In this document: positions 1 through 64,000 of the stretch, in pieces | Layout of the letters: each line of letters opens with the position of its first letter | How positions within the stretch are numbered: the stretch's first letter is position 1 | Assembly (NCBI GenBank): GCA_947491945.1 | Contig: CANLLN010000002.1 | Coordinates: 62,001-126,000 of the forward strand | Source of the DNA: an uncultured Carboxylicivirga sp. | GTDB taxonomy: Bacteria > Bacteroidota > Bacteroidia > Bacteroidales > Marinilabiliaceae | Reading direction: 5' to 3' | Length of the DNA stretch: 64,000 nucleotides | The notes under the pieces: model-generated | What the model was told of the DNA's origin: nothing | The model's database searches: none | The model's input: only the letters and a program-made list of their open reading frames with translations | Program-made: the position numbers and the translations under genes

Positions 1-485
1 GCTTATTAAAGCTTTATAACGGCAATCAAAACCTGCCCCTTCCGTACGAAAATATGCATAACGCCTTTATTGACCGATGGCAACAACCGGGCGATGAGTT
101 ACATACTGACATTCCGGCCATCTCAAATCATAACATGAGTTATACATATAGTTTAGAGGCCGATGGCTATAATAGAATATATGTAACCAACTACGGTAAA
201 GTAGTGCCCGAAGGTAGAAGCGCCTGGTGGATGTATGATTATAGCGATGCGCGAGTAGTAAATGGTGATCATATTAGATTGCAGACCGTTACCCTATCCT
301 ACAACTTACCTAAAGAATTACTAAAGGGCGCTGGTATATCAAATCTGAATATTGGCGTCCAGGCCAGTAATGTTGCGGTTTGGGCCTTTGACAAGGAGCT
401 TCGCGGACAAGATCCTGAACAGGTTAATGGTATTGGTTTACCAAGCTTGCCTACCTATAGTATGAGTTTAAATATGAGCTTTTAA
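1..485 (+). CDS. SusC/RagA-type TonB-linked outer membrane protein, C-terminal end (partial)
   Basis: The left edge of the window cuts this gene; the open frame runs in from base 3 and codes for the last 160 residues. The piece reads like the end of a SusC barrel: an NLPLPYENMHNAFIDRW segment, a stretch on ordering of strands (DHIRLQTVTLSYNLPKELL), and a last strand ending in Phe, as outer-membrane barrel proteins do. SusC proteins are TonB-dependent channels that import oligosaccharides or peptides with a SusD lid. The SusD gene follows 24 bases later on the same strand, which supports the call. The substrate cannot be told from this piece. Confidence 0.9.
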   Translation, partial: LLKLYNGNQNLPLPYENMHNAFIDRWQQPGDELHTDIPAISNHNMSYTYSLEADGYNRIYVTNYGKVVPEGRSAWWMYDYSDARVVNGDHIRLQTVTLSYNLPKELLKGAGISNLNIGVQASNVAVWAFDKELRGQDPEQVNGIGLPSLPTYSMSLNMSF

Positions 486-509
486 TGAGTTACTGCTAAA
501 AGGAAAAAG

Positions 510-1943
510 ATGAAGAGAATACTTTATATAATTTTGTTACTACCATTTTTTAGTAGCTGTGGCGACTTTCTGGACGAAGTAGACCAGGATAAGTTAGTCC
601 CGGAAAAAACAGATCATTATGCCGCGTTGCTTTTGTACGAATTTAATTACAACTATCCCATATTCAGAACAGTGGATTATATGACGGATAATGTAGTGGA
701 GAACGCTAGTGCACTAACGTCTAAAAAGTTTGATTATAAAACCACCTATACATGGCAGCGTGAAATAGAAATTGATGAGGACGGTAACGCGCTTTCCCGT
801 ATCAATAATGCATGGGAAAAAATGTATGAAGATGTTGCAATAGCAAACTATGTTATCGAATTAGTCGATGAGGCAATAGGTTCAAAGGAAGAAAACGATT
901 TTGTGAAAGGTGAAGCCTTTTTTATCAGAGCTTTCTCATATTTTAACTTGTTGAATTTATATGGTCAACCATATGATGCATTAACGGCCAATGTCGATCT
1001 CGGTGTTCCCATCCGAGATAATATTGGGGTTGAAATGAACTATTCGCGTAATACGGTAGCTGAGTGCTACGAATTTATTGAAAAAGACATTCTTAAGGCA
1101 CGCGATTTAATTCTAAATAGCGGGATTGAAAAATCTGTTTGGCACCCCACAGTTATTGCATGCGATTTACTAATGTCACGGGTTATGTTGTACCAGAAGA
1201 AGTGGGATGACGCTATTAACTATGCATCGCAGGTAATCGATGAAACTCAGTTGGGATACATGTATACCCATCGTCCTTTTATTTCTGAAGATAATAAAGA
1301 AATACTGTATTCTTATCACAATACAAATCCTGTGTTTCCAGCTAACAAAAGTGAATATAGGCCAAGCTTAGAATTGGTAAATCTGTTTAGTGAGAAAGAT
1401 AAACGCAGAGAAGTATATTTTACAAAAATAGACGATGGTACAGGTAACATAGCCTATGGTGTTAATAAGTATGCATTAAATACTTATACAACCCTCGGGT
1501 ACAATAATTTCAGGACATCAGAAGTTTACCTAAACAGAGCCGAAGCTTATGCGCAAAAGGGAGAGACTGAAAATGCCATTAACGACATTAAGCAGTTACA
1601 CGCTGTTCGTTATAACAATGTAGATGAAATTACATACCCGGCAGTAGCTGAAGAAGTTCTCGCGTTTGTGTTAGAGGAACGTAGAAAAGAGTTGTGTTTT
1701 GAAGATCATCATCGATGGTTTGATTTAAGAAGAATGAGTGACAGGCCGGAAATTAAGCACGTATTTACTTTAGTGTCAAATGAAGGTACTGTTCTGGGAA
1801 CCGAGACATACACACTGCTCCCCGATGACTATAATTATACCTTACCGATACCTTTAAAGGAAAGAGAAAATAATCCGCTCATAAGGAATAATGAGCGTTT
1901 CGAGAAAATTCCTGAAGTTGATGATGTAGTTATCATACCATAA
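510..1943 (+). CDS. SusD/RagB family nutrient-binding lipoprotein
   Basis: 477 residues with a lipoprotein signal (IILLLPFFSSC, Cys at residue 17), so it should sit on the outer face of the outer membrane as the lid of the SusC channel. Family marks are the N-terminal helical part with FFIRAFSYFNLLNLYGQPY and the C-terminal EERRKELCFEDHHRWFDLRR segment, the usual SusD signature. Length is a little short for the family (commonly 500-600). It lies between SusC (24 bases) and a third lipoprotein gene (11 bases), so the operon is co-transcribed. The ligand is unknown; no glycoside hydrolase is encoded nearby, and the next gene resembles a peptidase, which hints at a protein or peptide substrate. 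Confidence 0.93.
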   Translation: MKRILYIILLLPFFSSCGDFLDEVDQDKLVPEKTDHYAALLLYEFNYNYPIFRTVDYMTDNVVENASALTSKKFDYKTTYTWQREIEIDEDGNALSRINNAWEKMYEDVAIANYVIELVDEAIGSKEENDFVKGEAFFIRAFSYFNLLNLYGQPYDALTANVDLGVPIRDNIGVEMNYSRNTVAECYEFIEKDILKARDLILNSGIEKSVWHPTVIACDLLMSRVMLYQKKWDDAINYASQVIDETQLGYMYTHRPFISEDNKEILYSYHNTNPVFPANKSEYRPSLELVNLFSEKDKRREVYFTKIDDGTGNIAYGVNKYALNTYTTLGYNNFRTSEVYLNRAEAYAQKGETENAINDIKQLHAVRYNNVDEITYPAVAEEVLAFVLEERRKELCFEDHHRWFDLRRMSDRPEIKHVFTLVSNEGTVLGTETYTLLPDDYNYTLPIPLKERENNPLIRNNERFEKIPEVDDVVIIP

Positions 1944-1954
1944 AAAACATAGTA

Positions 1955-3049
1955 ATGAAAAATAACTGGTTTATATATATAGGTTTAGTTGCATCGTTGT
2001 TATTGACAGGGTGTGAATCTGAAGATATGCTAACGCCTTCTAACATGGATAAGAATAGAGTTAGCGATTTTGTAAATAGTACTGATAAGCAATTCGTAAA
2101 ATCTATTTATGAAAAATTTAATTGTGGATTACTGTATGAATATGATGCAGTTTTGGATTTTGCCTATACTGCTGCTAATAGCGATGCTTCGGAGAAATGG
2201 GCGAAAATCGAGTTATCGATGATTCAGGATGCTTATCTCGATGAAAATGGGAACATGCCTGCTGAAAGCAAAGATCAATACAATTTACACGTCGACAAAG
2301 CCTTAACATTTATCGATACAACCATATTTAAGTACATATCCGATGATGCACTGATGGCTCAAAAAATGCCATTCAAGGTACTTGTATGTAATATAATCGA
2401 GACTCCTACAGAGGTGAAAGGGAATAATGTTTTTACAGAATCCGATTCACGTATTGGCGAACAAGCAATAGGTGTCCTTAACTGTTTATACAATGAACAT
2501 TCAATTGCCATTAGTACAAATCAGGATGCACTTTTGTATAATTCCGAGCAATACAGGAGAGATAATTTTTATATTTTTCTCTGTCGAATAATGGAAATGC
2601 ATGACCTCTATGCCTATATACCCGAAGCTTTTTATGCTATGTCTTCAGAAAATTATGGAAGACTTATAGAAACAGTTTATGCCGAAGAATTTGGAATTGA
2701 CCTGGAAGATGATTCTGAAGGTGCAGAAACAGTCCCCGATGTGGTAAGTAAAGATTGGTTTTACTCAAAAGGATTTATTGACGCCCGTTATTTCTATAAT
2801 GGAACCATTGGTTTAACCACTATTGATGGTGAGCCGAAGGCAATTAAAAAGAAATATGTATTCGTTCAAGACATGAAGGCAGATGTAAGAAGTTATCTGA
2901 ATGAAATGTTGCACCGTAACGAGGCAGAACTATTAGCCTTTCCGGATTCCATTAAATCAAAAATGCTGATTCTGATGAATTTAATGGAAGAATGGGGCGT
3001 GGATTTGAAAGCTTTTAATCCGGATCTGGAAATTGTTCGTGTCGGTTAA
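1955..3049 (+). CDS. Lipoprotein resembling the Mx1 zinc-binding metallopeptidases, active site lost
   Basis: 364 residues, lipoprotein signal with LLLTGC (Cys at residue 20). Genes for putative zinc-binding metallopeptidases of the Mx1 type commonly follow SusC/SusD pairs. This protein has the same layout: YNSEQYRRDNFYIFLCRIM where the family has the HExxH helix, GFIDARYFYN where the family has a conserved Gly-Phe segment, and an end KSKMLILMNLMEEWGVDLKAF that matches the family end (K..I...Y....W.IDLD). The HExxH residues are replaced (L, C and M at the expected His, Glu and His), so zinc hydrolysis is unlikely. It may have become a binding protein of the uptake complex. The family call rests on remembered motifs, not on an alignment. 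Confidence 0.6.
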   Translation: MKNNWFIYIGLVASLLLTGCESEDMLTPSNMDKNRVSDFVNSTDKQFVKSIYEKFNCGLLYEYDAVLDFAYTAANSDASEKWAKIELSMIQDAYLDENGNMPAESKDQYNLHVDKALTFIDTTIFKYISDDALMAQKMPFKVLVCNIIETPTEVKGNNVFTESDSRIGEQAIGVLNCLYNEHSIAISTNQDALLYNSEQYRRDNFYIFLCRIMEMHDLYAYIPEAFYAMSSENYGRLIETVYAEEFGIDLEDDSEGAETVPDVVSKDWFYSKGFIDARYFYNGTIGLTTIDGEPKAIKKKYVFVQDMKADVRSYLNEMLHRNEAELLAFPDSIKSKMLILMNLMEEWGVDLKAFNPDLEIVRVG

Positions 3050-3068
3050 ACCCTTAAATGTTGAGATT

Positions 3069-4541
3069 ATGAAAATAAAATATTTATTACCATTGCTTTG
3101 CCTAGTAACATGCCTTTTTTATGCTTGTCAGAAAGTACCGACTTTTCCTGATCCTGGTTTCAAGCTGGAAAATCAGGACGTGGAAGTAAGGCGTGACACG
3201 GCTGATTTTTATACTGTAAAAATGCAGATGGAAGTGCCAAACGGTGTTGATAACATAGAAGTGTTGAATGCAACCAATTATGAGTTAGTCGAGTCTATTT
3301 CGGCATACGCCGGGAAAAAGAATTTTGAGTTTAATTACGAAATAGACCTACGTTCTTTTGAAAAGGATACCGTATTGTATTATATTTTTAAGGTAACAGA
3401 TCAAGATAAGCGTTCGTTTAATCGTGGGTTTACATTATCGGTTAAACGGTTGTCATTCCCGGAAATCCGACTTGTTGGTGGAACCTCGCTCAACGTGGTA
3501 GTACCTGTCTATCAGCTAAAAGGTCTTATTTCAACAGGTTTAAATGAATTAGAGTCTGTTCAGGTATTGTTTAAAAACGAAGAGCAATATGCATATATTC
3601 CTGGCGCAAATGAAGCCGTATATGAGTATATTTTATCGGAGCAAATAGGATTTGGTACTTTGGTTGCAGGCGAAGAGTATCCTTTAGATATTATAATTAA
3701 AGATCGGAAAGGACAAACAAGTATTACAACCATAATGGTACGTAAAAGCGATGTATTAAAACAGCCTGTCGGAATAAATGTGTACACATATTCAGGACGA
3801 AATCTTTATTTTGGCCTCGAATACGATGAGTTACATCGGGTATCTAAAATTACCAAACAATGGGAGAATTCAGATGATATTGATAGCTATTTATTATCTT
3901 ATAATGAAATGGGCTGTGTTGATACCATAACCTACCTATCTCGATACGAAAGTGATTATTATCAAGAATATGGGTTGAACCAGTATGGTCACGTATATAA
4001 ATACAAGGAAGGAACAGCTCAGCTGGATCAGATTTTATATTTCGATATTTTTTATAATGACAATGGTTCAGTTGAAATTAGAAGCAATTATGAAATAGAA
4101 AGTCAAAATTTCCAATATAACGAAAATGGTATATTAACTTCCTATTATGGCGAATCGGCAACGCATGAAATGCAGTACACAGATCCTTTTAATACCGGAG
4201 AGTTTATATTTGCCGATTATTGGCAATTTGATTATTATAATATACTAGATAAAAACCGGCAACACCGCACTGATTTTGTACCTCTTTACATGCCATCTTA
4301 TTTAGAAGGTTTACCACCCTTCTTAAGTTTAAGCGATAAAAGGTACTTCAGCGATATCTTTTTCAGTAAATATGTGTTTACAGGCACCCAACATAGTAGC
4401 GATGAGTACACCGGAACATATCTTGAAGAGCCTAATTATAAATATGAAACGGATGCTGATGGCAACCTAATTACCTTTACAAAAAACTATTTGTATAATG
4501 GCTGGAAGCCCCGAGCATATGTATACACATTCAAATATTAA
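3069..4541 (+). CDS. SusCD-operon lipoprotein with YD-like repeats
   Basis: 490 residues from the ATG at 3069, which gives a clean lipoprotein signal (LLCLVTCLFYAC); an upstream ATG at 3033 overlaps the previous gene and adds 12 residues ahead of it, so it is not preferred. Residues about 20-240 look like beta-sandwich domains (alternating short strands, FKVTDQDKRSFNRGFTL). From about residue 250 there are YD-like units such as YDELHRVSKITKQW, YNEMGCVDTI and YNDNGSVEI, ending in YVYTFKY, similar to DUF4595-type proteins. It is the fourth gene of the SusC/SusD operon and probably a surface lipoprotein that binds or presents the ligand. No catalytic motif was seen. Confidence 0.65.
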   Translation: MKIKYLLPLLCLVTCLFYACQKVPTFPDPGFKLENQDVEVRRDTADFYTVKMQMEVPNGVDNIEVLNATNYELVESISAYAGKKNFEFNYEIDLRSFEKDTVLYYIFKVTDQDKRSFNRGFTLSVKRLSFPEIRLVGGTSLNVVVPVYQLKGLISTGLNELESVQVLFKNEEQYAYIPGANEAVYEYILSEQIGFGTLVAGEEYPLDIIIKDRKGQTSITTIMVRKSDVLKQPVGINVYTYSGRNLYFGLEYDELHRVSKITKQWENSDDIDSYLLSYNEMGCVDTITYLSRYESDYYQEYGLNQYGHVYKYKEGTAQLDQILYFDIFYNDNGSVEIRSNYEIESQNFQYNENGILTSYYGESATHEMQYTDPFNTGEFIFADYWQFDYYNILDKNRQHRTDFVPLYMPSYLEGLPPFLSLSDKRYFSDIFFSKYVFTGTQHSSDEYTGTYLEEPNYKYETDADGNLITFTKNYLYNGWKPRAYVYTFKY

Positions 4542-4566
4542 TTAAGTCGTTGATATTTATCAACAG

Positions 4567-4602
4567 AAAGGTCATCTGCATAGATGGCCTTTTGTTATTT
4601 TA
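4567..4602 (+). terminator. Terminator of the SusC/SusD operon
   Basis: An 11-base stem (AAAGGTCATCT, loop GCAT, AGATGGCCTTT, one G-U pair) is followed by a T-rich run. It lies 26 bases after the last gene of the operon. Confidence 0.75.
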
Positions 4603-4744
4603 TTAGATAGTGTAGCTTTATGCATAATCCGCAATAGCAGTCATTTACTGTCAAATGCATTTATTTCCTGAAAGAAAGAAAAAGGTGAAATATAATTGGG
4701 TGCGATAGCAAAATTTAATGAAAAACAGATTTTTTTTATCCTGC

Positions 4745-4773
4745 TGTCACCCTCCCTCCCATCTCTTTGCGTC
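4745..4773 (+). promoter_or_regulatory. ECF-type promoter motif, site A
   Basis: TGTCACCCT at 4745-4753 and GCGTC at 4769-4773, 18 bases between TGTCAC and GCGTC. The same pair occurs with 17-base spacing at 6618, 11044 and 13936, each after a terminator and ahead of a gene. The two-part form with a CGTC -10 resembles promoters of ECF sigma factors; this is inferred from the repeat of the pattern. Site A would drive the T9SS-exported protein, 87 bases downstream. Confidence 0.5.
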
Positions 4774-4860
4774 CTGCTTATAACAACGTTAAAATTCATT
4801 AAAAATGTTGTTAAACAGCATAAACGTATGCAAACATTAATTTTTTTAAATTACTCAATT

Positions 4861-6510
4861 ATGAAAAAAATTTACTCTTTTTTGTTCTCTGTAATGTTAA
4901 CAACTTTGGCCTATAGCCAAACGGTTAACTTGGTTGTTGATTCTCACGAGGGAGAAGCCGAAACTGCGCCCGGCAAGATGATTGCTAACAGTACTTTTAT
5001 GGTATACGCTGGTAATGGTGCTAATACATGGACTGCTGCAAGGTCTATTGCCGGAAGTATTTACTATTACGACTATACCGATAGTGAAGTTTGGGTGTCG
5101 GATGGTACAGCCCCAAATACACGCATGCTCGAAATCAATGCAACATTCACAGTGGCAACCGATGCTGAAGGAACTGAATATACACAGCACAACAGTGCCG
5201 GTTTTTCTGATCAGATCCTTTTTAATGATAAAGCTTACTTTAACGCCAATAATGGTGAAGGTTTTCATGTATATTATATTGATGGCATTAGTGGGGATAA
5301 GGTTATGGCACTTGAAAATTCCTGGGCCAGAGTGCTGCCTGATCAGGCCAATGGAATAGTATACCTCACGGAAGGGTCAGCGTCGCCATGGAAGACATGG
5401 GATGGTGTTAATTTAAGTGAGCTGGTGGTGTTGCCGAACCAATACGAAGCCGATGGTACAACCCTTAAGGTTGAAAACTCATCTAACGGAGCTTGTTTGC
5501 TGGGGGATAAAATTGTTTTTGCCGGCTCTTATGTGGATCCAACGTTAGATGTTATAGGGACTGAGTTGTTTGTTTATGACCCAGCTGGTACCGACGGACC
5601 TCAGCTCCTTAAGGATATCCGCGTAGGTACAAGTAGTAGTTCACCAAAATATTTTGTTGAGCATAATGATATCGTATATTTTATGGCTAACGATGGCAGT
5701 GGTACTTATGCTCTGTGGAAAACAGATGGTACCTCGGCTGGTACAGTAAGAGTAACCCCAGGCGATGCTGAATGGACAGTTGATGTTAACGGACAGCCAT
5801 TTTTGTTTAATAGTAAACTGTATTTCGAGGGAGATGATGATAACTCAGCTACAGATGCGTTGGATCAATTGTATGAGTATGACCCAGCTGCCAACACTTT
5901 GACCCGTATTTCAGGATTGTTGGATGCCTATAAAGCAAGCCTTCCTGCGCCGGAAGAGGTATTTATAAATTTTGACCCTAAAAGCTTTGTCGTTTTGGAT
6001 AATACCTTATACTTCTACGCTAAATACTCTTTTGTAGAAGGCGATAAGACATACGACAGTACAACCAATGCCATTTATAAACTAAATGGTACATCAGTTG
6101 AGCTTGTTAGTGAATCAGTTGGGTTTTACCCTGTAGAGCTATTGGCTTTTAACGGTAAAATCTATTTCGCAGGTGAAGATACTGAGTTGATTGACAATGG
6201 CGACGGAACTTTTACAAGTTCAGGCGAAGAGCTATTTGTATACGATCCTAACGGAACACCTACTTCTATTGAACCTGTGCGTAATCAGAATGAGATTGAT
6301 ATCTTTCCAAATCCATCTTATGGCCATGTTAATGTAACAGGTTTTAATGGCGAAACAGCAGAATATAAGCTATACGACCTAAGTGGTCAGCTTGTTGAAA
6401 GAGGTATGCTTAACAACGATATCATTAACTATAATGTAAGTAAAGGAGTATATATTCTTAAAGTAGCTAATGGTACCTTAAGTAAAGCCATGAAGTTAAT
6501 TGTAAGGTAG
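4861..6510 (+). CDS. T9SS-exported protein with ELWxTDGT-type repeats
   Basis: 549 residues from the ATG at 4861, where a signal peptide starts (MKKIYSFLFSVMLTTLAYSQ). The body has repeats of the ELWxTDGT kind (EVWVSDGTAPNTRML near residue 77, ALWKTDGTSAGTVRV near 284, ELFVYDPAGTDGPQLLKDI), probably forming a beta-propeller. The last 75 residues are a type IX secretion sorting domain: IDIFPNPSYGHVNV, then KLYDLSGQLVERG, then SKGVYILKV, ending KLIVR. The protein should cross the outer membrane by T9SS and be released or anchored on the cell surface. It has its own terminator and promoter-like motif, so it forms a single-gene unit. Its ligand or role is unknown. Confidence 0.85.
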   Translation: MKKIYSFLFSVMLTTLAYSQTVNLVVDSHEGEAETAPGKMIANSTFMVYAGNGANTWTAARSIAGSIYYYDYTDSEVWVSDGTAPNTRMLEINATFTVATDAEGTEYTQHNSAGFSDQILFNDKAYFNANNGEGFHVYYIDGISGDKVMALENSWARVLPDQANGIVYLTEGSASPWKTWDGVNLSELVVLPNQYEADGTTLKVENSSNGACLLGDKIVFAGSYVDPTLDVIGTELFVYDPAGTDGPQLLKDIRVGTSSSSPKYFVEHNDIVYFMANDGSGTYALWKTDGTSAGTVRVTPGDAEWTVDVNGQPFLFNSKLYFEGDDDNSATDALDQLYEYDPAANTLTRISGLLDAYKASLPAPEEVFINFDPKSFVVLDNTLYFYAKYSFVEGDKTYDSTTNAIYKLNGTSVELVSESVGFYPVELLAFNGKIYFAGEDTELIDNGDGTFTSSGEELFVYDPNGTPTSIEPVRNQNEIDIFPNPSYGHVNVTGFNGETAEYKLYDLSGQLVERGMLNNDIINYNVSKGVYILKVANGTLSKAMKLIVR

Positions 6511-6535
6511 TAAATACACGTTGATATATTAATTT

Positions 6536-6567
6536 AAGGGTGTTGCAGTGCAACACCCTTTTTCTTT
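6536..6567 (+). terminator. Terminator after the T9SS-exported protein
   Basis: Perfect 10-base stem AAGGGTGTTG / CAACACCCTT with a five-base loop, followed by a T-rich run; 26 bases after the stop codon. Confidence 0.85.
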
Positions 6568-6617
6568 GTTATAAGTTGGGAACTTACGTTGAAAAATGAA
6601 TATGGAATAAAGGAACT

Positions 6618-6645
6618 TGTCACACTGAATTGATTTTTATGCGTC
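6618..6645 (+). promoter_or_regulatory. ECF-type promoter motif, site B
   Basis: TGTCAC at 6618-6623, 17 bases, GCGTC at 6641-6645, then TTAAAAC. Same pattern as sites A, C and D. It lies between the previous terminator and the start of the lipoprotein gene at 6686, 40 bases ahead of it. Confidence 0.55.
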
Positions 6646-6685
6646 TTAAAACTAAACGATCAATGTAATTTAGATTGTTGGTAAA

Positions 6686-8080
6686 ATGATTCAAAGAATA
6701 AAAGACAAACCTACGAGGTGTTGCAAATTAGTTTTACCTATTTTGCTGGTGTGGCACCTATGTGCGCTGACTTCATGTAACCACACGAATACTGCGGAGA
6801 CAAATGGCACGATAAACCTTCTGGTGGATGAAGAAGAAATGGGTTCAACCTCGGTAACAGGTAAAGAACTATTATGGAGTAAATGGCAGGTGAAATGGCC
6901 GGATAGTACAGGTCGTGTGCAGTTTAAAGCCAATATAGAAGAAGCTGATTTATTATTGATTAAAAGTAATAACTCATATAAAACTTTTCGTTGTTATTTA
7001 GAACCTGGTCAAACTTTAAATGTTATTTACAAAACTCATCAGTATACGATCATTGGTAATTCAATCGCAGCACGACAAAACATGCTGCTTCAGAAAGTTG
7101 ATCAACAAATGACATTGTTGAGTAGTCAAAAGGAGTTAGAAAAATGGCCAAACTATCAAATCCTGGAACAATTGGTTTCCAAATTTTCAAATGATAATCC
7201 GGATGCTTCCACGGTTTTTCTTCGATTTATAAGGTTTAATATTCAGTATTTCTTATATACTGAACTGCTGGGTGAAAAGTCAGTCAAATCAAGCATTTAT
7301 CGTGATTTTAATGGTGATGAGCTCAATATCCTGAATAATGTGATTAAGGATTCAAATTATGAATTGGCCTACTTATCGCCTTATTATCGTCAGTTATTAA
7401 AAATATACATTGATTATTATCGTGTAAGACTTTTTGTAGATAAAATAAAACCTGATGATAATCCCATATTAAATGAATTAGCACTATCGTCATTGTTAAG
7501 TAGTAAGCAGCTTAGTGAGTATCAAATGGCCATGAGTTTAAAAGCAATATTTCACGTTGGATGTAACCTTAATTTTGAATATGCCATTAATCAATACACG
7601 GGATATTGGAAGCTTTTTCTACTATCGGAATACAAAGAGACTTGTAACAGAATACCTTCCGGTTTAAATTTAGAAGATAATCACAAACAAATTACCATTT
7701 CAAAAAACTCTTTGTTAAATATACCTATTGAAATGGAGTCTTACCGGGGAACTTGGGTGTATTTAGAAATTACCAAGGGCAGCTTGGGGTATTCCCCATT
7801 TGAAACATACTATCTAAAACGGGTTAAAGAACGTGTGAACAATCTGGATTACATGTTTATATCCCTGGCCGATAAGAAAGTTTCAGGAAGAGATACGCTT
7901 GCCTTTCCAAAGGTTGTATGGGCTTCAGAAGAAAATTTACGCAGGCAACTCAAATCAGAGGTCTTACCATACTCTCTGCTGGTTAATCCTGCTGGTGAGG
8001 TTGTACGTATTAACCTGCCCAGGGCGTCAACCGGGATGTTGGAGCCAATGTTACGAGCAATTATTCAGCAAGAAAAATAA
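6686..8080 (+). CDS. Lipoprotein with thioredoxin-like fold but no CxxC
   Basis: 464 residues with a lipoprotein signal (WHLCALTSC, Cys near residue 31). The layout is that of Bacteroidota TlpA-like proteins: an N-terminal beta domain (TINLLVDEEEMG to FRCYLEPGQTLNVIY, like DUF4369), a helical middle, and a C-terminal domain. At the C-terminus GTWVYLEITKGSLGYSPFE takes the place of the usual strand plus WCxxC, and LPYSLLVNPAGEVVRINLP corresponds to the strand with cis-Pro (family: iPTyvLID..G.iv). No cysteine pair remains, so disulfide exchange is not expected; it could be a binding partner. It is followed after 108 bases by the M16 peptidase gene, probably in one transcript. The fold call is moderately sure, the function is not known. 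Confidence 0.6.
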   Translation: MIQRIKDKPTRCCKLVLPILLVWHLCALTSCNHTNTAETNGTINLLVDEEEMGSTSVTGKELLWSKWQVKWPDSTGRVQFKANIEEADLLLIKSNNSYKTFRCYLEPGQTLNVIYKTHQYTIIGNSIAARQNMLLQKVDQQMTLLSSQKELEKWPNYQILEQLVSKFSNDNPDASTVFLRFIRFNIQYFLYTELLGEKSVKSSIYRDFNGDELNILNNVIKDSNYELAYLSPYYRQLLKIYIDYYRVRLFVDKIKPDDNPILNELALSSLLSSKQLSEYQMAMSLKAIFHVGCNLNFEYAINQYTGYWKLFLLSEYKETCNRIPSGLNLEDNHKQITISKNSLLNIPIEMESYRGTWVYLEITKGSLGYSPFETYYLKRVKERVNNLDYMFISLADKKVSGRDTLAFPKVVWASEENLRRQLKSEVLPYSLLVNPAGEVVRINLPRASTGMLEPMLRAIIQQEK

Positions 8081-8188
8081 ACTATTGATATGAAACGACC
8101 ATACCAATTTGATATTCGGATTAATATGCAGGCGATGATCAAATTTAGTTGGAAGTTCCATATGGCAATTGAAAGAAAATATAATCAT

Positions 8189-10897
8189 ATGAAATCATTA
8201 AAGACAGCCGTCTTACTTTTATTACTGTTTTTATGCAAAACAGGCAATGCCCAGGAGTTGCAAATGCCGCATGAGGTGAAAATGGGACATTTGAAAAATG
8301 GGATGACCTACTTTATCATCCCGGATGGTAATCCGGGTAAAGTTAAACTGACGATGCTAACTAAAGTGGGCGCACTCCTTGAAAAACCAAACCAGCATGG
8401 TTATGCTCATATGGTAGAGCACATGTTGTTTAAAGGAAGTGAAAACTATCCGGGTAGAGCCTGCCTGGACGAACTGGAATTGATGGGCATGCGTCGTGGA
8501 ATCGATTCTAATGGTTATACAGGGAGTAGTAGTACCCAGTATTTTGTGACTATTCCTGAAAACGATAAAGATTATTTTGAAAGAAGCCTGCGCCTTCTTA
8601 AAGACTGGATGTTCCATTTGCAAATGGATGAAGACATATTGGAAAATGAGAAGAAAGTCATTATTGAAGAAATTAACCGGGCAGGTGGCGATCCGGTTGG
8701 AGCGCCGAATTTAATTGGAACCAGCCTTGAAGGGCATGATCCACTAGGTACGAAGGAATCTGTAAAGTCAGCTTCTATTAATGGATTATACCAATTTTAT
8801 AAAGACAATTATATACCATCTAATATGGCCTTGATTGTACATGGTAAAATGGATCAGAAGTGGGCAGAAAAGCAGATTAAAAGACTATTCTCGAAAGAAA
8901 CGGCTGCCGCAGGTCATGAGCCCAATCGTTACATTAATATTAATAATACAACCGTGGTAAGTGGTCAGTATCCGAAAAAAAATGATCATGCTCCGGATAT
9001 ACTTGTAGTGCAGTTTAAAGATGAGCCCATAGAGGTAATAGATTATAAATCATTTAAGGCCTTTCTTAAAACGAAACTGATGAGCCGTATGCTGGACATG
9101 AGAATAAACCAGTTAATGGGCAACTCAGTTAAAAAGGTTTCGGTGAATATGGGTTCTGTTATTCCTGGTAATTCGGTCTATAATATCAGGTTACAGCTTT
9201 TAAATAATGTGTCTTATAAAGCAGTTTTTGATTCGTTTTGCAAAATGTTAGCACAGGTTCAACAGTATGGTTTCACCCCTGAAGAAATAGAATATGTAAA
9301 CACAATAGAGACACAGTTTTTGGAAAGGCGACGTAAGATTAAGCCTGATATGATTAATAAAGTGCAAAACTTTTTTATTAGCGGGAATATGCCTATCGAG
9401 ACAGAGCAATATGAGAATTTTACACTTAAAGCCTTGAAAGAAATAACTGCAGACGATTATCTGGCCTTGTTTAATCATATGCTTGATTTGGAAAAGACGA
9501 TCCTGTACAACGGAACAAGCACTGCCTGTTCTCCGGATTTTAATGAAACTGCCATTCTTGGTAAACTAAAGCTTCTAGATACCATTTCAACACCGGAATT
9601 TGTGTTTGAGGGTAAATTAGCAGTGCAGAGAAAGCCAAAGGAAGTAAGAAGTTTTCAATTGGAGACTCGTAATATTGCCGTGATAAGAAAAGAGAAACAA
9701 TTGGATGAGGGCTTAAAAGTATTGACTTATCCTTCAGGAGTAAAGGTAGTGCTATACGATTCAAATGACGAAAAGGCTACTGTAAAAATGATTTCGGCAA
9801 AGGGCTTGAGTTATCTTCCAGTCGAAGAACGAAATAGTTATGAAAAGTCCATCCGCTATATGATTTCAGCTTATGGTAAATATGATGATAAAGAAGCCAG
9901 AGTAATTGAGAGAAGCAGGGGCATCACAAAAAAGACATCCATCGATGACTATTTTTATGAATTAAACGTGAATAGTAAATCAGTAGATTTGGAAGAATCG
10001 TTGAAGTGTTTCAACTTGCTGATTGCAGAACCGAACTATCCGGAAGCCAAAGAAGTGATGAAAGCTTTAGAGCGGAGGAACAAAAGAAAAAAAGTGAATG
10101 ACGATGCCAATAATAATGTTGAGGCAGCGTTAAGCGAAGCATTGGTGAAGCGTTTATACGAATACGACCGCAACATAAAAAACCAAATTGGAGAAGCTAT
10201 TATACTGGTAGAAGGCAATTTACCTGATAATATCGAAGCAATTGTTTCACAATACATTGGAAGTTTGCCATCAACAAAAACAAGTGAGTTAAATAACATT
10301 GATGCGGATGGAATAATACCTGATTCTATCATCTATAACCCAATAGCTTGGAAACAGGATTTGTCTAAGATAGCTTATAATTTTAGAAAGCCATCTGAAA
10401 AAACACTCACGCTTCAGGATGAGTTACTACTGCAAGGTGTTAAGGAGTACGCGCATTTAAAAATGTTCAGTGTCATCAGAGAAAAGTATGGATTAGTATA
10501 TGCTACCGGAAGGAATGCAGAGGTTTATAAGGTGCCTTTTAATTATAGTATGCTCAGACTGGCTTTTATGACCGATACATCCAATATCGAACGGGCATAT
10601 GATATAATGACAAATGAAGTTTTGGCCCCATTGGATAAAGCCGTGCTAAGCGATATTGAGTTACAAAAGATAAAGGCCTTGGTACGTAGTTTATACGTAA
10701 TGTCTTTTTATGAAGATCAGCGCATAAGAGATAAATGGCTAAAAGCTTATCTGAAATATGGTAAAGTGTATTCTGCAAAAGAGTTGGATTCTATAATTAA
10801 AGCGTTAAGCCCTAGGAAATTAGAAAAATACCTGCATGAAATAATTGATTTGGAGCGATTTGAGTTAAAGATACATTTGCCTGAAGAAATGATCTGA
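8189..10897 (+). CDS. M16 family zinc peptidase 1 (insulinase/pitrilysin type)
   Basis: 902 residues from the ATG at 8189, which begins a signal peptide (MKSLKTAVLLLLLFLCKTGNAQ); the upstream ATG at 8090 would bury it behind 33 residues. The N-terminal M16 domain has the inverted zinc motif HxxEH (H74, E77, H78 in AHMVEHMLF) and the third ligand near E154 in ENEKKVIIEE, so it should be active. A second, non-catalytic M16 domain follows from about residue 520 (LDEGLKVLTYPSGVKVVLYD). M16 enzymes degrade short unfolded peptides inside a closed chamber; here in the periplasm. A second M16 gene lies at 15535, on the far side of three thioredoxin-like genes. Confidence 0.88.
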   Translation: MKSLKTAVLLLLLFLCKTGNAQELQMPHEVKMGHLKNGMTYFIIPDGNPGKVKLTMLTKVGALLEKPNQHGYAHMVEHMLFKGSENYPGRACLDELELMGMRRGIDSNGYTGSSSTQYFVTIPENDKDYFERSLRLLKDWMFHLQMDEDILENEKKVIIEEINRAGGDPVGAPNLIGTSLEGHDPLGTKESVKSASINGLYQFYKDNYIPSNMALIVHGKMDQKWAEKQIKRLFSKETAAAGHEPNRYININNTTVVSGQYPKKNDHAPDILVVQFKDEPIEVIDYKSFKAFLKTKLMSRMLDMRINQLMGNSVKKVSVNMGSVIPGNSVYNIRLQLLNNVSYKAVFDSFCKMLAQVQQYGFTPEEIEYVNTIETQFLERRRKIKPDMINKVQNFFISGNMPIETEQYENFTLKALKEITADDYLALFNHMLDLEKTILYNGTSTACSPDFNETAILGKLKLLDTISTPEFVFEGKLAVQRKPKEVRSFQLETRNIAVIRKEKQLDEGLKVLTYPSGVKVVLYDSNDEKATVKMISAKGLSYLPVEERNSYEKSIRYMISAYGKYDDKEARVIERSRGITKKTSIDDYFYELNVNSKSVDLEESLKCFNLLIAEPNYPEAKEVMKALERRNKRKKVNDDANNNVEAALSEALVKRLYEYDRNIKNQIGEAIILVEGNLPDNIEAIVSQYIGSLPSTKTSELNNIDADGIIPDSIIYNPIAWKQDLSKIAYNFRKPSEKTLTLQDELLLQGVKEYAHLKMFSVIREKYGLVYATGRNAEVYKVPFNYSMLRLAFMTDTSNIERAYDIMTNEVLAPLDKAVLSDIELQKIKALVRSLYVMSFYEDQRIRDKWLKAYLKYGKVYSAKELDSIIKALSPRKLEKYLHEIIDLERFELKIHLPEEMI

Positions 10898-11000
10898 GTG
10901 TGATTCATAAAAGATAGTATCCTATAGAGGGACTTATTATCATGTTCACATTACGCAAACAGTAATAGCTTTTTAAAGGTTTGGATTGATTTTAGTTTGT

Positions 11001-11034
11001 AAGTTGCAATGGTTCTACCCTTGCAACTTTTTTG
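11001..11034 (+). terminator. Terminator after M16 peptidase 1
   Basis: Perfect 9-base stem AAGTTGCAA / TTGCAACTT with an 11-base loop, followed by TTTTT; about 100 bases after the stop codon. Confidence 0.75.
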
Positions 11035-11043
11035 TATGCACCC

Positions 11044-11071
11044 TGTCACTCTGCTAGCATATTCATGCGTC
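11044..11071 (+). promoter_or_regulatory. ECF-type promoter motif, site C
   Basis: TGTCAC at 11044-11049, 17 bases, GCGTC at 11067-11071 followed by CTTAATT. It starts ten bases after the terminator of the previous unit and precedes the first thioredoxin-like gene. Confidence 0.55.
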
Positions 11072-11084
11072 CTTAATTAAATGT

Positions 11085-11093
11085 AAAGGAGGT
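11085..11093 (+). promoter_or_regulatory. Perfect Shine-Dalgarno sequence upstream of thioredoxin-like gene 1
   Basis: AAAGGAGGT is fully complementary to the 3' end of 16S rRNA and lies 11 bases before the ATG at 11105. Such sites are rare in Bacteroidota, and it favours 11105 over the ATG at 11147 as the start, or marks a short leader. Confidence 0.45.
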
Positions 11094-11104
11094 TTTCTGA
11101 AAGG

Positions 11105-12481
11105 ATGAAATGCCTTTATAATCAAAATATCATTAAAATAATCTTTATGAAAAAAATAGCTATAGCTTTATTAATGTGCCTTTCAATAATCGGAGCTGAT
11201 CTGTATGCGCAGGGGATCAATTTTGAGCATATTACATTTGAAGAGGCATTGGTCAAGGCTAAGAAAGAAAATAAATTAATTTTTATTGATTTTTACACAG
11301 TCTGGTGTGCCCCATGTAAAATGTTGGCCAAAACAGTTTTTCCAGATTCAAAAGTGGGTGAATTATTCAACAAAGAGTTTATCAACCTTAAACTCGATGC
11401 AGAAAAAGAAGGCCGGGAAATAGCGAAAAACTACAAGGTCGATGCTTATCCAACACTGCTTTTCGTTAACGGAGATGGAGACATGCTTTATCGAAAAGTG
11501 GGCGGAATAAATATCGATCAATTTTTGGCTATGGGACATGATGTTATAAAAACAGCCAATAGTGATTACAGCTTGTTGAGTTTACAAGAAATGTTTCCAC
11601 AAAAGCAAAATGATGAAAAGTTTCTGCGGATATACATCGATAGGATGATAGAGTACGGCCAGAATCCTGCTGATGGTATTGAAGCCTGGTTAAAGATTCA
11701 AACTGAGATAAAAGAGAATGGTGTGGATATGTTTGAGTTTATGCTCAAATATGTGAAATACATGCAAGTGGATGGTAAAGCCGAGGAAATATTAATTAGC
11801 AATTATGATGAGTTTTTTGATATTGCTACCCGTCAGGAAGAAGGCGTTCTTAAAAAGATGCAATCCAAAATGGTGAATAATACTGGAACTGCCGCCTATG
11901 CTCAAAAAGATCCTCAATTAATGCGTGCTTTCATCAACAATTGGAAAGAGTTGCACGGCGAAGATGCTAACATGGAGGCCTTAACGCAGTATGAACTGGA
12001 CTACCTATTATTTGCAAAGGATATTGATGCCTATAAAGCAATGGCCGAGGCTTATATGGATAGTATTATGTCGGCTAAAAGCCTGCAGCAAATCAGGCAG
12101 GAAGACAAGGCATATTATGAGCACTACAAGGCTAATAAGTATAGACCAAGTCTTATTGCTAACTCTATCCTTAATAACCTTGAAAAAGGACGTGAAGCGC
12201 GGAAACAAACCAAGATCATAGAAAAAACAGGCTTCAGTTATTTAAAATATTGTGAGAGTAAAAAGGACTTTAAACGTCTGCATTCGTGGATTGACTATGG
12301 TGCGCAATTGGTACCGGGTGATTATAATATGGATAACCTGAGGGCAAGCGTACTGAATAAACAAGGCAAGACTAAAAAGGCCATTCAATACAAGGAGCAA
12401 GCATTAAATAAGTTGCCGGAGCGCGATAAAAAAAGAGGCGTTATAGAGCGACAGCTTAATGAATTGAAAAGCGATCAATAG
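11105..12481 (+). CDS. Thioredoxin-like periplasmic protein 1 (WCAPC)
   Basis: 458 residues from 11105, or 444 from 11147. The shorter form has the cleaner signal peptide (MKKIAIALLMCLSIIGADLYAQ), the longer one the perfect Shine-Dalgarno sequence; I keep the longer and leave it open. The thioredoxin domain follows the signal: FIDFYTVWCAPCKMLAKTVF with the CxxC, and AYPTLLF with the cis-Pro. About 300 mainly helical residues follow, ending in a TPR-like segment (ASVLNKQGKTKKAIQYKEQA). It should act in the periplasm as a disulfide reductase or oxidase. Two close relatives follow at 12497 and 14035, so this is a tandem paralog family. The first two genes are 15 bases apart and form one unit. 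Confidence 0.85.
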   Translation: MKCLYNQNIIKIIFMKKIAIALLMCLSIIGADLYAQGINFEHITFEEALVKAKKENKLIFIDFYTVWCAPCKMLAKTVFPDSKVGELFNKEFINLKLDAEKEGREIAKNYKVDAYPTLLFVNGDGDMLYRKVGGINIDQFLAMGHDVIKTANSDYSLLSLQEMFPQKQNDEKFLRIYIDRMIEYGQNPADGIEAWLKIQTEIKENGVDMFEFMLKYVKYMQVDGKAEEILISNYDEFFDIATRQEEGVLKKMQSKMVNNTGTAAYAQKDPQLMRAFINNWKELHGEDANMEALTQYELDYLLFAKDIDAYKAMAEAYMDSIMSAKSLQQIRQEDKAYYEHYKANKYRPSLIANSILNNLEKGREARKQTKIIEKTGFSYLKYCESKKDFKRLHSWIDYGAQLVPGDYNMDNLRASVLNKQGKTKKAIQYKEQALNKLPERDKKRGVIERQLNELKSDQ

Positions 12482-12496
12482 TTAAAAATTAAACCA

Positions 12497-13825
12497 ATGA
12501 AAAAATTATATAGTACAATTTTATTAGTACTTACGGTTGTAAGTGTTGTTGCGCAGGGTATTAATTTCGAAAACAGTAGTCTTTCAGACGCGCTGGCTAA
12601 AGCAAAGGCCGAAAACAAGCTTTTGTTTATTGATGGTTATGCCGTGTGGTGTGGCCCGTGTAAGCACATGGCTAAAACTGTTTTTATGGAAGAAGAAGTA
12701 GGAAAGTACTTTGATGCCCACCTGGTGGCTTTAAAAGTGGATGTTGAACGCGGTGAAGGGCCCACGATTAAGCGAAAATATAATATTAAGGGCTTGCCAG
12801 GATATGTTTTCTTAGATGGAGATGGTAATGTGGTGTATCGCTTCTCTGCGTCGATGCCAACAGATCGTTTTATGAAAGAAGTAAAGTTGGCAGTAAAGTA
12901 CTCAAAAGACTCTCTTAGTTTAGGTCGTTTAGCAGAACGTTATAATACAGAAAAGAATGACGAAGCATTTTTAAAAACATATCTGGCTAAGTTAAAAGAG
13001 AGTAATTCGACTAATTATACCGATGTGCTTGAGCAATATTTAAGCATTCAGAAAAACATTGATGAGTCGAGCCGGGAAATGGTTCTTCTATTGGCCGATC
13101 ATTACGAAGAGATCATATTTGGTGGACGGGCTGATGAGATTATTCAGCGAAATTTTGGGTCGGATGCCTGGAAGCAATATGTGCGTAAAGATATTCGAGA
13201 AGCATTTCAGAAGTTGCCCAAGAGCATGATAGAAAAAACAACCGATTATGCCGTTGCTAAAAAAGACACTGCCATCTTGGAAATGACCATGAGAAGAGCT
13301 GAGAAAGCGGGCGTAAAAGTAGATGATAAGCAGCGTAAAAGAGCCTATACTTATTTTTATGAGAAAGCAGGTATGGGTAAACAGTACAAAGCATTGGTGC
13401 GACAAGATAATGAGGCCTTTATTCAGTCAATTGATGTAGAACAAATGCGCAATGCCTATTTAGATTTGATGAAGCGAAAGGCTGAAGGCGATGCTATAGC
13501 TTTAGCCTCCAGGCCACACTCGGAGCGAATTAGCCATCAAATTTCTGCAATGGTTAATAGTTATGCCAAATTTGCCTGCACAGAACAGGAAAAAAAGGAT
13601 GTAAAACGCTGGATGAAGGTTGCCTACCAAATTATTCCGGGCAATGCTGCTATTACCAGTCAATATGCAACGATTCTCTATAAGCTGGATGAGAACAAGG
13701 AAGAAGCCATTAAACTAATGGAAGAAGCTTATCAGCATGCCTCACAAAAGGACGATAAAAGAAGTCAAGGCATCAAGAAAGATCTGGAACTGATGAAAGC
13801 CGGTGAAAGTATTGTTTTAAAGTAA
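12497..13825 (+). CDS. Thioredoxin-like periplasmic protein 2 (WCGPC)
   Basis: 442 residues with signal peptide MKKLYSTILLVLTVVSVVAQ. The thioredoxin domain has WCGPC (C52, C55) and the cis-Pro strand GLPGYVFLDGDGN. The rest is a helical extension with TPR-like pairs near the end (YATILYKLDENKEEAIKLM). It shares the layout and the GINFE start of the mature protein with its neighbours at 11105 and 14035. The long helical tail is not part of standard TlpA or ResA proteins and may bind a partner, for instance one of the M16 peptidases next door; that is a guess from context. It is followed by a terminator. Confidence 0.87.
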   Translation: MKKLYSTILLVLTVVSVVAQGINFENSSLSDALAKAKAENKLLFIDGYAVWCGPCKHMAKTVFMEEEVGKYFDAHLVALKVDVERGEGPTIKRKYNIKGLPGYVFLDGDGNVVYRFSASMPTDRFMKEVKLAVKYSKDSLSLGRLAERYNTEKNDEAFLKTYLAKLKESNSTNYTDVLEQYLSIQKNIDESSREMVLLLADHYEEIIFGGRADEIIQRNFGSDAWKQYVRKDIREAFQKLPKSMIEKTTDYAVAKKDTAILEMTMRRAEKAGVKVDDKQRKRAYTYFYEKAGMGKQYKALVRQDNEAFIQSIDVEQMRNAYLDLMKRKAEGDAIALASRPHSERISHQISAMVNSYAKFACTEQEKKDVKRWMKVAYQIIPGNAAITSQYATILYKLDENKEEAIKLMEEAYQHASQKDDKRSQGIKKDLELMKAGESIVLK

Positions 13826-13885
13826 TAAGCAAACGCTTTGCCTGAAGAATAAATCATTTTTAAGTTTAATAGTGGTTAATGGTAG

Positions 13886-13926
13886 CGCTTCGGGTCTTAA
13901 TAGTAGATCCGAAGCGTTTTTTTTTT
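13886..13926 (+). terminator. Terminator after thioredoxin-like gene 2
   Basis: 12-base stem CGCTTCGGGTCT / AGATCCGAAGCG (one G-U pair, seven-base loop) followed by ten T. Confidence 0.88.
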
Positions 13927-13935
13927 ATAGCGATT

Positions 13936-13963
13936 TGTCACCCTGTTCCTTCTTATAGAAGTC
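13936..13963 (+). promoter_or_regulatory. ECF-type promoter motif, site D
   Basis: TGTCAC at 13936-13941, 17 bases, AAGTC at 13959-13963 followed by TTAAAAT. The -10 half differs from the other sites in its first two bases. It starts ten bases after the terminator and 99 bases before the third thioredoxin-like gene. Confidence 0.5.
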
Positions 13964-14034
13964 TTAAAATAAAGCAATTCATACCTTTTGGTGACAAGGG
14001 TGAAAAATAAAATATCAATTATAATATAAAGTTT

Positions 14035-15402
14035 ATGAATAAATCTCAAATACTACTGTTGCTGTTCATCTTGATTGGGCCATTGACTTTTTCGCAAGGC
14101 ATCGATTTCCAGCATATTACTTTCGAAGAGGCACTTATAAAGGCACAGAAAGAGGATAAACTCATTTTTATTGATTTCCATACTGCCTGGTGTGGTCCCT
14201 GTAAAAAATTAGCCAAAGGACCGTTTAAGGATTCTTTAGTAGGGGATTATTACAACCGGCATTTTATTAATCTAAAATTAGATGCTGAAAGAGAAGGAAA
14301 GCAAGCGGCAGAGCTTTTTACGGTACGAAGTTATCCAACATTAATATTTGTTGACGGCGACTCCCAAATGGTGTATCGAGGTACAGGGTCAACAATGATT
14401 AAGAGTGGGGGTATGATACCCTTTGCCAAGTTGGCCTTAAAAGCTGCAACAAGCGATGAATATTCACTGGAAGATATGCAGAGGCTTTTTCCTGAAAAAC
14501 TAAACGACGAAGCTTTCTTGAAAAAATACCTCAACATATTGGTTAAATACAAAATGGATCCTATTCAGGCGCTTGATGCCTGGTTAAGTGTGCAAACAGA
14601 TATCGAAGAATCAAGCGGGGAAATGCTAGACCTTTTATTGAAATACGGCCATAGTATTTATTTAGGGTGTCAAGCAGAAACAGTATTGAGAGCCAACTAC
14701 AATCATTATTTAACGATTGTACCAAAGAAAAATAAGATAAGGTTGGAACGAATTGAAAACCTCATCGCTATGACTACACTCAAAAGAGCTTATCATATGC
14801 AGGATCCAGAACTGATGCGGCGTTACTTAGACAAGTGTAAAGAAAATAATATCGGTGCGGCAAAAAATGGGAAATTGGGCTTTTATGAGATGGAGTATTT
14901 AAGGCTTGCTAATAATAATGAGGCTTATAAAAAGGCTGCGGTAGCCTATGTTGATAGTATTATTGACATGAAATCAGTAAAGCAAATTAAAAAGGATGAT
15001 GCTGAGTCTTATAATAAGTTCCTGGAGTTTACTAAAGATAAGTCTGGTGTTTATATTGAGTATAAGCGAAAGATGATGAAACAAGGAAAAATTGCAACTC
15101 GCAATGTTAAGGACATAATGGAAGTCTGCCGCCTCTATTGGTCGCGGTGCGAAACAAAAGAAGATTACAGGCATTTAAAAAGTTGGATTAAATATTGTTA
15201 CAAACTCATTCCGGGATATTGGGAAGTGAACAACCTGGAAGCTGACCTTATTTATACTCAAGGCCAGGTGAAAAAGGCAATCGATTTAAAACAGACAGCC
15301 ATTGATAATGTACCATTTAACTTTAAAAAGAAGCCAAACCTGGAATATCAATTGCAATTAATGAAGCAAGGCAAAACAATAACTGTTGTACCAATTAAGT
15401 AA
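14035..15402 (+). CDS. Thioredoxin-like periplasmic protein 3 (WCGPC)
   Basis: 455 residues with signal peptide MNKSQILLLLFILIGPLTFSQ. FIDFHTAWCGPCKKLAKGPF carries the CxxC (C53, C56); SYPTLIFVDGDSQ has the cis-Pro. It is closest in layout and wording to protein 1 (shared HITFEEAL, KLIFIDF, INLKLDAE segments), so a duplication is plain. The helical C-terminal part ends in a TPR-like helix pair (ADLIYTQGQVKKAIDLKQTA). It is followed after 132 bases by the second M16 gene with no terminator seen between them, so they may share a transcript. Confidence 0.87.
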   Translation: MNKSQILLLLFILIGPLTFSQGIDFQHITFEEALIKAQKEDKLIFIDFHTAWCGPCKKLAKGPFKDSLVGDYYNRHFINLKLDAEREGKQAAELFTVRSYPTLIFVDGDSQMVYRGTGSTMIKSGGMIPFAKLALKAATSDEYSLEDMQRLFPEKLNDEAFLKKYLNILVKYKMDPIQALDAWLSVQTDIEESSGEMLDLLLKYGHSIYLGCQAETVLRANYNHYLTIVPKKNKIRLERIENLIAMTTLKRAYHMQDPELMRRYLDKCKENNIGAAKNGKLGFYEMEYLRLANNNEAYKKAAVAYVDSIIDMKSVKQIKKDDAESYNKFLEFTKDKSGVYIEYKRKMMKQGKIATRNVKDIMEVCRLYWSRCETKEDYRHLKSWIKYCYKLIPGYWEVNNLEADLIYTQGQVKKAIDLKQTAIDNVPFNFKKKPNLEYQLQLMKQGKTITVVPIK

Positions 15403-15468
15403 GGAAAATCGAACTAAGATGTTTGAACTATAGCCATTTGAACAACATAGTTTAAGGCATTAAACGCT

Positions 15469-15504
15469 TGTCGCTACACCGATGCTGATTATAGAAACTT
15501 ATAA
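15469..15504 (+). promoter_or_regulatory. Weak copy of the TGTCAC motif before M16 peptidase 2
   Basis: TGTCGC at 15469-15474 with TATAGAAACTTATAATT after it resembles site D (TATAGAAGTCTTAAAAT) but has one change in the first half and a shifted second half. It may be a weak or decayed site. Confidence 0.25.
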
Positions 15505-15534
15505 TTGAATAATCAACAAAAAAATACAAATAAC

Positions 15535-18348
15535 ATGCGAAGAATAATTATATTACTAATGGGAACTTTTCTCATTGGCTCAGTAGCATATGCACAACAA
15601 TTTGCAGACTTATCACAAACAATGCCTTTTGACTCAACCATCAGGAAAGGCTTGTTACCCAATGGTTTAACCTACTATTTAAAACACAATAGAGTTCCTA
15701 AAGGTCAGGCCAGCTTTTATATTTACCAGAATGTTGGAGCGGTGCTGGAAACCGATAAGCAAGATGGTTTAGCCCACTTCCTGGAGCACATGGCATTTAA
15801 CGGTACTACAACCTTCCCCGGCAAATCGATGCTGGATATGTTAGAGCGAAATGGCGTTAAGTTTGGTAAGGATGTAAATGCCTATACCTCAAAGAATGAG
15901 ACTGTTTACAACATTAGTCGTGTTCCGGTTAGTCGCAATGGATTACTCGACTCGTGCTTGTTAATTTTGCGTGACTGGTGTGATGAACTGGCACTGACTG
16001 ACGAAGAAATAGATGCCGAACGAGGTGTGATATCTGAGGAATGGCGTACACGCAGAACTCCTGGTTTTAGAATACAAAATAAGATTGCACCAACGATCTA
16101 TAATGGCAGTATTTATGCCTATCGGGATGTAATTGGAGAACTTGATGTGATCAAAAACTTTGATCCTGAAGACTTGCGATCCTTCTATCATGAGTGGTAT
16201 CGAACCGATTTGCAGGCCATAGCTATTGTTGGGGACATTGATGTAGATGCTGTTGAGAAACAAGTGGAGGAACTATTTTCTGCCATCCCGGCCATTGAAA
16301 ATCCAAAAGAACGCAAAGCAGTCCTAATTCCGGATAACCCAGAACCAATGTTTGTTCAGGTCACTGATAAAGAATACAAAAACGTTAATATCAACCTGAA
16401 AATAAGACATGAAGATACTTCTGACAATACACTAAAAAGTTTGCGCGAGTCCTATGTCAATAGCTTCTTTAACGCCTTGATGAAGGGACGTTACAAGGAG
16501 CAGATGTTAAAAGGTAAAGCGCCATACCTGAATGCCAGTGCCTCATACGGAGCCTTACAAAGAGGATATAAAGCTTTTAATGTATATGTAACAACCAGGG
16601 CAGGTAAAGAGTCAGAGGCATTTGAAGCAGCCTATGCCGAGCTGCAACGTGTCATTCAACATGGTTTCACCCAGTCCGAGTTGAATCGTTTAAAAACTAA
16701 TACCCTAGTTTCCCTTACGAACAGTTATAATAACAGAAAAGGCATTAATTCCGATACCTACTGTAAGTCTATTAAAAGAGCCTACCTGGAAGATGTAGTT
16801 ATTACCGATGCTAAATTCAAGTACGAATTTGCTAAGGAAATAATTCCGGGTATTACAGTAGAAGAAGTGTCTGCTGTGGCAAGTAAATATTTAACTGACA
16901 GCAACCGGGCTTATGTGGTTACTGCACCTGCAAGTGATAAGGACTCATTCATTTCACAAGCTGAGATTGAAAGCATTATTGCCAGACTGGAGAAAAGACC
17001 TCTTGAGCCCTATGTAGATGGCGTACCCGTGAATGTTTCACTGATGAGTACGACTCCAGAAGCAGGTCAAATTGTAAGTGAGAAGAGCATTGATATATTT
17101 AAGGCCAAGGAGTGGACACTTTCTAATGGTGCAAAAGTAGTCTTTAAGCGAGTGGATAATAATACCAATGGCCTTATACTTAAAGCTACAAGTCCGGGAG
17201 GGAGTTCACTATACAATATTGATGATTTACCTTCTTTTAGGGCGGCATCTGGTTTTGTAGCCGGCTTTGGTATTGGTAAACACGATCCTGTTCAGTTGAA
17301 GAAAATAACAGCGGGTACAACAGCCGGCTGTAGTTATAAATTGGGGGAATTTAATGAGTCGATAACTGCCAGCGCAAAGGTGAAGGATCTCGAGACTATG
17401 TTCCAATTGGTGTACATGCGCTTTGAAGAACCCCGTTTTGACCCCATGGCCTTCAATAAGCTCATGGAACGCAACTACTACAATGCTAAAAACCAGATTC
17501 AAACAACGAAAACTATCATGCGTGATACAATAGCTTTATTAACGGCCAATGGAAATCCTCGCGCGTTAAAGTTTGATAAAGCCTTTTTGGATCAAATGGA
17601 TTTTGAGCGCATGAAGGAGATCTATTTGGAAAGGATGTCCAACGCGGCTGACTTTACTTTCATCATTGTGGGAGATGTCGATGAAGAAACACTTAAGCCA
17701 CTGGTTGAAGAGTACATTGGAGCGATTAATACTAAAGGCGAAGTAGAAAAGTGGGTTGATAATGGTGATTATTTCCCAACCGGAAAAAATGAACACCGTA
17801 TTGCCTTGCCGATGCAGGAACCCAAAGCTACTGTCTTTCTTAAGCTGAAAGGAAATGCCAAATATTCGCGAGAGACAGTAATTTATCACAATATTTTAGG
17901 GTCAATTTTAAACCTTCGCTTTACTGAAAATATTCGCGAAAAAGAAGGAGGTACGTACGGTGTTCGAGTACGCCCAACCGGATCCAGTATACCTGAAATG
18001 AAATTAGGATTGGACATTCAGTTTGATTGCGATCCGGCCAAGGCTGATTATCTAAAGCAGCTGGTTTATGATGAGCTGAAAAATGTTCAAAAAAATGTAG
18101 TGCAATCAGACTTGGAGAAGGTAGTACTTAACATGAAAAAAGGCAATCGAAAGGCCTTAAGAAACAACAAATACTGGATGTCTGTTCTGAAAAAATACTA
18201 TGAGACGGGAGAAAACAGAATGTCGCCTGAGTACTTTGATAATGTCATTAATAATGTGACAACCAAAGATATTGCCAAAGCTGCCAGGAAATTTTTTAAG
18301 AAAGCAGATATATTAGATGTCGTTTTTGTGCCCGAAGAGTTAAACTAA
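15535..18348 (+). CDS. M16 family zinc peptidase 2
   Basis: 937 residues from the ATG at 15535, which begins a signal peptide (MRRIIILLMGTFLIGSVAYAQ); a TTG ten codons upstream is not needed. The catalytic M16 domain has H81, E84, H85 (AHFLEHMAFNG) and E162 in AERGVISEEW, all at family spacing, and the typical DVNAYTSKNETVYNI segment. A second M16 half follows from about residue 520 (AKEWTLSNGAKVVFKRVD). This is the PqqL-like type of large periplasmic M16 protease. It closes the cluster that starts with the other M16 enzyme; the two are only distantly alike, so they are not a recent duplication. Confidence 0.92.
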   Translation: MRRIIILLMGTFLIGSVAYAQQFADLSQTMPFDSTIRKGLLPNGLTYYLKHNRVPKGQASFYIYQNVGAVLETDKQDGLAHFLEHMAFNGTTTFPGKSMLDMLERNGVKFGKDVNAYTSKNETVYNISRVPVSRNGLLDSCLLILRDWCDELALTDEEIDAERGVISEEWRTRRTPGFRIQNKIAPTIYNGSIYAYRDVIGELDVIKNFDPEDLRSFYHEWYRTDLQAIAIVGDIDVDAVEKQVEELFSAIPAIENPKERKAVLIPDNPEPMFVQVTDKEYKNVNINLKIRHEDTSDNTLKSLRESYVNSFFNALMKGRYKEQMLKGKAPYLNASASYGALQRGYKAFNVYVTTRAGKESEAFEAAYAELQRVIQHGFTQSELNRLKTNTLVSLTNSYNNRKGINSDTYCKSIKRAYLEDVVITDAKFKYEFAKEIIPGITVEEVSAVASKYLTDSNRAYVVTAPASDKDSFISQAEIESIIARLEKRPLEPYVDGVPVNVSLMSTTPEAGQIVSEKSIDIFKAKEWTLSNGAKVVFKRVDNNTNGLILKATSPGGSSLYNIDDLPSFRAASGFVAGFGIGKHDPVQLKKITAGTTAGCSYKLGEFNESITASAKVKDLETMFQLVYMRFEEPRFDPMAFNKLMERNYYNAKNQIQTTKTIMRDTIALLTANGNPRALKFDKAFLDQMDFERMKEIYLERMSNAADFTFIIVGDVDEETLKPLVEEYIGAINTKGEVEKWVDNGDYFPTGKNEHRIALPMQEPKATVFLKLKGNAKYSRETVIYHNILGSILNLRFTENIREKEGGTYGVRVRPTGSSIPEMKLGLDIQFDCDPAKADYLKQLVYDELKNVQKNVVQSDLEKVVLNMKKGNRKALRNNKYWMSVLKKYYETGENRMSPEYFDNVINNVTTKDIAKAARKFFKKADILDVVFVPEELN

Positions 18349-18390
18349 TATTACTCTTATACAAAAAGTACATCTATCAGAATTAATTTT

Positions 18391-18432
18391 AGCCGCCCAT
18401 TTTCGAGTAATACTACGGAAGGGCGGCTTTAT
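18391..18432 (+). terminator. Terminator after M16 peptidase 2
   Basis: Perfect 8-base stem AGCCGCCC / GGGCGGCT with a 22-base loop, followed by TTATTTT; 42 bases after the stop codon. Confidence 0.65.
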
Positions 18433-18640
18433 TTTGATATTAAACTGATCTCCACGAATTAAACGATGACTTATTTTCGGTTCATAGTTAGCCTTAAAAT
18501 CACTATCTTCACAATTCACAAAGAAAGATTCGTTAACCACCTTAATTTGGGAAAAGCAAAAACAAATATTTACAATCAGCAGTACCAAGCTGTCTGCATT
18601 GCCTCATCCGGATTAAAGGGTAAAAACAAAAATCAGTTTT

Positions 18641-19390
18641 ATGAATAATAATTTAGCTGTATTAATCGACGGCGATAATATACCCGCAGGATATGTGAAA
18701 GAGATGATGGAAGAAATTGCCAAATATGGCAACCCAACAATAAAACGTATCTATGGCGACTGGACCAAACCCGATTTGTCAAAATGGAAAAAAGTACTGC
18801 TGGAGAATGCCATTACCCCTATACAACAATATGCTTACACCTCGGGGAAAAACGCCACCGACTCAGCCATGATCATTGATGCCATGGACATCCTGTATTC
18901 TGAGAAAGTAAATGGCTTCTGCCTGGTATCGAGCGACAGTGATTTTACCAAACTCGCCACCCGCCTGCGCGAAGCCGGAATGCAAGTAATTGGCATTGGA
19001 GAAAAGAAAACCCCTACCCCCTTTATCGTAGCCTGCGATAAATTTATCTATGTCGAAATATTAAAAGATCGAGCCAAAGAAAAAGAATCAGAAGATGACA
19101 AAGACCACGACAAGGAATCATACGATAAAATAACCCCTAAGGAAATCAAACTGATCGCCGCCACCATCAACGACCTTTCGGACGATGACGGCTGGGCCTT
19201 TCTGGGCGATGTGGGTAGTTTACTACAGAAGAAACGCCCTAACTTTGACCCCCGCAACTACGGATTTCAGAAATTGACACCCTTGATTGACGCTACCGCA
19301 CGCTTTGAAATTGAACAACGCGACAGCCCCAACAGCCGCCACAAACTTATTTACGTAAAAAATAAAGCACGACGCCTGCATAAGAAATAA
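18641..19390 (+). CDS. NYN domain (LabA/DUF88) protein with OST-HTH/LOTUS domain
   Basis: 249 residues, cytoplasmic. Residues 1-140 form a NYN (PIN-like) domain: LAVLIDGDNI with the first acidic pair, NATDSAMIIDAMD with the middle acids, and VSSDSDFTKLATRLREAG with the last ones, so the metal site looks whole. After a charged linker (about 145-165) comes a LOTUS/OST-HTH domain (LIAATINDLSDDDGWAFLGD, then GFQKLTPLID) known to bind RNA in relatives. The protein is therefore probably an RNA-processing nuclease or RNA-binding factor. It stands alone; the flanking genes give no hint. An overlapping open frame at 18466-18648 is not supported. Confidence 0.85.
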   Translation: MNNNLAVLIDGDNIPAGYVKEMMEEIAKYGNPTIKRIYGDWTKPDLSKWKKVLLENAITPIQQYAYTSGKNATDSAMIIDAMDILYSEKVNGFCLVSSDSDFTKLATRLREAGMQVIGIGEKKTPTPFIVACDKFIYVEILKDRAKEKESEDDKDHDKESYDKITPKEIKLIAATINDLSDDDGWAFLGDVGSLLQKKRPNFDPRNYGFQKLTPLIDATARFEIEQRDSPNSRHKLIYVKNKARRLHKK

Positions 19391-19542
19391 TATATATAAC
19401 CTACCAATGCCTCCTACCCTATATCAGAACTCAGCAAACGTGACATAACAGGAACCAGATCAACCTGAATACTATTGAAATTTTAAAGTTCAGATTATTG
19501 AATAGACTACTTTTTGGGAGCAGAATTTAAGGTGCCATACAC

Positions 19543-19573
19543 TTGAACAATACAAAATGCACTTTTATATTTG
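19543..19573 (+). promoter_or_regulatory. Bacteroidota-type promoter of the 19632 gene
   Basis: TTG at 19543-19545 and TATATTTG at 19566-19573 with 20 bases between, matching the -33/-7 (TTTG, TAnnTTTG) pattern of the phylum. Confidence 0.55.
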
Positions 19574-19631
19574 CATGTGTAGCTAGAAAATGAAATTTAG
19601 CTTAAAAGCAAATGACTAACATAGCTAAAGG

Positions 19632-20186
19632 ATGTCACAAAACAAACTGATAGAGATTCCCTTGAGCTATACCAAATTGGCTTGGACAATTGTGGGTGCC
19701 ATTATATTCGTCATTCTTGGATTGGGAATAATCTTTTACCCTGCGATTCTCAATATTGCCGCGGTGGGAAATCGCACCCTGACATCTATCATTGGGCTGG
19801 CAACAATAGCATTCTTCGGCACGGTAGCCATCGTTAATATCAGAAAAACATTGCACAATAAGCACGGCCTTATTATTAGCACACAAGGGCTTACAAATTA
19901 TTCATACGAAACTCAAGCCACAACAATCCCATGGTCAGATATATTAGAAATCAAACCCATAAACACGCCGGGTCAGAAAATTATAGTTATAACTGTTAAA
20001 AATCCTGACGCTTATATCGAAAGAGAGACCAACAAATTTAAGAGGAAAGCCATGGAGCTAAACTATAAAACTCTCGGTTCTCCCCTTCACCTGTCAACCC
20101 ATTCTCTGAAAATAAGTTTTGAGAAGCTACATGCCTTGCTGGTGCAGAAATTAAATGAATACAAACAAGCGGATACCACCTCCTAA
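19632..20186 (+). CDS. STM3941-like membrane protein with PH-like domain
   Basis: 184 residues with two membrane helices at the N-terminus (about 15-37 and 47-68, AWTIVGAIIFVILGLGIIF and LTSIIGLATIAFFGTVAIV) and a soluble C-terminal part that looks like a small beta domain (GLIISTQGLTNYSYE, IPWSDILEIKPIN, QKIIVITVKNP). The layout and the IPW segment match proteins called STM3941 family. The role is unknown. It has its own promoter and ends 59 bases before the SDR gene, which may be read from the same transcript. Confidence 0.6.
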   Translation: MSQNKLIEIPLSYTKLAWTIVGAIIFVILGLGIIFYPAILNIAAVGNRTLTSIIGLATIAFFGTVAIVNIRKTLHNKHGLIISTQGLTNYSYETQATTIPWSDILEIKPINTPGQKIIVITVKNPDAYIERETNKFKRKAMELNYKTLGSPLHLSTHSLKISFEKLHALLVQKLNEYKQADTTS

Positions 20187-20245
20187 ATGATTACTCTTCG
20201 AACTTTCTCCCTATGACGCTTGTTTCCCTCAAAAACCAATGGAGC

Positions 20246-20980
20246 ATGAAGCGGTTAGAAAACAAGGTAGCAATAATAACAGGAAGCGCCCAAGGTATGG
20301 GCGCAACACATGCCGAGCGATTTATTAAGGAAGGTGCTAAAGTGGTTATTACCGATTTGAATGAAGAAAAAGGAAGGGCACTAGCCAATCAACTGGGGAA
20401 CAATTCTCTTTTTATTAAGCAAGATGTAACAAGGGAAACGGACTGGCAACGGGTTATTGAAAAGACCCAAAAAGCCTTTGGAAAAATTAACATACTGGTA
20501 AACAATGCAGGCATCACCATGAACAAGTCCATCCTGAAAATGACAGAGGAGGAGTATTTACGCATTGTGAAAATCAATCAATTATCTGTATTTATGGGAA
20601 TAAAAAACGCTGCATTAGCGATGAAGGATAATAACGGGGGCGCCATTATCAATATCTCGTCGATTAATGGTATTGTTGGGGGTGCAGCTGGCTATACCGA
20701 TACAAAGTTTGCGGTGCGCGGCTTAACAAAAGCTGCTGTTTTAGAACTGGCAAAATATGGTATCCGGGTAAACTCAGTGCATCCTGGGGTTATTGCTACA
20801 CCAATGGTCGAGCAGGGAGATACCAAAAATTCCGTAGAAGCGTTTGCCAAGCACATCCCGTTACAACGGATTGCCCAACCCAACGAAGTATCTAATTTGG
20901 TGCTCTACCTAGCCTCTGACGAATCCCTGTATTCAACAGGGTCAGAATTTATTATAGATGGCGGCTTAACAGCGATGTAA
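20246..20980 (+). CDS. Short-chain dehydrogenase/reductase (SDR)
   Basis: 244 residues from the ATG at 20246, the usual SDR start (MKRLENKVAIITGSAQGMG); the ATG at 20213 adds 11 unneeded residues. Motifs: TGSAQGMG for the dinucleotide, VITDLNE (Asp at the end of strand 2, which favours NAD over NADP), NNAGIT, catalytic Ser in INISSING, and YTDTK for the YxxxK pair, then a family-typical end GSEFIIDGGL. It resembles 3-alpha/20-beta-hydroxysteroid dehydrogenase-like and FabG-like enzymes; the substrate cannot be read from the sequence. Confidence 0.9.
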   Translation: MKRLENKVAIITGSAQGMGATHAERFIKEGAKVVITDLNEEKGRALANQLGNNSLFIKQDVTRETDWQRVIEKTQKAFGKINILVNNAGITMNKSILKMTEEEYLRIVKINQLSVFMGIKNAALAMKDNNGGAIINISSINGIVGGAAGYTDTKFAVRGLTKAAVLELAKYGIRVNSVHPGVIATPMVEQGDTKNSVEAFAKHIPLQRIAQPNEVSNLVLYLASDESLYSTGSEFIIDGGLTAM

Positions 20981-21061
20981 AGATTAGCGGTAAGTTGAAA
21001 AAATGATTAATCGATGAAGTATTGAAGAGGGATCACGGCAATAAAGATACGATCCTGAAAA

Positions 21062-21093
21062 TAAAAAAAGCCTCCAAGTAATTACTTGAAGGC
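21062..21093 (-). terminator. Terminator of tRNA-Arg
   Basis: On the minus strand a 10-base stem (GCCTTCAAGT / ACTTGGAGGC, loop AATT, one G-U pair) is followed by a run of seven T, eight bases after the tRNA end. Confidence 0.85.
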
Positions 21094-21100
21094 TTCTCTG

Positions 21101-21174
21101 TGATCCTGGAGGGACTCGAACCCCCAACCTCTGCGGCCGTAACGCAGTGCTCTATCCAATTAAGCTACAGAACC
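21101..21174 (-). tRNA. tRNA-Arg, anticodon ACG
   Basis: 74 bases read on the minus strand. Acceptor GGTTCTG pairs with CAGGATC (two G-U pairs), D arm GCTT...GAGC, anticodon stem CTGCG / CGCAG around the loop TTACGGC (anticodon ACG), T arm GGGGG TTCGAGT CCCTC. The discriminator is A and CCA is not encoded, as is usual in this phylum. A terminator follows directly. Confidence 0.95.
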
Positions 21175-21378
21175 AGTTTTTGTTGTTTGCTTGTGAACCA
21201 TTGTTCTCAATTGCGATGCAAATATAGGGATAATGCAGATAAAACACCAAATCTAAAGGCATAAAAAACATAGCTTTTTTTGAGCTTTTGTAGCAATACC
21301 AAGGCTTTTAGCAATTTAGGTACACTAAAAAAATGAGATCTAAAACGACATATACTTTAAAAAGCAGACAGTAAACAA

Positions 21379-21407
21379 TAAAAAAGGCCGCACGTATAAT
21401 GCGACCT
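21379..21407 (-). terminator. Terminator of the NigD-like lipoprotein gene
   Basis: Minus-strand stem AGGTCGCA / TGCGGCCT (one G-U pair, seven-base loop) followed by T-rich sequence, 20 bases after the stop codon. Confidence 0.75.
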
Positions 21408-21426
21408 CTCCATTATAATATATTCT

Positions 21427-22179
21427 CTATTCAATCAAGTCGGCCATGGGTGTTGTTGAAAAGGCTTTCACTACAGGCTCAACTCCGGGCTGATCATAGC
21501 GGTAAGTCAAGGGCTCAGTATAAATAAGCTCACCAGCTGTATTAATGCTACGCAATATCAACTGCACACTCTCCTTCCCTTCCTCTTTTAACTCAGAGAT
21601 ATCGATGGAGGCAATTCCCCACTGCAGATTATTGTAAGGATCTCCATTCTTATTGTGCTTCAGCTCAAGAATTACCTCACCATTCTCGGTTAGTAAATCC
21701 TCTGTATCTTTCACCATATTAATAAAATGAACATAACCCGGGGCTCCACCATATTCAAACTGTACATTCAAATAATCATTGGTAAACCAGGTGTCGGTAA
21801 TAGATACAGCATCGTTACCTATTGAATCTTTAACTGACTCCAATGTATTTTCATCAAAATTAAAAACAGGCTTTGTCAGTAACTCCCAGTATCCATTAAT
21901 TTTCACATAATAATCGTAGCTTCCATCAGGGTCATCGCCTAGAATGGTATAATTAAGCATAATGCGCATGCCATCTTCTAGGCTCTCGGGCGATACATTG
22001 GTAGCCGCCGGCCATAAATCATCACCACCATCGGTAACCACATAGAAATAATCGCTGGTTTTTACAACCGTACCAGTCGTCACCCAAAAATCACCCAATG
22101 AGTAACCATCATCATTTGAACAGCTAAACAGCGTTACACCAATTAGCGCCAATACAAGTCCAAGTCTTAACTTTTTCAT
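21427..22179 (-). CDS. NigD-like lipoprotein
   Basis: 250 residues with a lipoprotein signal (LALIGVTLFSC, Cys at residue 20). It follows the NigD-like pattern: a short acidic start (SNDDGYSLGDFWVTTGTVV), an N-terminal OB-like beta domain (VVTDGGDDLWPAATN, GMRIMLNYTIL) and a C-terminal beta-sandwich (LNVQFEYGGAPGYVHFINMV, GIASIDISEL). Such proteins are common outer-membrane lipoproteins of Bacteroidota; the name comes from a bacteriocin locus but most members have no known function. It is a single-gene unit, divergent from the M23 peptidase gene. Confidence 0.82.
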   Translation of the reverse strand: MKKLRLGLVLALIGVTLFSCSNDDGYSLGDFWVTTGTVVKTSDYFYVVTDGGDDLWPAATNVSPESLEDGMRIMLNYTILGDDPDGSYDYYVKINGYWELLTKPVFNFDENTLESVKDSIGNDAVSITDTWFTNDYLNVQFEYGGAPGYVHFINMVKDTEDLLTENGEVILELKHNKNGDPYNNLQWGIASIDISELKEEGKESVQLILRSINTAGELIYTEPLTYRYDQPGVEPVVKAFSTTPMADLIE

Positions 22180-22324
22180 AGGATTCTATTTTATTATTAA
22201 TAATTTACATGCTTGTCTAAAGAATAAATATCATGCCAGACCAACAACTTTTACATTGATTAACTATTAGAGGACTATTTCGAGGAGTGGTTGCGTGCTA
22301 CCTGCCATTCACTGTAATATTCCA

Positions 22325-22355
22325 TTGTTTTTCTAGCCACATAACGCTATTTTTG
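22325..22355 (+). promoter_or_regulatory. Promoter of the M23 peptidase gene
   Basis: TTG at 22325-22327 and TATTTTTG at 22348-22355, 20 bases apart. Because the -7 element ends one base before the ATG at 22357, that ATG cannot be the normal start, which supports 22387. Confidence 0.55.
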
Positions 22356-22386
22356 GATGATTTTAAAAACGGAAAGAAGCATTGTT

Positions 22387-24099
22387 ATGAGGCAATTCAC
22401 TATATACATTCTTGTTCTTACAATATTTTTACCCCGCCTTGCTGCTCAAGTACCTGACAGCAGCCGCTTTGTAAAACCACTGAAGATTAAACCTTTTGTA
22501 AGTGGCAGCTTTGGTGAGTTGCGTTCCAATCACTTTCATTCGGGATTGGATCTGACTACCAACCGCAAAACAGGCTATCGTGTGTATGCTTCTGACAATG
22601 GATATGTAGCACGCATCAAAGTATCTCCTTATGGCTATGGTAAAGCTATTTACATAAACCATGCCGATGGTTACACTACCGTATATGCCCACCTCGAAAA
22701 CTATGCCCCACGCATCGACTCATTGGTGCAGGCCCGGCAATACGCTGAAGAATCCTTTGCCCTAGAATTGTTTTTCAAGGCAGGTGAGCTACCCGTTAAA
22801 CGGGGCGAGGTAATAGCCTACAGTGGTAACTCGGGCGGGTCGGGCGGCCCCCACCTGCATTACGAGGTACGCGAGCAAGCCACTCAAAAGCCCATCAACC
22901 CCCTTCGTTTTCGCAACGATATTGCAGATAATGTTCGTCCCCAGATACAAGGCATTAAGTTCTACTGCCTGGATGAAAACGCCAGTGTGAGTGGACGCCG
23001 TGAGGATAAGTATGTACCCACCGTTTTTTACGATAAAGCCTTTCATCCCAAGGGAAGCAAAATTTTTACTGCCCATGGCAAAATCGGTCTGGGTGTCCAA
23101 GTCATCGACTACTTTTCAGGTAGCTGGCGCAAGTGCGGCATCACGTCCATCGATTTATGGGTCAACGACACGCTGGTGTACAATTTTAACATCGACAAAT
23201 TCAGCTTTGCTGAAACCCGCTATTTAAATGCCCACATCGACTACGCTGAAAAACGACGCAGCGGTAAAGTCATACAAAAGAGCTTTGTTGAAGCCAACAA
23301 CCGACTAAGTCTCTATAACAAAAAAAATAGCTACACGACAATACTTAAGCCAGGCGACATCAAAGAATGCAGCTATAAAATTATTGATTATGCCGGTAAT
23401 GTCTCACGCCTTAACTTCACCATAAAGGGCGAAGAAGCACCTAATCCCCTCCAGCTAGCCCCTTCACCACTGCTGAAAGTAAACTGTAAAAAATCCTTTC
23501 AGCTGGATACCCTGGACATGCAGCTACACATACCGGCCAATACCTTTTACACCGACATTGATCTGTTTATACACAAGGAGGAGAAAGCCGGTTTTGTAAC
23601 ACCCATTTACCACATAGGCGATAATCACATTCCCTTGCACAAAGCCTTCACACTGCGCATTCCCGTGCCCGATTCCCTGCTTAAGCACCGCGATAAACTA
23701 CTGATGGCCGGTGTTACCCCGCAGGGAAAGACTTTTTCGGCTGGAGGCCAGTGCGAGGGTCAGGAGCTAATATGCAGCACGCGCAGTTTTGGCCGGTTCA
23801 CCCTTGCCATTGATTCAGTGCCTCCGCTTATTAAGCTGCATAAGGCGCCCCAAAACAATAACTACGCAGGTCGAAAAACCATACAATTTACCATGCGCGA
23901 TTCATTTAGTGGTATTCAACATTACGAGTGTCGTATTGACGGACAATGGGCACTTTTTGAATACGATGCCAAAAATGATCGCCTCATCGGCCACTTGAAA
24001 AATATTCCCTTTCTTACCAAAGGAGAGCATCAACTTAGCGTGAAAGTAAGGGACAACAAAAACAACACCAGTACCAAAACCTACACCTTTAGCTATTAG
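22387..24099 (+). CDS. M23 (LytM-type) peptidase with C-terminal extension
   Basis: 570 residues from the ATG at 22387, with signal peptide MRQFTIYILVLTIFLPRLAAQ. The M23 domain is at about residues 35-175: HSGLD (H51, D55) and PHLHYEVRE (H156, H158) give the complete zinc and catalytic set, so it should cut peptidoglycan cross-links or act as a cell-division amidase activator or lysostaphin-like enzyme. An insertion between the two motifs (about 105-135, LENYAPRIDSLVQARQYAEE) is longer than in minimal LytM domains. The remaining 390 residues look like beta-sandwich domains (IGLGVQVIDYFSGSWRKCGI; IQFTMRDSFSGIQHYECRID). A TPR gene follows after 79 bases. Confidence 0.9.
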   Translation: MRQFTIYILVLTIFLPRLAAQVPDSSRFVKPLKIKPFVSGSFGELRSNHFHSGLDLTTNRKTGYRVYASDNGYVARIKVSPYGYGKAIYINHADGYTTVYAHLENYAPRIDSLVQARQYAEESFALELFFKAGELPVKRGEVIAYSGNSGGSGGPHLHYEVREQATQKPINPLRFRNDIADNVRPQIQGIKFYCLDENASVSGRREDKYVPTVFYDKAFHPKGSKIFTAHGKIGLGVQVIDYFSGSWRKCGITSIDLWVNDTLVYNFNIDKFSFAETRYLNAHIDYAEKRRSGKVIQKSFVEANNRLSLYNKKNSYTTILKPGDIKECSYKIIDYAGNVSRLNFTIKGEEAPNPLQLAPSPLLKVNCKKSFQLDTLDMQLHIPANTFYTDIDLFIHKEEKAGFVTPIYHIGDNHIPLHKAFTLRIPVPDSLLKHRDKLLMAGVTPQGKTFSAGGQCEGQELICSTRSFGRFTLAIDSVPPLIKLHKAPQNNNYAGRKTIQFTMRDSFSGIQHYECRIDGQWALFEYDAKNDRLIGHLKNIPFLTKGEHQLSVKVRDNKNNTSTKTYTFSY

Positions 24100-24142
24100 C
24101 CATATTATTGATGTTTGATGGCCGCAAACAAACTATCTGTTG

Positions 24143-24150
24143 TATATTTG
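24143..24150 (+). promoter_or_regulatory. -7 promoter element before the TPR gene
   Basis: TATATTTG, a full match to TAnnTTTG, 28 bases before the ATG; a TTTG at 24114-24117 is somewhat too far upstream for the standard spacing. Confidence 0.4.
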
Positions 24151-24178
24151 TTGGCATTCATAGTATGATGACAAACGT

Positions 24179-26311
24179 ATGAGTAGAAAATTCACCATTT
24201 TTATATTCCTTTTAGTTAGCCTGATAAGCCCACTTACTAAGGCACAAATCAACACCGACAGGATGCTGACAATCGGTAAAAACGCCCTTTACTTCGAGGA
24301 TTATGTGTTGGCTATTCAGTATTTCAACAAAGTAATAAAGGTGAAGCCCTACCTCTCCGATCCCTATTTTTATCGTGGGCTGGCCAAGTATTACCTCGAA
24401 GATTATAACGGTGCCGAACTGGATTTAAACACCTGCCTACGCAAAAATCCCTTTTTAGTGGATGCCTACAATGTGCGGGGCATCATCATGAGTAAGAAAG
24501 ACAATCATGAGCGAGCTATCAAAGACTACAGTCAGGGACTTCGCATTGAACCCGGTAACATCAACCTGCTGATCAACCGGGGTAACAGCCATTCGGCCAG
24601 TGAAAATTACGAGGCGGCCATCGAAGATTTCGATCGTATTATTAAGAAAAAACCCTCATTACTGAGCGCCTACCTGAGCCGTGGCGCTGCCAAAATACAT
24701 GCCGGCGACTCATTAGGCGCTCTGGCCGATTATAGCCACGTGGTTAAGCTCAACCCCTATCTGTCAGACGGCTTTGCCTTCCGTGGTATACTCTACTATC
24801 AGATGCAACGCTTCCAGGAGGCGCTACAGGACTATAATAAGGTAATTGAGCTGAAAAGTGATTATCCGGGCTATTACATGACACGAGGTGTTATCCGCTA
24901 TCAGCTGGATGACCTGCGGGGCACCATGGCCGACTTCGACAAAGTGATAAAGCTGGATCCAAAAAATAGTGTGGCCTACAATAACAGGGGTATTCTTCGT
25001 GCCCAAATAGGCGATAAAAACCGAGCCATAGAGGATTTTTCAAGAGTACTGGCGCTCGACCCCAGCGATTTACTCACCCTCTACAACCGAGCCTTGCTAT
25101 TTCTCGACCTGGGGCAAAGCAAAAGGGCTCTCAACGATTTTAATATCATCATCGATAATTACCCCAACTTTGGGCCCGCCTACTACAACCGCAGTCTTGC
25201 CAAACAGAACCTGGGTGATATAAACGGAGCCCGCCTGGACTACTCTACGGCGGTTAAGCTGGATGCTGATAAGCGTAATCAGCAGGATATGCTGGCTGCC
25301 AAAGACAACAAGAGTGCCGGCAAGCAAACTAAAGAGAACGGACGTAAGGCCACCCGTAAAAAATCCGATAAAGATATTCGCAACTACGATAAACTGGCGG
25401 TACTGGATGATTTTGGTGAAGAAGAGCAGGAGGAGGAGGAATTTGAAAGTATACGTGGCAAAATACAGAACCGCGACATCTTCATCGATCTGGAGCCCGT
25501 ATTTGGTCTTACCTATTATCCGGGCGACACTCTTTTGAGCCGGCCGCCTTATTACGAAAAAGAGGTAATGGCTTTCAATAAAAAGGAGTTATACGAGCGA
25601 CCTCTGGTAATTACCAACCGCGAGGTGGAAGCCGAAGGCCTTCAATACATCCGCCTTACCAATGCCATTAACAACATTACCGAAGAACTGCAGGATGATG
25701 CCACCGACCGGGCCATACTCATCACACGCGGTGTGCTGTACAGCATGGTGATGAACTACAGCAGTGCCATGGCAGACTATAACGAATTGCTTAAATCAGA
25801 TCCCAACAATGTGGTGGCACTGTTCAATCGTGCCTACGCTCGCCATAAGATGGTAGAGATCATTAAAGCACTGGAGGCGGAGACCAAAGTAGACAATAAT
25901 GTGATGCTGCAAGGGCCAATAAAAAGCCGGGGAACATCATCAACTAACATCCCGGATCATGAAAGTACAAGCATACTCGATTATGAGCTGATCCTACAGG
26001 ATCTGAACCGGGTAATTGAATTATCGCCCAACTTTGAGGCTGCCTACTACAACAGGGCTATAATTCATTGTATCAAACGCAACTTCCTGCAGGGCGTAGA
26101 GGACTTTACACGTGCCATAGAACGCAACCCTGAATTTGCCGAAGCCTATTTTAACCGAGGGCTTACCCTCATATACCTGGAGGAAGAAGCACGAGGCACA
26201 GCCGATTTGAGCAAGGCCGGTGAGCTGGGGATATACAAAGCCTATAACGTAATAAAACGCTATGGCGCAGAGGAGCTGAGTGATAAAAACCGCATAGAAG
26301 AAGTGAAATAA
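24179..26311 (+). CDS. Exported TPR-repeat protein
   Basis: 710 residues with signal peptide MSRKFTIFIFLLVSLISPLTKAQ. About ten TPR units fill residues 27-370 (for example AIQYFNKVIKVKPYLSDPYF, AIEDFSRVLALDPSDLLTLY). A charged, Lys- and Glu-rich linker follows (about 370-425, with GEEEQEEEEF), then a segment with YYPGDTLLSRPPYYEKE, then more TPRs to the end (LNRVIELSPNFEAAYYNRAI). It should be a periplasmic or envelope scaffold. Its stop codon touches the ATG of the helicase gene at 26312, which makes one operon of an exported and a cytoplasmic TPR protein. Confidence 0.85.
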   Translation: MSRKFTIFIFLLVSLISPLTKAQINTDRMLTIGKNALYFEDYVLAIQYFNKVIKVKPYLSDPYFYRGLAKYYLEDYNGAELDLNTCLRKNPFLVDAYNVRGIIMSKKDNHERAIKDYSQGLRIEPGNINLLINRGNSHSASENYEAAIEDFDRIIKKKPSLLSAYLSRGAAKIHAGDSLGALADYSHVVKLNPYLSDGFAFRGILYYQMQRFQEALQDYNKVIELKSDYPGYYMTRGVIRYQLDDLRGTMADFDKVIKLDPKNSVAYNNRGILRAQIGDKNRAIEDFSRVLALDPSDLLTLYNRALLFLDLGQSKRALNDFNIIIDNYPNFGPAYYNRSLAKQNLGDINGARLDYSTAVKLDADKRNQQDMLAAKDNKSAGKQTKENGRKATRKKSDKDIRNYDKLAVLDDFGEEEQEEEEFESIRGKIQNRDIFIDLEPVFGLTYYPGDTLLSRPPYYEKEVMAFNKKELYERPLVITNREVEAEGLQYIRLTNAINNITEELQDDATDRAILITRGVLYSMVMNYSSAMADYNELLKSDPNNVVALFNRAYARHKMVEIIKALEAETKVDNNVMLQGPIKSRGTSSTNIPDHESTSILDYELILQDLNRVIELSPNFEAAYYNRAIIHCIKRNFLQGVEDFTRAIERNPEFAEAYFNRGLTLIYLEEEARGTADLSKAGELGIYKAYNVIKRYGAEELSDKNRIEEVK

Positions 26312-28315
26312 ATGAGTGTATTACCCGATAATTTTGATACGGATAATGCTGAATTTCAGGATGCCCTTAAACTGATTCAGCACACTAACTCATCGGTCTT
26401 CCTTACCGGGCGAGCCGGCACGGGTAAGTCAACATTTCTACGCTATATCTGCCAGCATACACATAAAAAACTGGTGGTAGTGGCTCCTACGGGCATCGCT
26501 GCCATCAATGCCGGAGGCGTTACTATTCACTCCTTTTTCAAGGTACCCTTCCGTCCTATCCTACCCGATGATCCGGACCTGTCAACAAACAAAGGACGCA
26601 TCTTTGACTTTTTGAAATACCGCAAATCACACACACAGATCATTAAGGAGATGGAACTGCTCATCATAGATGAAGTATCCATGGTGCGAGGCGACATCCT
26701 TGATTTTATCGATCGCGTGCTGCGCGTATTCACCAAAAATATGAATCAGCCTTTTGGCGGTAAGCAGCTACTAATGGTGGGTGATGTTTTTCAGCTGGAG
26801 CCGGTGGTGAAACGTGATGACTGGCAGATACTGCGCCGCTTTTATCGCTCACCCTACTTCTTCTCAGCAAGGGTATTCAGCAAAATTCCCCTGGTACAGA
26901 TAGAGCTCAAGAAGGTTTATCGGCAAAATGATGCCACCTTCGTAAACCTGCTGGATCGTATTCGCCTAAAGCAGGCCGGCAATAACGATATAACGGCCAT
27001 CAACGCACGCTACAAGCCCACTTTTCAGAGTCCTGTAGACGAGTTTTTTATCACCCTGGCCACACGGCGTGATACAGTGGATTATATCAATGATAACAAA
27101 CTGGAGCTACTGGATGGCGAGGAACATACCTTTAGCGGCAAAATATCGGGTGAATTCCCAGAGTCGGGTCTACCCACACTTAAAGAATTGGTACTTAAGG
27201 AAAATGCCCAGGTAATGTTCGTAAAGAACGACATGGAAAGACGTTGGTATAACGGTAGCTTGGGACGCGTGGAAGATATCGACGAGCAGGGCATCTATGT
27301 GCGATTGCAGAACGATCAGATCTACTTGGTGGAGAAAGAAGTGTGGCGAAACATACGCTACAAATACGATGAGAAAAACAACCGCATCACTGAGGAGGAG
27401 CTGGGCTCATTCACTCAATATCCGCTTAAGCTGGCCTGGGCCATTACGGTACATAAAAGCCAGGGGCTTACCTTCGACAAGGTGATGCTCGACTTCTCGG
27501 GTGGCGCCTTTGCCGGTGGACAGCTCTACGTGGCATTGTCGCGCTGCATCTCCCTGGAGGGAATCGTGCTAAAAACGAAAATATCGCCCCGCGACGTGAT
27601 CGTCAACAGCGAGGTGGTGCGCTTCTCTAAGGCCGCCAATAACAAAGTGTTGATTGAGAAAGAGCTGAACAAAGCCGCCGCCCAGGATTTATACCGCAAT
27701 GCCATTGCCCGCTTTGAACAGAACGAGTTTGCGGAGGCCGTGGCATCCTTTGCCCTCGCCAACGAAAAGCAAGAGGCATTGTCGGCAGTTCCTGTACAGC
27801 GCCTGATATCCCGTAAGCTTAATAAAATAAATAAGCTGGAGAAAGAAATAAAGGAACTCAATGCGGCCATTAAGCGACAGCAGAAGAATGTGGCTGATTT
27901 TGCCCGCGAGTACTACCTGATGGCCAACGAATGCATGGTAAAATTTAATGATACCGGGGCTGCCATGGCCAACCTCAACAAGGCGCTTAAGTTAAAACCA
28001 CAGTTTTTTGATGCTCTCGTGCGCCGTGCTGCCCTGCATGTTGAATCGGGCGATTTAAAGAGCGCCGATAAAGACTACTCCAAAGCTAACAAGGTAAATA
28101 ACAGATCGTACAAAGTGAAGTACAACCGGGGGCGCACACGACTGGCGCTCAGGAAATACGAGAAAGCATACAGCGATCTGCTACAGGCCACTGCCCTGAA
28201 ACCCGACAAGCCGGCTGCCTATTTCTACCTGGGCGAAACCTGCGAGAAGATGGGTGAAATGGACAAAGCAAAAGAATACAAGGCCATTGCCAACCATCTG
28301 GGCTTTGAGGACTAA
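26312..28315 (+). CDS. PIF1-like helicase with C-terminal TPR repeats
   Basis: 667 residues, no signal peptide. The first 460 residues are an SF1B (PIF1/RecD2-like) helicase: Walker A GRAGTGKS (33-40), VAPTGIAAINAGG, Walker B LLIIDEVSM (D120, E121), GDVFQLEPV, a short SH3-like part (MFVKNDMERRWYNGSLGRV) and VHKSQGLTFDKV (from V380). This part resembles helicases of Bacteroidota annotated as PIF1-like with a UvrD C-terminal domain. A coiled coil (KLNKINKLEKEIKELNAAIK) and TPR units follow to residue 660 (AMANLNKALKLKPQFFDALV). A helicase fused to TPRs is unusual. It directly abuts an exported TPR protein gene. Confidence 0.88.
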   Translation: MSVLPDNFDTDNAEFQDALKLIQHTNSSVFLTGRAGTGKSTFLRYICQHTHKKLVVVAPTGIAAINAGGVTIHSFFKVPFRPILPDDPDLSTNKGRIFDFLKYRKSHTQIIKEMELLIIDEVSMVRGDILDFIDRVLRVFTKNMNQPFGGKQLLMVGDVFQLEPVVKRDDWQILRRFYRSPYFFSARVFSKIPLVQIELKKVYRQNDATFVNLLDRIRLKQAGNNDITAINARYKPTFQSPVDEFFITLATRRDTVDYINDNKLELLDGEEHTFSGKISGEFPESGLPTLKELVLKENAQVMFVKNDMERRWYNGSLGRVEDIDEQGIYVRLQNDQIYLVEKEVWRNIRYKYDEKNNRITEEELGSFTQYPLKLAWAITVHKSQGLTFDKVMLDFSGGAFAGGQLYVALSRCISLEGIVLKTKISPRDVIVNSEVVRFSKAANNKVLIEKELNKAAAQDLYRNAIARFEQNEFAEAVASFALANEKQEALSAVPVQRLISRKLNKINKLEKEIKELNAAIKRQQKNVADFAREYYLMANECMVKFNDTGAAMANLNKALKLKPQFFDALVRRAALHVESGDLKSADKDYSKANKVNNRSYKVKYNRGRTRLALRKYEKAYSDLLQATALKPDKPAAYFYLGETCEKMGEMDKAKEYKAIANHLGFED

Positions 28316-28383
28316 ACGATGATCAGCCACTTGCGTCTATGCCGAAATAAATCGCAAGCATTCACTATCCTTTTAAAACTATG

Positions 28384-29019
28384 CTATTCAGACTTATCCT
28401 TCTCGCCCAATGTAATGGGTGGCATGGTAATATTATAACGCACCGCCCACACACGGATGGCGATGATCACCAGCACCGTTACCGCTTCACTAATCACCTG
28501 CGGCAAATGCAGATAATGCAGGATTAAAAAAACAATACCGCCGGTGATACAGGCTGTGGCATAGATTTCCTTATGAAAAATAAGCGGTAGTTCATTGGTC
28601 AGTGTATCACGTATGATACCGCCTACTACAGCGGTCGACAGTCCCATCATAACGGCAATGGGCGCCGATATGCCAAAATCCAGTGCCTTCTCAAGACCAA
28701 TAACTGTAAAGGCAGCAATGCCAATTGTATCAAACAAAAAAAGCGTATTTCGTAACTTCAGCACATATTTCTTAAACAGAATGGTGATGAATACACCTGC
28801 CATAATAACAATGAAATAATTATTGGATTGTATCCAGGCCACAGGCAAATTGCCCAGCATCATATCGCGAAGCGTGCCGCCACCAATCGCCGTCGCAAAA
28901 CCTATAAAGATAGCGCCAAATAAATCCAGCCGCTTTTGTGCTGCAGTAAGGGTGCCACTAATGGCAAACACCATGGTTCCTATATAATCGAACAGCAGTA
29001 TCAGATCGAATGAAGGCAT
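28384..29019 (-). CDS. UPF0126/TRIC-type inner membrane protein
   Basis: 211 residues with about seven membrane helices. It has the paired inverted halves of this family, each with a GGG or GGxxRD motif: FIGFATAIGGGTLRDMMLG near residue 40 and GLSTAVVGGIIRDTL near 125, plus FDYIGTMVFAISGTLTAAQ at the start. Relatives (YadS/YicG type) are taken as TRIC-like channels, probably for cations or glycine. The gene is last in a minus-strand pair with a HAD phosphatase six bases upstream. It meets the helicase gene tail to tail. Confidence 0.88.
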   Translation of the reverse strand: MPSFDLILLFDYIGTMVFAISGTLTAAQKRLDLFGAIFIGFATAIGGGTLRDMMLGNLPVAWIQSNNYFIVIMAGVFITILFKKYVLKLRNTLFLFDTIGIAAFTVIGLEKALDFGISAPIAVMMGLSTAVVGGIIRDTLTNELPLIFHKEIYATACITGGIVFLILHYLHLPQVISEAVTVLVIIAIRVWAVRYNITMPPITLGEKDKSE

Positions 29020-29025
29020 AATGAA

Positions 29026-29637
29026 TTAATCGTAGTAAGGTTTAACATCAATTACCTGCATGCCAGCGGCCTTAGCCGCTTCAATACCAAGGTGCCCGTC
29101 TTCAAATACAAGGCAGTCAGCAGGTGCCACTCCCAAAGCGGCAGCAGCGTTTAAAAATGTTTCAGGATGCGGCTTGTAATGGCTTACATCATCAGAAGTA
29201 ACAATAGCTTTAAAACGATCTTCGATACCGCTGCTGCGCAGCAGGCGCTCTGCCCTTTGGCGGCTTGCGCCAGTGCCCACAGCCATGGGCAACAATCCTC
29301 GATACCGCTCCAACACATCAAACACTGCGGGAATCAGGGTCACCTTATTCAGATTATCCTCCACTAAGGACTCTTTGTGCGCTACCAAATCCATGGGCGT
29401 AACAGCCAGCTCATAGCGAGCAATCAAATCCCTGGCCAGTTCAATCACGGGACGGCCTGTTAAAGTGATGAAAAAATCGTAATCGAAACTCACACCAAAG
29501 GGCTGACAGGCTGACAGCCATGCCTGATAATGAACGGGCGTACTATTTAGCAAAGTACCATCCATATCAAATATCAGCCCCTTAATATCACGGGATATAA
29601 TAATATCTTTCTGTCGTTGATTATGTGTTTCTGCCAT
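29026..29637 (-). CDS. HAD-family phosphatase (beta-phosphoglucomutase-like)
   Basis: 203 residues from the ATG at 29637; an ATG at 29667 would add ten. Motifs are complete: DMDGTLLNST (motif I with the nucleophile Asp and acid Asp), GTGASRQRAERLL (motif II), HYKPHPETFLNAAAALGV (motif III with Lys) and VFEDGHLGIEAAKAAGM (motif IV). The cap is the small helical type. Members act on sugar phosphates or as phosphoglucomutase-like enzymes; the substrate is open. It is transcribed together with the membrane protein gene downstream. Confidence 0.88.
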   Translation of the reverse strand: MAETHNQRQKDIIISRDIKGLIFDMDGTLLNSTPVHYQAWLSACQPFGVSFDYDFFITLTGRPVIELARDLIARYELAVTPMDLVAHKESLVEDNLNKVTLIPAVFDVLERYRGLLPMAVGTGASRQRAERLLRSSGIEDRFKAIVTSDDVSHYKPHPETFLNAAAALGVAPADCLVFEDGHLGIEAAKAAGMQVIDVKPYYD

Positions 29638-29683
29638 GCCTCCCAATTTAGCCGCGAAAGTAAGCATTTACTTCATATAATAG

Positions 29684-29691
29684 TACCTTTG
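29684..29691 (+). promoter_or_regulatory. -7 promoter element upstream of the MscS gene
   Basis: TACCTTTG matches TAnnTTTG. It lies 93 bases before the ATG at 29785 in the divergent region; no clear -33 element was found. Confidence 0.4.
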
Positions 29692-29784
29692 CATTGCAAC
29701 ATTCACTTACTTTAACAGAACATAAGGCCATCACTTTTTGTTGCTAATACTATCATTACATTTTTAAATTAAATATCACGTACT

Positions 29785-30612
29785 ATGGAAGAAATCGGCA
29801 TTACCAACTTTAGCTGGCAACCCATCTACGACTGGATTATTGCCAATGGCATTAAAATACTGGCAGCCATACTTATTGCAGTCATCGGCCTTTGGATTAT
29901 CAATAGGATTGTTAAGGGATTCAAACGCCTTTTACTCGCGCGCCAAATTGATGAAACCCTTGTGCCTTTTATTATTAGCCTTACCTCTGTCACCCTCAAA
30001 GTGCTTCTGTTTATCAGTGTAATAAACTACCTGGGCATACAAATGACTTCGTTTATTGCAATACTGGGTGCGGCTGGCTTGGCGGTGGGTATGGCGCTAT
30101 CGGGCACCTTGCAAAACTTCGCAGGTGGCGTTATACTACTCATCCTTAAGCCCTTTAAGGTGGGTGATTACATTGAAGCACAAGGGCATTCCGGCTCAGT
30201 ACAGGAGATACAGATTTTTAACACCATACTGCATACTCCCGACAATAAGGTGGTAATCATACCCAATGGCGGCCTGGCAACCGGAGCCATGATCAATTAC
30301 TCTGCCCAGGACACACGCCGCGTGGATTTTGTCTTTGGCATTGGCTATGACGATGATATTGATAAGGCACGCAACATTATTATTGAGGTGGCCAATAATA
30401 ACGAACTCGTCATGAAGGACCCCGCTATTTTTGTAGCCGTAAAAGAACATGGCGACAGCTCGGTAAACCTGGTCGCCCGCCTATGGTCTAAAACAAGCGA
30501 CTATTGGTCGGTTTATTTTTATATGATGGAGTTTGTTAAGAAAGAATTTGACAAGCAAGGCATCAGTATTCCGTATCCACAGCGCGATGTACACATACAC
30601 AACCAAAAATAA
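29785..30612 (+). CDS. Small mechanosensitive channel, MscS family
   Basis: 275 residues, inner membrane. Three helices: about 19-42 (GIKILAAILIAVIGLWIINR), 60-85, and the pore helix 90-125 with Ala/Gly-rich AILGAAGLAVGMALSGTLQN. The cytoplasmic part begins LKPFKVGDYIEAQGHSGSV and ends with the alpha/beta domain. The size equals that of E. coli MscS. Such channels release solutes when the membrane is stretched after osmotic downshift. The next gene (DUF3078) starts 14 bases later and is probably co-transcribed. Confidence 0.94.
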   Translation: MEEIGITNFSWQPIYDWIIANGIKILAAILIAVIGLWIINRIVKGFKRLLLARQIDETLVPFIISLTSVTLKVLLFISVINYLGIQMTSFIAILGAAGLAVGMALSGTLQNFAGGVILLILKPFKVGDYIEAQGHSGSVQEIQIFNTILHTPDNKVVIIPNGGLATGAMINYSAQDTRRVDFVFGIGYDDDIDKARNIIIEVANNNELVMKDPAIFVAVKEHGDSSVNLVARLWSKTSDYWSVYFYMMEFVKKEFDKQGISIPYPQRDVHIHNQK

Positions 30613-30626
30613 TAAGCTACCCTAAC

Positions 30627-31529
30627 ATGAGAAAAATAATCAATTTATGTTTGCTCGCTCTGCTTGTGATACCTTTGGGTGTCCATGGGCAGACGGCAGG
30701 CAAAGACAGTTTAAGCAACTGGAAAATAGGCGGCAATTCATCGCTTACTTTCAATCAGGTTTCGCTCACCAACTGGTCGGCGGGTGGTAAAAACTCGGTG
30801 GCCGGTACTTTTCTGCTCGATGCCTTTTTTAACTACAGCAAAGACCGCGTCAATTGGGACAATGCCCTCGACCTAGGCTACGGATTAACCAAGCAGGGTA
30901 GCGATAACCTGGTAAAAACAGAGGATAAGCTCTACCTGAGCTCTAAGTTTGGCTACCGGGTGGATGGAAGTAAGTGGTTTTACTCTGCCTTGCTGGATTT
31001 CAAAACTCAGTTTGCCACTGGCTATAACGATCCACCGGAAAACACCGTTAAACTCTCGGAGTTTATGGCACCTGCATATATAAACTTCTCCCTGGGTATG
31101 GACTACAAGCCCAACGACAATTTCTCGCTCTACCTCTCACCCCTTACCAGTAAAATGACGGTGGTGCGCGATGATTCGCTGTCGCGGGATGGTGCCTTTG
31201 GGGTAGATGCCAATAAACACATCCGCAGTGAGTGGGGTGCCTCGCTAAAGCTAAAGGCACAGAAAGCTGATATTGTGAAAAATGTGGACGTAAGTACACG
31301 GCTTGACCTATTCTCCAACCTGGGTGATAAGCCACAAAATGTAGATGTAGACTGGGAACTGGCCTTTAAAATGAAAGTCAATGATTTCTTGAGTGCAGTA
31401 GCCACTTTTAACCTCATCTACGACGATGATATTAAGTACATCAACAAAGATAAAGAGACAGAAGGGCCACGGGTGCAGTTCAAACAGCTATTTGGCTTTG
31501 GCATCAGCTATAAATTTGGTGATAAGTAA
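30627..31529 (+). CDS. DUF3078 outer membrane-type protein
   Basis: 300 residues with signal peptide MRKIINLCLLALLVIPLGVHGQ. It starts NWKIGGNSSLTFNQVSLTNW, the mark of DUF3078, and continues as alternating beta strands (YSALLDFKTQFATGY, YINFSLGMDYKPNDNFSLYL) ending in FGISYKFGDK, so it is a predicted beta-barrel. The role is unknown. The position directly after MscS suggests an envelope function. Confidence 0.85.
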   Translation: MRKIINLCLLALLVIPLGVHGQTAGKDSLSNWKIGGNSSLTFNQVSLTNWSAGGKNSVAGTFLLDAFFNYSKDRVNWDNALDLGYGLTKQGSDNLVKTEDKLYLSSKFGYRVDGSKWFYSALLDFKTQFATGYNDPPENTVKLSEFMAPAYINFSLGMDYKPNDNFSLYLSPLTSKMTVVRDDSLSRDGAFGVDANKHIRSEWGASLKLKAQKADIVKNVDVSTRLDLFSNLGDKPQNVDVDWELAFKMKVNDFLSAVATFNLIYDDDIKYINKDKETEGPRVQFKQLFGFGISYKFGDK

Positions 31530-31573
31530 TAATAATAAAGTCACTACCAAAAGTGCTGATGGAGAAATACGGC

Positions 31574-31780
31574 TTAACGTAGTGGCTTTAAAAGGTACTC
31601 CAAACCATTTAGTTTAATCTCATACAGGGTGTGCAGTAGCATGCCCAGCTTTCCTTCCGGGAAGCCTTTATTGTGATACCACACCAGGTAAGGCTCGGGC
31701 AAATCACATAAAATACGTCCTTTATATTTACCGTAAGGCATGCGCATACGGGTCAATTGCATCAGTAGCTCGGGCTGCAT
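31574..31780 (-). CDS. DUF3820 family protein
   Basis: 68 residues from the ATG at 31780, the normal family start (MQPELLMQLTRMRMPYGKYK). A GTG 12 codons upstream gives a longer frame that is not needed. Family marks: PYGKYKGRILCDLPEPYLVW and KGFPEGKLGMLLHTLYEIKL ending LNGLEYLLKPLR. The family is small and cytoplasmic; some members are named after a quorum-sensing-regulated factor, but the function is not known. It lies alone between two plus-strand genes. Confidence 0.85.
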   Translation of the reverse strand: MQPELLMQLTRMRMPYGKYKGRILCDLPEPYLVWYHNKGFPEGKLGMLLHTLYEIKLNGLEYLLKPLR

Positions 31781-31962
31781 ATCACTGTGTTTTTTTTGAA
31801 TTTGCGAATGTATCACTTTCGGGCCTTTCGGTCAACTAAATCCCCAACATAAATACTTTTTTAAAAATTATGTTGTTGGCCTATCAGATAGTTAGTAACT
31901 TACCGTTCAACAAAATGAAACACTTTTCCAGCATTGGAATTTACATCAAACCCAATACATTT

Positions 31963-34377
31963 ATGAAACAATTTCCCACACTCTTACTACTGCTTGTAGC
32001 GTGCTTCACTGCGCAGGCACAACTCGACCTGAGGTATCAGGAACCATCACCTGAAATAATGAAACTGGCCGATGTGCCCATGCCTCCCAGCACCTCCATC
32101 AGCGACGATGGCACTACCATCGTGCTCTTCTACCGCAGTCAATACAAAAGCATTGAAGAATTGTCGGAAAAAGAAATTAAGCTGGCGGGCATACGTACTA
32201 ACCCCACCACCAATATGTCATCTCGCACACGTTTCTCTAACAGCGTGAAGATAATGAAGAAAAAAGGCGACATTATGGAGGTGAAAGGCATGCCTGAGAA
32301 GGCTCGTCTGGCCAATTTTGCCTGGTCGCCCAACCAAAGTAAAATGGCATTTACCAACACACGGAGCCATGGCACCGAGCTATGGTATATTGACATGGCC
32401 ACGGCCACTGCACACAAGTTGAGCGAAGCACGGCTAAACGGCAATTTAGGAAGCCCTTACAGCTGGATGAAGAACAACGAAGCCATGCTGGTTAAAATGC
32501 TACCTGACAATCGCGATGCCTTGGTAGACAAAAGCAAAGCCATACCACAAGGCCCCATCGTATCGGTGAATGAAGGTCAGAAGGCACAAAACAGAACCTA
32601 CCAGGATTTATTGAAGGACAAGGTAGATGAAGAAAACTTCATCAAACTGGCCGAGTCGGAGCTTAAAATGATCAGCCTCGACGGAAAAATAAGCGACTGG
32701 GCGCCCAAAGCCATTTATCGTAGGATCAGCTTCTCGCCCGACGGTAATTATGTGCTTATCACAAAGGTGAAGCAACCCTTCTCCTACCTGGTTACCTATC
32801 GCCGCTTCCCCACCGACTACGTAATTTATAATGCACAAGGTGAGTTTCTCAAAACCATTGAATCCGTTCCCCTCATCGAGGAGCTCCCAAAGGGTTTTAT
32901 GGCCGTTCGCACCGGCAAACGTGGTATCTCTTGGCGCGCCGATAAACCGGCCTCACTATACTGGGGCGAAGCGCTGGACAAGGGCGATCCGGACAATGAG
33001 GTCGAGTTCCGCGACCAGGTATTTGAATTAGCAGCTCCCTTTAGCTCCACACCCGCTCCCTTACTAAAAACGATCAATCGTTTTAGTGGCATTACTTGGG
33101 GCAACGACGAAATAGCTATTGCTTATGACTACTGGTGGAACACGCGTAACACCAAAGCCTACCGCTTCAACCCATCCAAGACCGACACAGAACCAACGAT
33201 ATTGCACGATCGTAACTACCAGGATCGTTACAACGACCCGGGCAATTTCATCACCGAGCGCAATGCCTATCAACGCAATGTGCTGGTCATCGACAAAGGG
33301 CATCTCTACCTCGAGGGCGATGGTTACTCAAAAGAGGGTCGGAAGCCCTTTATCGACAAGCTAAACCTGAGCAATGGGGAAACCACACGACTTTATCAGG
33401 CGGATAATACAGATAAACTGGAAACCATATCCAAGATTATTGATATTCGAAAAGGCCAGGTCATCACCCGCGTGCAATCACCCACTGATTACCCCAATTA
33501 CTATGCCCGTAATATTAAATCGCGCAAGGCACCACGCCCCATCACTCATTTTGAAAATCCCTTTAAAGGTTTGGAAGGGGTATATAAAGAAGTGGTGAAA
33601 TACGAGCGTGAAGATGGGCTGCCCTTATCGGGTACCCTATACCTTCCGGCCAACTACGATAGAAACAGCGGAAAACGTCTGCCATTAATCATGTGGGCTT
33701 ATCCTACCGAATATAAAGACAAACAGAGTGCGGGACAGGTTACCGCTTCATCCAATGAATTTATATACCCCTGGTATGGCTCTCCCATCTACTGGGTGAT
33801 GAAAGGCTATGCAGTGCTGGATGATGCCGCCTTCCCCATTGTTGGTGAAGGCGAAGAAGAACCCAACGACACTTTCATACCACAACTGGTAGCCAACGCC
33901 AAGGCAGCCATCGACTATCTGGATGAAAAGGGATATATTGACCCTGACCGAGTGGCGGTAGGTGGCCATTCCTACGGGGCTTTTATGACTGCCAACCTGC
34001 TTACCCACTCCGACTTGTTTGCTGCCGGCATTGCACGCAGCGGTGCCTACAACCGAACACTAACGCCCTTTGGTTTTCAAAGCGAAGAGCGCAACTATTG
34101 GGAAGCACCCGACATTTACAACACCATGTCGCCCTTTATGAATGCTCATAAGATGAAGCACCCACTGCTTTTAATACACGGTGTGGAAGACAATAACTCG
34201 GGCACCTACACCATGCAAAGTGAGCGTTATTTCAACGCCCTGAAAGGTCTTGGTGCCACCGTGCGCCTAGTGTTACTACCCTCTGAGAGCCATGGATACC
34301 GCGCGCGTGAATCGGTGTTGCACATGTTGTGGGAACAAGATCAGTGGTTAGAAAAATACCTCAAAAATAAGCAATAA
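31963..34377 (+). CDS. S9 family peptidase, glutamyl endopeptidase (CGEP)-like
   Basis: 804 residues from the ATG at 31963, which begins a signal peptide (MKQFPTLLLLLVACFTAQAQ); the ATG at 31870 adds 31 residues ahead of it. After an N-terminal beta-propeller region (to about residue 530) comes the alpha/beta hydrolase domain with GGHSYGAFMTANLL (Ser 670), HGVEDNNSGT (Asp 743) and PSESHGY (His 777). The wording around these sites (IARSGAYNRTLTPFGFQSE, IVGEGEEEPND) is that of S9D enzymes such as the plant chloroplast glutamyl endopeptidase. It should cut after Glu in peptides in the periplasm. A weak hairpin follows, then the creatininase-like gene. Confidence 0.9.
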   Translation: MKQFPTLLLLLVACFTAQAQLDLRYQEPSPEIMKLADVPMPPSTSISDDGTTIVLFYRSQYKSIEELSEKEIKLAGIRTNPTTNMSSRTRFSNSVKIMKKKGDIMEVKGMPEKARLANFAWSPNQSKMAFTNTRSHGTELWYIDMATATAHKLSEARLNGNLGSPYSWMKNNEAMLVKMLPDNRDALVDKSKAIPQGPIVSVNEGQKAQNRTYQDLLKDKVDEENFIKLAESELKMISLDGKISDWAPKAIYRRISFSPDGNYVLITKVKQPFSYLVTYRRFPTDYVIYNAQGEFLKTIESVPLIEELPKGFMAVRTGKRGISWRADKPASLYWGEALDKGDPDNEVEFRDQVFELAAPFSSTPAPLLKTINRFSGITWGNDEIAIAYDYWWNTRNTKAYRFNPSKTDTEPTILHDRNYQDRYNDPGNFITERNAYQRNVLVIDKGHLYLEGDGYSKEGRKPFIDKLNLSNGETTRLYQADNTDKLETISKIIDIRKGQVITRVQSPTDYPNYYARNIKSRKAPRPITHFENPFKGLEGVYKEVVKYEREDGLPLSGTLYLPANYDRNSGKRLPLIMWAYPTEYKDKQSAGQVTASSNEFIYPWYGSPIYWVMKGYAVLDDAAFPIVGEGEEEPNDTFIPQLVANAKAAIDYLDEKGYIDPDRVAVGGHSYGAFMTANLLTHSDLFAAGIARSGAYNRTLTPFGFQSEERNYWEAPDIYNTMSPFMNAHKMKHPLLLIHGVEDNNSGTYTMQSERYFNALKGLGATVRLVLLPSESHGYRARESVLHMLWEQDQWLEKYLKNKQ

Positions 34378-34388
34378 GATAATACCCA

Positions 34389-34424
34389 GAGGATGTCCGG
34401 TAATTCGTTTTACTGGGCATCCTC
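34389..34424 (+). terminator. Hairpin after the S9 peptidase gene
   Basis: Imperfect 15-base stem starting GAGGATG and ending CATCCTC with a short loop; the following run is only A/T-rich, so termination may be partial and the next gene may be read through. Confidence 0.4.
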
Positions 34425-34445
34425 ATATATTTCAAAAAATCACCT

Positions 34446-35198
34446 ATGCAACTGGAACAACTAAACCTACAGGATATCAACAAGCAACACTTTGATGTTG
34501 CCATATTGCCATGGGGTGCCACCGAGGCTCATAACCTGCACCTACCTTATGGTACCGACAATTATCAAAATGGCGTGATAATTAAACAGGCGGCCCAGCT
34601 AGCTACCGATAACGGCGCCAAAATACTGGTATTGCCTGAAATACCCTACGGTGTAAATACGGGTCAGGCCGATATCCCCTTTGTGATTAATATGCTACCA
34701 TCAACACAACAAGCAATTATTAGCGATGTGGCCAACTCGGTGTTTAAACAATGCGATAAATTGCTGATTTTTAACGGACATGGCGGTAATGATTTTAAGA
34801 CGATCATACGCGAACTGGGCTTGCAGCATCCTGGTAAAAAACTACTGTCCTGTAACTGGTTTCAGGCACTTGACACACGCAAGTACTTCCACCAGCCGGG
34901 CGACCATGCCGATGAGATGGAAACCAGCCTAATGATGTACCTCTATCCTGAGTTGGTACGTCCGCTAAGCGAGGCAGGCAATGGACAAAATAAGCAGTTT
35001 AAGGTGCAGGCACTCAATCAGGCATGGGCATGGGCAGAGCGCGAATGGACCAAAATAAGCAATGACACGGGTGTTGGTAATCCTTCCAAGGCCACCGCTG
35101 AGAAAGGCGAACGTTTCTTCAGTGACCTCACAACCGTGATCAGTCGCTTTTTGATTGAGCTAGCCCAAACATCCAACGATGACTTCTACGGGTATTAA
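34446..35198 (+). CDS. Creatininase-family amidohydrolase
   Basis: 250 residues, cytoplasmic. Metal ligands of the family are present: LPWGATEAHNLHLPYGTDN (Glu, His and Asp), FNGHGGND (the second His region) and DHADEMETSLMMY (Glu). Members hydrolyse creatinine, or open small amide rings such as formamido-pyrimidine products in riboflavin/F420 pathways; which one is not clear. It starts 68 bases after the S9 peptidase. Its stop is followed by repeat copy 1 and the convergent nucleoid-protein gene. Confidence 0.88.
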   Translation: MQLEQLNLQDINKQHFDVAILPWGATEAHNLHLPYGTDNYQNGVIIKQAAQLATDNGAKILVLPEIPYGVNTGQADIPFVINMLPSTQQAIISDVANSVFKQCDKLLIFNGHGGNDFKTIIRELGLQHPGKKLLSCNWFQALDTRKYFHQPGDHADEMETSLMMYLYPELVRPLSEAGNGQNKQFKVQALNQAWAWAEREWTKISNDTGVGNPSKATAEKGERFFSDLTTVISRFLIELAQTSNDDFYGY

Positions 35199-35305
35199 GG
35201 CCGACATAGAACCCCGGCATTTTTACCGGGGAAGGTGCTGTTAACGCTACATCTTCCTCCATAAGTTAGAAGAATTTGTAAGTTACTTATCAATTAATCA
35301 TTTTC

Positions 35306-35346
35306 GGAACGGTTCTTTAAAGGGCCTTGTGATAGAGAACCGTTCC
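35306..35346. repeat. 41-base palindromic repeat, copy 1
   Basis: Ends form a perfect 11-base inverted repeat (GGAACGGTTCT / AGAACCGTTCC) around a core with CCTTGTGATAG. It lies between two convergent genes. Copies 2 and 3 are at 56586 and 57760. Confidence 0.85.
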
Positions 35347-35354
35347 TTAAAATA

Positions 35355-36410
35355 CTACTCTTCATACTCAAAATACAGCTTGTAGAACTTCAAGCCCCGC
35401 TGACTATCGAAGCCCTTCTCGAGATACTGCCGCTTACCATGCACATACACATGAAAATTCTTATCCAGCTTAAGCACTGATTTAAAGTGCTTCTTCTCCG
35501 ATTTAACAGCGTCCTTAGAGATATCAAAACTATCCTGAAGAGGCATGTTTTTCTCCGATTCAAAAAAGCTCTTATAATCCTGAAAGGCATCCACCACTTC
35601 AGGCTGACGAATCACTTCCTTTTCAAACTCACGCTCGTCGAAAGCAGCATGCTTATTAAAATACTCCATGGATCGATTGAGCATATCTACCTGATCAGGC
35701 CGTTCCACATCATTATCCTCATTAAACACCTCACCCACAAAACCCTTGCACATCTGCAGGTAGTTATTAGTAAAATAATAGTTATCCTCACGTGGCTTAA
35801 GTCCTAAAAAGTCATCTTTCCAGAAATGCGCCTCGTTGCCTTTATTTATATTATCCACCGAGCATATTTTGTATCCTAAATCCTTCTCAGTATTAAAGAT
35901 CAGACAACCCTTATCCAGTTTCTTGATATTAATACCCTCCTGTGCGCCCAGTTCAAAATTATTATCACGCAGCATTACCTTCAGAAAAGTATCTTTATTT
36001 TCAGACTTAAAGATACCCAGCGCATCCACAATCTCACCGTCAACCACACAGTTATTGAACAGCACCATGTAAAATTCACCACCTTTAATCTTCGGATGAT
36101 TGGACTGCTCATAAAGAAGATTGGCGATGCTGATAGAGTTATCATAGAAACAGGATGGATTGCTAAAGATTCCTTCAACCAGCCCATACATGGAATTTTG
36201 TGATAGCCCTTCCTCATGATGGAAATTAAAATAGGCCTCAGTCTTAAACGGTTTAAAGAAATACTGCTTTAAAACGTCAATGACCAATTCATCATCATTC
36301 AGCTGAAGCTCGCCCTTGGAGAAGCGCAATTCTTCACCCTCGGCACGGCAACCAATATGGTGTACTACAATATTTTGTATAGCAGTTTGTGTAAAGTCAA
36401 TCATCGTCAT
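35355..36410 (-). CDS. Nucleoid-associated protein (YejK/NdpA-like)
   Basis: 351 residues, cytoplasmic. The start (TAIQNIVVHHIGCRAEGEEL), the middle (MVLFNNCVVDGEIVDALGIF) and the end (RQYLEKGFDSQRGLKFYKLY) follow the family of nucleoid-associated proteins first seen in E. coli as YejK. In Bacteroidota this is a common single gene. It may begin two codons later (ATG at 36404). Repeat copy 1 sits nine bases past its stop codon. Confidence 0.85.
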   Translation of the reverse strand: MTMIDFTQTAIQNIVVHHIGCRAEGEELRFSKGELQLNDDELVIDVLKQYFFKPFKTEAYFNFHHEEGLSQNSMYGLVEGIFSNPSCFYDNSISIANLLYEQSNHPKIKGGEFYMVLFNNCVVDGEIVDALGIFKSENKDTFLKVMLRDNNFELGAQEGINIKKLDKGCLIFNTEKDLGYKICSVDNINKGNEAHFWKDDFLGLKPREDNYYFTNNYLQMCKGFVGEVFNEDNDVERPDQVDMLNRSMEYFNKHAAFDEREFEKEVIRQPEVVDAFQDYKSFFESEKNMPLQDSFDISKDAVKSEKKHFKSVLKLDKNFHVYVHGKRQYLEKGFDSQRGLKFYKLYFEYEE

Positions 36411-36514
36411 TCACTAATTTATTTTCTTGGCGGATCATCCGGCTCACGAAAATACAATTTTTAAAGTGAAAAATATACCTTGCGGACAAAAGCACTGTGT
36501 CTGATAAGGCGATG

Positions 36515-36546
36515 CAAAAAAAACGGCACCTACCCGAGATGCCGTT
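36515..36546 (-). terminator. Terminator of the small orphan gene
   Basis: Minus-strand perfect 7-base stem AACGGCA / TGCCGTT with an 11-base loop, followed by seven T, 22 bases after the stop codon at 36569. Confidence 0.8.
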
Positions 36547-36568
36547 ACTACTCATGAAAAGGATACTC

Positions 36569-36895
36569 TTAGCACAGCCGACAATGTTTTGCGTACCATG
36601 ATACCGGATGCTGTGCCCCGCTAATCAATTCGCTAATAATTTTTTTATCGTCCCATTTACTTTCGAAACTGCACGATTGATCCAAGGCCTTAGACAGTAA
36701 TAACCACTCTTCCACCATGGGCTGGGTGAGTTTTCCCTCGAACTCCTTTAATACCTTCAGGCAACATTTGTCTATCATGTGAATTTTCGGCTCTTCCCGT
36801 TGCAAAGAGCATCGCGTTGTATAGAGATGATCATCAACACGAACAAATTCATTCTCATCCAATGAAACGGTAAATGTGAAACTAACTTGTGACAT
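36569..36895 (-). CDS. Small Cys-containing protein of unknown function
   Basis: 108 residues, no signal peptide or membrane helix. I do not recognise it. It has seven cysteines, with a CC pair at 44-45 and an HCRLC end, and a helical middle (MVEEWLLLSKALDQ). It is probably real: it has a perfect Shine-Dalgarno sequence, its own terminator and no other gene in its unit. The cysteines may bind a metal or act in redox sensing, but this is speculation. Confidence 0.7.
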   Translation of the reverse strand: MSQVSFTFTVSLDENEFVRVDDHLYTTRCSLQREEPKIHMIDKCCLKVLKEFEGKLTQPMVEEWLLLSKALDQSCSFESKWDDKKIISELISGAQHPVSWYAKHCRLC

Positions 36896-36900
36896 GGCAT

Positions 36901-36910
36901 ACCTCCTTTT
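36901..36910 (-). promoter_or_regulatory. Perfect Shine-Dalgarno sequence of the small orphan
   Basis: Minus strand AAAAGGAGGT, with GGAGG six bases before the ATG at 36895. This fixes the start and is unusual for Bacteroidota, where most genes lack such a site. Confidence 0.75.
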
Positions 36911-37074
36911 AGTTTAGGTATCACACAAATTACGACATCACCTCAACGAAGTAAAGATGGCCATGAATTATTAAAGCAATTTATCTTCATTCTAAATAAA
37001 TATTTTTGTCCACATTGGGATGATGGCAAGAGAAATAATAATTTCTTGCTACTTTTATAGGCAAAGTTTGCAAC

Positions 37075-40044
37075 ATGCGACAATTCATTGTTACCCTAAC
37101 ATATCTACTCCTAGCCACCCCCCTTATGGCACAGTACTACAGCTCTGGTGCCGATCCTGCCAGCATCCGGTGGCATCAGGTCAATTCAGAAACCTTTAAA
37201 GTAGTATATCCCAAAGAATTTGAGCCTGAAGCCAAGCGTTTTATTGCTATGCTCGATTCGCTATACACCTATGGGGGCTACACGCTCGACCACACTCCTA
37301 AACCCATCAATATCCTGATCCACAGCCAATCGGCCTACGCCAATGGCTTTGTATCATGGGCACCCAAGCGCATGGAAATATACCCTATGCCCCATCAGGA
37401 CATGCTGCCCCAGGACTGGTTGGAGCAGCTGGCCATACACGAATTCAGGCACGTGGTACAAATCGATAAGCTCAATCGCGGTTTCACCAAGGTACTGACC
37501 TACCCTTTCGGGCAACAGGCTGTGGGTGCCGTTCTGGGTCTTTATGCGCCCCTGTGGTTTCTAGAGGGCGATGCTACGCTTACAGAAACCACTTTGTCGG
37601 CTTCCGGTCGTGGACGCAGACCTTCCTTTGAGCAGGAAATACGCGCTCAGGTGCTCGAAAAGGCAATCTATAATTACGACAAAGCCTACTTTGGCTCTTA
37701 TAAAGATTATGTACCCAACCATTATCACATGGGCTACCTCTTTACAGCCGGCGCCCGTCATCGCTATGGAGCCGAAATATGGGAGAAAGCGCTGGATGAG
37801 GCCGGCCGCAAAAGCTGGTCAGTAACGCCTTTCAACCGGGGCATAAAAAAGGTAAGCGGCAAAAATAAGGTTCCCCTATACAATGAGGTATTTAGTGACT
37901 GGCAGCAACGCTGGCAACGGCAAAACGACACCCTTCAGGCAAGTAATCACCGCAGCATTACACAACGCAACAAACGCTATAAAAGCTATCGTTATCCCAC
38001 TCCGCTGGATGATGATTACCTGCTGGCCGAAGTAAACGGACCAGGCGAGCGCAACCACTTCGTGAAAATCAATCGCCATAACGGCGCTGAAGAGCATCTG
38101 CTAAGTACGGGAGTGCGCAGCCGCTGTCCTTTCTCCTACAGCCATCAACGTATTGCCTGGGTGGAGCTTGAGCAGCACCCCCGATGGGAGAATCAACACT
38201 TCTCGGAAATAAAAACCTACGACCTGAGTACCGGCAAGATTAACAAAATAAGTCGTAGGGGGCGCTATGCAGCACCCGCCCTATCGCCCGATGGACAAAC
38301 CATAGCTGCCATTTACACCAGCTTTACGAATCAATACAGTTTACGCCTGCTACAAGCCTCCAATGGCCACCTCATCAGGGAATATACCATTCCGGACAAT
38401 GCCTTTCCCATGACACCGGCCTGGAACGAAGATGGCAGTGCCTTGGTTATGGTACTGCTGAACAAAAAAGGAAAACAGATTGCCCTGTTTACACCTTTAT
38501 CGGAAAGCTGGCAGACCATAGTGCCTGCCGGTTTTACCGAGATACGCTACCCGAAGATCTACAAGGACTCAGTGTTCTTTACAGGATCGTACAGCGGCAT
38601 TGAAAATATCTATCGCACAGCGCTGCAAGGTGGATCAATAGAGCAAATTACCACCTCGAAATTTGGTGCTGCTTATGCCAACGTTTATAATAACCTACTT
38701 TACTATCAGGACTACACATCGGATGGATACCAACTGGTTGAGCGCGACTTACAGACACTAAAAGCACAGACCATCACACCGGGGTCTCTACCCTCAGAGC
38801 CTTTTTTACAAGCGCTACACGAACAGGAAAAAGGACTACCTCAGCTGAAATCGGTGGATACAAGCGGATATAAATCCAAAAAATACAGCAAATGGAATCT
38901 GTTTAACTTTCACAGTTGGGCACCCGTCTATATGAATGTCAGCGACGGCGAGGTGGGCAGTGGTGTGAGTTTCTTATCCCAAAACCTGTTGGGCACCACC
39001 TTCACTTCACTGGGGTACAGGGCTGATCAGCAATATTCGCGTGAGAAGTTTAGCCTTAATCTGACCCACCGCGCCTGGTGGCCGGAGTTTAGCCTTGACC
39101 TTAAGATGGGTAACGAGAAACAAAACTACGATGGTTATTATACCAATAATACGGATACCTTTCGGGTGGTGGCCAACGCCAAACCTCAACACATTCAGGC
39201 CGAACTGGAAGTAACACTACCCCTGAACCTGTCGCGTGGCAAATACCTGCGTCGTATTGAGCCCTCAATGGCCTTCAGTTATCACCACTCATCCGACTAC
39301 AAGGAAGAGATAACCTATGTTAGTATTATTGATGATGAAATTGTTGAAAAGGAAAAAACAGTAAATACCGTGCCGGGAATCGACATCAAATCCCTTGATT
39401 TCAACATATTTGCATATAACCTGTTACGATCGACCCAGCGCGATATAGACAATCGCTGGGGGCAGGTATTGGAGCTAAGCTACCGTACAATGCCCTTCAG
39501 TGGCTGGGACTACGGTAGCATCCTGGGTGTCCATACTCGCCTCTATTTTCCAGGAATTGGTCGCCATCATGCCATACGCATCGACAATGGCTGGCAAATT
39601 AAGCAAAAAGGAGAGCAATATGGTACCATGGGGCCTTTTAATTATTATATGATGTATCCCGATTACCTACGTTTCCCCCGCGGTGTGGATTCCTTCTATA
39701 ACGATGAGCTTTACACCTTTAAGGGTGATTACATACTGCCTCTTATCAATCCGGATTTGAATATTCCCGGCCTCATCTATTTAAAACGCATATCGGCCAA
39801 TGTATTTTATGATTTCTCGCAGGCAAGGCAAAAGATGCAAAGAAATGACACTGGGGCCTGGCTTACTGACACAAAGGATATTAGCTCCTTTGGAACAGAG
39901 CTAAGGGCTGAATTACACCCGCTGCGCTTTGTATTTCCCATCACCCTGGGTTACCGTTATGCCCACGTACCCGCCTACAATAAAAATCATCACGAAATAC
40001 TGGTATCCATGGGGTTGTCAGGTATTGTTGTGGGTCGACAATAA
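37075..40044 (+). CDS. Zinc peptidase (gluzincin)-propeller-barrel protein
   Basis: 989 residues with signal peptide MRQFIVTLTYLLLATPLMAQ. Residues 20-300 form a peptidase MA-like domain: IHEFRHVVQ (H122, E123, H126) and WFLEGDA (E164) give the HExxH...E set of a gluzincin. Residues about 320-600 look like a TolB-type beta-propeller (RYAAPALSPDGQTIAAIYTS, TPAWNEDGSALVMVLL). From about 640 the chain is rich in alternating strands (FSLNLTHRAWWPEFSLDLKM) and ends GLSGIVVGRQ, like an outer-membrane barrel of the surface-antigen/BamA type. The order suggests a peptidase domain held in the periplasm by a barrel. The domain borders are estimates. Confidence 0.75.
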   Translation: MRQFIVTLTYLLLATPLMAQYYSSGADPASIRWHQVNSETFKVVYPKEFEPEAKRFIAMLDSLYTYGGYTLDHTPKPINILIHSQSAYANGFVSWAPKRMEIYPMPHQDMLPQDWLEQLAIHEFRHVVQIDKLNRGFTKVLTYPFGQQAVGAVLGLYAPLWFLEGDATLTETTLSASGRGRRPSFEQEIRAQVLEKAIYNYDKAYFGSYKDYVPNHYHMGYLFTAGARHRYGAEIWEKALDEAGRKSWSVTPFNRGIKKVSGKNKVPLYNEVFSDWQQRWQRQNDTLQASNHRSITQRNKRYKSYRYPTPLDDDYLLAEVNGPGERNHFVKINRHNGAEEHLLSTGVRSRCPFSYSHQRIAWVELEQHPRWENQHFSEIKTYDLSTGKINKISRRGRYAAPALSPDGQTIAAIYTSFTNQYSLRLLQASNGHLIREYTIPDNAFPMTPAWNEDGSALVMVLLNKKGKQIALFTPLSESWQTIVPAGFTEIRYPKIYKDSVFFTGSYSGIENIYRTALQGGSIEQITTSKFGAAYANVYNNLLYYQDYTSDGYQLVERDLQTLKAQTITPGSLPSEPFLQALHEQEKGLPQLKSVDTSGYKSKKYSKWNLFNFHSWAPVYMNVSDGEVGSGVSFLSQNLLGTTFTSLGYRADQQYSREKFSLNLTHRAWWPEFSLDLKMGNEKQNYDGYYTNNTDTFRVVANAKPQHIQAELEVTLPLNLSRGKYLRRIEPSMAFSYHHSSDYKEEITYVSIIDDEIVEKEKTVNTVPGIDIKSLDFNIFAYNLLRSTQRDIDNRWGQVLELSYRTMPFSGWDYGSILGVHTRLYFPGIGRHHAIRIDNGWQIKQKGEQYGTMGPFNYYMMYPDYLRFPRGVDSFYNDELYTFKGDYILPLINPDLNIPGLIYLKRISANVFYDFSQARQKMQRNDTGAWLTDTKDISSFGTELRAELHPLRFVFPITLGYRYAHVPAYNKNHHEILVSMGLSGIVVGRQ

Positions 40045-40193
40045 GTCTGTTGAAGCAGAAGTTTCTCACCAATTTGTACGCTAAAAAAGCTTAAAAGATG
40101 TTTATATACAGGCCGATAGTAAAACCTTTGTAGTAATCTTGCGTTACGAAAACAATGCTATGGCGTGTTGAGTGCTAACCAAAAAAACAGGGA

Positions 40194-41480
40194 ATGAGAT
40201 ATAGTTTGGAAGCGTACGTGGGATTTCTGATTTTCACCATCCTTATTGATTTCTTACTTCATCGCTTAATTCATAATGACAGAGAGCAGCCCTTGAGCCG
40301 CTTTGCTTTTCCCTTGGGCACTTTCTGGTTCATCAGTGTTCCGGCCTTCTACATTGCATCTTTTTCTACGATATTTGCATTGATACAAACAGCTGAATCA
40401 GCCCTTATTTATGTAGTATTTCAATGGTTGCTTACCTCCTACCTGGCCATCTATCTGCCCAAGTTATTTTATTACCTGGGCCATCGATTAACACACCATG
40501 CCATAAGAATTAAAAGTCGCTTTGCGGGTAATGGCCAATTTAAAAAGATGAACGAAGGCCGATACCCAACTATCTCACGTAAAAAATTCCTTAGTCAGGT
40601 GGGCATCCTTATGGCCTCAGCTCCCTTTATATCCCTCCTTTTTGGAGTTATGAAAGGACGCTTCGCCTTTAGCAAGCGCTACACCAAACTATCGTTCCCC
40701 AACTTACCGGCCGCATTCGATGGCCTTAAAATCGTGCAGATATCCGATCTTCATCTGGGCAGTCTTAATGCCAACTACAAGGAGATGGAAGAAGCCGTTC
40801 AACTGATTAACGATGAAGATCCTGACTTGATTTGTTTCACCGGTGACCTGGTCAATAACTTCTATGAAGAGACGATCGGTTGGGAGAAAATCTTTAGCAA
40901 GATGAAGGCCAACGTTGGGAAATATTCCATAATGGGCAATCACGACTATGGCGATTATTCCAAATGGCCCTCAAAGCAAGCGAAAGCTGATAACCTGCGT
41001 AAGATCAAGGAAGCCCATGAGCGCCTGGGTTTCACGCTACTAAACAACAGCTCTGAGCTACTGGAATGCGAAGGCGAAAAGATAGCTGTGACCGGCGTTG
41101 AGAACTGGGGGCATCCTCCCTTTCCGCAATACGGCGATTTACAGAAGGCTAGCAAAGGAACAGAAGAGATACCCTTTAAACTCTTGCTGTCGCACGACCC
41201 TGATCACTGGGATGCCGAGGTAACAAAAAAATTTGATCATGACCTGACACTGGCCGGTCATACACACGGAATGCAGTTTGGCATTGAATTTAAAAATTTC
41301 CAATGGAGCCCTGCCAAGTACAAATTTCGCCGTTGGGCAGGCTTATACAATATTGATAAGCAATACCTATACGTAAATCGTGGCCTGGGCTATTTAGGCA
41401 TGCCAGCACGTGTAGGTATGCCGCCCGAGATAACCGTAATTGAACTCACACGCGGACCACTGGGTACAGAGCCCATGTAA
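40194..41480 (+). CDS. Membrane-bound metallophosphoesterase (YkuE-like)
   Basis: 428 residues with about four membrane helices in the first 155 (LEAYVGFLIFTILIDFLL, LGTFWFISVPAFYIASF, a third near 75-95, and VGILMASAPFISLLFGVM). The phosphoesterase domain has all motifs: ISDLHLGS, FTGDLVNN, MGNHDYGD, LSHDPDHW and LAGHTHGMQFG. Relatives act on UDP-diacylglucosamine or other lipid phosphates, or are of unknown substrate. It is a single gene, 149 bases after the large peptidase gene. Confidence 0.9.
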   Translation: MRYSLEAYVGFLIFTILIDFLLHRLIHNDREQPLSRFAFPLGTFWFISVPAFYIASFSTIFALIQTAESALIYVVFQWLLTSYLAIYLPKLFYYLGHRLTHHAIRIKSRFAGNGQFKKMNEGRYPTISRKKFLSQVGILMASAPFISLLFGVMKGRFAFSKRYTKLSFPNLPAAFDGLKIVQISDLHLGSLNANYKEMEEAVQLINDEDPDLICFTGDLVNNFYEETIGWEKIFSKMKANVGKYSIMGNHDYGDYSKWPSKQAKADNLRKIKEAHERLGFTLLNNSSELLECEGEKIAVTGVENWGHPPFPQYGDLQKASKGTEEIPFKLLLSHDPDHWDAEVTKKFDHDLTLAGHTHGMQFGIEFKNFQWSPAKYKFRRWAGLYNIDKQYLYVNRGLGYLGMPARVGMPPEITVIELTRGPLGTEPM

Positions 41481-41510
41481 GCTTGAGTAGTCAAATTAAG
41501 GAATACTACG

Positions 41511-42377
41511 CTATCCCTTAACCAACCATGCTTCAAGAGCTGTCATATGCCCTTCGCTCTCGTCCATACCTTGTCGATGCAACGCATCGAGCTTCTGTGG
41601 GTTATTTTCTATGCGCGACACGGCCAGTAGCTGTTGTGGCCTGATGATATAAACTCGCCCCTCCTGCTCCAGCTTATGCAGCTGCACAAGGGTTTTGTTA
41701 TATCGCTCGGCTCGCGAAAGAATAGAGGCCACCAGCTTAGGATACTTACGGTAAATACATTTTATAAGAAACCGAAACTTAGGACTTTTCTTTTGATAGC
41801 CTTCATTGCGGGTTAGCACTACCACCGCACGCTCATAACCACTGTTGAGGGCATGCATCACCGGTATTGAATCAGCCAGACCGCCATCCATGTATTCATG
41901 TCCGTTAAGACGAACCATCTTAGATACAAAAGGCAGGCTCGAGGAGGCAGTTATTGCTTTTAACAAGGCTGCACGATCCATATTTTTGGTTTGAAGATAC
42001 TCGGCTTGTCCGCTCATTACATCCGTAACGCCCACCACAAAATCACAAGGCGACCGGTAAAAGGCTTCAAAGTCAAAAGGTTCCAAATTATTGGGTATTT
42101 CACCATACACAAAATCCCAATCAAATAAATTACCCTTTTTATATAGGTTGCGCCAACTCATATAACGCGGATCAGCCGTATATTTTTCGTTCACCACCTT
42201 ATTTCGGCCATATTGCTTCGACACATAAGAAATGCCATAAGCAGCACCTGCCGACACACCAACAACATAAGGAAAGTGCAAATTATTCACTTGAAAGGCG
42301 TCCAGCACCCCGGCTGTAAACATACCTCGAAAGCCACCACCTTCGAGTACGAGGGCTGTTTTACTTAAATCAACCAT
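41511..42377 (-). CDS. Patatin-like phospholipase
   Basis: 288 residues, cytoplasmic or membrane-attached. Motifs: LEGGGFRGMFTAGVLDAF (oxyanion loop), GVSAGA (GxSxG, Ser 42) and MDGGLADSIP (Asp 164 in DGG), the full catalytic dyad. It resembles bacterial patatins of the YjjU type (QAEYLQTKN, AITASSSLPF). It should hydrolyse acyl esters of phospholipids. It starts six bases after the AsmA-like gene, and the two are one unit. Confidence 0.9.
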   Translation of the reverse strand: MVDLSKTALVLEGGGFRGMFTAGVLDAFQVNNLHFPYVVGVSAGAAYGISYVSKQYGRNKVVNEKYTADPRYMSWRNLYKKGNLFDWDFVYGEIPNNLEPFDFEAFYRSPCDFVVGVTDVMSGQAEYLQTKNMDRAALLKAITASSSLPFVSKMVRLNGHEYMDGGLADSIPVMHALNSGYERAVVVLTRNEGYQKKSPKFRFLIKCIYRKYPKLVASILSRAERYNKTLVQLHKLEQEGRVYIIRPQQLLAVSRIENNPQKLDALHRQGMDESEGHMTALEAWLVKG

Positions 42378-42383
42378 AGGTTA

Positions 42384-43661
42384 TTAATACTTAAATCCTT
42401 TAATAATGGGACGTCCCACGGGGCCACTCATCTCTAAAATGATGGCGTCGCCTTTGCGGGGCAGGGTCTGTCCGGTCATCAACTCAAAGGTCGATAGGGC
42501 ATTTTGCAATCCGACCTGTAACTTATTAATCTCCAGACGTCCCTCATTAATCAAAGATTGCATGGGATCCAGTGCATTCATCGCCACGCTTGCCTCCAGG
42601 CTCGCATCAATCAAAGACGATATAATCTCTGTATCATAAACGGTTAACACTTCATTATTAAGGCTTGTACATAAGGCAAATCGCTTCACTCCAAGCGTAT
42701 TGAGATCAAGCCCCAGCAGTGCAGTTTGAGCTTCCAGCTGCGCCTTTTTCTTTCCTTCAAACGAAAGTGACAGATCCTCAAGTAAAAAACTCGATGCCTG
42801 CGACTTCACCAGAGGATAATCGCCGGCATAGTCGAGCTCACTCTCAGTTTGAATATGGAGTTTTCCCAGCGAGAACTTCCCATTAACTGTCGGATCGCCC
42901 CATACAAGACCTTCTTTATTAAGTTTCAATTCTAAAGCCGATTGAGTACTTTGCACATGCATGCCTTGCAAACCATCTCCCACATAAGTGAGGTGACCAC
43001 GAGCCTGCATACTTAGTAAGGGCGCATCAAGGTGTATGGCTTTCATATTCAACTCTCGCTTATGCGGATCGAAATGCAAATCCAAAGTCACCTTATCAAT
43101 ATGGTTAAACTGATCTCGCTGCTCAGCAGTAAATCCCAGGGCGTCCATCCAAGGGGTCAGTGCAAATTCCACATGGCTCACCTTGACCTTCAAATGCTGA
43201 CGAGTTTCGGGAAAATTATGATCTAGCCGAACCATATTATCCTGAGTCAGATGACCATCAAAGTCGAGTATGAGCTCCTCCACCAACAAATTGTCATCGG
43301 CTACCGGTACATAAAGACTTAAATCATGGGCCTTCAGCCGGAATGACTTAATCTCACCGTATTTTTCACTATTCAGCCAACGCATGGCTTCCCGATAGGG
43401 TATGTCAAGCTTAACCCTTTTAATATGGGCCAATTGCATTCCATCAGCACCCTTAATAAGTACACCGTCCAGCTGCATCTTCGACAGGATAGGATTCACG
43501 TTCAGCTCCGAAATATCCAGCTGCACATCCTCCCCCAAAACGGCTACACGCGCTTTCAGCTTTTGCTCAATCTTTTTGGCCAATATGCTTCCATAAACCC
43601 AGTTTCCCGCTATTACTGCCAAAATAAATATGATAATAATGCTTATCGCTTTTCTATTCAT
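42384..43661 (-). CDS. AsmA-like/DUF748-type envelope protein
   Basis: 425 residues with one N-terminal membrane helix (ISIIIIFILAVIAGNWVYGS) and a large periplasmic part made of repeating beta segments (AHIKRVKLDIPYREAMRWL, RLKAHDLSLYVPVADDNLL, EVKVSHVEFALTPW-like pieces). This is the AsmA/DUF748 look, a family linked to lipid transport between membranes. No enzyme motif. The patatin gene follows at once, so both may act on membrane lipids; that link is inferred from position. Confidence 0.6.
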   Translation of the reverse strand: MNRKAISIIIIFILAVIAGNWVYGSILAKKIEQKLKARVAVLGEDVQLDISELNVNPILSKMQLDGVLIKGADGMQLAHIKRVKLDIPYREAMRWLNSEKYGEIKSFRLKAHDLSLYVPVADDNLLVEELILDFDGHLTQDNMVRLDHNFPETRQHLKVKVSHVEFALTPWMDALGFTAEQRDQFNHIDKVTLDLHFDPHKRELNMKAIHLDAPLLSMQARGHLTYVGDGLQGMHVQSTQSALELKLNKEGLVWGDPTVNGKFSLGKLHIQTESELDYAGDYPLVKSQASSFLLEDLSLSFEGKKKAQLEAQTALLGLDLNTLGVKRFALCTSLNNEVLTVYDTEIISSLIDASLEASVAMNALDPMQSLINEGRLEINKLQVGLQNALSTFELMTGQTLPRKGDAIILEMSGPVGRPIIKGFKY

Positions 43662-43947
43662 AAAAATGTATGTTTTCTAACGGTCGAATCAGGTTGTTAA
43701 GGTCTATTACCCACTTAACAATACAGATTGCTGATCGTAATAAAATACTTCATCCCAATTTAACTGAACTAAAATAGAAAAAAGAAACGGCGATTGAACG
43801 ATATAGACACACATTTATTCCATCAATAAGCATAAGAAACTGAGCTATTATACTTGTAAAGTAGGTAGGATTCCCTTGTAAACAATCCCTTACATTGAAT
43901 CATGAGTAATCAGGGCAGTGCACCCCCTAATTTATAAAAAGTAATCT

Positions 43948-44634
43948 CTATCGAAGATATAAAGTAGCGCCCACAGCAAGTGACAAGGTCATATAGGGTT
44001 TAACATACTTGGTGCGTATAGCCTCCAGCAGATAGGCATCCAACGAAGACACTTCGGCATATACGCCGAATCCTTCGAAGTAGGCACCCTTAATGTCGAA
44101 GCGCAACTCACCCCCTACAAAAGGCGAGAAATGAACTTTATTCTGAAAATAATATTTCTGTGGATAATAATCAGGAAGTTTACGAAAGGTATTATGCGTA
44201 TTCCCCCAGGTAATAGACAAGCCCCCATAGGGCCTGAAATATTCAAATAAGGCCTTACGGGTAAAATTAAAGCTATTCTTCAACGAAACACTGAAAACAC
44301 TATTTTTACTTCCCCCAAAATGTTCACCCAAATATCCAAAAAAAAGGGCCGGCTGATAAATTTCACCAATGGCATAGCCAAAGCCAACAGACATAAAGCC
44401 AATACTACCCGCATACTGTAATTTATATTGGCCGGGCAGAAACCAACGATGGCGGTAGGCAACTGTATCATCTTGTATTACCAATGTACGTTCCTTATAA
44501 GCTTTGTGTAGCAACTTGGGATAATTCGTGGAGTCAGACTCCTCCCTGTCCTGAGCTACTCCTTTGCTGGCGTACATCACCAAAAAACCCACCATCAAGG
44601 TTCTAAGTTTGAGTATATATTGCTGCTTTCCCAT
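43948..44634 (-). CDS. Outer membrane-type protein of unknown function
   Basis: 228 residues with a signal peptide ending near residue 27 (MVGFLVMYASKGVAQ). The rest alternates short beta strands (GSIGFMSVGFGYAIGEIY, FSPFVGGELRFDIKGAYF) and ends MTLSLAVGATLYLR, so a small beta-barrel is likely. I do not recognise a family. It starts four bases after the stop of the phosphoesterase lipoprotein gene and is in the same operon. Confidence 0.6.
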   Translation of the reverse strand: MGKQQYILKLRTLMVGFLVMYASKGVAQDREESDSTNYPKLLHKAYKERTLVIQDDTVAYRHRWFLPGQYKLQYAGSIGFMSVGFGYAIGEIYQPALFFGYLGEHFGGSKNSVFSVSLKNSFNFTRKALFEYFRPYGGLSITWGNTHNTFRKLPDYYPQKYYFQNKVHFSPFVGGELRFDIKGAYFEGFGVYAEVSSLDAYLLEAIRTKYVKPYMTLSLAVGATLYLR

Positions 44635-44638
44635 ACTG

Positions 44639-45448
44639 CTAATAATAATGACGTTCTACCCTAACCGTATCAGCCTGGATATCCAGGATAATGAGTTCAT
44701 CACGGATGGGAGCCGGCACGGTCAGGTAATGAATATCGCCATAAGGCTGCGATAACTTATAAGAATGATCATGCCCATGTACCGATAATTCAATGGCGTT
44801 GTTTTTCAAAAGCTCATTAAACAGATATTCATTTCCAAGGGAAAATTGTTCTGACCAGGGAGGCAAATGCGAAAAAGGTATTACATGCTGATAAGCTTCG
44901 CCATTGCTTAACGCCCCGTTAAACCACTCAAAATCCGGATCTGTAACCTTCTTCTCCCACACTATATTGTCAAAGAACACGAACTTAACATCGCGATAGT
45001 TGAAGAAGAAGTTTGACGCGCCAAACATCTCGTTATAGATATCATAGCCATTACCCAGGCAATCATGATTACCGATAATGGTGATGACGGGCACCTCAAT
45101 GCGATTCATTATGTCGCTATACCAGTTAAACTCACCTCCATTGGCACTAAGGGTTATATCCCCCAGATGAATTACAAAGTCGAAATCATCGCGACTATTG
45201 ATATAGTCCACCTGCTTTAAAAACTCATCGTAGTATGTATGCGAATCGGCGATTAAAGCAACCCTAAAGGGTTCAAACTCGTGATCAGCCGAGGGCAGGA
45301 GCCGATTATAATGACTTATATTTTGGCGCTTATATTTTGACTCCACAATGTTCTCGTAGGGGCTGTATTCAATTATATCCTTACACGAGAGCAGAAGAAG
45401 CAGGCTAAAACTGATGATCAACACTTTTCTATTCACATTCAAAATCAT
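44639..45448 (-). CDS. Metallophosphoesterase lipoprotein
   Basis: 269 residues with a lipoprotein signal (ISFSLLLLLSC, Cys near residue 22). Motifs of calcineurin-like phosphoesterases: ALIADSHTYYD (first Asp and His), IHLGDITLSANGGE, IIGNHDCLGNG, FSHLPPW and VHGHDHSYK. It should act outside the cytoplasm, attached to a membrane. It is followed by the small barrel protein gene with a four-base gap. Not closely related to the membrane phosphoesterase at 40194. Confidence 0.88.
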   Translation of the reverse strand: MILNVNRKVLIISFSLLLLLSCKDIIEYSPYENIVESKYKRQNISHYNRLLPSADHEFEPFRVALIADSHTYYDEFLKQVDYINSRDDFDFVIHLGDITLSANGGEFNWYSDIMNRIEVPVITIIGNHDCLGNGYDIYNEMFGASNFFFNYRDVKFVFFDNIVWEKKVTDPDFEWFNGALSNGEAYQHVIPFSHLPPWSEQFSLGNEYLFNELLKNNAIELSVHGHDHSYKLSQPYGDIHYLTVPAPIRDELIILDIQADTVRVERHYY

Positions 45449-45671
45449 ACGATGCCTTTATTAACTCATTAGTATTAAACAGAATTACATAACCAATGGC
45501 AAATATATTGATCAAAACATCAGGCTATTAATAAAAAATAACCAATCATTAAAAGTCACTGATGAAGCAGCCCTTCATCAAGATGAAATGAATAAGTCAT
45601 CAAGACAATACCAATTGGCCAATCAGCAAGTGATGATTAAATCGAAACGCTCCTTTGTTAAAGTGGTTTAC

Positions 45672-45679
45672 TATCTTTG
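45672..45679 (+). promoter_or_regulatory. -7 promoter element before the kinase gene
   Basis: TATCTTTG fully matches TAnnTTTG and lies 19 bases before the ATG at 45699; a TTTG at 45654-45657 is closer than the standard -33 spacing. Confidence 0.45.
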
Positions 45680-45698
45680 CGCCACATATTTCTAATAC

Positions 45699-46685
45699 AT
45701 GGAACAGCAACTACATAACATTATATTAAAGGCTACAGGAGCCAGTACCATTAAAACTACTGATATTCTCCAAAACCTATGGAGCGGCTATGGTAAGATA
45801 CTGCGCGTTACCTTACAGGGTGGTAATCACACATCGGTGGTGGTAAAGCACGTGAAGCTGCCGGATAAAACGAAGCATCCCCGTGGATGGAATACCGACT
45901 TATCACATCAGCGTAAGCTCACCTCCTACAAGGTAGAGACAGCCTGGTACGCTGAATGGAACTACCTGTGCACGGAAGACTGCCGCACCCCACAATGCCT
46001 TTACCTGACACAGCACGGCGATGAAGTGATTATGGTGCTGGAGGACCTGGATGAAGCAGGCTATCCCTTGCGGCTGAATGCGGTAAGCTGGCAGCACATT
46101 ACTACCTGCCTGCGCTGGCTCGCTAATTTTCATGCCACCTTCCTGCATCAAAAACCCGATCAATTATGGCCTATTGGCACTTATTGGCACCTCGACACAC
46201 GACCTGATGAGTGGCGCATTATGGATGATCAGTTACTGAAAGCAGCCGCCTCAGCCATCGATAAGAAACTGCGGTCAGCGCGCTTTCAGACCTTCGTTCA
46301 TGGCGATGCCAAGCTGGCGAATTTTTGTTTTGCCCCCGATGGCCGCTCGGTGGCAGCCGTTGACTTTCAATACGTGGGTGGCGGATGTGGCATGAAGGAT
46401 CTGGCCTATTTTGTGGGCAGCTGCCTCTACGAAGAAGAATGCGAATCCATGGAAAAAGAGATTCTGGATACCTACTTCAAGGAACTGAAAAAGGCACTTC
46501 AACACCATCATCCTCACATTGATGGTATCGCTCTGGAGCAGGAATGGCGGGCATTATACCCGGTAGCGTGGACCGATTTTCATCGATTTCTAAAAGGATG
46601 GAGCCCCGACCACTGGAAAATAAACAGTTACAGCGAACGGGTGGCACGCGAAACACTGGCTACAATTCATAAAACCACGGTATGA
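45699..46685 (+). CDS. Phosphotransferase of the APH/choline-kinase-like (EcKinase) type
   Basis: 328 residues, cytoplasmic. Motifs: VVVKHVKLP (ATP-site Lys), [22 protein letters not shown] (hinge), [13 protein letters not shown] (catalytic loop, HGD) and [19 protein letters not shown] (metal-binding DFQ). The wording of the last two is that of CHK/EcKinase-like proteins rather than antibiotic kinases. The small-molecule substrate is unknown. Its last four bases overlap the start of the phosphatase gene (ATGA), so the two proteins are translationally coupled. Confidence 0.85.
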
Positions 46686-47536
46686 TACTGCAACCATCGC
46701 ATTTAAAAACACTCTGCGAGGCAGCCATTGATGCTGCGCGAAAAGCAGGTGCGTACATTAACTCTCAGAGCAGGTATACACAGACAGTGCAACACAAAGG
46801 AGGTACACACAACCTGGCAGCTCAAGTTTTTACAGAGGTAGATCTCGCCAGCGAAAAAATTATTCTCGATTGCCTAAAGCCATCCCTCAAGGACTTTGAC
46901 CTGGCATTACTAAGCGAAGAAACCAAGGACGATGGCAGCCGCTTTGAAAAAGATTACTTCTGGTGCATCGACCCCCTGGACGGTTCCCTGCCTTTCATCG
47001 AACACAGCGACGGCTATTCAATTTCTATAGCCCTGATCAGCAAAGCAGGAATACCTCATATTGGGGTGATATACAATCCGGTGGATAACACCCTCTACCA
47101 TGCCATTAAAGGACATGGTGCCTTCAGAAACCACACCTTATGGCAGTTGCATCCAAAGAACAGCATGACGCTGGTATGCGACCGTAGTTTTTTAAATCAT
47201 CCGCGCTACGAAGAAGTAGTTTCTAAAATAAAAGCCCGTAGTCAAGGAGAACTAAAAATAATAAGTCACGGAGGGGCAGCGATGAATGCGATGTGGGTAT
47301 TGGAAGGCCATCCGGCTGTATATTTCAAGTTTCCCAAGGCTGAAGAGGGTGGTGGCAGCTTATGGGACTACGGCGCTTCGGCCTGCATCTTTCATGAAAT
47401 AAAAGCGCATGTATCAGACGCCCATGGTCAACCCCTAGCGCTTAACAACCCACTTACCACATTTATGCACCAAGGTGGAATCTGCTATGCTTCTACACCG
47501 GAAATACAAGCCATTACTCAACTACTCATTAAATGA
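46682..47536 (+). CDS. Inositol monophosphatase-family (CysQ-like) phosphatase
   Basis: 284 residues, cytoplasmic. Motifs: [10 protein letters not shown] (metal Glu), [15 protein letters not shown] (the DPxDG(S/T) box) and [13 protein letters not shown] (WD box). Members remove phosphate from inositol phosphate, PAP or fructose bisphosphate; DPLDGS and the flanking residues fit the CysQ/IMPase group, but the substrate is open. It overlaps the kinase gene by four bases, so a kinase and a phosphatase may act on the same small molecule. Its 3' end overlaps the convergent DUF5723-like gene by 15 bases. Confidence 0.88.
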
Positions 47537-48880
47537 TCGGCCAATGGGTATTGACATCCCTACATAAAAGACCTGGCCTTCCAGATGCGAATCAAAAAGC
47601 GCACTGAAAATGGTTGGTGAACCCACAAAAAAGCGTCCATAACGGGCCGCGGCTCCCACATAGCTACCCTTCACCGATGAATAGCTAAGGGGCAAAAATG
47701 CAGCCCACTTCCGTTTTTCGTAGCGGAAAGTTAAATTACCTCGCCAAACCTGACGACTGACCAATCGAACCTGAGAACGATAATAATTGGGGCTATAAGA
47801 AAAAGAAGTATTGACAAAAAAGCTCGGACGCAAGCAATAATCAAGTGTGGCACCCACCGTTAAGGGCAGTTTTGTATTAAAACTACCACCGTCTTGCTCC
47901 TCAAAGTCAACGGATTTCTCAATGGAATCTTTTAGAGCCTGTAAGCTTTCCACCCCTTGAAAGCGGCTATAAGGAACATCCTGCATACGCACCCAATACG
48001 ATGCCTGCGCTCTTGTTTGTTTGTGCTTGATATAACCCCAGTCGGCAATGGCTAAACCCACCTTATATCGGTAAGGAATTCCCTTAATTCCTTGCAGGTG
48101 GTCAGGTAAGTACGAGTAGCTAAGTCCAATGTCGACGCCTACGCCAAAATCGCCTGACTGCTCTACAATATCACCTCCATCCACCGTCTTCCCAAGGCTT
48201 TCATTAAAGCCATAGGTGAGATGGAAATCAAACTGTTCTATCTGCTCTTTATCAAACATGATGTCGATATCATCCATCTGAAGGTAACCCGATCCTGAGC
48301 CATTTAACAACTTCAGTGTTAAACCACCCGTTAACCAGTGAGTATCGGTTTTAATCAAGGATGATGACCAGCTAAAGGCATATTCGACCCAACTATTGAG
48401 TAAAGAACGAAAGTACTCACTTTTAATGTCCTCCAGATATTCTGGATTCTCCAAGCCCTTGAATAGCTTTAACAGATCATCATTGGATGAGTTATAAACC
48501 CCATCTGCCCTATAACTAACTGCCACAGCGAGTGCATGACGATCATTCAAACGATAACTAAGCGAAGGAAGCATCATCCGCCCTTTTACGTATAGTAAAG
48601 ATTCTTCCGACCCTAAAAAGTGTTTCAAATCAGATAGTCCTACACGTCCTACAACATCCCAAAAGTCCTGGGAGGCAAAATTCATATCACTCATCAAAGC
48701 AATGTTGGCCGACAGTAAATTAACATTCCACCGGGCATCGTTGCGGATCAGATCGCCCGGTTGATTGACCAGGCCAACAAAAGGCAGGTAAGAACTGGAG
48801 TGCACTCCTTTATATTCCTGAGCATAAGTTGGAGTAGCAACAAAGCAAACCAGTATTAATGAATAGATAAGGCGTTTCAT
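47522..48880 (-). CDS. DUF5723-like outer membrane protein
   Basis: 452 residues with signal peptide MKRLIYSLILVCFVATPTYAQ. The mature start (YKGVHSSSYLPFVGLVNQPG), the strand pattern (HALAVAVSYRADGVYNSS, FNTKLPLTVGATLDYCLR) and the end [15 protein letters not shown] are like DUF5723 barrel proteins of Bacteroidota. It is probably an outer-membrane protein of unknown role. It is convergent with the phosphatase gene with a 15-base overlap. Confidence 0.7.
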   Translation of the reverse strand: MKRLIYSLILVCFVATPTYAQEYKGVHSSSYLPFVGLVNQPGDLIRNDARWNVNLLSANIALMSDMNFASQDFWDVVGRVGLSDLKHFLGSEESLLYVKGRMMLPSLSYRLNDRHALAVAVSYRADGVYNSSNDDLLKLFKGLENPEYLEDIKSEYFRSLLNSWVEYAFSWSSSLIKTDTHWLTGGLTLKLLNGSGSGYLQMDDIDIMFDKEQIEQFDFHLTYGFNESLGKTVDGGDIVEQSGDFGVGVDIGLSYSYLPDHLQGIKGIPYRYKVGLAIADWGYIKHKQTRAQASYWVRMQDVPYSRFQGVESLQALKDSIEKSVDFEEQDGGSFNTKLPLTVGATLDYCLRPSFFVNTSFSYSPNYYRSQVRLVSRQVWRGNLTFRYEKRKWAAFLPLSYSSVKGSYVGAAARYGRFFVGSPTIFSALFDSHLEGQVFYVGMSIPIGRSFNE

Positions 48881-48962
48881 GGATCGGTATTAGTACTACA
48901 AAATAATGCATTTTAATGCTTTATGAAACTTATTTGAGTAACTTTATAATTTAAAAAATAAA

Positions 48963-49376
48963 ATGTCGAGCATACTCAAACACAGAGGCCTTGAAAAAGA
49001 AATGGAGATAGTGGCCAGCCGTTCCAGCGGACCCGGCGGTCAGCATGTAAATAAAGTAAACACCAAGATTACTTTACGCTTTAACATAACGAAATCCCTT
49101 CTTTTGACCGAAGCGGAGAAGCAAACCTTGTTACAACGCCTGAAAGCTCAGCTTAGCACACAGAATGAACTGATAATAAACTGCCAGCAGAGTCGGTCGC
49201 AAATACAGAACAAACTGAGGGCTATCGAGCAGCTTTATACCATTCTACAGAATGCTTTGCGCCCCATTAAGCAGCGCCGAAAAACCAAACGAACGAAGTC
49301 ATCTATTGAGAAAAGGCTTAATACAAAAAAGATTCAGTCGCTAAAAAAGGCAAGCAGGCGACTCAAAGACTTTTAA
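48963..49376 (+). CDS. arfB: ArfB-type peptidyl-tRNA hydrolase for stalled ribosomes
   Basis: 137 residues. SSGPGGQHVNKVNTKITLRF holds the GGQ (residues 25-27) that releases the peptide, and the chain ends in a basic tail (RRKTKRTKSSIEKRLNTKK) that enters the empty mRNA channel. This is the ArfB/YaeJ layout, without the codon-reading domains of a release factor. It frees ribosomes stuck on mRNAs with no stop codon. It is a single-gene unit; no tmRNA was seen in the window. Confidence 0.93.
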   Translation: MSSILKHRGLEKEMEIVASRSSGPGGQHVNKVNTKITLRFNITKSLLLTEAEKQTLLQRLKAQLSTQNELIINCQQSRSQIQNKLRAIEQLYTILQNALRPIKQRRKTKRTKSSIEKRLNTKKIQSLKKASRRLKDF

Positions 49377-49382
49377 AATAAC

Positions 49383-49390
49383 TACTTTTG
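49383..49390 (+). promoter_or_regulatory. -7 promoter element before the 49425 gene
   Basis: TACTTTTG matches TAnnTTTG and lies 34 bases before the ATG; no -33 match seen. Confidence 0.35.
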
Positions 49391-49424
49391 TAGCCCATTT
49401 TTATAATAACCATTACACAAAACA

Positions 49425-49898
49425 ATGAAAGACATCACTTTAGGACAAGGACTGGGCAAGATAAGCTTTGGTTTGAACCGTCAGCAGGTACTGGATCTAC
49501 TGGGCGAGCCCAGCGAGGTAGAAGGTATGGATGGCGACAAGGACTCGGGCGCTATGGAAGCCTGGCACTATGATGAGTTACACCTATCGTTATCATTCGA
49601 AGAAGACTGCAACTGGAAGCTCACGTCCATTACTACAGCATCACCCGAGGTTCTTTTTGAAGGACTGGACCTGATCGGCCTTAGTCAGGGCGAAGTGATG
49701 GAGCAGATGGAAGTATTTAACCTGGGGGATTTTGAGTTGGAGGACCTGTCGACTGAAGGCGTTCCCAACCAATCACTGGCAGCCAACCCCGACTTTAGCC
49801 TCAATCTATTTTTCGACCATGACATACTAACCGAGATTCAATGGGGTCCCTTCTGGGATGATGATGAGGAGAAGCCAATCTGGCCCGACCAAAACTAA
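49425..49898 (+). CDS. Small acidic protein of unknown function
   Basis: 157 residues, cytoplasmic and very acidic. It starts with a GxLxxISFGLNRQQVLDLLGEP segment (helix after Gly, typical of BLIP/SmpA-like folds that recognise partners) and a strand LTSITTASPEVLFEGLDLIG; a second similar unit follows (LSQGEVMEQMEVFNLGDFE). It may be a two-repeat BLIP-like protein. The function is unknown and no toxin gene is next to it. Confidence 0.6.
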   Translation: MKDITLGQGLGKISFGLNRQQVLDLLGEPSEVEGMDGDKDSGAMEAWHYDELHLSLSFEEDCNWKLTSITTASPEVLFEGLDLIGLSQGEVMEQMEVFNLGDFELEDLSTEGVPNQSLAANPDFSLNLFFDHDILTEIQWGPFWDDDEEKPIWPDQN

Positions 49899-49953
49899 AG
49901 GCTGCGGGATAAAGGCATCAGCCCCTCCACACAGCCTCATTCAATAAAATTTT

Positions 49954-51408
49954 CTACACATTGTAGGTAGTGCTCGATGTATCGCCACCCCGCCCGGTCC
50001 AGTTAGTATGAAAAAACTCGCCGCGGGGCTTGTCGATGCGCTCATAGGTATGGGCACCAAAATAATCACGCTGTGCCTGCAAAAGATTAGCCGGCAATGT
50101 GGCTGCGCGGTATCCATCGTAATAACTTAATGCAGTGGCAAAAGCAGGTGTGGGAATACCATTCATCACTGCGGTAGCCACCACCTTGCGCCATCCGGCC
50201 TGTGCCTTATCAATGGCAGCCTTAAAGTAAGGGTCGAGCAAAAGGTTTGTTAGACCTTGTTGCTTATCAAATGCTTCTTTTATCTTGCCCAAAAAGGCCG
50301 ATCGAATAATGCAGCCACCTCGCCACATAAGGGCGATACCGCCATAGTTTAGATTCCATCCATGCTCAGTGGCTGCCGCTCGCATTAGCGCGTATCCCTG
50401 TGCATAAGACACAATCTTTGACGCATACAAAGCATCCTTGATGGCAGCTACAAACTCCTTTTTATCACCATCATAACCTGGCGTAGGCCCGGTTAAAACG
50501 CTGGAAGCCTCTACCCTTTCGTCCTTAATGGCCGACAGACAGCGCGAGAAAACAGCTTCTCCAATCAAGGTCAGGGGCACGCCCAGCTCAAGCGCGGTGA
50601 TGCCCGTCCATTTACCTGTACCTTTCTGACCGGCCTTATCCAATATCTTTTCCACCAAGGGTGAGCCATCCTCATCTTTATAGGCCATTATATCACGCGT
50701 TATCTCAATCAGGTAAGAATCCAGCTCCTGCTCATTCCACTCTTTAAACACATTATGCATCTCATCGGCCGTCAATCCCAGCACTTCTTTCATGATGTGG
50801 TAAGCCTCACTGATCAGCTGCATATCACCATACTCGATGCCATTGTGTACCATCTTTACAAAATGGCCGGCACCGTCTTCACCTACCCAATCGCAACAGG
50901 GGGATCCGTCTTCTACCTTGGCGGCGATAGCCTGAAAGATAGGCTTTACAGCAGGCCATGCAGCTTTTGAGCCGCCCGGCATGATGGAAGGCCCCAGTAA
51001 GGCACCTTCTTCGCCTCCTGATACGCCTGCACCAATATAATGCACTCCGTGAGCTTCTACTTGCTTAATACGTCGATCAGTATCGGGATAATGCGTATTA
51101 CCTCCATCAATAATAACGTCGCCATGCTCCAGGTGTGGCAACAAGGCCTCAATGGTAGCATCAACAGCCGATCCAGCCTTAATCATCATCATCACCTTAC
51201 GCGGACGCTCCAACTTACCCACCAATTCTTCCAGCGAATAAGTGGCGACTATATTTTTGTCTTTACCCCTTCCGTTCACAAAATTATCTACCTTATCGGT
51301 AGATCGATTATAAACGGCTACCTGATAGCCCTTACTTTCCATGTTTAAAACCAGGTTTTCACCCATAACGGCCAAACCGATCAAGCCTATATCTGATTGC
51401 TCTTTCAT
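49954..51408 (-). CDS. gnd: 6-phosphogluconate dehydrogenase, decarboxylating
   Basis: 484 residues from the ATG at 51408 (MKEQSDIGLIGLAVMGENLV), the usual start; an ATG seven codons upstream exists. It turns 6-phosphogluconate into ribulose 5-phosphate and CO2 with NADP. Seen: GLAVMGENL (Rossmann loop), IDGGNTHYPDTDRR, GAGVSGGEEGALLGPSIMPG, FVKMVHNGIEYGDMQLISE and KGTGKWTGITALELGVP. Full length. Unusually the next genes are not zwf or pgl; it stands alone. Confidence 0.97.
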   Translation of the reverse strand: MKEQSDIGLIGLAVMGENLVLNMESKGYQVAVYNRSTDKVDNFVNGRGKDKNIVATYSLEELVGKLERPRKVMMMIKAGSAVDATIEALLPHLEHGDVIIDGGNTHYPDTDRRIKQVEAHGVHYIGAGVSGGEEGALLGPSIMPGGSKAAWPAVKPIFQAIAAKVEDGSPCCDWVGEDGAGHFVKMVHNGIEYGDMQLISEAYHIMKEVLGLTADEMHNVFKEWNEQELDSYLIEITRDIMAYKDEDGSPLVEKILDKAGQKGTGKWTGITALELGVPLTLIGEAVFSRCLSAIKDERVEASSVLTGPTPGYDGDKKEFVAAIKDALYASKIVSYAQGYALMRAAATEHGWNLNYGGIALMWRGGCIIRSAFLGKIKEAFDKQQGLTNLLLDPYFKAAIDKAQAGWRKVVATAVMNGIPTPAFATALSYYDGYRAATLPANLLQAQRDYFGAHTYERIDKPRGEFFHTNWTGRGGDTSSTTYNV

Positions 51409-51692
51409 CTGCTCAAATTTATTTATCAATGTTCAGATGGAACTTCCAAATAAATTAGATCATCCGCCTGTGTATTAACTTGGACAATCAAATTTGCATG
51501 GTCGTTTCATTTAATTATATTTCAAAAATGAAGGATTATACCCTTCTTACCATTAAAAGAATACTCCCCTTAAAACGCTCAATGCACCTACCATTATTAC
51601 GGTAAATGATGAGATTGTATAACACTTAAAGCCCACCAATGTTTACGTCAGGCAGCGTTGATACAGCTCTTGTTAAGGATGCTAAAAGCGGA

Positions 51693-52805
51693 TTACTTGC
51701 TCACCTTCCGTATCTTCCTGAGGCGACGAATAAAGTGACGCCGCTTCCGATAAAGAGCGATGGAGGGCAAATAAGCTACGGCAAAACCCAATGACAGGAT
51801 CAGGATTGTCAGCTTAATCATACCCAAATTACGGAGGCTAAAAGCCAAGATGACAAAGGCAATATTGATTCCACCAATGATCAAACTAATCTGTAGATGA
51901 CTGAATCCCAAGGCTAGCATGCGGTGATGAATATGATTCTTATCGGCCATAAAGGGCGAGTTACCTTGCGACACGCGCAGCATAAACACACGCAATGTAT
52001 CTATTATGGGCACTATCAGAATGGCAATGGCAACGGCCGGCGCACTATTCATTGTGTACAGCAGCTTATACTGATTATCGGGGCGATTAAATTCACTAAA
52101 GTGGATGGCTACAACAGCCACCAGAAAACCAAGAATGAGCGATCCCGTATCACCCATAAAAATCTTTTGTCGCTTAGAAAAAATATTGTAATAGGCAAAA
52201 GCCAGCAATCCTCCTACCAAAGCAGCAGCCAGCGTGGGAATGTGAAACTCATTATTAATAAAATACCAGGCAGAAAAGGAAACGGTAGTGACAATACCCG
52301 TAATGGCAGCCAGGCCATCGATACCATCGATCAGGTTAAAGCCATTAATAATAAACACCATGCCCACAATGGTGAGTATAGTGCCCCAGAATGGATCAGG
52401 TTGTAAACCGAAGAAACCATGAAAATCGGTAATTTGTAAACCTCCCAAGCCCACAATGATAATAGCAGCAATAAGTTGCCCCCCGAGCTTAACCATGGGA
52501 GCTGTCACCAAAATATCGTCTTTTATACCAATGCCAAAAATAATCAGTAAGGCAGGTATAAGAAAGGGAATTTCTATGAACTCAAACCAATCAACAAACA
52601 GAGAGTAGGTGAACAGGAAACCTATGAAAATCGCCAATCCGCCCAAGGTGGGAATGCGCATGCGATGGACACTTCGCTTATTAGGTTCATCAAACAAACT
52701 TTTGGAGTGTGCCACGCGCAAGATGGTGGGAATGGACAAAAAAACCATCATGAAAGACAAAAACGATGCGAAAGGCATCAGCAACTGAATAGTGTAACCG
52801 TTCAT
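51693..52805 (-). CDS. WecA/MraY-type undecaprenyl-phosphate sugar-1-phosphate transferase
   Basis: 370 residues from the ATG at 52805; an ATG nine codons upstream is less likely. About ten membrane helices. Motifs: HRMRIPTLGGLAIF, GIGIKDDIL (Asp pair), GFNLIDGIDGLAAITG (NxxNxxDGxDGL type), FMGDTGSLILGFLV and KNHIHHRMLALGFSH (HIHH). The HIHHR motif places it with WecA-like rather than MraY enzymes. It starts a lipid-linked sugar for O-antigen, capsule or a similar glycan. No other glycan genes adjoin, so it is an isolated copy. Confidence 0.92.
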   Translation of the reverse strand: MNGYTIQLLMPFASFLSFMMVFLSIPTILRVAHSKSLFDEPNKRSVHRMRIPTLGGLAIFIGFLFTYSLFVDWFEFIEIPFLIPALLIIFGIGIKDDILVTAPMVKLGGQLIAAIIIVGLGGLQITDFHGFFGLQPDPFWGTILTIVGMVFIINGFNLIDGIDGLAAITGIVTTVSFSAWYFINNEFHIPTLAAALVGGLLAFAYYNIFSKRQKIFMGDTGSLILGFLVAVVAIHFSEFNRPDNQYKLLYTMNSAPAVAIAILIVPIIDTLRVFMLRVSQGNSPFMADKNHIHHRMLALGFSHLQISLIIGGINIAFVILAFSLRNLGMIKLTILILSLGFAVAYLPSIALYRKRRHFIRRLRKIRKVSK

Positions 52806-52972
52806 ATTAATTATTTCATCAAATCTGAGCACAAAAATAGTAAAAAGAACGAGAGCTAGGGTAGCACAAAGGCATTATCATGGGTGACTAAAAGGGCTGA
52901 CAAGTACTGCACCATCTTCATGCACAGCACCGCCACTGGGCTTTACAGCAACTTTTCTTATCTTCGCAGCCG

Positions 52973-53557
52973 ATGAATACAAACATGAATAAAATTCAAT
53001 TACTAAAACGTCTACTACCCGGCTTTATGCCCATCATCGTATTTATTATGGTAGACGAGCTTTGGGGTACCCTCTATGGTTTGATCACTGCGGTGATAAT
53101 TGGTTTGGGCGAGCTTGGCTATCGTTACATCAAAGAGCAACGTATCGAAGGGTTGATACTAATTGATGTGGGACTCATAGTGGCACTGGGTATTGTATCC
53201 ATTTCACTTGATAACGCAATCTTTTTCAAACTAAAGCCCGGCATTATCAGCCTTATGCTAACAGGCTTCATTGGCTTCTCGGCTTTCTCAAAACGGAACC
53301 TGATGCTACAAATGACACAGCGTTATATGAGGGGTATTAATCTTCATCCCTTTCAAATAGAAATGATGCAACAAAGCATGAAGCGACTGTTTGGATTGCT
53401 CCTCGTTTATTCCCTGGCCACTATTGCAACGTCGTTCCTTAACGAGGACACCCTGTGGAAATTGCTCAACAGTGCGGGGCTGTTTGCTGTAATAGCTATT
53501 TTTATGGCAATGGAATGGGTCGTGAAGCACCGGCAAACATTAAGAACAAAACACTAA
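52973..53557 (+). CDS. Integral membrane protein, YciB/septation-protein-A-like
   Basis: 194 residues with five to six membrane helices (LLPGFMPIIVFIMVDELWG, LIDVGLIVALGIVSIS, a GIISLMLTGFIGFSAFSK segment, then two near 133-155 and 165-182). The helix pattern and the short KLKP segment resemble the inner-membrane septation protein A (YciB)-like family, but the match is loose. The function is unknown. Single gene, convergent with the Crp/Fnr gene. Confidence 0.55.
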   Translation: MNTNMNKIQLLKRLLPGFMPIIVFIMVDELWGTLYGLITAVIIGLGELGYRYIKEQRIEGLILIDVGLIVALGIVSISLDNAIFFKLKPGIISLMLTGFIGFSAFSKRNLMLQMTQRYMRGINLHPFQIEMMQQSMKRLFGLLLVYSLATIATSFLNEDTLWKLLNSAGLFAVIAIFMAMEWVVKHRQTLRTKH

Positions 53558-53666
53558 GGCTAAGGGAACCACAAAGGCAACAAACCTAATCAAAACCTCA
53601 GCAGCTGAAAAGCGGCTCATGTAATACGCCTTGGGTATTTAAATATCAGGGGCTTATTAAGCACAC

Positions 53667-54329
53667 TTAGGACAGCATGATAATCCGCTCCAGCTTTTCT
53701 TTGTTCATAATGATCAATTCACGGCGGTCGAAACGAATAATTTCATCATTCTTAAATTCAGTAATTAAGCGACTCACCGACTCCTTGGAGGTGCCGATCC
53801 AACGCGCCATGTCCAGACGGGAGATTACCAGCGGTATAGGCTCATTGGCAGCGGTATGAAACAGGTCTTGCAGCTTGAGCAGCAAATTGGCAAGGCGTCC
53901 GCGTACTGTGCGTTGCGATAGTTCAACCAATGAGTTGTAGGAATGCTTCAGCTCATCACAGGTTTTCTTAATCAGTAAATCCGCCAGGTCCTTATTCATG
54001 CTGATGGACTTCTTAAAGGCCTCTCCTGGAATAAGACACACCTCACTATCGGTGAGGCTTTCACAGGCCGTTACCTCGGGCTCGTCTCCCAACAAAGAAT
54101 GAAAACCAAATAAATCACCCGTTTTAATAAGACGCACAATCTGCTGTTCACCTCTAGATCCTACACGGTATATTTTTAATAGGCCTTTACTGACGAAATA
54201 AGCGTGCTTCATCTGTGTATCCTGCTCATAGACAACTTCTCCGCTTTTATAGAATGAACATTGACTGAGAGTGGCATCCCATAGCTGATCGTCTGCCTGA
54301 ATCTGTTTAAGAATACTGCTTAGTGGCAT
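53667..54329 (-). CDS. Crp/Fnr-family transcription regulator
   Basis: 220 residues. The N-terminal part is a cyclic-nucleotide-binding-like beta roll (FYKSGEVVYEQDTQMKHAYF, GDLFGFHSLLGDEPEVTA), joined by a long helix (LADLLIKKTCDELKHSYNSL) to a winged helix-turn-helix with RWIGTSKESVSRLITEFKND, the recognition helix. The four-Cys cluster of FNR is not present at the N-terminus, so an iron-sulfur oxygen sensor is not expected. The signal molecule and targets are unknown. It may control the pfl operon 4 kb away, but no site was proven. Confidence 0.93.
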   Translation of the reverse strand: MPLSSILKQIQADDQLWDATLSQCSFYKSGEVVYEQDTQMKHAYFVSKGLLKIYRVGSRGEQQIVRLIKTGDLFGFHSLLGDEPEVTACESLTDSEVCLIPGEAFKKSISMNKDLADLLIKKTCDELKHSYNSLVELSQRTVRGRLANLLLKLQDLFHTAANEPIPLVISRLDMARWIGTSKESVSRLITEFKNDEIIRFDRRELIIMNKEKLERIIMLS

Positions 54330-54671
54330 AATTGTATTAATTATTTAAAACCCACGGCAACATACAAATTTCTTTTAAATAAGCACAGCACAAAGGGTAA
54401 AATTTAAGGGCTGAAACTTGCTATGAGGAAACGGAAGAGTTTAAGGCATAAAAAACCTCTGCAGAGTCTCCAGGGTTAGAGTTTGGCTGCAGAGGTAAAA
54501 GGATGTTGAATAGTGTTGGGTGTAAAAGAAACCGTCCGTTTCAGTTTCCTATTAAGTGCGCTTCTTAATTTCTGCACTCACTTTCGTTTACTACCCTACA
54601 GTACAATAAGTTATATTGCATTGATAAAATTACACTTTTTGGTGACGAACGAACGAATATATTCCATTAAC
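54330..54671. other. Intergenic region with structured minus-strand sequence
   Basis: 342 bases between the Crp/Fnr gene and mazG. On the minus strand it holds the terminator-like hairpin at 54451-54496, a hairpin GAAAC/GTTTC near 54529-54543 and an AGTGC/GCACT pair near 54554-54578. It may be a long 3' untranslated part of mazG or a small RNA. No gene is supported: an open plus-strand frame from 54513 runs into the mazG shadow. Confidence 0.4.
54451..54496 (-). terminator. Terminator downstream of mazG
   Basis: Minus-strand perfect 10-base stem ACCTCTGCAG / CTGCAGAGGT with a 22-base loop, followed by TTTTT. It lies about 175 bases past the mazG stop, so the 3' region is unusually long. Confidence 0.7.
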
Positions 54672-55457
54672 TTACAGCTTCTTAGCTTCCTCCCATATCT
54701 CGTCCATCTCGGCAAGGCTCATAGCTTTCAAATCCTTACCTACTTTAATGGTCTTCTCTTCCAGGTAATTAAAGCGCTTAATAAACTTGCGATTGGTTCG
54801 TTCGAGCGCATTTTCCGGGTTCACACCATATAAACGTGCCGCGTTAATTACCGAGAACAGCAAATCGCCAAATTCGGCTTCCATCTTGTCCTCATCATGG
54901 GCATCAATCTCAGCCTTCAGCTCTTCCAGCTCCTCCTTCACCTTGTCCCATACTTGCTCTTTATGCTCCCAGTCGAAGCCTACACCCCGCACTTTATCCT
55001 GTATTCGATTGGCTTTTACCAATGCGGGCAAAGACATAGGCACACCATCCAGCACCGATTTATTACCATCTTTCTCTTTTAACTTCAGCTTCTCCCAGTT
55101 TTCCTCTACCGTGCGGGCATCATTGGCCTCCACATCGCTAAAAATATGCGGATGACGGTAAATCAACTTCTCATTCAAGGCTTTAATCACATCAGCCATT
55201 GTGAAACTACCCGTCTCAGTGCCAATCTTGGCATAAAAAACAATGTGTAGCAACAAATCACCCAGTTCCTTCTTTATCAATGCAGGATCATTCTTAATGA
55301 TGGCATCGGCCAGCTCATAGGTCTCTTCAATGGTTAGGGTACGCAGGCTTTCGTTGGTTTGCTTTTTATCCCATGGACACTTAGTTCTTAATTCATCCAT
55401 TATATTTAAAAGCTCCTTAAATACCTTAAGTGTCGATGCGTGTTGCTTCTCTTCCAT
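54672..55457 (-). CDS. mazG: Nucleoside triphosphate pyrophosphohydrolase MazG
   Basis: 261 residues from the ATG at 55457 (MEEKQHASTLKVFKELLNIM); an ATG 14 codons upstream is less likely. Two MazG domains: KCPWDKKQTNESLRTLTIEE...ELGDLLLHIVFYAK in the first, EAEFGDLLFSVINAARLYG in the second, each with the ExxE and ExxD metal motifs. It removes pyrophosphate from non-standard or damaged NTPs in the cytoplasm. Divergent from the PhoH gene. Confidence 0.95.
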   Translation of the reverse strand: MEEKQHASTLKVFKELLNIMDELRTKCPWDKKQTNESLRTLTIEETYELADAIIKNDPALIKKELGDLLLHIVFYAKIGTETGSFTMADVIKALNEKLIYRHPHIFSDVEANDARTVEENWEKLKLKEKDGNKSVLDGVPMSLPALVKANRIQDKVRGVGFDWEHKEQVWDKVKEELEELKAEIDAHDEDKMEAEFGDLLFSVINAARLYGVNPENALERTNRKFIKRFNYLEEKTIKVGKDLKAMSLAEMDEIWEEAKKL

Positions 55458-55604
55458 ATCTTGTGTTGCTTTAAAATTACCAAGGCATGCTAATTGCAAA
55501 ACCTCTACCGTAAGAACCGCTAAGGAATACGGCTAATATAGATTTACAAATGCAAAAAATATTGTTACTTTGCAGCTTACAAATTTAAGCATTTATAGCA
55601 CTCT

Positions 55605-56537
55605 ATGATAGAAAAATTGATCTACCTCGAATCGGTTGATTTAGTGGAGTTTCTGGGCATTAAGAATGCCAAGCTGGAAGTGATCAAAAACCATTTTCCG
55701 AAATTAAACATTGTGGCCAGGGGTAATTGGCTGAAGGCCATGGGCGATGCCGAAGAGGTGGCCGATTTTGAAGAAAAAGTAAATCTCTTACTGGATCACT
55801 ACAATAGATACAATGTACTGAGCGAAAAGTCATTAAATGAGTTACTATTGGGCGATCGACTTAGTGCAGCCAGCAGCGACAGCGATATTATCCTCTTTAG
55901 TACCAGTGGAAAACCGATCAAGGCGCGCAGCGAAAATCAGGAGAAACTGGTACAGGGCTTCAAAAAGAATGACCTGCTCTTTGCCGTAGGACCCGCCGGA
56001 TCGGGTAAAACCTACGTGGCTATTGCGCTGGCAGTTGCTGCCCTTAAAAACCGACAGGTACGTCGCATTATCCTTAGCCGCCCTGCCGTGGAGGCCGGCG
56101 AGAAACTGGGTTTTCTGCCCGGTGATATGAAAGAAAAGATCGACCCCTACCTACAACCCCTCTACGATGCCTTGCAAGACATGATACCGGCTGTTAAGCT
56201 GAAGGAGTTTATGGAAAACGGCACCATACAAATTGCCCCCCTGGCCTTTATGCGGGGTCGCACACTCAATAACGCCTGCGTTATTTTAGATGAGGCACAA
56301 AACACTACCAATAACCAGATGAAAATGTTCCTGACGCGAATGGGTGAGTATGCCAAATTCATCATTACGGGCGACGTAACCCAGATCGATCTTCCCAACA
56401 AGCAGCAGTCGGGCCTGGTACAGGCCATGCGCATACTCAAGGGCATTGAGCGTATTCAGCGGGTGAACTTTACGGTAAAAGATATTGTTCGTCATAAGTT
56501 GGTGCAGGACATTGTGGAAGCCTACGACAAGGAGTAA
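55605..56537 (+). CDS. PhoH-family ATPase
   Basis: 310 residues, cytoplasmic. An N-terminal KH-like segment (ITNHFPKLNIVARGNWLKAM-like) precedes the ATPase with Walker A GPAGSGKTY, RPAVEAGEKLGFLPGDMKEK, VILDEAQNTT (Walker B) and TGDVTQIDLP. It is the PhoH/YbeZ type, linked to RNA metabolism with YbeY in other bacteria. YbeY is not encoded next to it. Repeat copy 2 lies in the 161-base gap that follows. Confidence 0.94.
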   Translation: MIEKLIYLESVDLVEFLGIKNAKLEVIKNHFPKLNIVARGNWLKAMGDAEEVADFEEKVNLLLDHYNRYNVLSEKSLNELLLGDRLSAASSDSDIILFSTSGKPIKARSENQEKLVQGFKKNDLLFAVGPAGSGKTYVAIALAVAALKNRQVRRIILSRPAVEAGEKLGFLPGDMKEKIDPYLQPLYDALQDMIPAVKLKEFMENGTIQIAPLAFMRGRTLNNACVILDEAQNTTNNQMKMFLTRMGEYAKFIITGDVTQIDLPNKQQSGLVQAMRILKGIERIQRVNFTVKDIVRHKLVQDIVEAYDKE

Positions 56538-56585
56538 AAAGACCAGTATTAAGTTTTGGAAGTTCTATATTAAATAACAAGTTAA

Positions 56586-56627
56586 GGAACGGTTCTTTAG
56601 AAACGCCTTATAATAGAGCACCGTTCC
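56586..56627. repeat. 42-base palindromic repeat, copy 2
   Basis: GGAACGGTTCT at the left end and AGCACCGTTCC at the right end (one mismatch in 11) with a core GCCTTATAATAG. It lies between the PhoH gene and purC. Confidence 0.8.
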
Positions 56628-56698
56628 GTAAAACATCTTAAACGCTATTTTAGTTATAAATAAAACAAAGGGATAACTATTGATATAAACTAATTATT

Positions 56699-57649
56699 AT
56701 GAGCAAAGCAATTGTAAAGACAGACTACAATTTTCCGGGACAGAAAAACGTGTACAAAGGAAAGGTACGCGACGTTTATAACATCAACGACGACTACCTT
56801 GTGATGGTAGTATCGGATCGTATCTCGGCCTTTGATGTAGTACTGCCCAAGGGCATACCTTATAAAGGGCAGGTACTTAACCAAATAGCAGCCAAATTCC
56901 TGGATGCCACAGCCGATATAGTTCCCAACTGGAAAATCGCCACCCCCGATCCCAACGTTACCGTAGGTCACCTGTGCGACCCTTATCCCGTTGAAATGAT
57001 TGTGCGCGGATACCTTACCGGCAGCTCATGGCGTTTGTACAAAGATGGCGGACGCGATATCTGTGGTGTGGCCATCCCTGAGGGTATGCGCGAACACGAG
57101 GCCTTCCCTCAGCCCATCCTTACGCCCACCACTAAGGCCGAACAAGGCGCGCATGATGAAAACATTACCCGCGAGGAAATTATTAAACAAGGGCTTGTAA
57201 GCGAAGAAGAATATAAAGAGCTGGAGCGCATCTCATTGGCACTGTTCAAGCGGGGCAGCGAAATCGCCAAGGAGATGGGCTTAATCCTTGTGGATACAAA
57301 ATATGAGTTTGGTAAAAAAGACGGTCAGATCTATCTGATTGATGAAATTCACACACCGGACTCATCACGCTACTTCTATGCCGATGGGTATCAGGAACGC
57401 TTTGAAAAAGGCGAAAACCAAAAGCAGTTATCGAAAGAATTTGTACGCGAATGGCTAATGGAAAATAATTTCCAGGGACGCGATGGTGATACTCTGCCCG
57501 ACATGAACGATGACTTTGTGAATGAAGTATCTGAGCGCTACATTGAGCTCTACGAAAGCATTACAGGCGATAAATTTGTAAAGGCTGATGTATCAGAAGT
57601 AGTTGATCGCGTTGAGAAAAACGTAACAGACTACCTGAACTCCTTATAA
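56699..57649 (+). CDS. purC: Phosphoribosylaminoimidazole-succinocarboxamide synthase
   Basis: 316 residues. It joins aspartate to CAIR in purine synthesis. Seen: [55 protein letters not shown] and the end-of-core [16 protein letters not shown]. It is the longer form of the enzyme (about 300 residues), found in many Bacteroidota. It stands alone without other pur genes. Two hairpins follow the stop. Confidence 0.97.
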
Positions 57650-57658
57650 AACCATCAC

Positions 57659-57687
57659 AAGTGGTTAGCAAAAAGGTAAAACCACTT
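57659..57687 (+). terminator. Hairpin just after purC
   Basis: 8-base stem AAGTGGTT / AACCACTT with a 13-base loop, ten bases past the stop; not followed by a T run, so it is probably a 3' stabilising hairpin ahead of the real terminator. Confidence 0.4.
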
Positions 57688-57707
57688 AAGCAATAAGAAA
57701 ATAAATA

Positions 57708-57744
57708 AAACCCGTCAGATTCTTCAAACTGACGGGTTTCTTAT
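57708..57744 (+). terminator. Terminator of purC
   Basis: Perfect 11-base stem AAACCCGTCAG / CTGACGGGTTT with a ten-base loop, followed by TTTCTTATT. Confidence 0.85.
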
Positions 57745-57759
57745 TGATAAAGCATTTAC

Positions 57760-57801
57760 GGAACGGTTCTTTATAAGCTCCTTGTGATAGAGAAATGTTC
57801 C
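57760..57801. repeat. 42-base palindromic repeat, copy 3
   Basis: GGAACGGTTCT at the left, AGAAATGTTCC at the right (one G-U type pair and one mismatch), with the core CTCCTTGTGATAG as in copy 1. It follows the purC terminator. Confidence 0.8.
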
Positions 57802-57982
57802 CTAAGCCTATCGACACCTCTCCTTTTAAAGTAGGAGTGCCACGAAATAACGAGGAGTAAGAATAGTTGAGCACATTGGGTTTCGTATACCACTGTATTC
57901 ATAAAGAAACCGCATGTTCAATCGTTGAAATTGCGTACTGATCACTCCTTCTCATTACTCATCGCTCACTACTTTTTATTAT

Positions 57983-58081
57983 CTACCCCTCACCCCCTTC
58001 CAGCATCATCATAAAAGCCTTTTCAAGGGCGGCTTCACGATAGCGCTTAAAGCGGCCGGATGCACCACATGAAAGGCTATC
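57983..58081 (-). pseudogene. Possible gene remnant, 32-codon open stretch
   Basis: The minus strand reads SLSCGASGRFKRYREAALEK and continues AFMMMLEGGEG to a stop, without a start codon of its own except internal ATGs. It looks coding-like but is too short to name. It could be the end of a lost gene, or part of an intergenic repeat with a chance reading frame. Confidence 0.3.
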
Positions 58082-58370
58082 TTATTAGTAGGCATGAATC
58101 TTATCATTGATTTTTATTGGGTTGATTTTGTAGGTTAAAGGCATTCAAATTAAAATAATTACGAATACTTAATTTACCATTCATTGCTAAAATTCGCAGA
58201 AGCCGGTCGGAAGTATCTGTCAAATATGTTAAAAAACTATAAAAGTGATACTCTCTTAAATGTGAAGTCAGCAATGCTATTTATGGCAGTGATGAAATAC
58301 GGTTCGATTGTATTGTCGAATTTACACTCTTAAATGTCATTTGTAATCTGCACATTACACTTTTGCTTAG

Positions 58371-58402
58371 AATATTCAAAGTACAGATTCTAATATTCAA
58401 AG
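58371..58402. promoter_or_regulatory. Direct repeat upstream of the pfl operon
   Basis: AATATTCAAAG occurs at 58371-58381 and at 58392-58402, exactly 21 bases apart (two turns of the helix), about 150 bases before pflB. This spacing suits a regulator that binds as a dimer on one face. A second pair, CTCTTAAATGT, lies at 58253 and 58327. Confidence 0.4.
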
Positions 58403-58548
58403 CTTAAAATCCTGCACAATTCAGACCCCTTACTCGTCTTTATCCCTAGTAATGAGGATTGCACAGCAAAATAAAAGCGCTTTACTTTGTACCATCAAAT
58501 TGCATTAAGGTATAATTTTATAATACAATACAGGTTAACAGGCAAATT

Positions 58549-60780
58549 ATGAGTAAAATTAATGAGACATTCGTAAAAGGCGCTTGGAACGAGCAGGTAA
58601 ACGTAAGGGATTTTGTTCAGAAAAACATTACTCCTTATGATGGCGACAGCTCTTTTCTATGCGGTCCTACTGATCGAACTAAAAAGCTTTGGGACATCTG
58701 CTTAGAAGCTATCAAGGAGGAAACAGCTAATAACGGTGTTCGCTCCATAGACCCTGAAGTAGTATCATCAATCACCTCTCACGAAGCAGGTTACATCCAA
58801 AAAGACCTCGAATTAATTGTAGGTCTGCAAACGGATGAACTACTGAAGCGTGCCATGAAACCCTACGGAGGAATCGCCGTGGTGGAGAAAGCATGCCGCG
58901 AGCAAGGCCTGGAAGTATCTGACCGTGTAAAAGATATATTCCGTAATTACGCAAAAACCCACAACGATGGTGTTTTTGATGTTTACACCGAAGAAATTCG
59001 CAAATACCGTTCACTGGGTTTCCTAACCGGATTGCCTGATAACTATGCAAGGGGCCGTATTATTGGTGACTATCGTCGTTTAGCGCTATATGGTATCGAT
59101 CGTTTGGTAGAAGCTAAAAAAGCAGACCTGGTAAACCTACTGGGCCCCATGAGCGACGATAAGATTCGTTTGCGCGAAGAAGTGGCTGAACAAATCAAAG
59201 CCCTGATTCAGATTAAAGAGCTGGGTAATAAATATGGTCTTGACCTGTCACGTCCAGCGGAGTCGGCACAAGAAGCCGTTCAGTGGGTTTACATGGCTTA
59301 CCTGGCTGCCGTTAAGGAGCAGGATGGAGCTGCCATGTCGCTGGGTAACGTATCGTCTTTCCTTGACATCTACATGGAATATGACCTCGCGCAAGGCAAC
59401 ATTACCGAAGAGCTGGCACAGGAATTTATCGATCAGTTTGTAATGAAGCTACGCGTGGTGCGTCACTTACGCATGAACGCTTATAACGAGATTTTTGCCG
59501 GTGACCCAACCTGGGTAACCGAGGCTATTGGTGGTAAACTGATGGACGGTCGTCATAAGATTACCAAGACCTCATACCGCTTCCTGCAAACCTTATACAA
59601 CCTGGGGCCATCACCCGAGCCCAACATGACTGTACTTTGGTCCAATTCATTGCCAGAGAACTTCAAAGCTTTCTGTGCCCAGGTATCCATCGACACATCA
59701 TCTATTCAGTATGAGAATGATGACTTGATGACCCAAACACGCAACTCGGACGACTACGGTATTGCCTGCTGCGTTTCCTTCCAGGAAATTGGTAAGCACA
59801 TCCAGTTCTTTGGTGCCCGTACCAACCTGGCCAAGGCCTTACTATTGGCTATCAACGGCGGACGCTGTGAGATGTCGGGTAAGCTAATTGTAGAAGGTAT
59901 TCCTCCATTGAAAAGCGACAAGCTGGACTTTGACGAGGTAATGGCCAACTATAAGATTGCCATGAAAGAAGTAGCCCGCGTGTATAACGAGTCGATGAAT
60001 ATCATCCACTACATGCACGATAAATACTACTACGAGAAAGCTCAGATGGCTTTTGTGGATACGAACCCACGCGTTAACCTGGCCTATGGTATGGCGGGTC
60101 TTTCCATTGTAGCTGACTCACTATCGGCCATTAAACACGCCAATGTAACGGTAGTTCGCAACGAAGAAGGATTATCATCTGAATTCCTGATTGATGGCGA
60201 ATTTCCTTGCTACGGTAACGATGATGACCGCGTGGATAACCTGGCAGTTGATGTTTCAACACATTTCAACCAACTGTTAAGCGGCCTTCAGGTATATAAA
60301 AACGCTGAGCCGACCATGTCGATTCTTACCATTACTTCTAACGTGGTGTATGGATTAAAAACAGGCGCTACACCGGACGGACGTGCCAAAGGAGTTCCTT
60401 TCGCTCCCGGTGCCAACCCCATGCACGGACGTGATAAAAACGGAGCTATCGCTTCACTGAACTCGGTAGCTAAGCTGGACTATAAAAATGCCCTGGATGG
60501 TATTTCCAACACTTTCAGCATTATCCCTAAATCATTAGGTGCCGATGCCGAAACACGCTCCGAGAATTTGGTGACCATGATGGATGCCTACTTCTCGAAA
60601 GATGCACACCACCTGAACGTGAACGTGCTAAACCGCGAGCTGCTGGAAGATGCCATGGAGAACCCCAATGAGTATCCACAGCTGACCATCCGTGTATCGG
60701 GTTATGCAGTTAACTTTGTTCGCCTAACACGTGAGCAGCAGTTAGAAGTTATCTCGCGTAGCTTCCATAGTAATATGTAA
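58549..60780 (+). CDS. pflB: Pyruvate formate-lyase
   Basis: 743 residues, glycyl-radical enzyme that splits pyruvate with CoA into acetyl-CoA and formate in the absence of oxygen. The active Cys pair is C407-C408 in [11 protein letters not shown], and the radical Gly is G718 in [12 protein letters not shown]. The length is that of the E. coli enzyme. The activase gene follows 87 bases later, with a hairpin between them, then focA. This is the fermentative core of the region and points to an anaerobic or facultative life. Confidence 0.98.
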
Positions 60781-60806
60781 TAATAGGCTTTTTAGTTATA
60801 AGGCAA

Positions 60807-60843
60807 AGGCAGAAGCTGGAAGGTTAATCTTCTGCTTCTGCCT
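60807..60843 (+). terminator. Hairpin between pflB and pflA
   Basis: Perfect 10-base stem AGGCAGAAGC / GCTTCTGCCT with a 17-base loop, then ACTTACTTTTT. It may stop part of the transcripts, so that pflB is made in excess over pflA and focA. Confidence 0.6.
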
Positions 60844-60867
60844 ACTTACTTTTTAAACCAAAAAAAT

Positions 60868-61593
60868 ATGCTAAGAGTACATTCCATTGAATCATTAGGC
60901 ACCTACGACGGCCCCGGCATTCGTTTGGTCATCTTTTTACAGGGCTGTAACTTCAAATGCCTGTATTGTGCCAATGCCGACACCATTACGGCAAAGGGCG
61001 GCTCCGAAACAACGGTTGAAGAACTTGTTAGCATGGCCAACAACCAAAAAGCCTTCTTTGGGAAGAAAGGCGGCGTCACTTTTTCAGGCGGCGAGCCACT
61101 TCTGCAAGCCAAACAACTAGTGCCGGTAGTTAAAGCTTTAAAAGAGGCAGGTTTTCACATTTGCATCGACACTAATGGCAGCCTGCTGAACGACGATGTA
61201 AAAGCCGTACTTGAACATACCGATATTGTGCTGCTCGATGTAAAGCACATTAACAACGAGAAGCATCAACTTTTAACCGGCAAAAAAAATGACAACACCC
61301 TGGCCTTTATAGATTATCTTAGGTCCATTGACAAGCCGGTGTGGCTGCGCTATGTGCTTGTACCGGGCTACTCCGATGATCCTGAACACCTGCATCAACT
61401 GGGGCAGCACTTCCAAAATTTCCATAATATTGAAAAACTGGAGATACAACCCTACCACGAACTGGGTGCCCACAAATATGAACACATGGGCTGGGAATAT
61501 AAACTGAAGCATGTAAAGGCCAACACACCCGAACAACTGGATGCGGCATATGCCATCCTGAAAAAATATTTTAAGGACGTGGTAATCAACTAA
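60868..61593 (+). CDS. pflA: Pyruvate formate-lyase activating enzyme
   Basis: 241 residues, radical SAM enzyme that puts the glycyl radical on PflB. The cluster motif is C27, C31, C34 (GCNFKCLYC), preceded by YDGPGIRLVIFLQ; GGVTFSGGEPLLQ binds SAM. Directly after pflB, 33 bases before focA. Confidence 0.97.
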   Translation: MLRVHSIESLGTYDGPGIRLVIFLQGCNFKCLYCANADTITAKGGSETTVEELVSMANNQKAFFGKKGGVTFSGGEPLLQAKQLVPVVKALKEAGFHICIDTNGSLLNDDVKAVLEHTDIVLLDVKHINNEKHQLLTGKKNDNTLAFIDYLRSIDKPVWLRYVLVPGYSDDPEHLHQLGQHFQNFHNIEKLEIQPYHELGAHKYEHMGWEYKLKHVKANTPEQLDAAYAILKKYFKDVVIN

Positions 61594-61626
61594 TCCAACA
61601 AGCTACTCACCATTAAAATACTAACA

Positions 61627-62406
61627 ATGAATTATTATTCAGCAAAAGAAATTGTTGAACAAGTAAATAAAGTGGCACAGGCCAAGGCCGACACAAATGC
61701 CAATAAAACCTTTGTACTGGCGCTGTTGGCCGGTGGATACATTGCCATGGGCGGACTCCTGGCCATCGTAGTGGGCGGCGGCCTGCCCGGTATCAGTGCT
61801 AGTAATCCGGGTATTCAGAAGCTGCTATTCGGTGCAGTCTTCCCCCTGGGTCTCATCCTCTGTGCCATTGCCGGTGCCGATCTGTTCACAGGCAATACAG
61901 CCTATTTTATACCGGGACTGCTGTCTGGCAAGCGCTCGGTGAAAACTATACTTAAAAACTGGGGCATCGTGTATGTTGGCAACTTTATTGGTTCTCTCAT
62001 CGTGGCATTTCTATTCGCATACTACTGCGGACTTTTCAGCAAGGAGCCGTGGTTAAGCAGCACCATTAGCATTGGCGAGTACAAAACAGCATCACCCTTC
62101 TTAAAAACCATGGTAAAGGGCATTGCCTGTAACTGGATGGTAGCCCTGGCCATGTGGCTGGCTTATGCCGCCAAGGATGTGTCAGGTAAGATACTCGGCA
62201 TCTGGTTTCCCATCACAGCCTTTGTGGCCATGGGATTTGAGCACAGTGTGGCCAATATGTTCTTTATCCCCACCGCCATTTTCTACGGTGCTGACGTAAG
62301 CTGGACTACCTTCCTGTTTAGCAACCTGCTGCCCGTTACGCTGGGTAATATCATTGGTGGGGCACTCTTTGTGGGAACGGCGTATTGGTTTGTTTACGAG
62401 AAGTAA
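61627..62406 (+). CDS. focA: Formate/nitrite transporter (FocA type)
   Basis: 259 residues, six membrane helices. Seen: LLAGGYIAMGGLLAIV, GADLFTGNTAYFIPGLLSGK (the family's loop), CNWMVALAMWLAYAAKDVSG and GFEHSVANMFFIP. It should export formate made by PflB. Third gene of the pfl operon; a 21-base inverted repeat follows the stop. Confidence 0.95.
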   Translation: MNYYSAKEIVEQVNKVAQAKADTNANKTFVLALLAGGYIAMGGLLAIVVGGGLPGISASNPGIQKLLFGAVFPLGLILCAIAGADLFTGNTAYFIPGLLSGKRSVKTILKNWGIVYVGNFIGSLIVAFLFAYYCGLFSKEPWLSSTISIGEYKTASPFLKTMVKGIACNWMVALAMWLAYAAKDVSGKILGIWFPITAFVAMGFEHSVANMFFIPTAIFYGADVSWTTFLFSNLLPVTLGNIIGGALFVGTAYWFVYEK

Positions 62407-62435
62407 ATTAGATACTTTTGCACAAGTTTACAATA

Positions 62436-62487
62436 AACTCATCGTATGACCAAACTACTGATTATCAGTTTAGTCATACGATGAGTT
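62436..62487. repeat. Long inverted repeat after focA
   Basis: Arms of 21 bases (62436-62456 and 62467-62487, from AACTCATCGTATGAC and GTCATACGATGAGTT) with one mismatch and a ten-base loop. It is longer than a usual terminator stem and is not followed by a clear T run, so it may be a terminator, an RNA-processing site or an operator. Confidence 0.8.
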
Positions 62488-62517
62488 GTATCTTTCAGAC
62501 ACACTAAAACAGGCCGC

Positions 62518-62787
62518 ATGGAACTCAAAACAGAAAATTACAAGTTCATTCAGCACAATAAATGTGAGTTTTTTCCCTGTCACAAAGTAAAAAACGTGGC
62601 GGAGTTCAATTGCCTGTTCTGCTTCTGCCCTCTTTATATGCTTAAGGACAAATGCGGCGGGAATTTCACCTACCTCAATGAAGTAAAAGACTGCAGCGCA
62701 TGCACCATACCCCATAGTAAAGGAGGCTACGACCACATTATGAGTAAAATGGCAGAGGTAATCAAAATAGGTAGCCAAAGAGATTAG
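62518..62787 (+). CDS. Cysteine-rich small-domain protein
   Basis: 89 residues, cytoplasmic. Cys at HNKCEFFPCHK, NCLFCFCPLYMLKDKCGGNF and KDCSACTIPH, with HSKGGYDHIM near the end, the layout of the Cys-rich small domain family (two or more metal sites). Such proteins probably bind zinc or an iron-sulfur cluster; the exact role is not known. It lies after the pfl operon, beyond a long inverted repeat. Confidence 0.82.
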   Translation: MELKTENYKFIQHNKCEFFPCHKVKNVAEFNCLFCFCPLYMLKDKCGGNFTYLNEVKDCSACTIPHSKGGYDHIMSKMAEVIKIGSQRD

Positions 62788-62831
62788 AAAAGTGGCGCAA
62801 GAGTTACCTCTCCACCGCTCTATCTTCCTTT

Positions 62832-63779
62832 TTATTGATTCAGCGAGCTGTACAAACGGCCCTGCCAGGTATCTTTTTCTGCCAGGCGCTTCTCCACTTT
62901 TGTTACAAACTCAAAATTCTTAAGTCCCCAGCGTGGTGCAATGAGTAGGTTGTGCGGTGCCTGACTGATAAAACGCTCCATCACAATGCGAGGGTTCATC
63001 AGTTCGAGAAAATCAAGCACCAGATCCACAAACTCTTCTGCCTCATAAAGCTTAAAATAGTCCGGTTGATCATCATATAGCTTGGCAAAGGCACTGCCTT
63101 TAACGATTTGCAGCTGATGGAGTTTTAAGAAACTAATGGGTAACTGAGATACTTCACGGGCATGCTGCAGCAATTGCTGTCTGTCCTCCCCCGGTAAGCC
63201 CAGAATCAGATGAAGCCCCACAGGAATACCGGCCGCAGCGATACGCTTGGTAGCATCCACCGTTTCGGCATGACCATGGCCACGGTTAATCTGTCCAAGG
63301 GTATCATCATTGGTTGATTCCGCACCCAGCTCAATGGCGATATAATAATCTTTGCGCCACTCCTTCAAAACTGCCAACAGCTCATCGCTGATGCAGTCGG
63401 GTCGGGTACCCAAAACGATGCCCTTTACTTTAGGGTGACTCAATGCCTGTTGGTATTGGGCAATCAAATGCTCGGTTTCGCCATAGGTATTGCTGTAGGC
63501 CTGAAAATATGCCAGGTATTGTTGCGTTTGATACTTGGGTCGAAAAAATGAAATACCCTTGTCTATTTGCTCGGTAATCGTCAGCTCAGGACCACAATAC
63601 GAAGGATTGAAAGTACTGTTATTACAAAAAGCACAGCCCCCGGTACCCTTTGAGCCATCGCGGTTAGGACAAGTAAAACCGGCATTGACCGATACCTTCT
63701 GTACCCGCTCGCCAAAAGTGCGTTTTATGTATGAACTATAATCGTTATATCGCTTCTCGTGCCCCCAGGGATATTGCAT
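62832..63779 (-). CDS. Radical SAM protein, TIGR01212/YhcC type
   Basis: 315 residues from the ATG at 63779 (MQYPWGHEKRYNDYSSYIKR); an ATG at 63824 is upstream of the promoter. FTCPNRDGSKGTGGCAFCN holds the radical SAM cysteines with the long spacing of this family. GIVLGTRPDCISDELL and GLHLILGLPGEDRQQLLQHA match YhcC-like proteins of unknown substrate. Convergent with the Cys-rich protein gene. Confidence 0.93.
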   Translation of the reverse strand: MQYPWGHEKRYNDYSSYIKRTFGERVQKVSVNAGFTCPNRDGSKGTGGCAFCNNSTFNPSYCGPELTITEQIDKGISFFRPKYQTQQYLAYFQAYSNTYGETEHLIAQYQQALSHPKVKGIVLGTRPDCISDELLAVLKEWRKDYYIAIELGAESTNDDTLGQINRGHGHAETVDATKRIAAAGIPVGLHLILGLPGEDRQQLLQHAREVSQLPISFLKLHQLQIVKGSAFAKLYDDQPDYFKLYEAEEFVDLVLDFLELMNPRIVMERFISQAPHNLLIAPRWGLKNFEFVTKVEKRLAEKDTWQGRLYSSLNQ

Positions 63780-63799
63780 AACTGTTGTATTTTGGGCGG

Positions 63800-63807
63800 C
63801 AAAGGTA
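63800..63807 (-). promoter_or_regulatory. -7 promoter element of the YhcC-like gene
   Basis: Minus strand TACCTTTG, a full TAnnTTTG match, 20 bases before the ATG at 63779; it lies inside the longer reading frame and so rules against that start. Confidence 0.5.
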
Positions 63808-63846
63808 TAAATTATACCGATCATTTAGTAGATTCGCTCATGCGAG

Positions 63847-64000
63847 CTATCCATTTAATTTATTTATCAATGCCACAAGCTCATGATTGGAAGCTCCATA
63901 GCTAACAATGTTAATTTTCAATGGCGTGTTTTTGAATTTTGATACAGACAGTTCAAGCGCATCCAGAATCCATTCTGCTTTGTTTCCAAAGGCATCACCG
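63847..64000 (-). CDS. C-terminal end of a gene cut by the window edge
   Basis: The minus strand is open from base 63999 to the TAG at 63847-63849 and gives 50 residues ending KINIVSYGASNHELVALINK LNG. The VSYGASN segment recalls the last ACT domain of aspartate kinases, but the piece is too short to be sure. Confidence 0.5.
   Translation of the reverse strand, partial: GDAFGNKAEWILDALELSVSKFKNTPLKINIVSYGASNHELVALINKLNG

Follow-up and report, generated by a model that had tools for sequence, protein, structure and literature searches.

A TGTCAC/GCGTC motif, very probably the promoter of one FecI-type ECF sigma factor, in a nutrient-uptake, protease and thioredoxin gene block of a marine Carboxylicivirga

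The window analyzed in this work is a stretch of 64,000 nucleotides from an uncultured Carboxylicivirga sp. (contig CANLLN010000002.1, positions 62,001 to 126,000), and its first part belongs to a gene island that begins upstream of it. The island includes the genes for a sigma factor, a FecR-type protein, a SusC protein with an STN domain, a SusD protein, two lipoprotein-like ORFs, a cargo protein of the type IX secretion system (T9SS), two M16 peptidases and three thioredoxins. The features inside the window are given below; ranks refer to the cross-species matrix described further on, and G010 is C. sediminis.

510..1943, + strand: SusD-like lipoprotein (PF14322, PF07980), in a unit whose predicted promoter is in the sigma/fecR gap, outside the window
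1955..3049, + strand: g364, lipoprotein-like ORF with a conserved Cys20, no family; G010 ortholog 44%
3033..4541, + strand: g502, lipoprotein-like ORF, no family; G010 ortholog 42%
4566..4593, + strand: terminator of the SusCD unit (terminator scan)
4745..4773, + strand: site 1, TGTCACCC, N18, GCGTC; 5' of the T9SS cargo gene; rank 1
4861..6510, + strand: ELWxxDGT-repeat protein with a T9SS type A sorting domain (PF18962, TIGR04534, TIGR04183)
6536..6560, + strand: terminator (terminator scan)
6618..6645, + strand: site 2, N17, GCGTC; 5' of g464-M16a; rank 4; G010 also has a site 5' of M16a
6686..8080, + strand: g464, no family above a cut-off
8189..10897, + strand: M16 peptidase, M16a (PF00675, PF05193)
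11001..11029, + strand: terminator hairpin, 11-nt loop, followed by a T-run (read from the sequence; stem 11001-11009/11021-11029)
11044..11071, + strand: site 3, N17, GCGTC; 5' of trx1-trx2; rank 3
11147..12481, + strand: trx1, thioredoxin-domain protein (PF00085, PF13899; CxxC from the sequence)
12497..13825, + strand: trx2, thioredoxin-domain protein (PF13899; CxxC from the sequence)
13884..13918, + strand: terminator (terminator scan)
13936..13963, + strand: site 4, N17, AAGTC variant; 5' of trx3; rank 8; AAGTC also in G010 at this place
14035..15402, + strand: trx3, thioredoxin-domain protein (PF00085; CxxC from the sequence)
15535..18348, + strand: M16 peptidase, M16b (PF00675, PF05193), with no site of its own

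M16b is probably transcribed by read-through from trx3. Pfam gave no assignment for g364, g502 and g464, the search for relatives of the g464 locus returned 48 stretches with no real relative among them, and the comparison of an RNA candidate with Rfam yielded nothing useful. Among the scanned island proteins no carbohydrate-active domain was detected by Pfam/NCBIfam; g364, g502, g464 and the T9SS protein outside its repeats carry no assigned domain.

The four copies of the motif were found as originally described: the pattern TGTCACN{15,20}GTC has exactly four matches in the whole window, all on the + strand, with spacers of 18, 17, 17 and 17 nt and with GCGTC in three copies and AAGTC in one, so that no further copy with such spacing occurs there. 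As a total, four is too low, given that at least six sites exist, two of them shortly before the window begins. Each of the four sites in the window is intergenic, and from the last base of the motif to the likely start codon of the next gene there are 87, 40, 75 and 71 nt; these starts are assumed, that of the T9SS gene being ATG 4861, though a longer TTG-start ORF exists. The original prediction also placed each copy right after a terminator. Two sites fit this closely, at 14 and 17 nt, and the remaining two, at 57 and 151 nt, fit it only loosely. The terminator scan opens with 4566-4593, 6536-6560 and 13884-13918 as its first three entries; the hairpin at 11001..11029 is missing from it because the scan does not accept so long a loop. 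By itself, the window count of the loose pattern is marginal, since shuffled windows gave a mean of 1.31 matches, with four or more in 5 of 100 shuffles.

The sigma gene had been expected outside the window, and it was found on the same contig, 4.6 kb upstream (G000:C2:56838-57398). It encodes an ECF sigma factor of 186 residues with regions 2 and 4 only (PF04542 and PF08281, the matches ending at residue 173), whose relatives among solved structures are generic ECFs and whose best hit, the Bacteroidota sigma family TIGR02985, reaches 121.5 bits, below the NCBIfam cut-off of 126.4. It is adjoined by a FecR-type anti-sigma gene (PF04773 and FecR_C) and by a susC gene whose product carries the STN signalling domain PF07660 together with PF07715 and TIGR04056. 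A fifth copy of the motif lies in the gap between the sigma gene and the anti-sigma gene, and a sixth, weaker copy (GCGTT) is located 5' of a DsbD_N gene, upstream of sigma. No site was found in the fecR-susC gap of this island; in another genome, G013, one site precedes a susC. Out of 33 sigma genes, 30 belonged to the main locus set and the remaining three were inspected separately.

Across the own genome the matches are not spread at random over coding sequence. The strict form, TGTCACnC followed by 15 or 16 nt and GCGT (TGTCACNCN{15,16}GCGT), which was chosen after the sites had been seen, has six matches, five of them in the 20-kb island and all five on one strand, while the reversed pattern has none in the genome (binomial P for the clustering about 2e-13). 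A matrix was built solely from 14 sites of four other genomes, among them one G013 site that has GTGTC at its end and is possibly part of another regulon. It placed the island sites at ranks 1-5 and 8 among 398,199 own bases, about 8% of the genome, read on both strands; the AAGTC site at 13936, which departs from the -10 consensus, is the eighth. In the 20 compiled sites T precedes GCGTC 18 times; the TGTCACnC and GTC columns are fully conserved partly because the compilation mostly fixed them, from which this T is exempt. Discrimination depends on position and the complete -10 alone, and looser forms of the motif do not provide it: TGTCACN{15,19}CGTC is rarer in the own genome than its reversed control (10 vs 49), the GTC-only form equals or exceeds its control (own genome 7 vs 7, G010 12 vs 12, G013 15 vs 10), and a control pattern with an N16 spacer and up to one mismatch has 22 matches, none in the island, against 36 for its reversed control.

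Promoter reuse was also assessed without a preset motif, allowing one mismatch, in 20-kb stretches (24 kb for the focal locus, shorter at contig ends) downstream of the 18 ECF-FecR loci of the genome, one of which (L168) had no testable intergenic region and three of which, on contig C7, have overlapping stretches. The focal gap promoter recurs in three of six downstream intergenic regions and the other 17 loci gave 0-2 repeats, like their controls; reuse was thus observed at the focal locus only.

The prediction of an ECF gene with a matching phylogenetic spread was borne out in the family, where the GCGTC motif is enriched in exactly the three of 71 genomes that have a sigma ortholog with at least about 55% identity, the next best relatives being at 45% and below. 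These three genomes have 4, 3 and 6 GCGTC-form matches versus 11 in nine of the other 68 (reversed control: 1 and 15, respectively), a count that is not fully independent for the own genome, G010 and G013, given that the strict pattern was written after the sites of the first two and one of the third. At the C. sediminis locus, sites occur in the sigma/fecR gap (N18) and 5' of M16a, trx1 (N17, GCGTC) and trx3 (N17), the last with the same AAGTC variant as the window site at 13936; by eye, little else agrees between the intergenic regions of this species and those of the window, except stretches beside start codons. Out of sample, Marinifilum fragile, with a sigma 62% identical, carries TGTCACTCCCCATCTGAAATTCTGCGTC in its sigma/fecR gap. 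In Mangrovibacterium (sigma 54%) the -35 and the spacings are kept, N18 before fecR and N17 before trx1, so that the place of site 11044 is occupied there as in C. sediminis, with a different -10; its -10 elements are CTGTC and CGGTC, the GC of GCGTC being lost, and its g502-M16a gap contains no TGTCAC. In Carboxylicivirga sp. A043 the SusCD, M16a, trx1 and trx2 genes are present, the sigma has only 32% identity, and no copy of the motif was found in 23.6 kb; judged from its sequence, this strain would represent a natural swap, with the same genes, another sigma and the motif absent.

The sites, the gene order and the linkage between motif and sigma gene across species are thus read directly from the genomes, and they support the proposal of a small regulon of one ECF sigma factor, in view of the linked sigma gene, the strict scan and the phylogenetic spread. 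We assign a probability of about 0.88 to the reading that the motif is the promoter of the FecI-type ECF sigma whose gene lies 4.6 kb before the window; as such, it very probably switches on this block of nutrient-uptake, protease and thioredoxin genes. The alternative that several of the ECF sigmas in the genome read these promoters, the island then not being the regulon of a single one, is unlikely. The -35 TGTCACCC does recur in a separate, genus-wide regulon with GTGTC, therefore the -35 alone does not identify the focal sigma; CACCC is common to related sigma/fecR gaps, and overlapping ECF regulons have been suggested in Flavobacterium psychrophilum, according to the available text of PMC9723704. 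However, G011, G012 and other genomes that have the GTGTC motif and lack the focal sigma show no GCGTC sites, and A043 retains the genes and not the motif. A role of the sites as operators for a dimeric DNA-binding regulator (Crp/Fnr-like or hybrid two-component) is in our view very improbable: two blocks at a fixed spacing would also suit a protein dimer, a Crp/Fnr gene is among the targets of the related GTGTC motif, and hybrid two-component sites are described as direct repeats about 21 bp apart (PMC3878776), but here neither block repeats the other, whether inverted or direct, the spacer between them differs by one base among sites, as it does in promoters, each site follows a terminator and has a start codon 40-87 nt after it, and the motif follows one ECF gene across genomes. 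Chance, as four matches spotted by eye in an AT-rich genome, has a negligible probability, since in spite of the shuffles that reach four loose matches and of the looser forms that do not rise above their controls genome-wide, the sites exceed chance through the clustering of the strict form, their intergenic position and their ranking by the cross-species matrix, with the same gaps conserved in other species and finds out of sample.

For the single-sigma promoter we propose the following scheme. The -35/-10 promoter would consist of TGTCACnC, 15-16 nt and GCGTC, usually with T just before it. Once loaded, the SusC-type outer-membrane transporter would signal through its STN domain to the FecR-type anti-sigma protein, a direction that we infer, and the sigma factor would be released or activated and start transcription at six places within 20 kb. 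The units starting at these places would be fecR-susC-susD-g364-g502, the T9SS cargo gene, g464-M16a, trx1-trx2, trx3(-M16b) and, from the weaker site, the DsbD_N gene. Given that the first site lies between the sigma and anti-sigma genes, the sigma would boost its own inhibitor and the transporter and not itself, and induction of fecR would provide a built-in negative feedback. Tentatively, and from gene content, the transported cargo might be a disulfide-bearing peptide that is reduced by the thioredoxins and cut by the M16 peptidases. In this way a T9SS cargo protein, M16 peptidases and thioredoxins would be connected to one SusCD transporter.

The system is of an already known kind, and it shares with FecI-FecR-FecA of Escherichia coli a two-domain ECF sigma, an adjacent FecR-type regulator and a neighbouring TonB-dependent receptor with an N-terminal signalling domain. 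According to the available part of PMC9249621, the promoter on which FecI acts in E. coli is that of fecA, and fecIR does not control its own expression; in contrast, the island site precedes fecR, so that the anti-sigma gene would belong to the regulon, and five further units carry a site. The E. coli wiring, with the promoter directly before the receptor and both regulators outside control, does not apply here. The regulator pair and the transporter class are also those of the ECF/anti-sigma pairs linked to SusCD in the polysaccharide utilization loci (PULs) of Bacteroides; nearly half of the ECFs of B. thetaiotaomicron are located in PULs (PMC12596196, in part). Unlike these, the island has peptidases and thioredoxins and, by Pfam, no carbohydrate-active domain among the genes scanned, and it is not a PUL in the strict sense despite its SusC/SusD pair. 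The -35 TGTCAC and the -10 CGTC are nearly identical to those of ECF41 promoters, given as TGTCACA-n16-CGTC in the consulted text of PMC3426412. Nevertheless, the focal sigma, with 186 residues, lacks the C-terminal extension and has a FecR partner, the compiled sites have C at position 8 of the -35 and A at position 7 in only one of 20, and the distance from TGTCAC to CGTC is 18-19 nt, 1-2 nt longer than the 17 of ECF41 (16 plus or minus 1 after TGTCACA; PMC3426412); membership in ECF41 was rejected on sigma length, promoter spacing and the missing extension. A CGT box in an ECF -10 of Bacteroidota is shared with the SM6 motif of F. psychrophilum (PMC9723704, in part). The targets of SM6 and of SigP of Porphyromonas gingivalis include T9SS components, and for SigP a different, A-rich string was proposed (PMC4800418, in part). 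The expectation that envelope or T9SS genes would be the targets is less well borne out, with one T9SS cargo gene as a target and no T9SS component among the genes scanned, and a SigP-like T9SS-component regulon was rejected.

The promoter code itself was not known before. Dozens of ECF/anti-sigma pairs of Bacteroidota are tied to nutrient uptake, and the promoters that they read are poorly known. ECF promoter prediction is described as a challenging task (PMC3878776, in part). B. thetaiotaomicron encodes 50 ECFs (PMC12596196, in part), and as far as the available text of PMC7366714 goes, a promoter motif was known for none of its ECFs in 2020; for SigW-1 and SigH-1, a TGTT box near the -10 was put forward in 2025, the motif search for SigW-1 not being significant (PMC12596196, in part). 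In the present case sequence evidence from five genomes connects one sigma with its promoter, a natural swap serving as the control, and the sigma/anti-sigma gap as a place to search may be useful for other ECFs. We consider it slightly more probable than its opposite that such gaps can be read as a code for the numerous FecI-type ECFs of Bacteroidota, every gap carrying the promoter of its own sigma just before fecR, with the -10 separating sister sigmas; this estimate was lowered a little because in PUL24 of B. thetaiotaomicron a mapped 5' end lies inside the anti-sigma gene and not before it (PMC11501099). The focal island would then be a case in which the promoter of one sigma has spread over six units. 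The gap survey covered the last 150 nt before fecR in 43 loci, two of them unclassified, after loci with no same-strand FecR match had been dropped. String reversal is invalid as a control here because CACCCAC reads identically backwards, and reverse complements and shuffles, which preserve single-base make-up only, were used. A CACCC-type -35, [CT]ACCC[ACT], is present in 19 of the 28 gaps that belong to sigmas whose recognition helix is of the NTVKT type; these gaps are not independent because orthologs are included (shuffle mean 1.75, maximum 7; reverse complement 6 of 28). In the gaps of KTVE-type sigmas this -35 occurs in 0 of 13, and AGGGTA is present in four of the 13.

The four motif sites of the original prediction are present in the window as stated, as a motif scan confirmed; their number alone is marginal, given that shuffled windows contained 1.31 matches on average and at least four in 5 of 100 cases, and the question therefore needed evidence from outside the window. 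The sigma gene, which had been said to be absent from the window, is indeed encoded elsewhere, on the same strand, with 4.6 kb between its position, C2:56838-57398, and the start of the window (G000:C2:62001-126000); the genome carries 33 Sigma70_r2 genes. The neighbourhood of this FecI-type ECF gene includes the following features (L041 is the stretch of contig C2 that spans the sigma locus).

Features of the sigma locus
L041:9878-9905, sixth site, TGTCACCC..GCGTT, before the DsbD_N gene
L041:9973-10431, DsbD_N gene (152 aa), just upstream of sigma
L041:11416-11444, motif copy after sigma, N18 and GCGTC
L041:11488-12699, FecR gene, 3' of the motif copy
L041:12778-16485, SusC gene with STN, carboxypeptidase-regulatory and plug domains

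SusD comes after SusC, at window position 510, and the island continues with g364, g502, the T9SS cargo gene, g464, M16a, trx1, trx2, trx3 and M16b. With start codons of our choice, the six sites lie, in order, 67, 43, 87, 40, 75 and 71 nt before the gene starts. A terminator-like hairpin, recognized by eye, separates the DsbD_N gene from sigma, and for this reason the sigma gene is probably outside its own regulon.

The specificity of the motif was evaluated in the whole genome (4.9 Mb, 216 contigs) against the same pattern written backwards. The form TGTCACN{15,19}CGTC gave 10 matches, 4 of them in the island, and 49 in the reversed control. When a C was added at position 8, TGTCACNCN{15,16}GCGT matched six times, five in the island (control 0); the same form gave 4 matches in Carboxylicivirga sediminis JR1 (3 in the island, control 1), and 7 in G013, a further family genome with a sigma ortholog (control 0). 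The form ending only in GTC, with a spacer of N16 or N17, matched 7 times in the window's genome (three in the island, three belonging to a second motif, GTGTC, and one other) against 7 in the control, 12 against 12 in C. sediminis and 15 against 10 in G013. Thus, loose forms are not enriched by number, and it is the complete -10 element together with position that discriminates. A matrix built from 14 sites of four other genomes ranked the island sites 1 to 5 and 8 in 398,199 bases scanned on both strands.

The distribution of the motif was compared with that of the sigma factor in 71 family genomes. Relatives of sigma at an E value of 1e-35 or better occur in 7, and identity reaches about 55% or more only in the window's genome, C. 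sediminis (66%) and G013 (55%), the others showing 45% or less. In these three, TGTCACNCN{15,16}GCGTC gave 4, 3 and 6 matches respectively, and in the other 68 there were 11 matches spread over 9 genomes; the reversed control gave 1 and 15. The C. sediminis sites and one of those in G013 had shown this pattern before the count; five sites of G013 were new. C. sediminis, of the same genus as the window's species, keeps the island order minus the T9SS gene and g464, with sites in the sigma/fecR gap and before M16a, trx1 and trx3, the last again carrying AAGTC; by eye, these gaps otherwise agree little except next to the start codons. One further match with a different spacer, within M16b, looks like chance. 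In G013, on short contigs, the sites precede fecR, a susC 57% identical to that of the island, an outer-membrane protein gene with a carboxypeptidase-regulatory domain and three genes for family-less proteins, hence its target set differs from the island.

A scan based on the SusC alignment found 7 loci, four of them with this island, including that of C. sediminis. In Marinifilum fragile (sigma 62%) the exact motif is in the sigma/fecR gap; its contig stops after g502, and its susC occupies two reading frames. In Mangrovibacterium lignilyticum (sigma 54%), fecR is preceded by TGTCACCC..N18..CTGTC and trx1 by TGTCACTC..N17..CGGTC, and the g502-M16a gap is free of TGTCAC. In Carboxylicivirga sp. 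A043, SusC (66%), M16a, trx1 and trx2 are present next to a divergently oriented sigma gene only 32% identical; TGTCACnC..GTC was absent from the 23.6 kb scanned, which include the M16a and trx1 gaps (the trx3 gap lies outside), the family genome G011, identified with A043 by equal site coordinates, had no match to the GCGTC motif, and upstream of the A043 fecR stands another string, TGTCACC..GTGTATC.

At 18 ECF-FecR loci of the window's genome, the intergenic regions downstream on the same strand were searched for a recurrence of the gap sequence, taken as a pair of 7 and 5 bases. At the focal locus it recurs in 3 of 6 regions (best pair TGTCACC/TGCGT), compared with 1 in the reversed and in each of four shuffled controls; the other loci showed 0-2 regions, like their own controls, one locus having no testable region. 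Therefore, at the sensitivity of this test, the spread over several promoters is peculiar to the focal sigma in this genome.

The island contains the same parts as FecI-FecR-FecA signalling, with a different wiring, since its promoter stands before the anti-sigma gene; in E. coli, according to passages of PMC9249621, FecI acts at fecA and fecIR is not autoregulated. The three thioredoxin-domain proteins retain CxxC and, by eye, have signal-peptide-like starts; the remaining set includes two M16 peptidases, the T9SS cargo and two lipoprotein-like ORFs. From this gene content, the island might take up and then break down a disulfide-bearing peptide, a best guess to which we give roughly two chances in five. 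ECF41, in excerpts of its description, has a look-alike promoter motif, but a protein architecture unlike that of the focal sigma, and an ECF factor with a CGT -10 box is known from excerpts on F. psychrophilum, there before T9SS genes. An EcfO motif is mentioned in a passage of PMC7366714. A literature search, with most subscription journals and supplements outside its scope, found no promoter motif for a SusCD-linked FecI-type ECF.

Where the sigma has an NTVKT-like recognition helix, 19 of 28 sigma/fecR gaps contain [CT]ACCC[ACT] (mean 1.75 and at most 7 in 2000 shuffles; 6 with the reverse complement). None of the 13 gaps of KTVE-like sigmas does; AGGGTA is found in 4 of these (0.30 on average and at most 3 in shuffles) versus 1 of the 28. 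The focal -35, TGTCACCCACC in its own gap, is of the NTVKT-associated type. Given that the sample includes related loci, this rule is a lead and not a law. B. thetaiotaomicron PUL24 speaks against generality: a 5' end there, possibly sigma-dependent in the view of the authors, maps within the anti-sigma gene, 291 nt upstream of the following gene (from portions of PMC11501099).

The fecR-susC gap (L041:12700-12777) holds a hairpin, e.g. AGAGGGTGTTGCCGCACCCTCT in the window's genome, seen by eye with changed sequence in all five species compared (here and in the same gap of L202, L203, L204 and L205). Perhaps it is an mRNA processing or stability element that would set the FecR:SusC ratio; a joint fold supports it weakly, as A043 does not share the pairing.

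The second, separate motif, TGTCACCC-N14-RGTGTC, has 44 matches in 11 of the 71 family genomes (reversed control 2); within the genus, 9 of 14 genomes carry 3-5 each. Its recurring targets are a PALP-type cysteine-synthase-like enzyme, a Crp/Fnr regulator, DsbD with a transmembrane domain, a small DsbD_N protein and an RNA candidate; the pattern resembles an ECF regulon with a thiol-related role, made up of single genes at scattered places.

GTGTC sites and RNA candidate copies
G000:C1:124523, C2:177831 and C6:12724 (L122, L129, L132), GTGTC sites in the window's genome
L125-L166, GTGTC sites in relatives
L133:1357-1500, minus strand, RNA candidate
L137:1529-1687, plus strand, RNA candidate
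L147, L149, L158, L159 and L161, RNA candidate

The RNA candidate, a conserved region of roughly 145 nt lacking a long ORF, lies directly 3' of the GTGTC promoter and ends in a GGGCTGTGG...CCACAGCCC-T terminator; 1 of 25 pairs is compensatory. It had no match in Rfam, and a model of the seven copies, without a match in the window's own genome, matched 11 of 119 relatives, ten in the genus and one other. The DsbD_N gene next to the focal sigma shares 41-44% identity with the DsbD_N gene under the GTGTC motif in relatives, and its site, GCGTT, is nearer to the focal motif than to GTGTC; a switch of regulon is possible from these sequences. Just after the island, window positions 18641-19390 encode a NYN nuclease-like domain fused to an OST-HTH/LOTUS domain.
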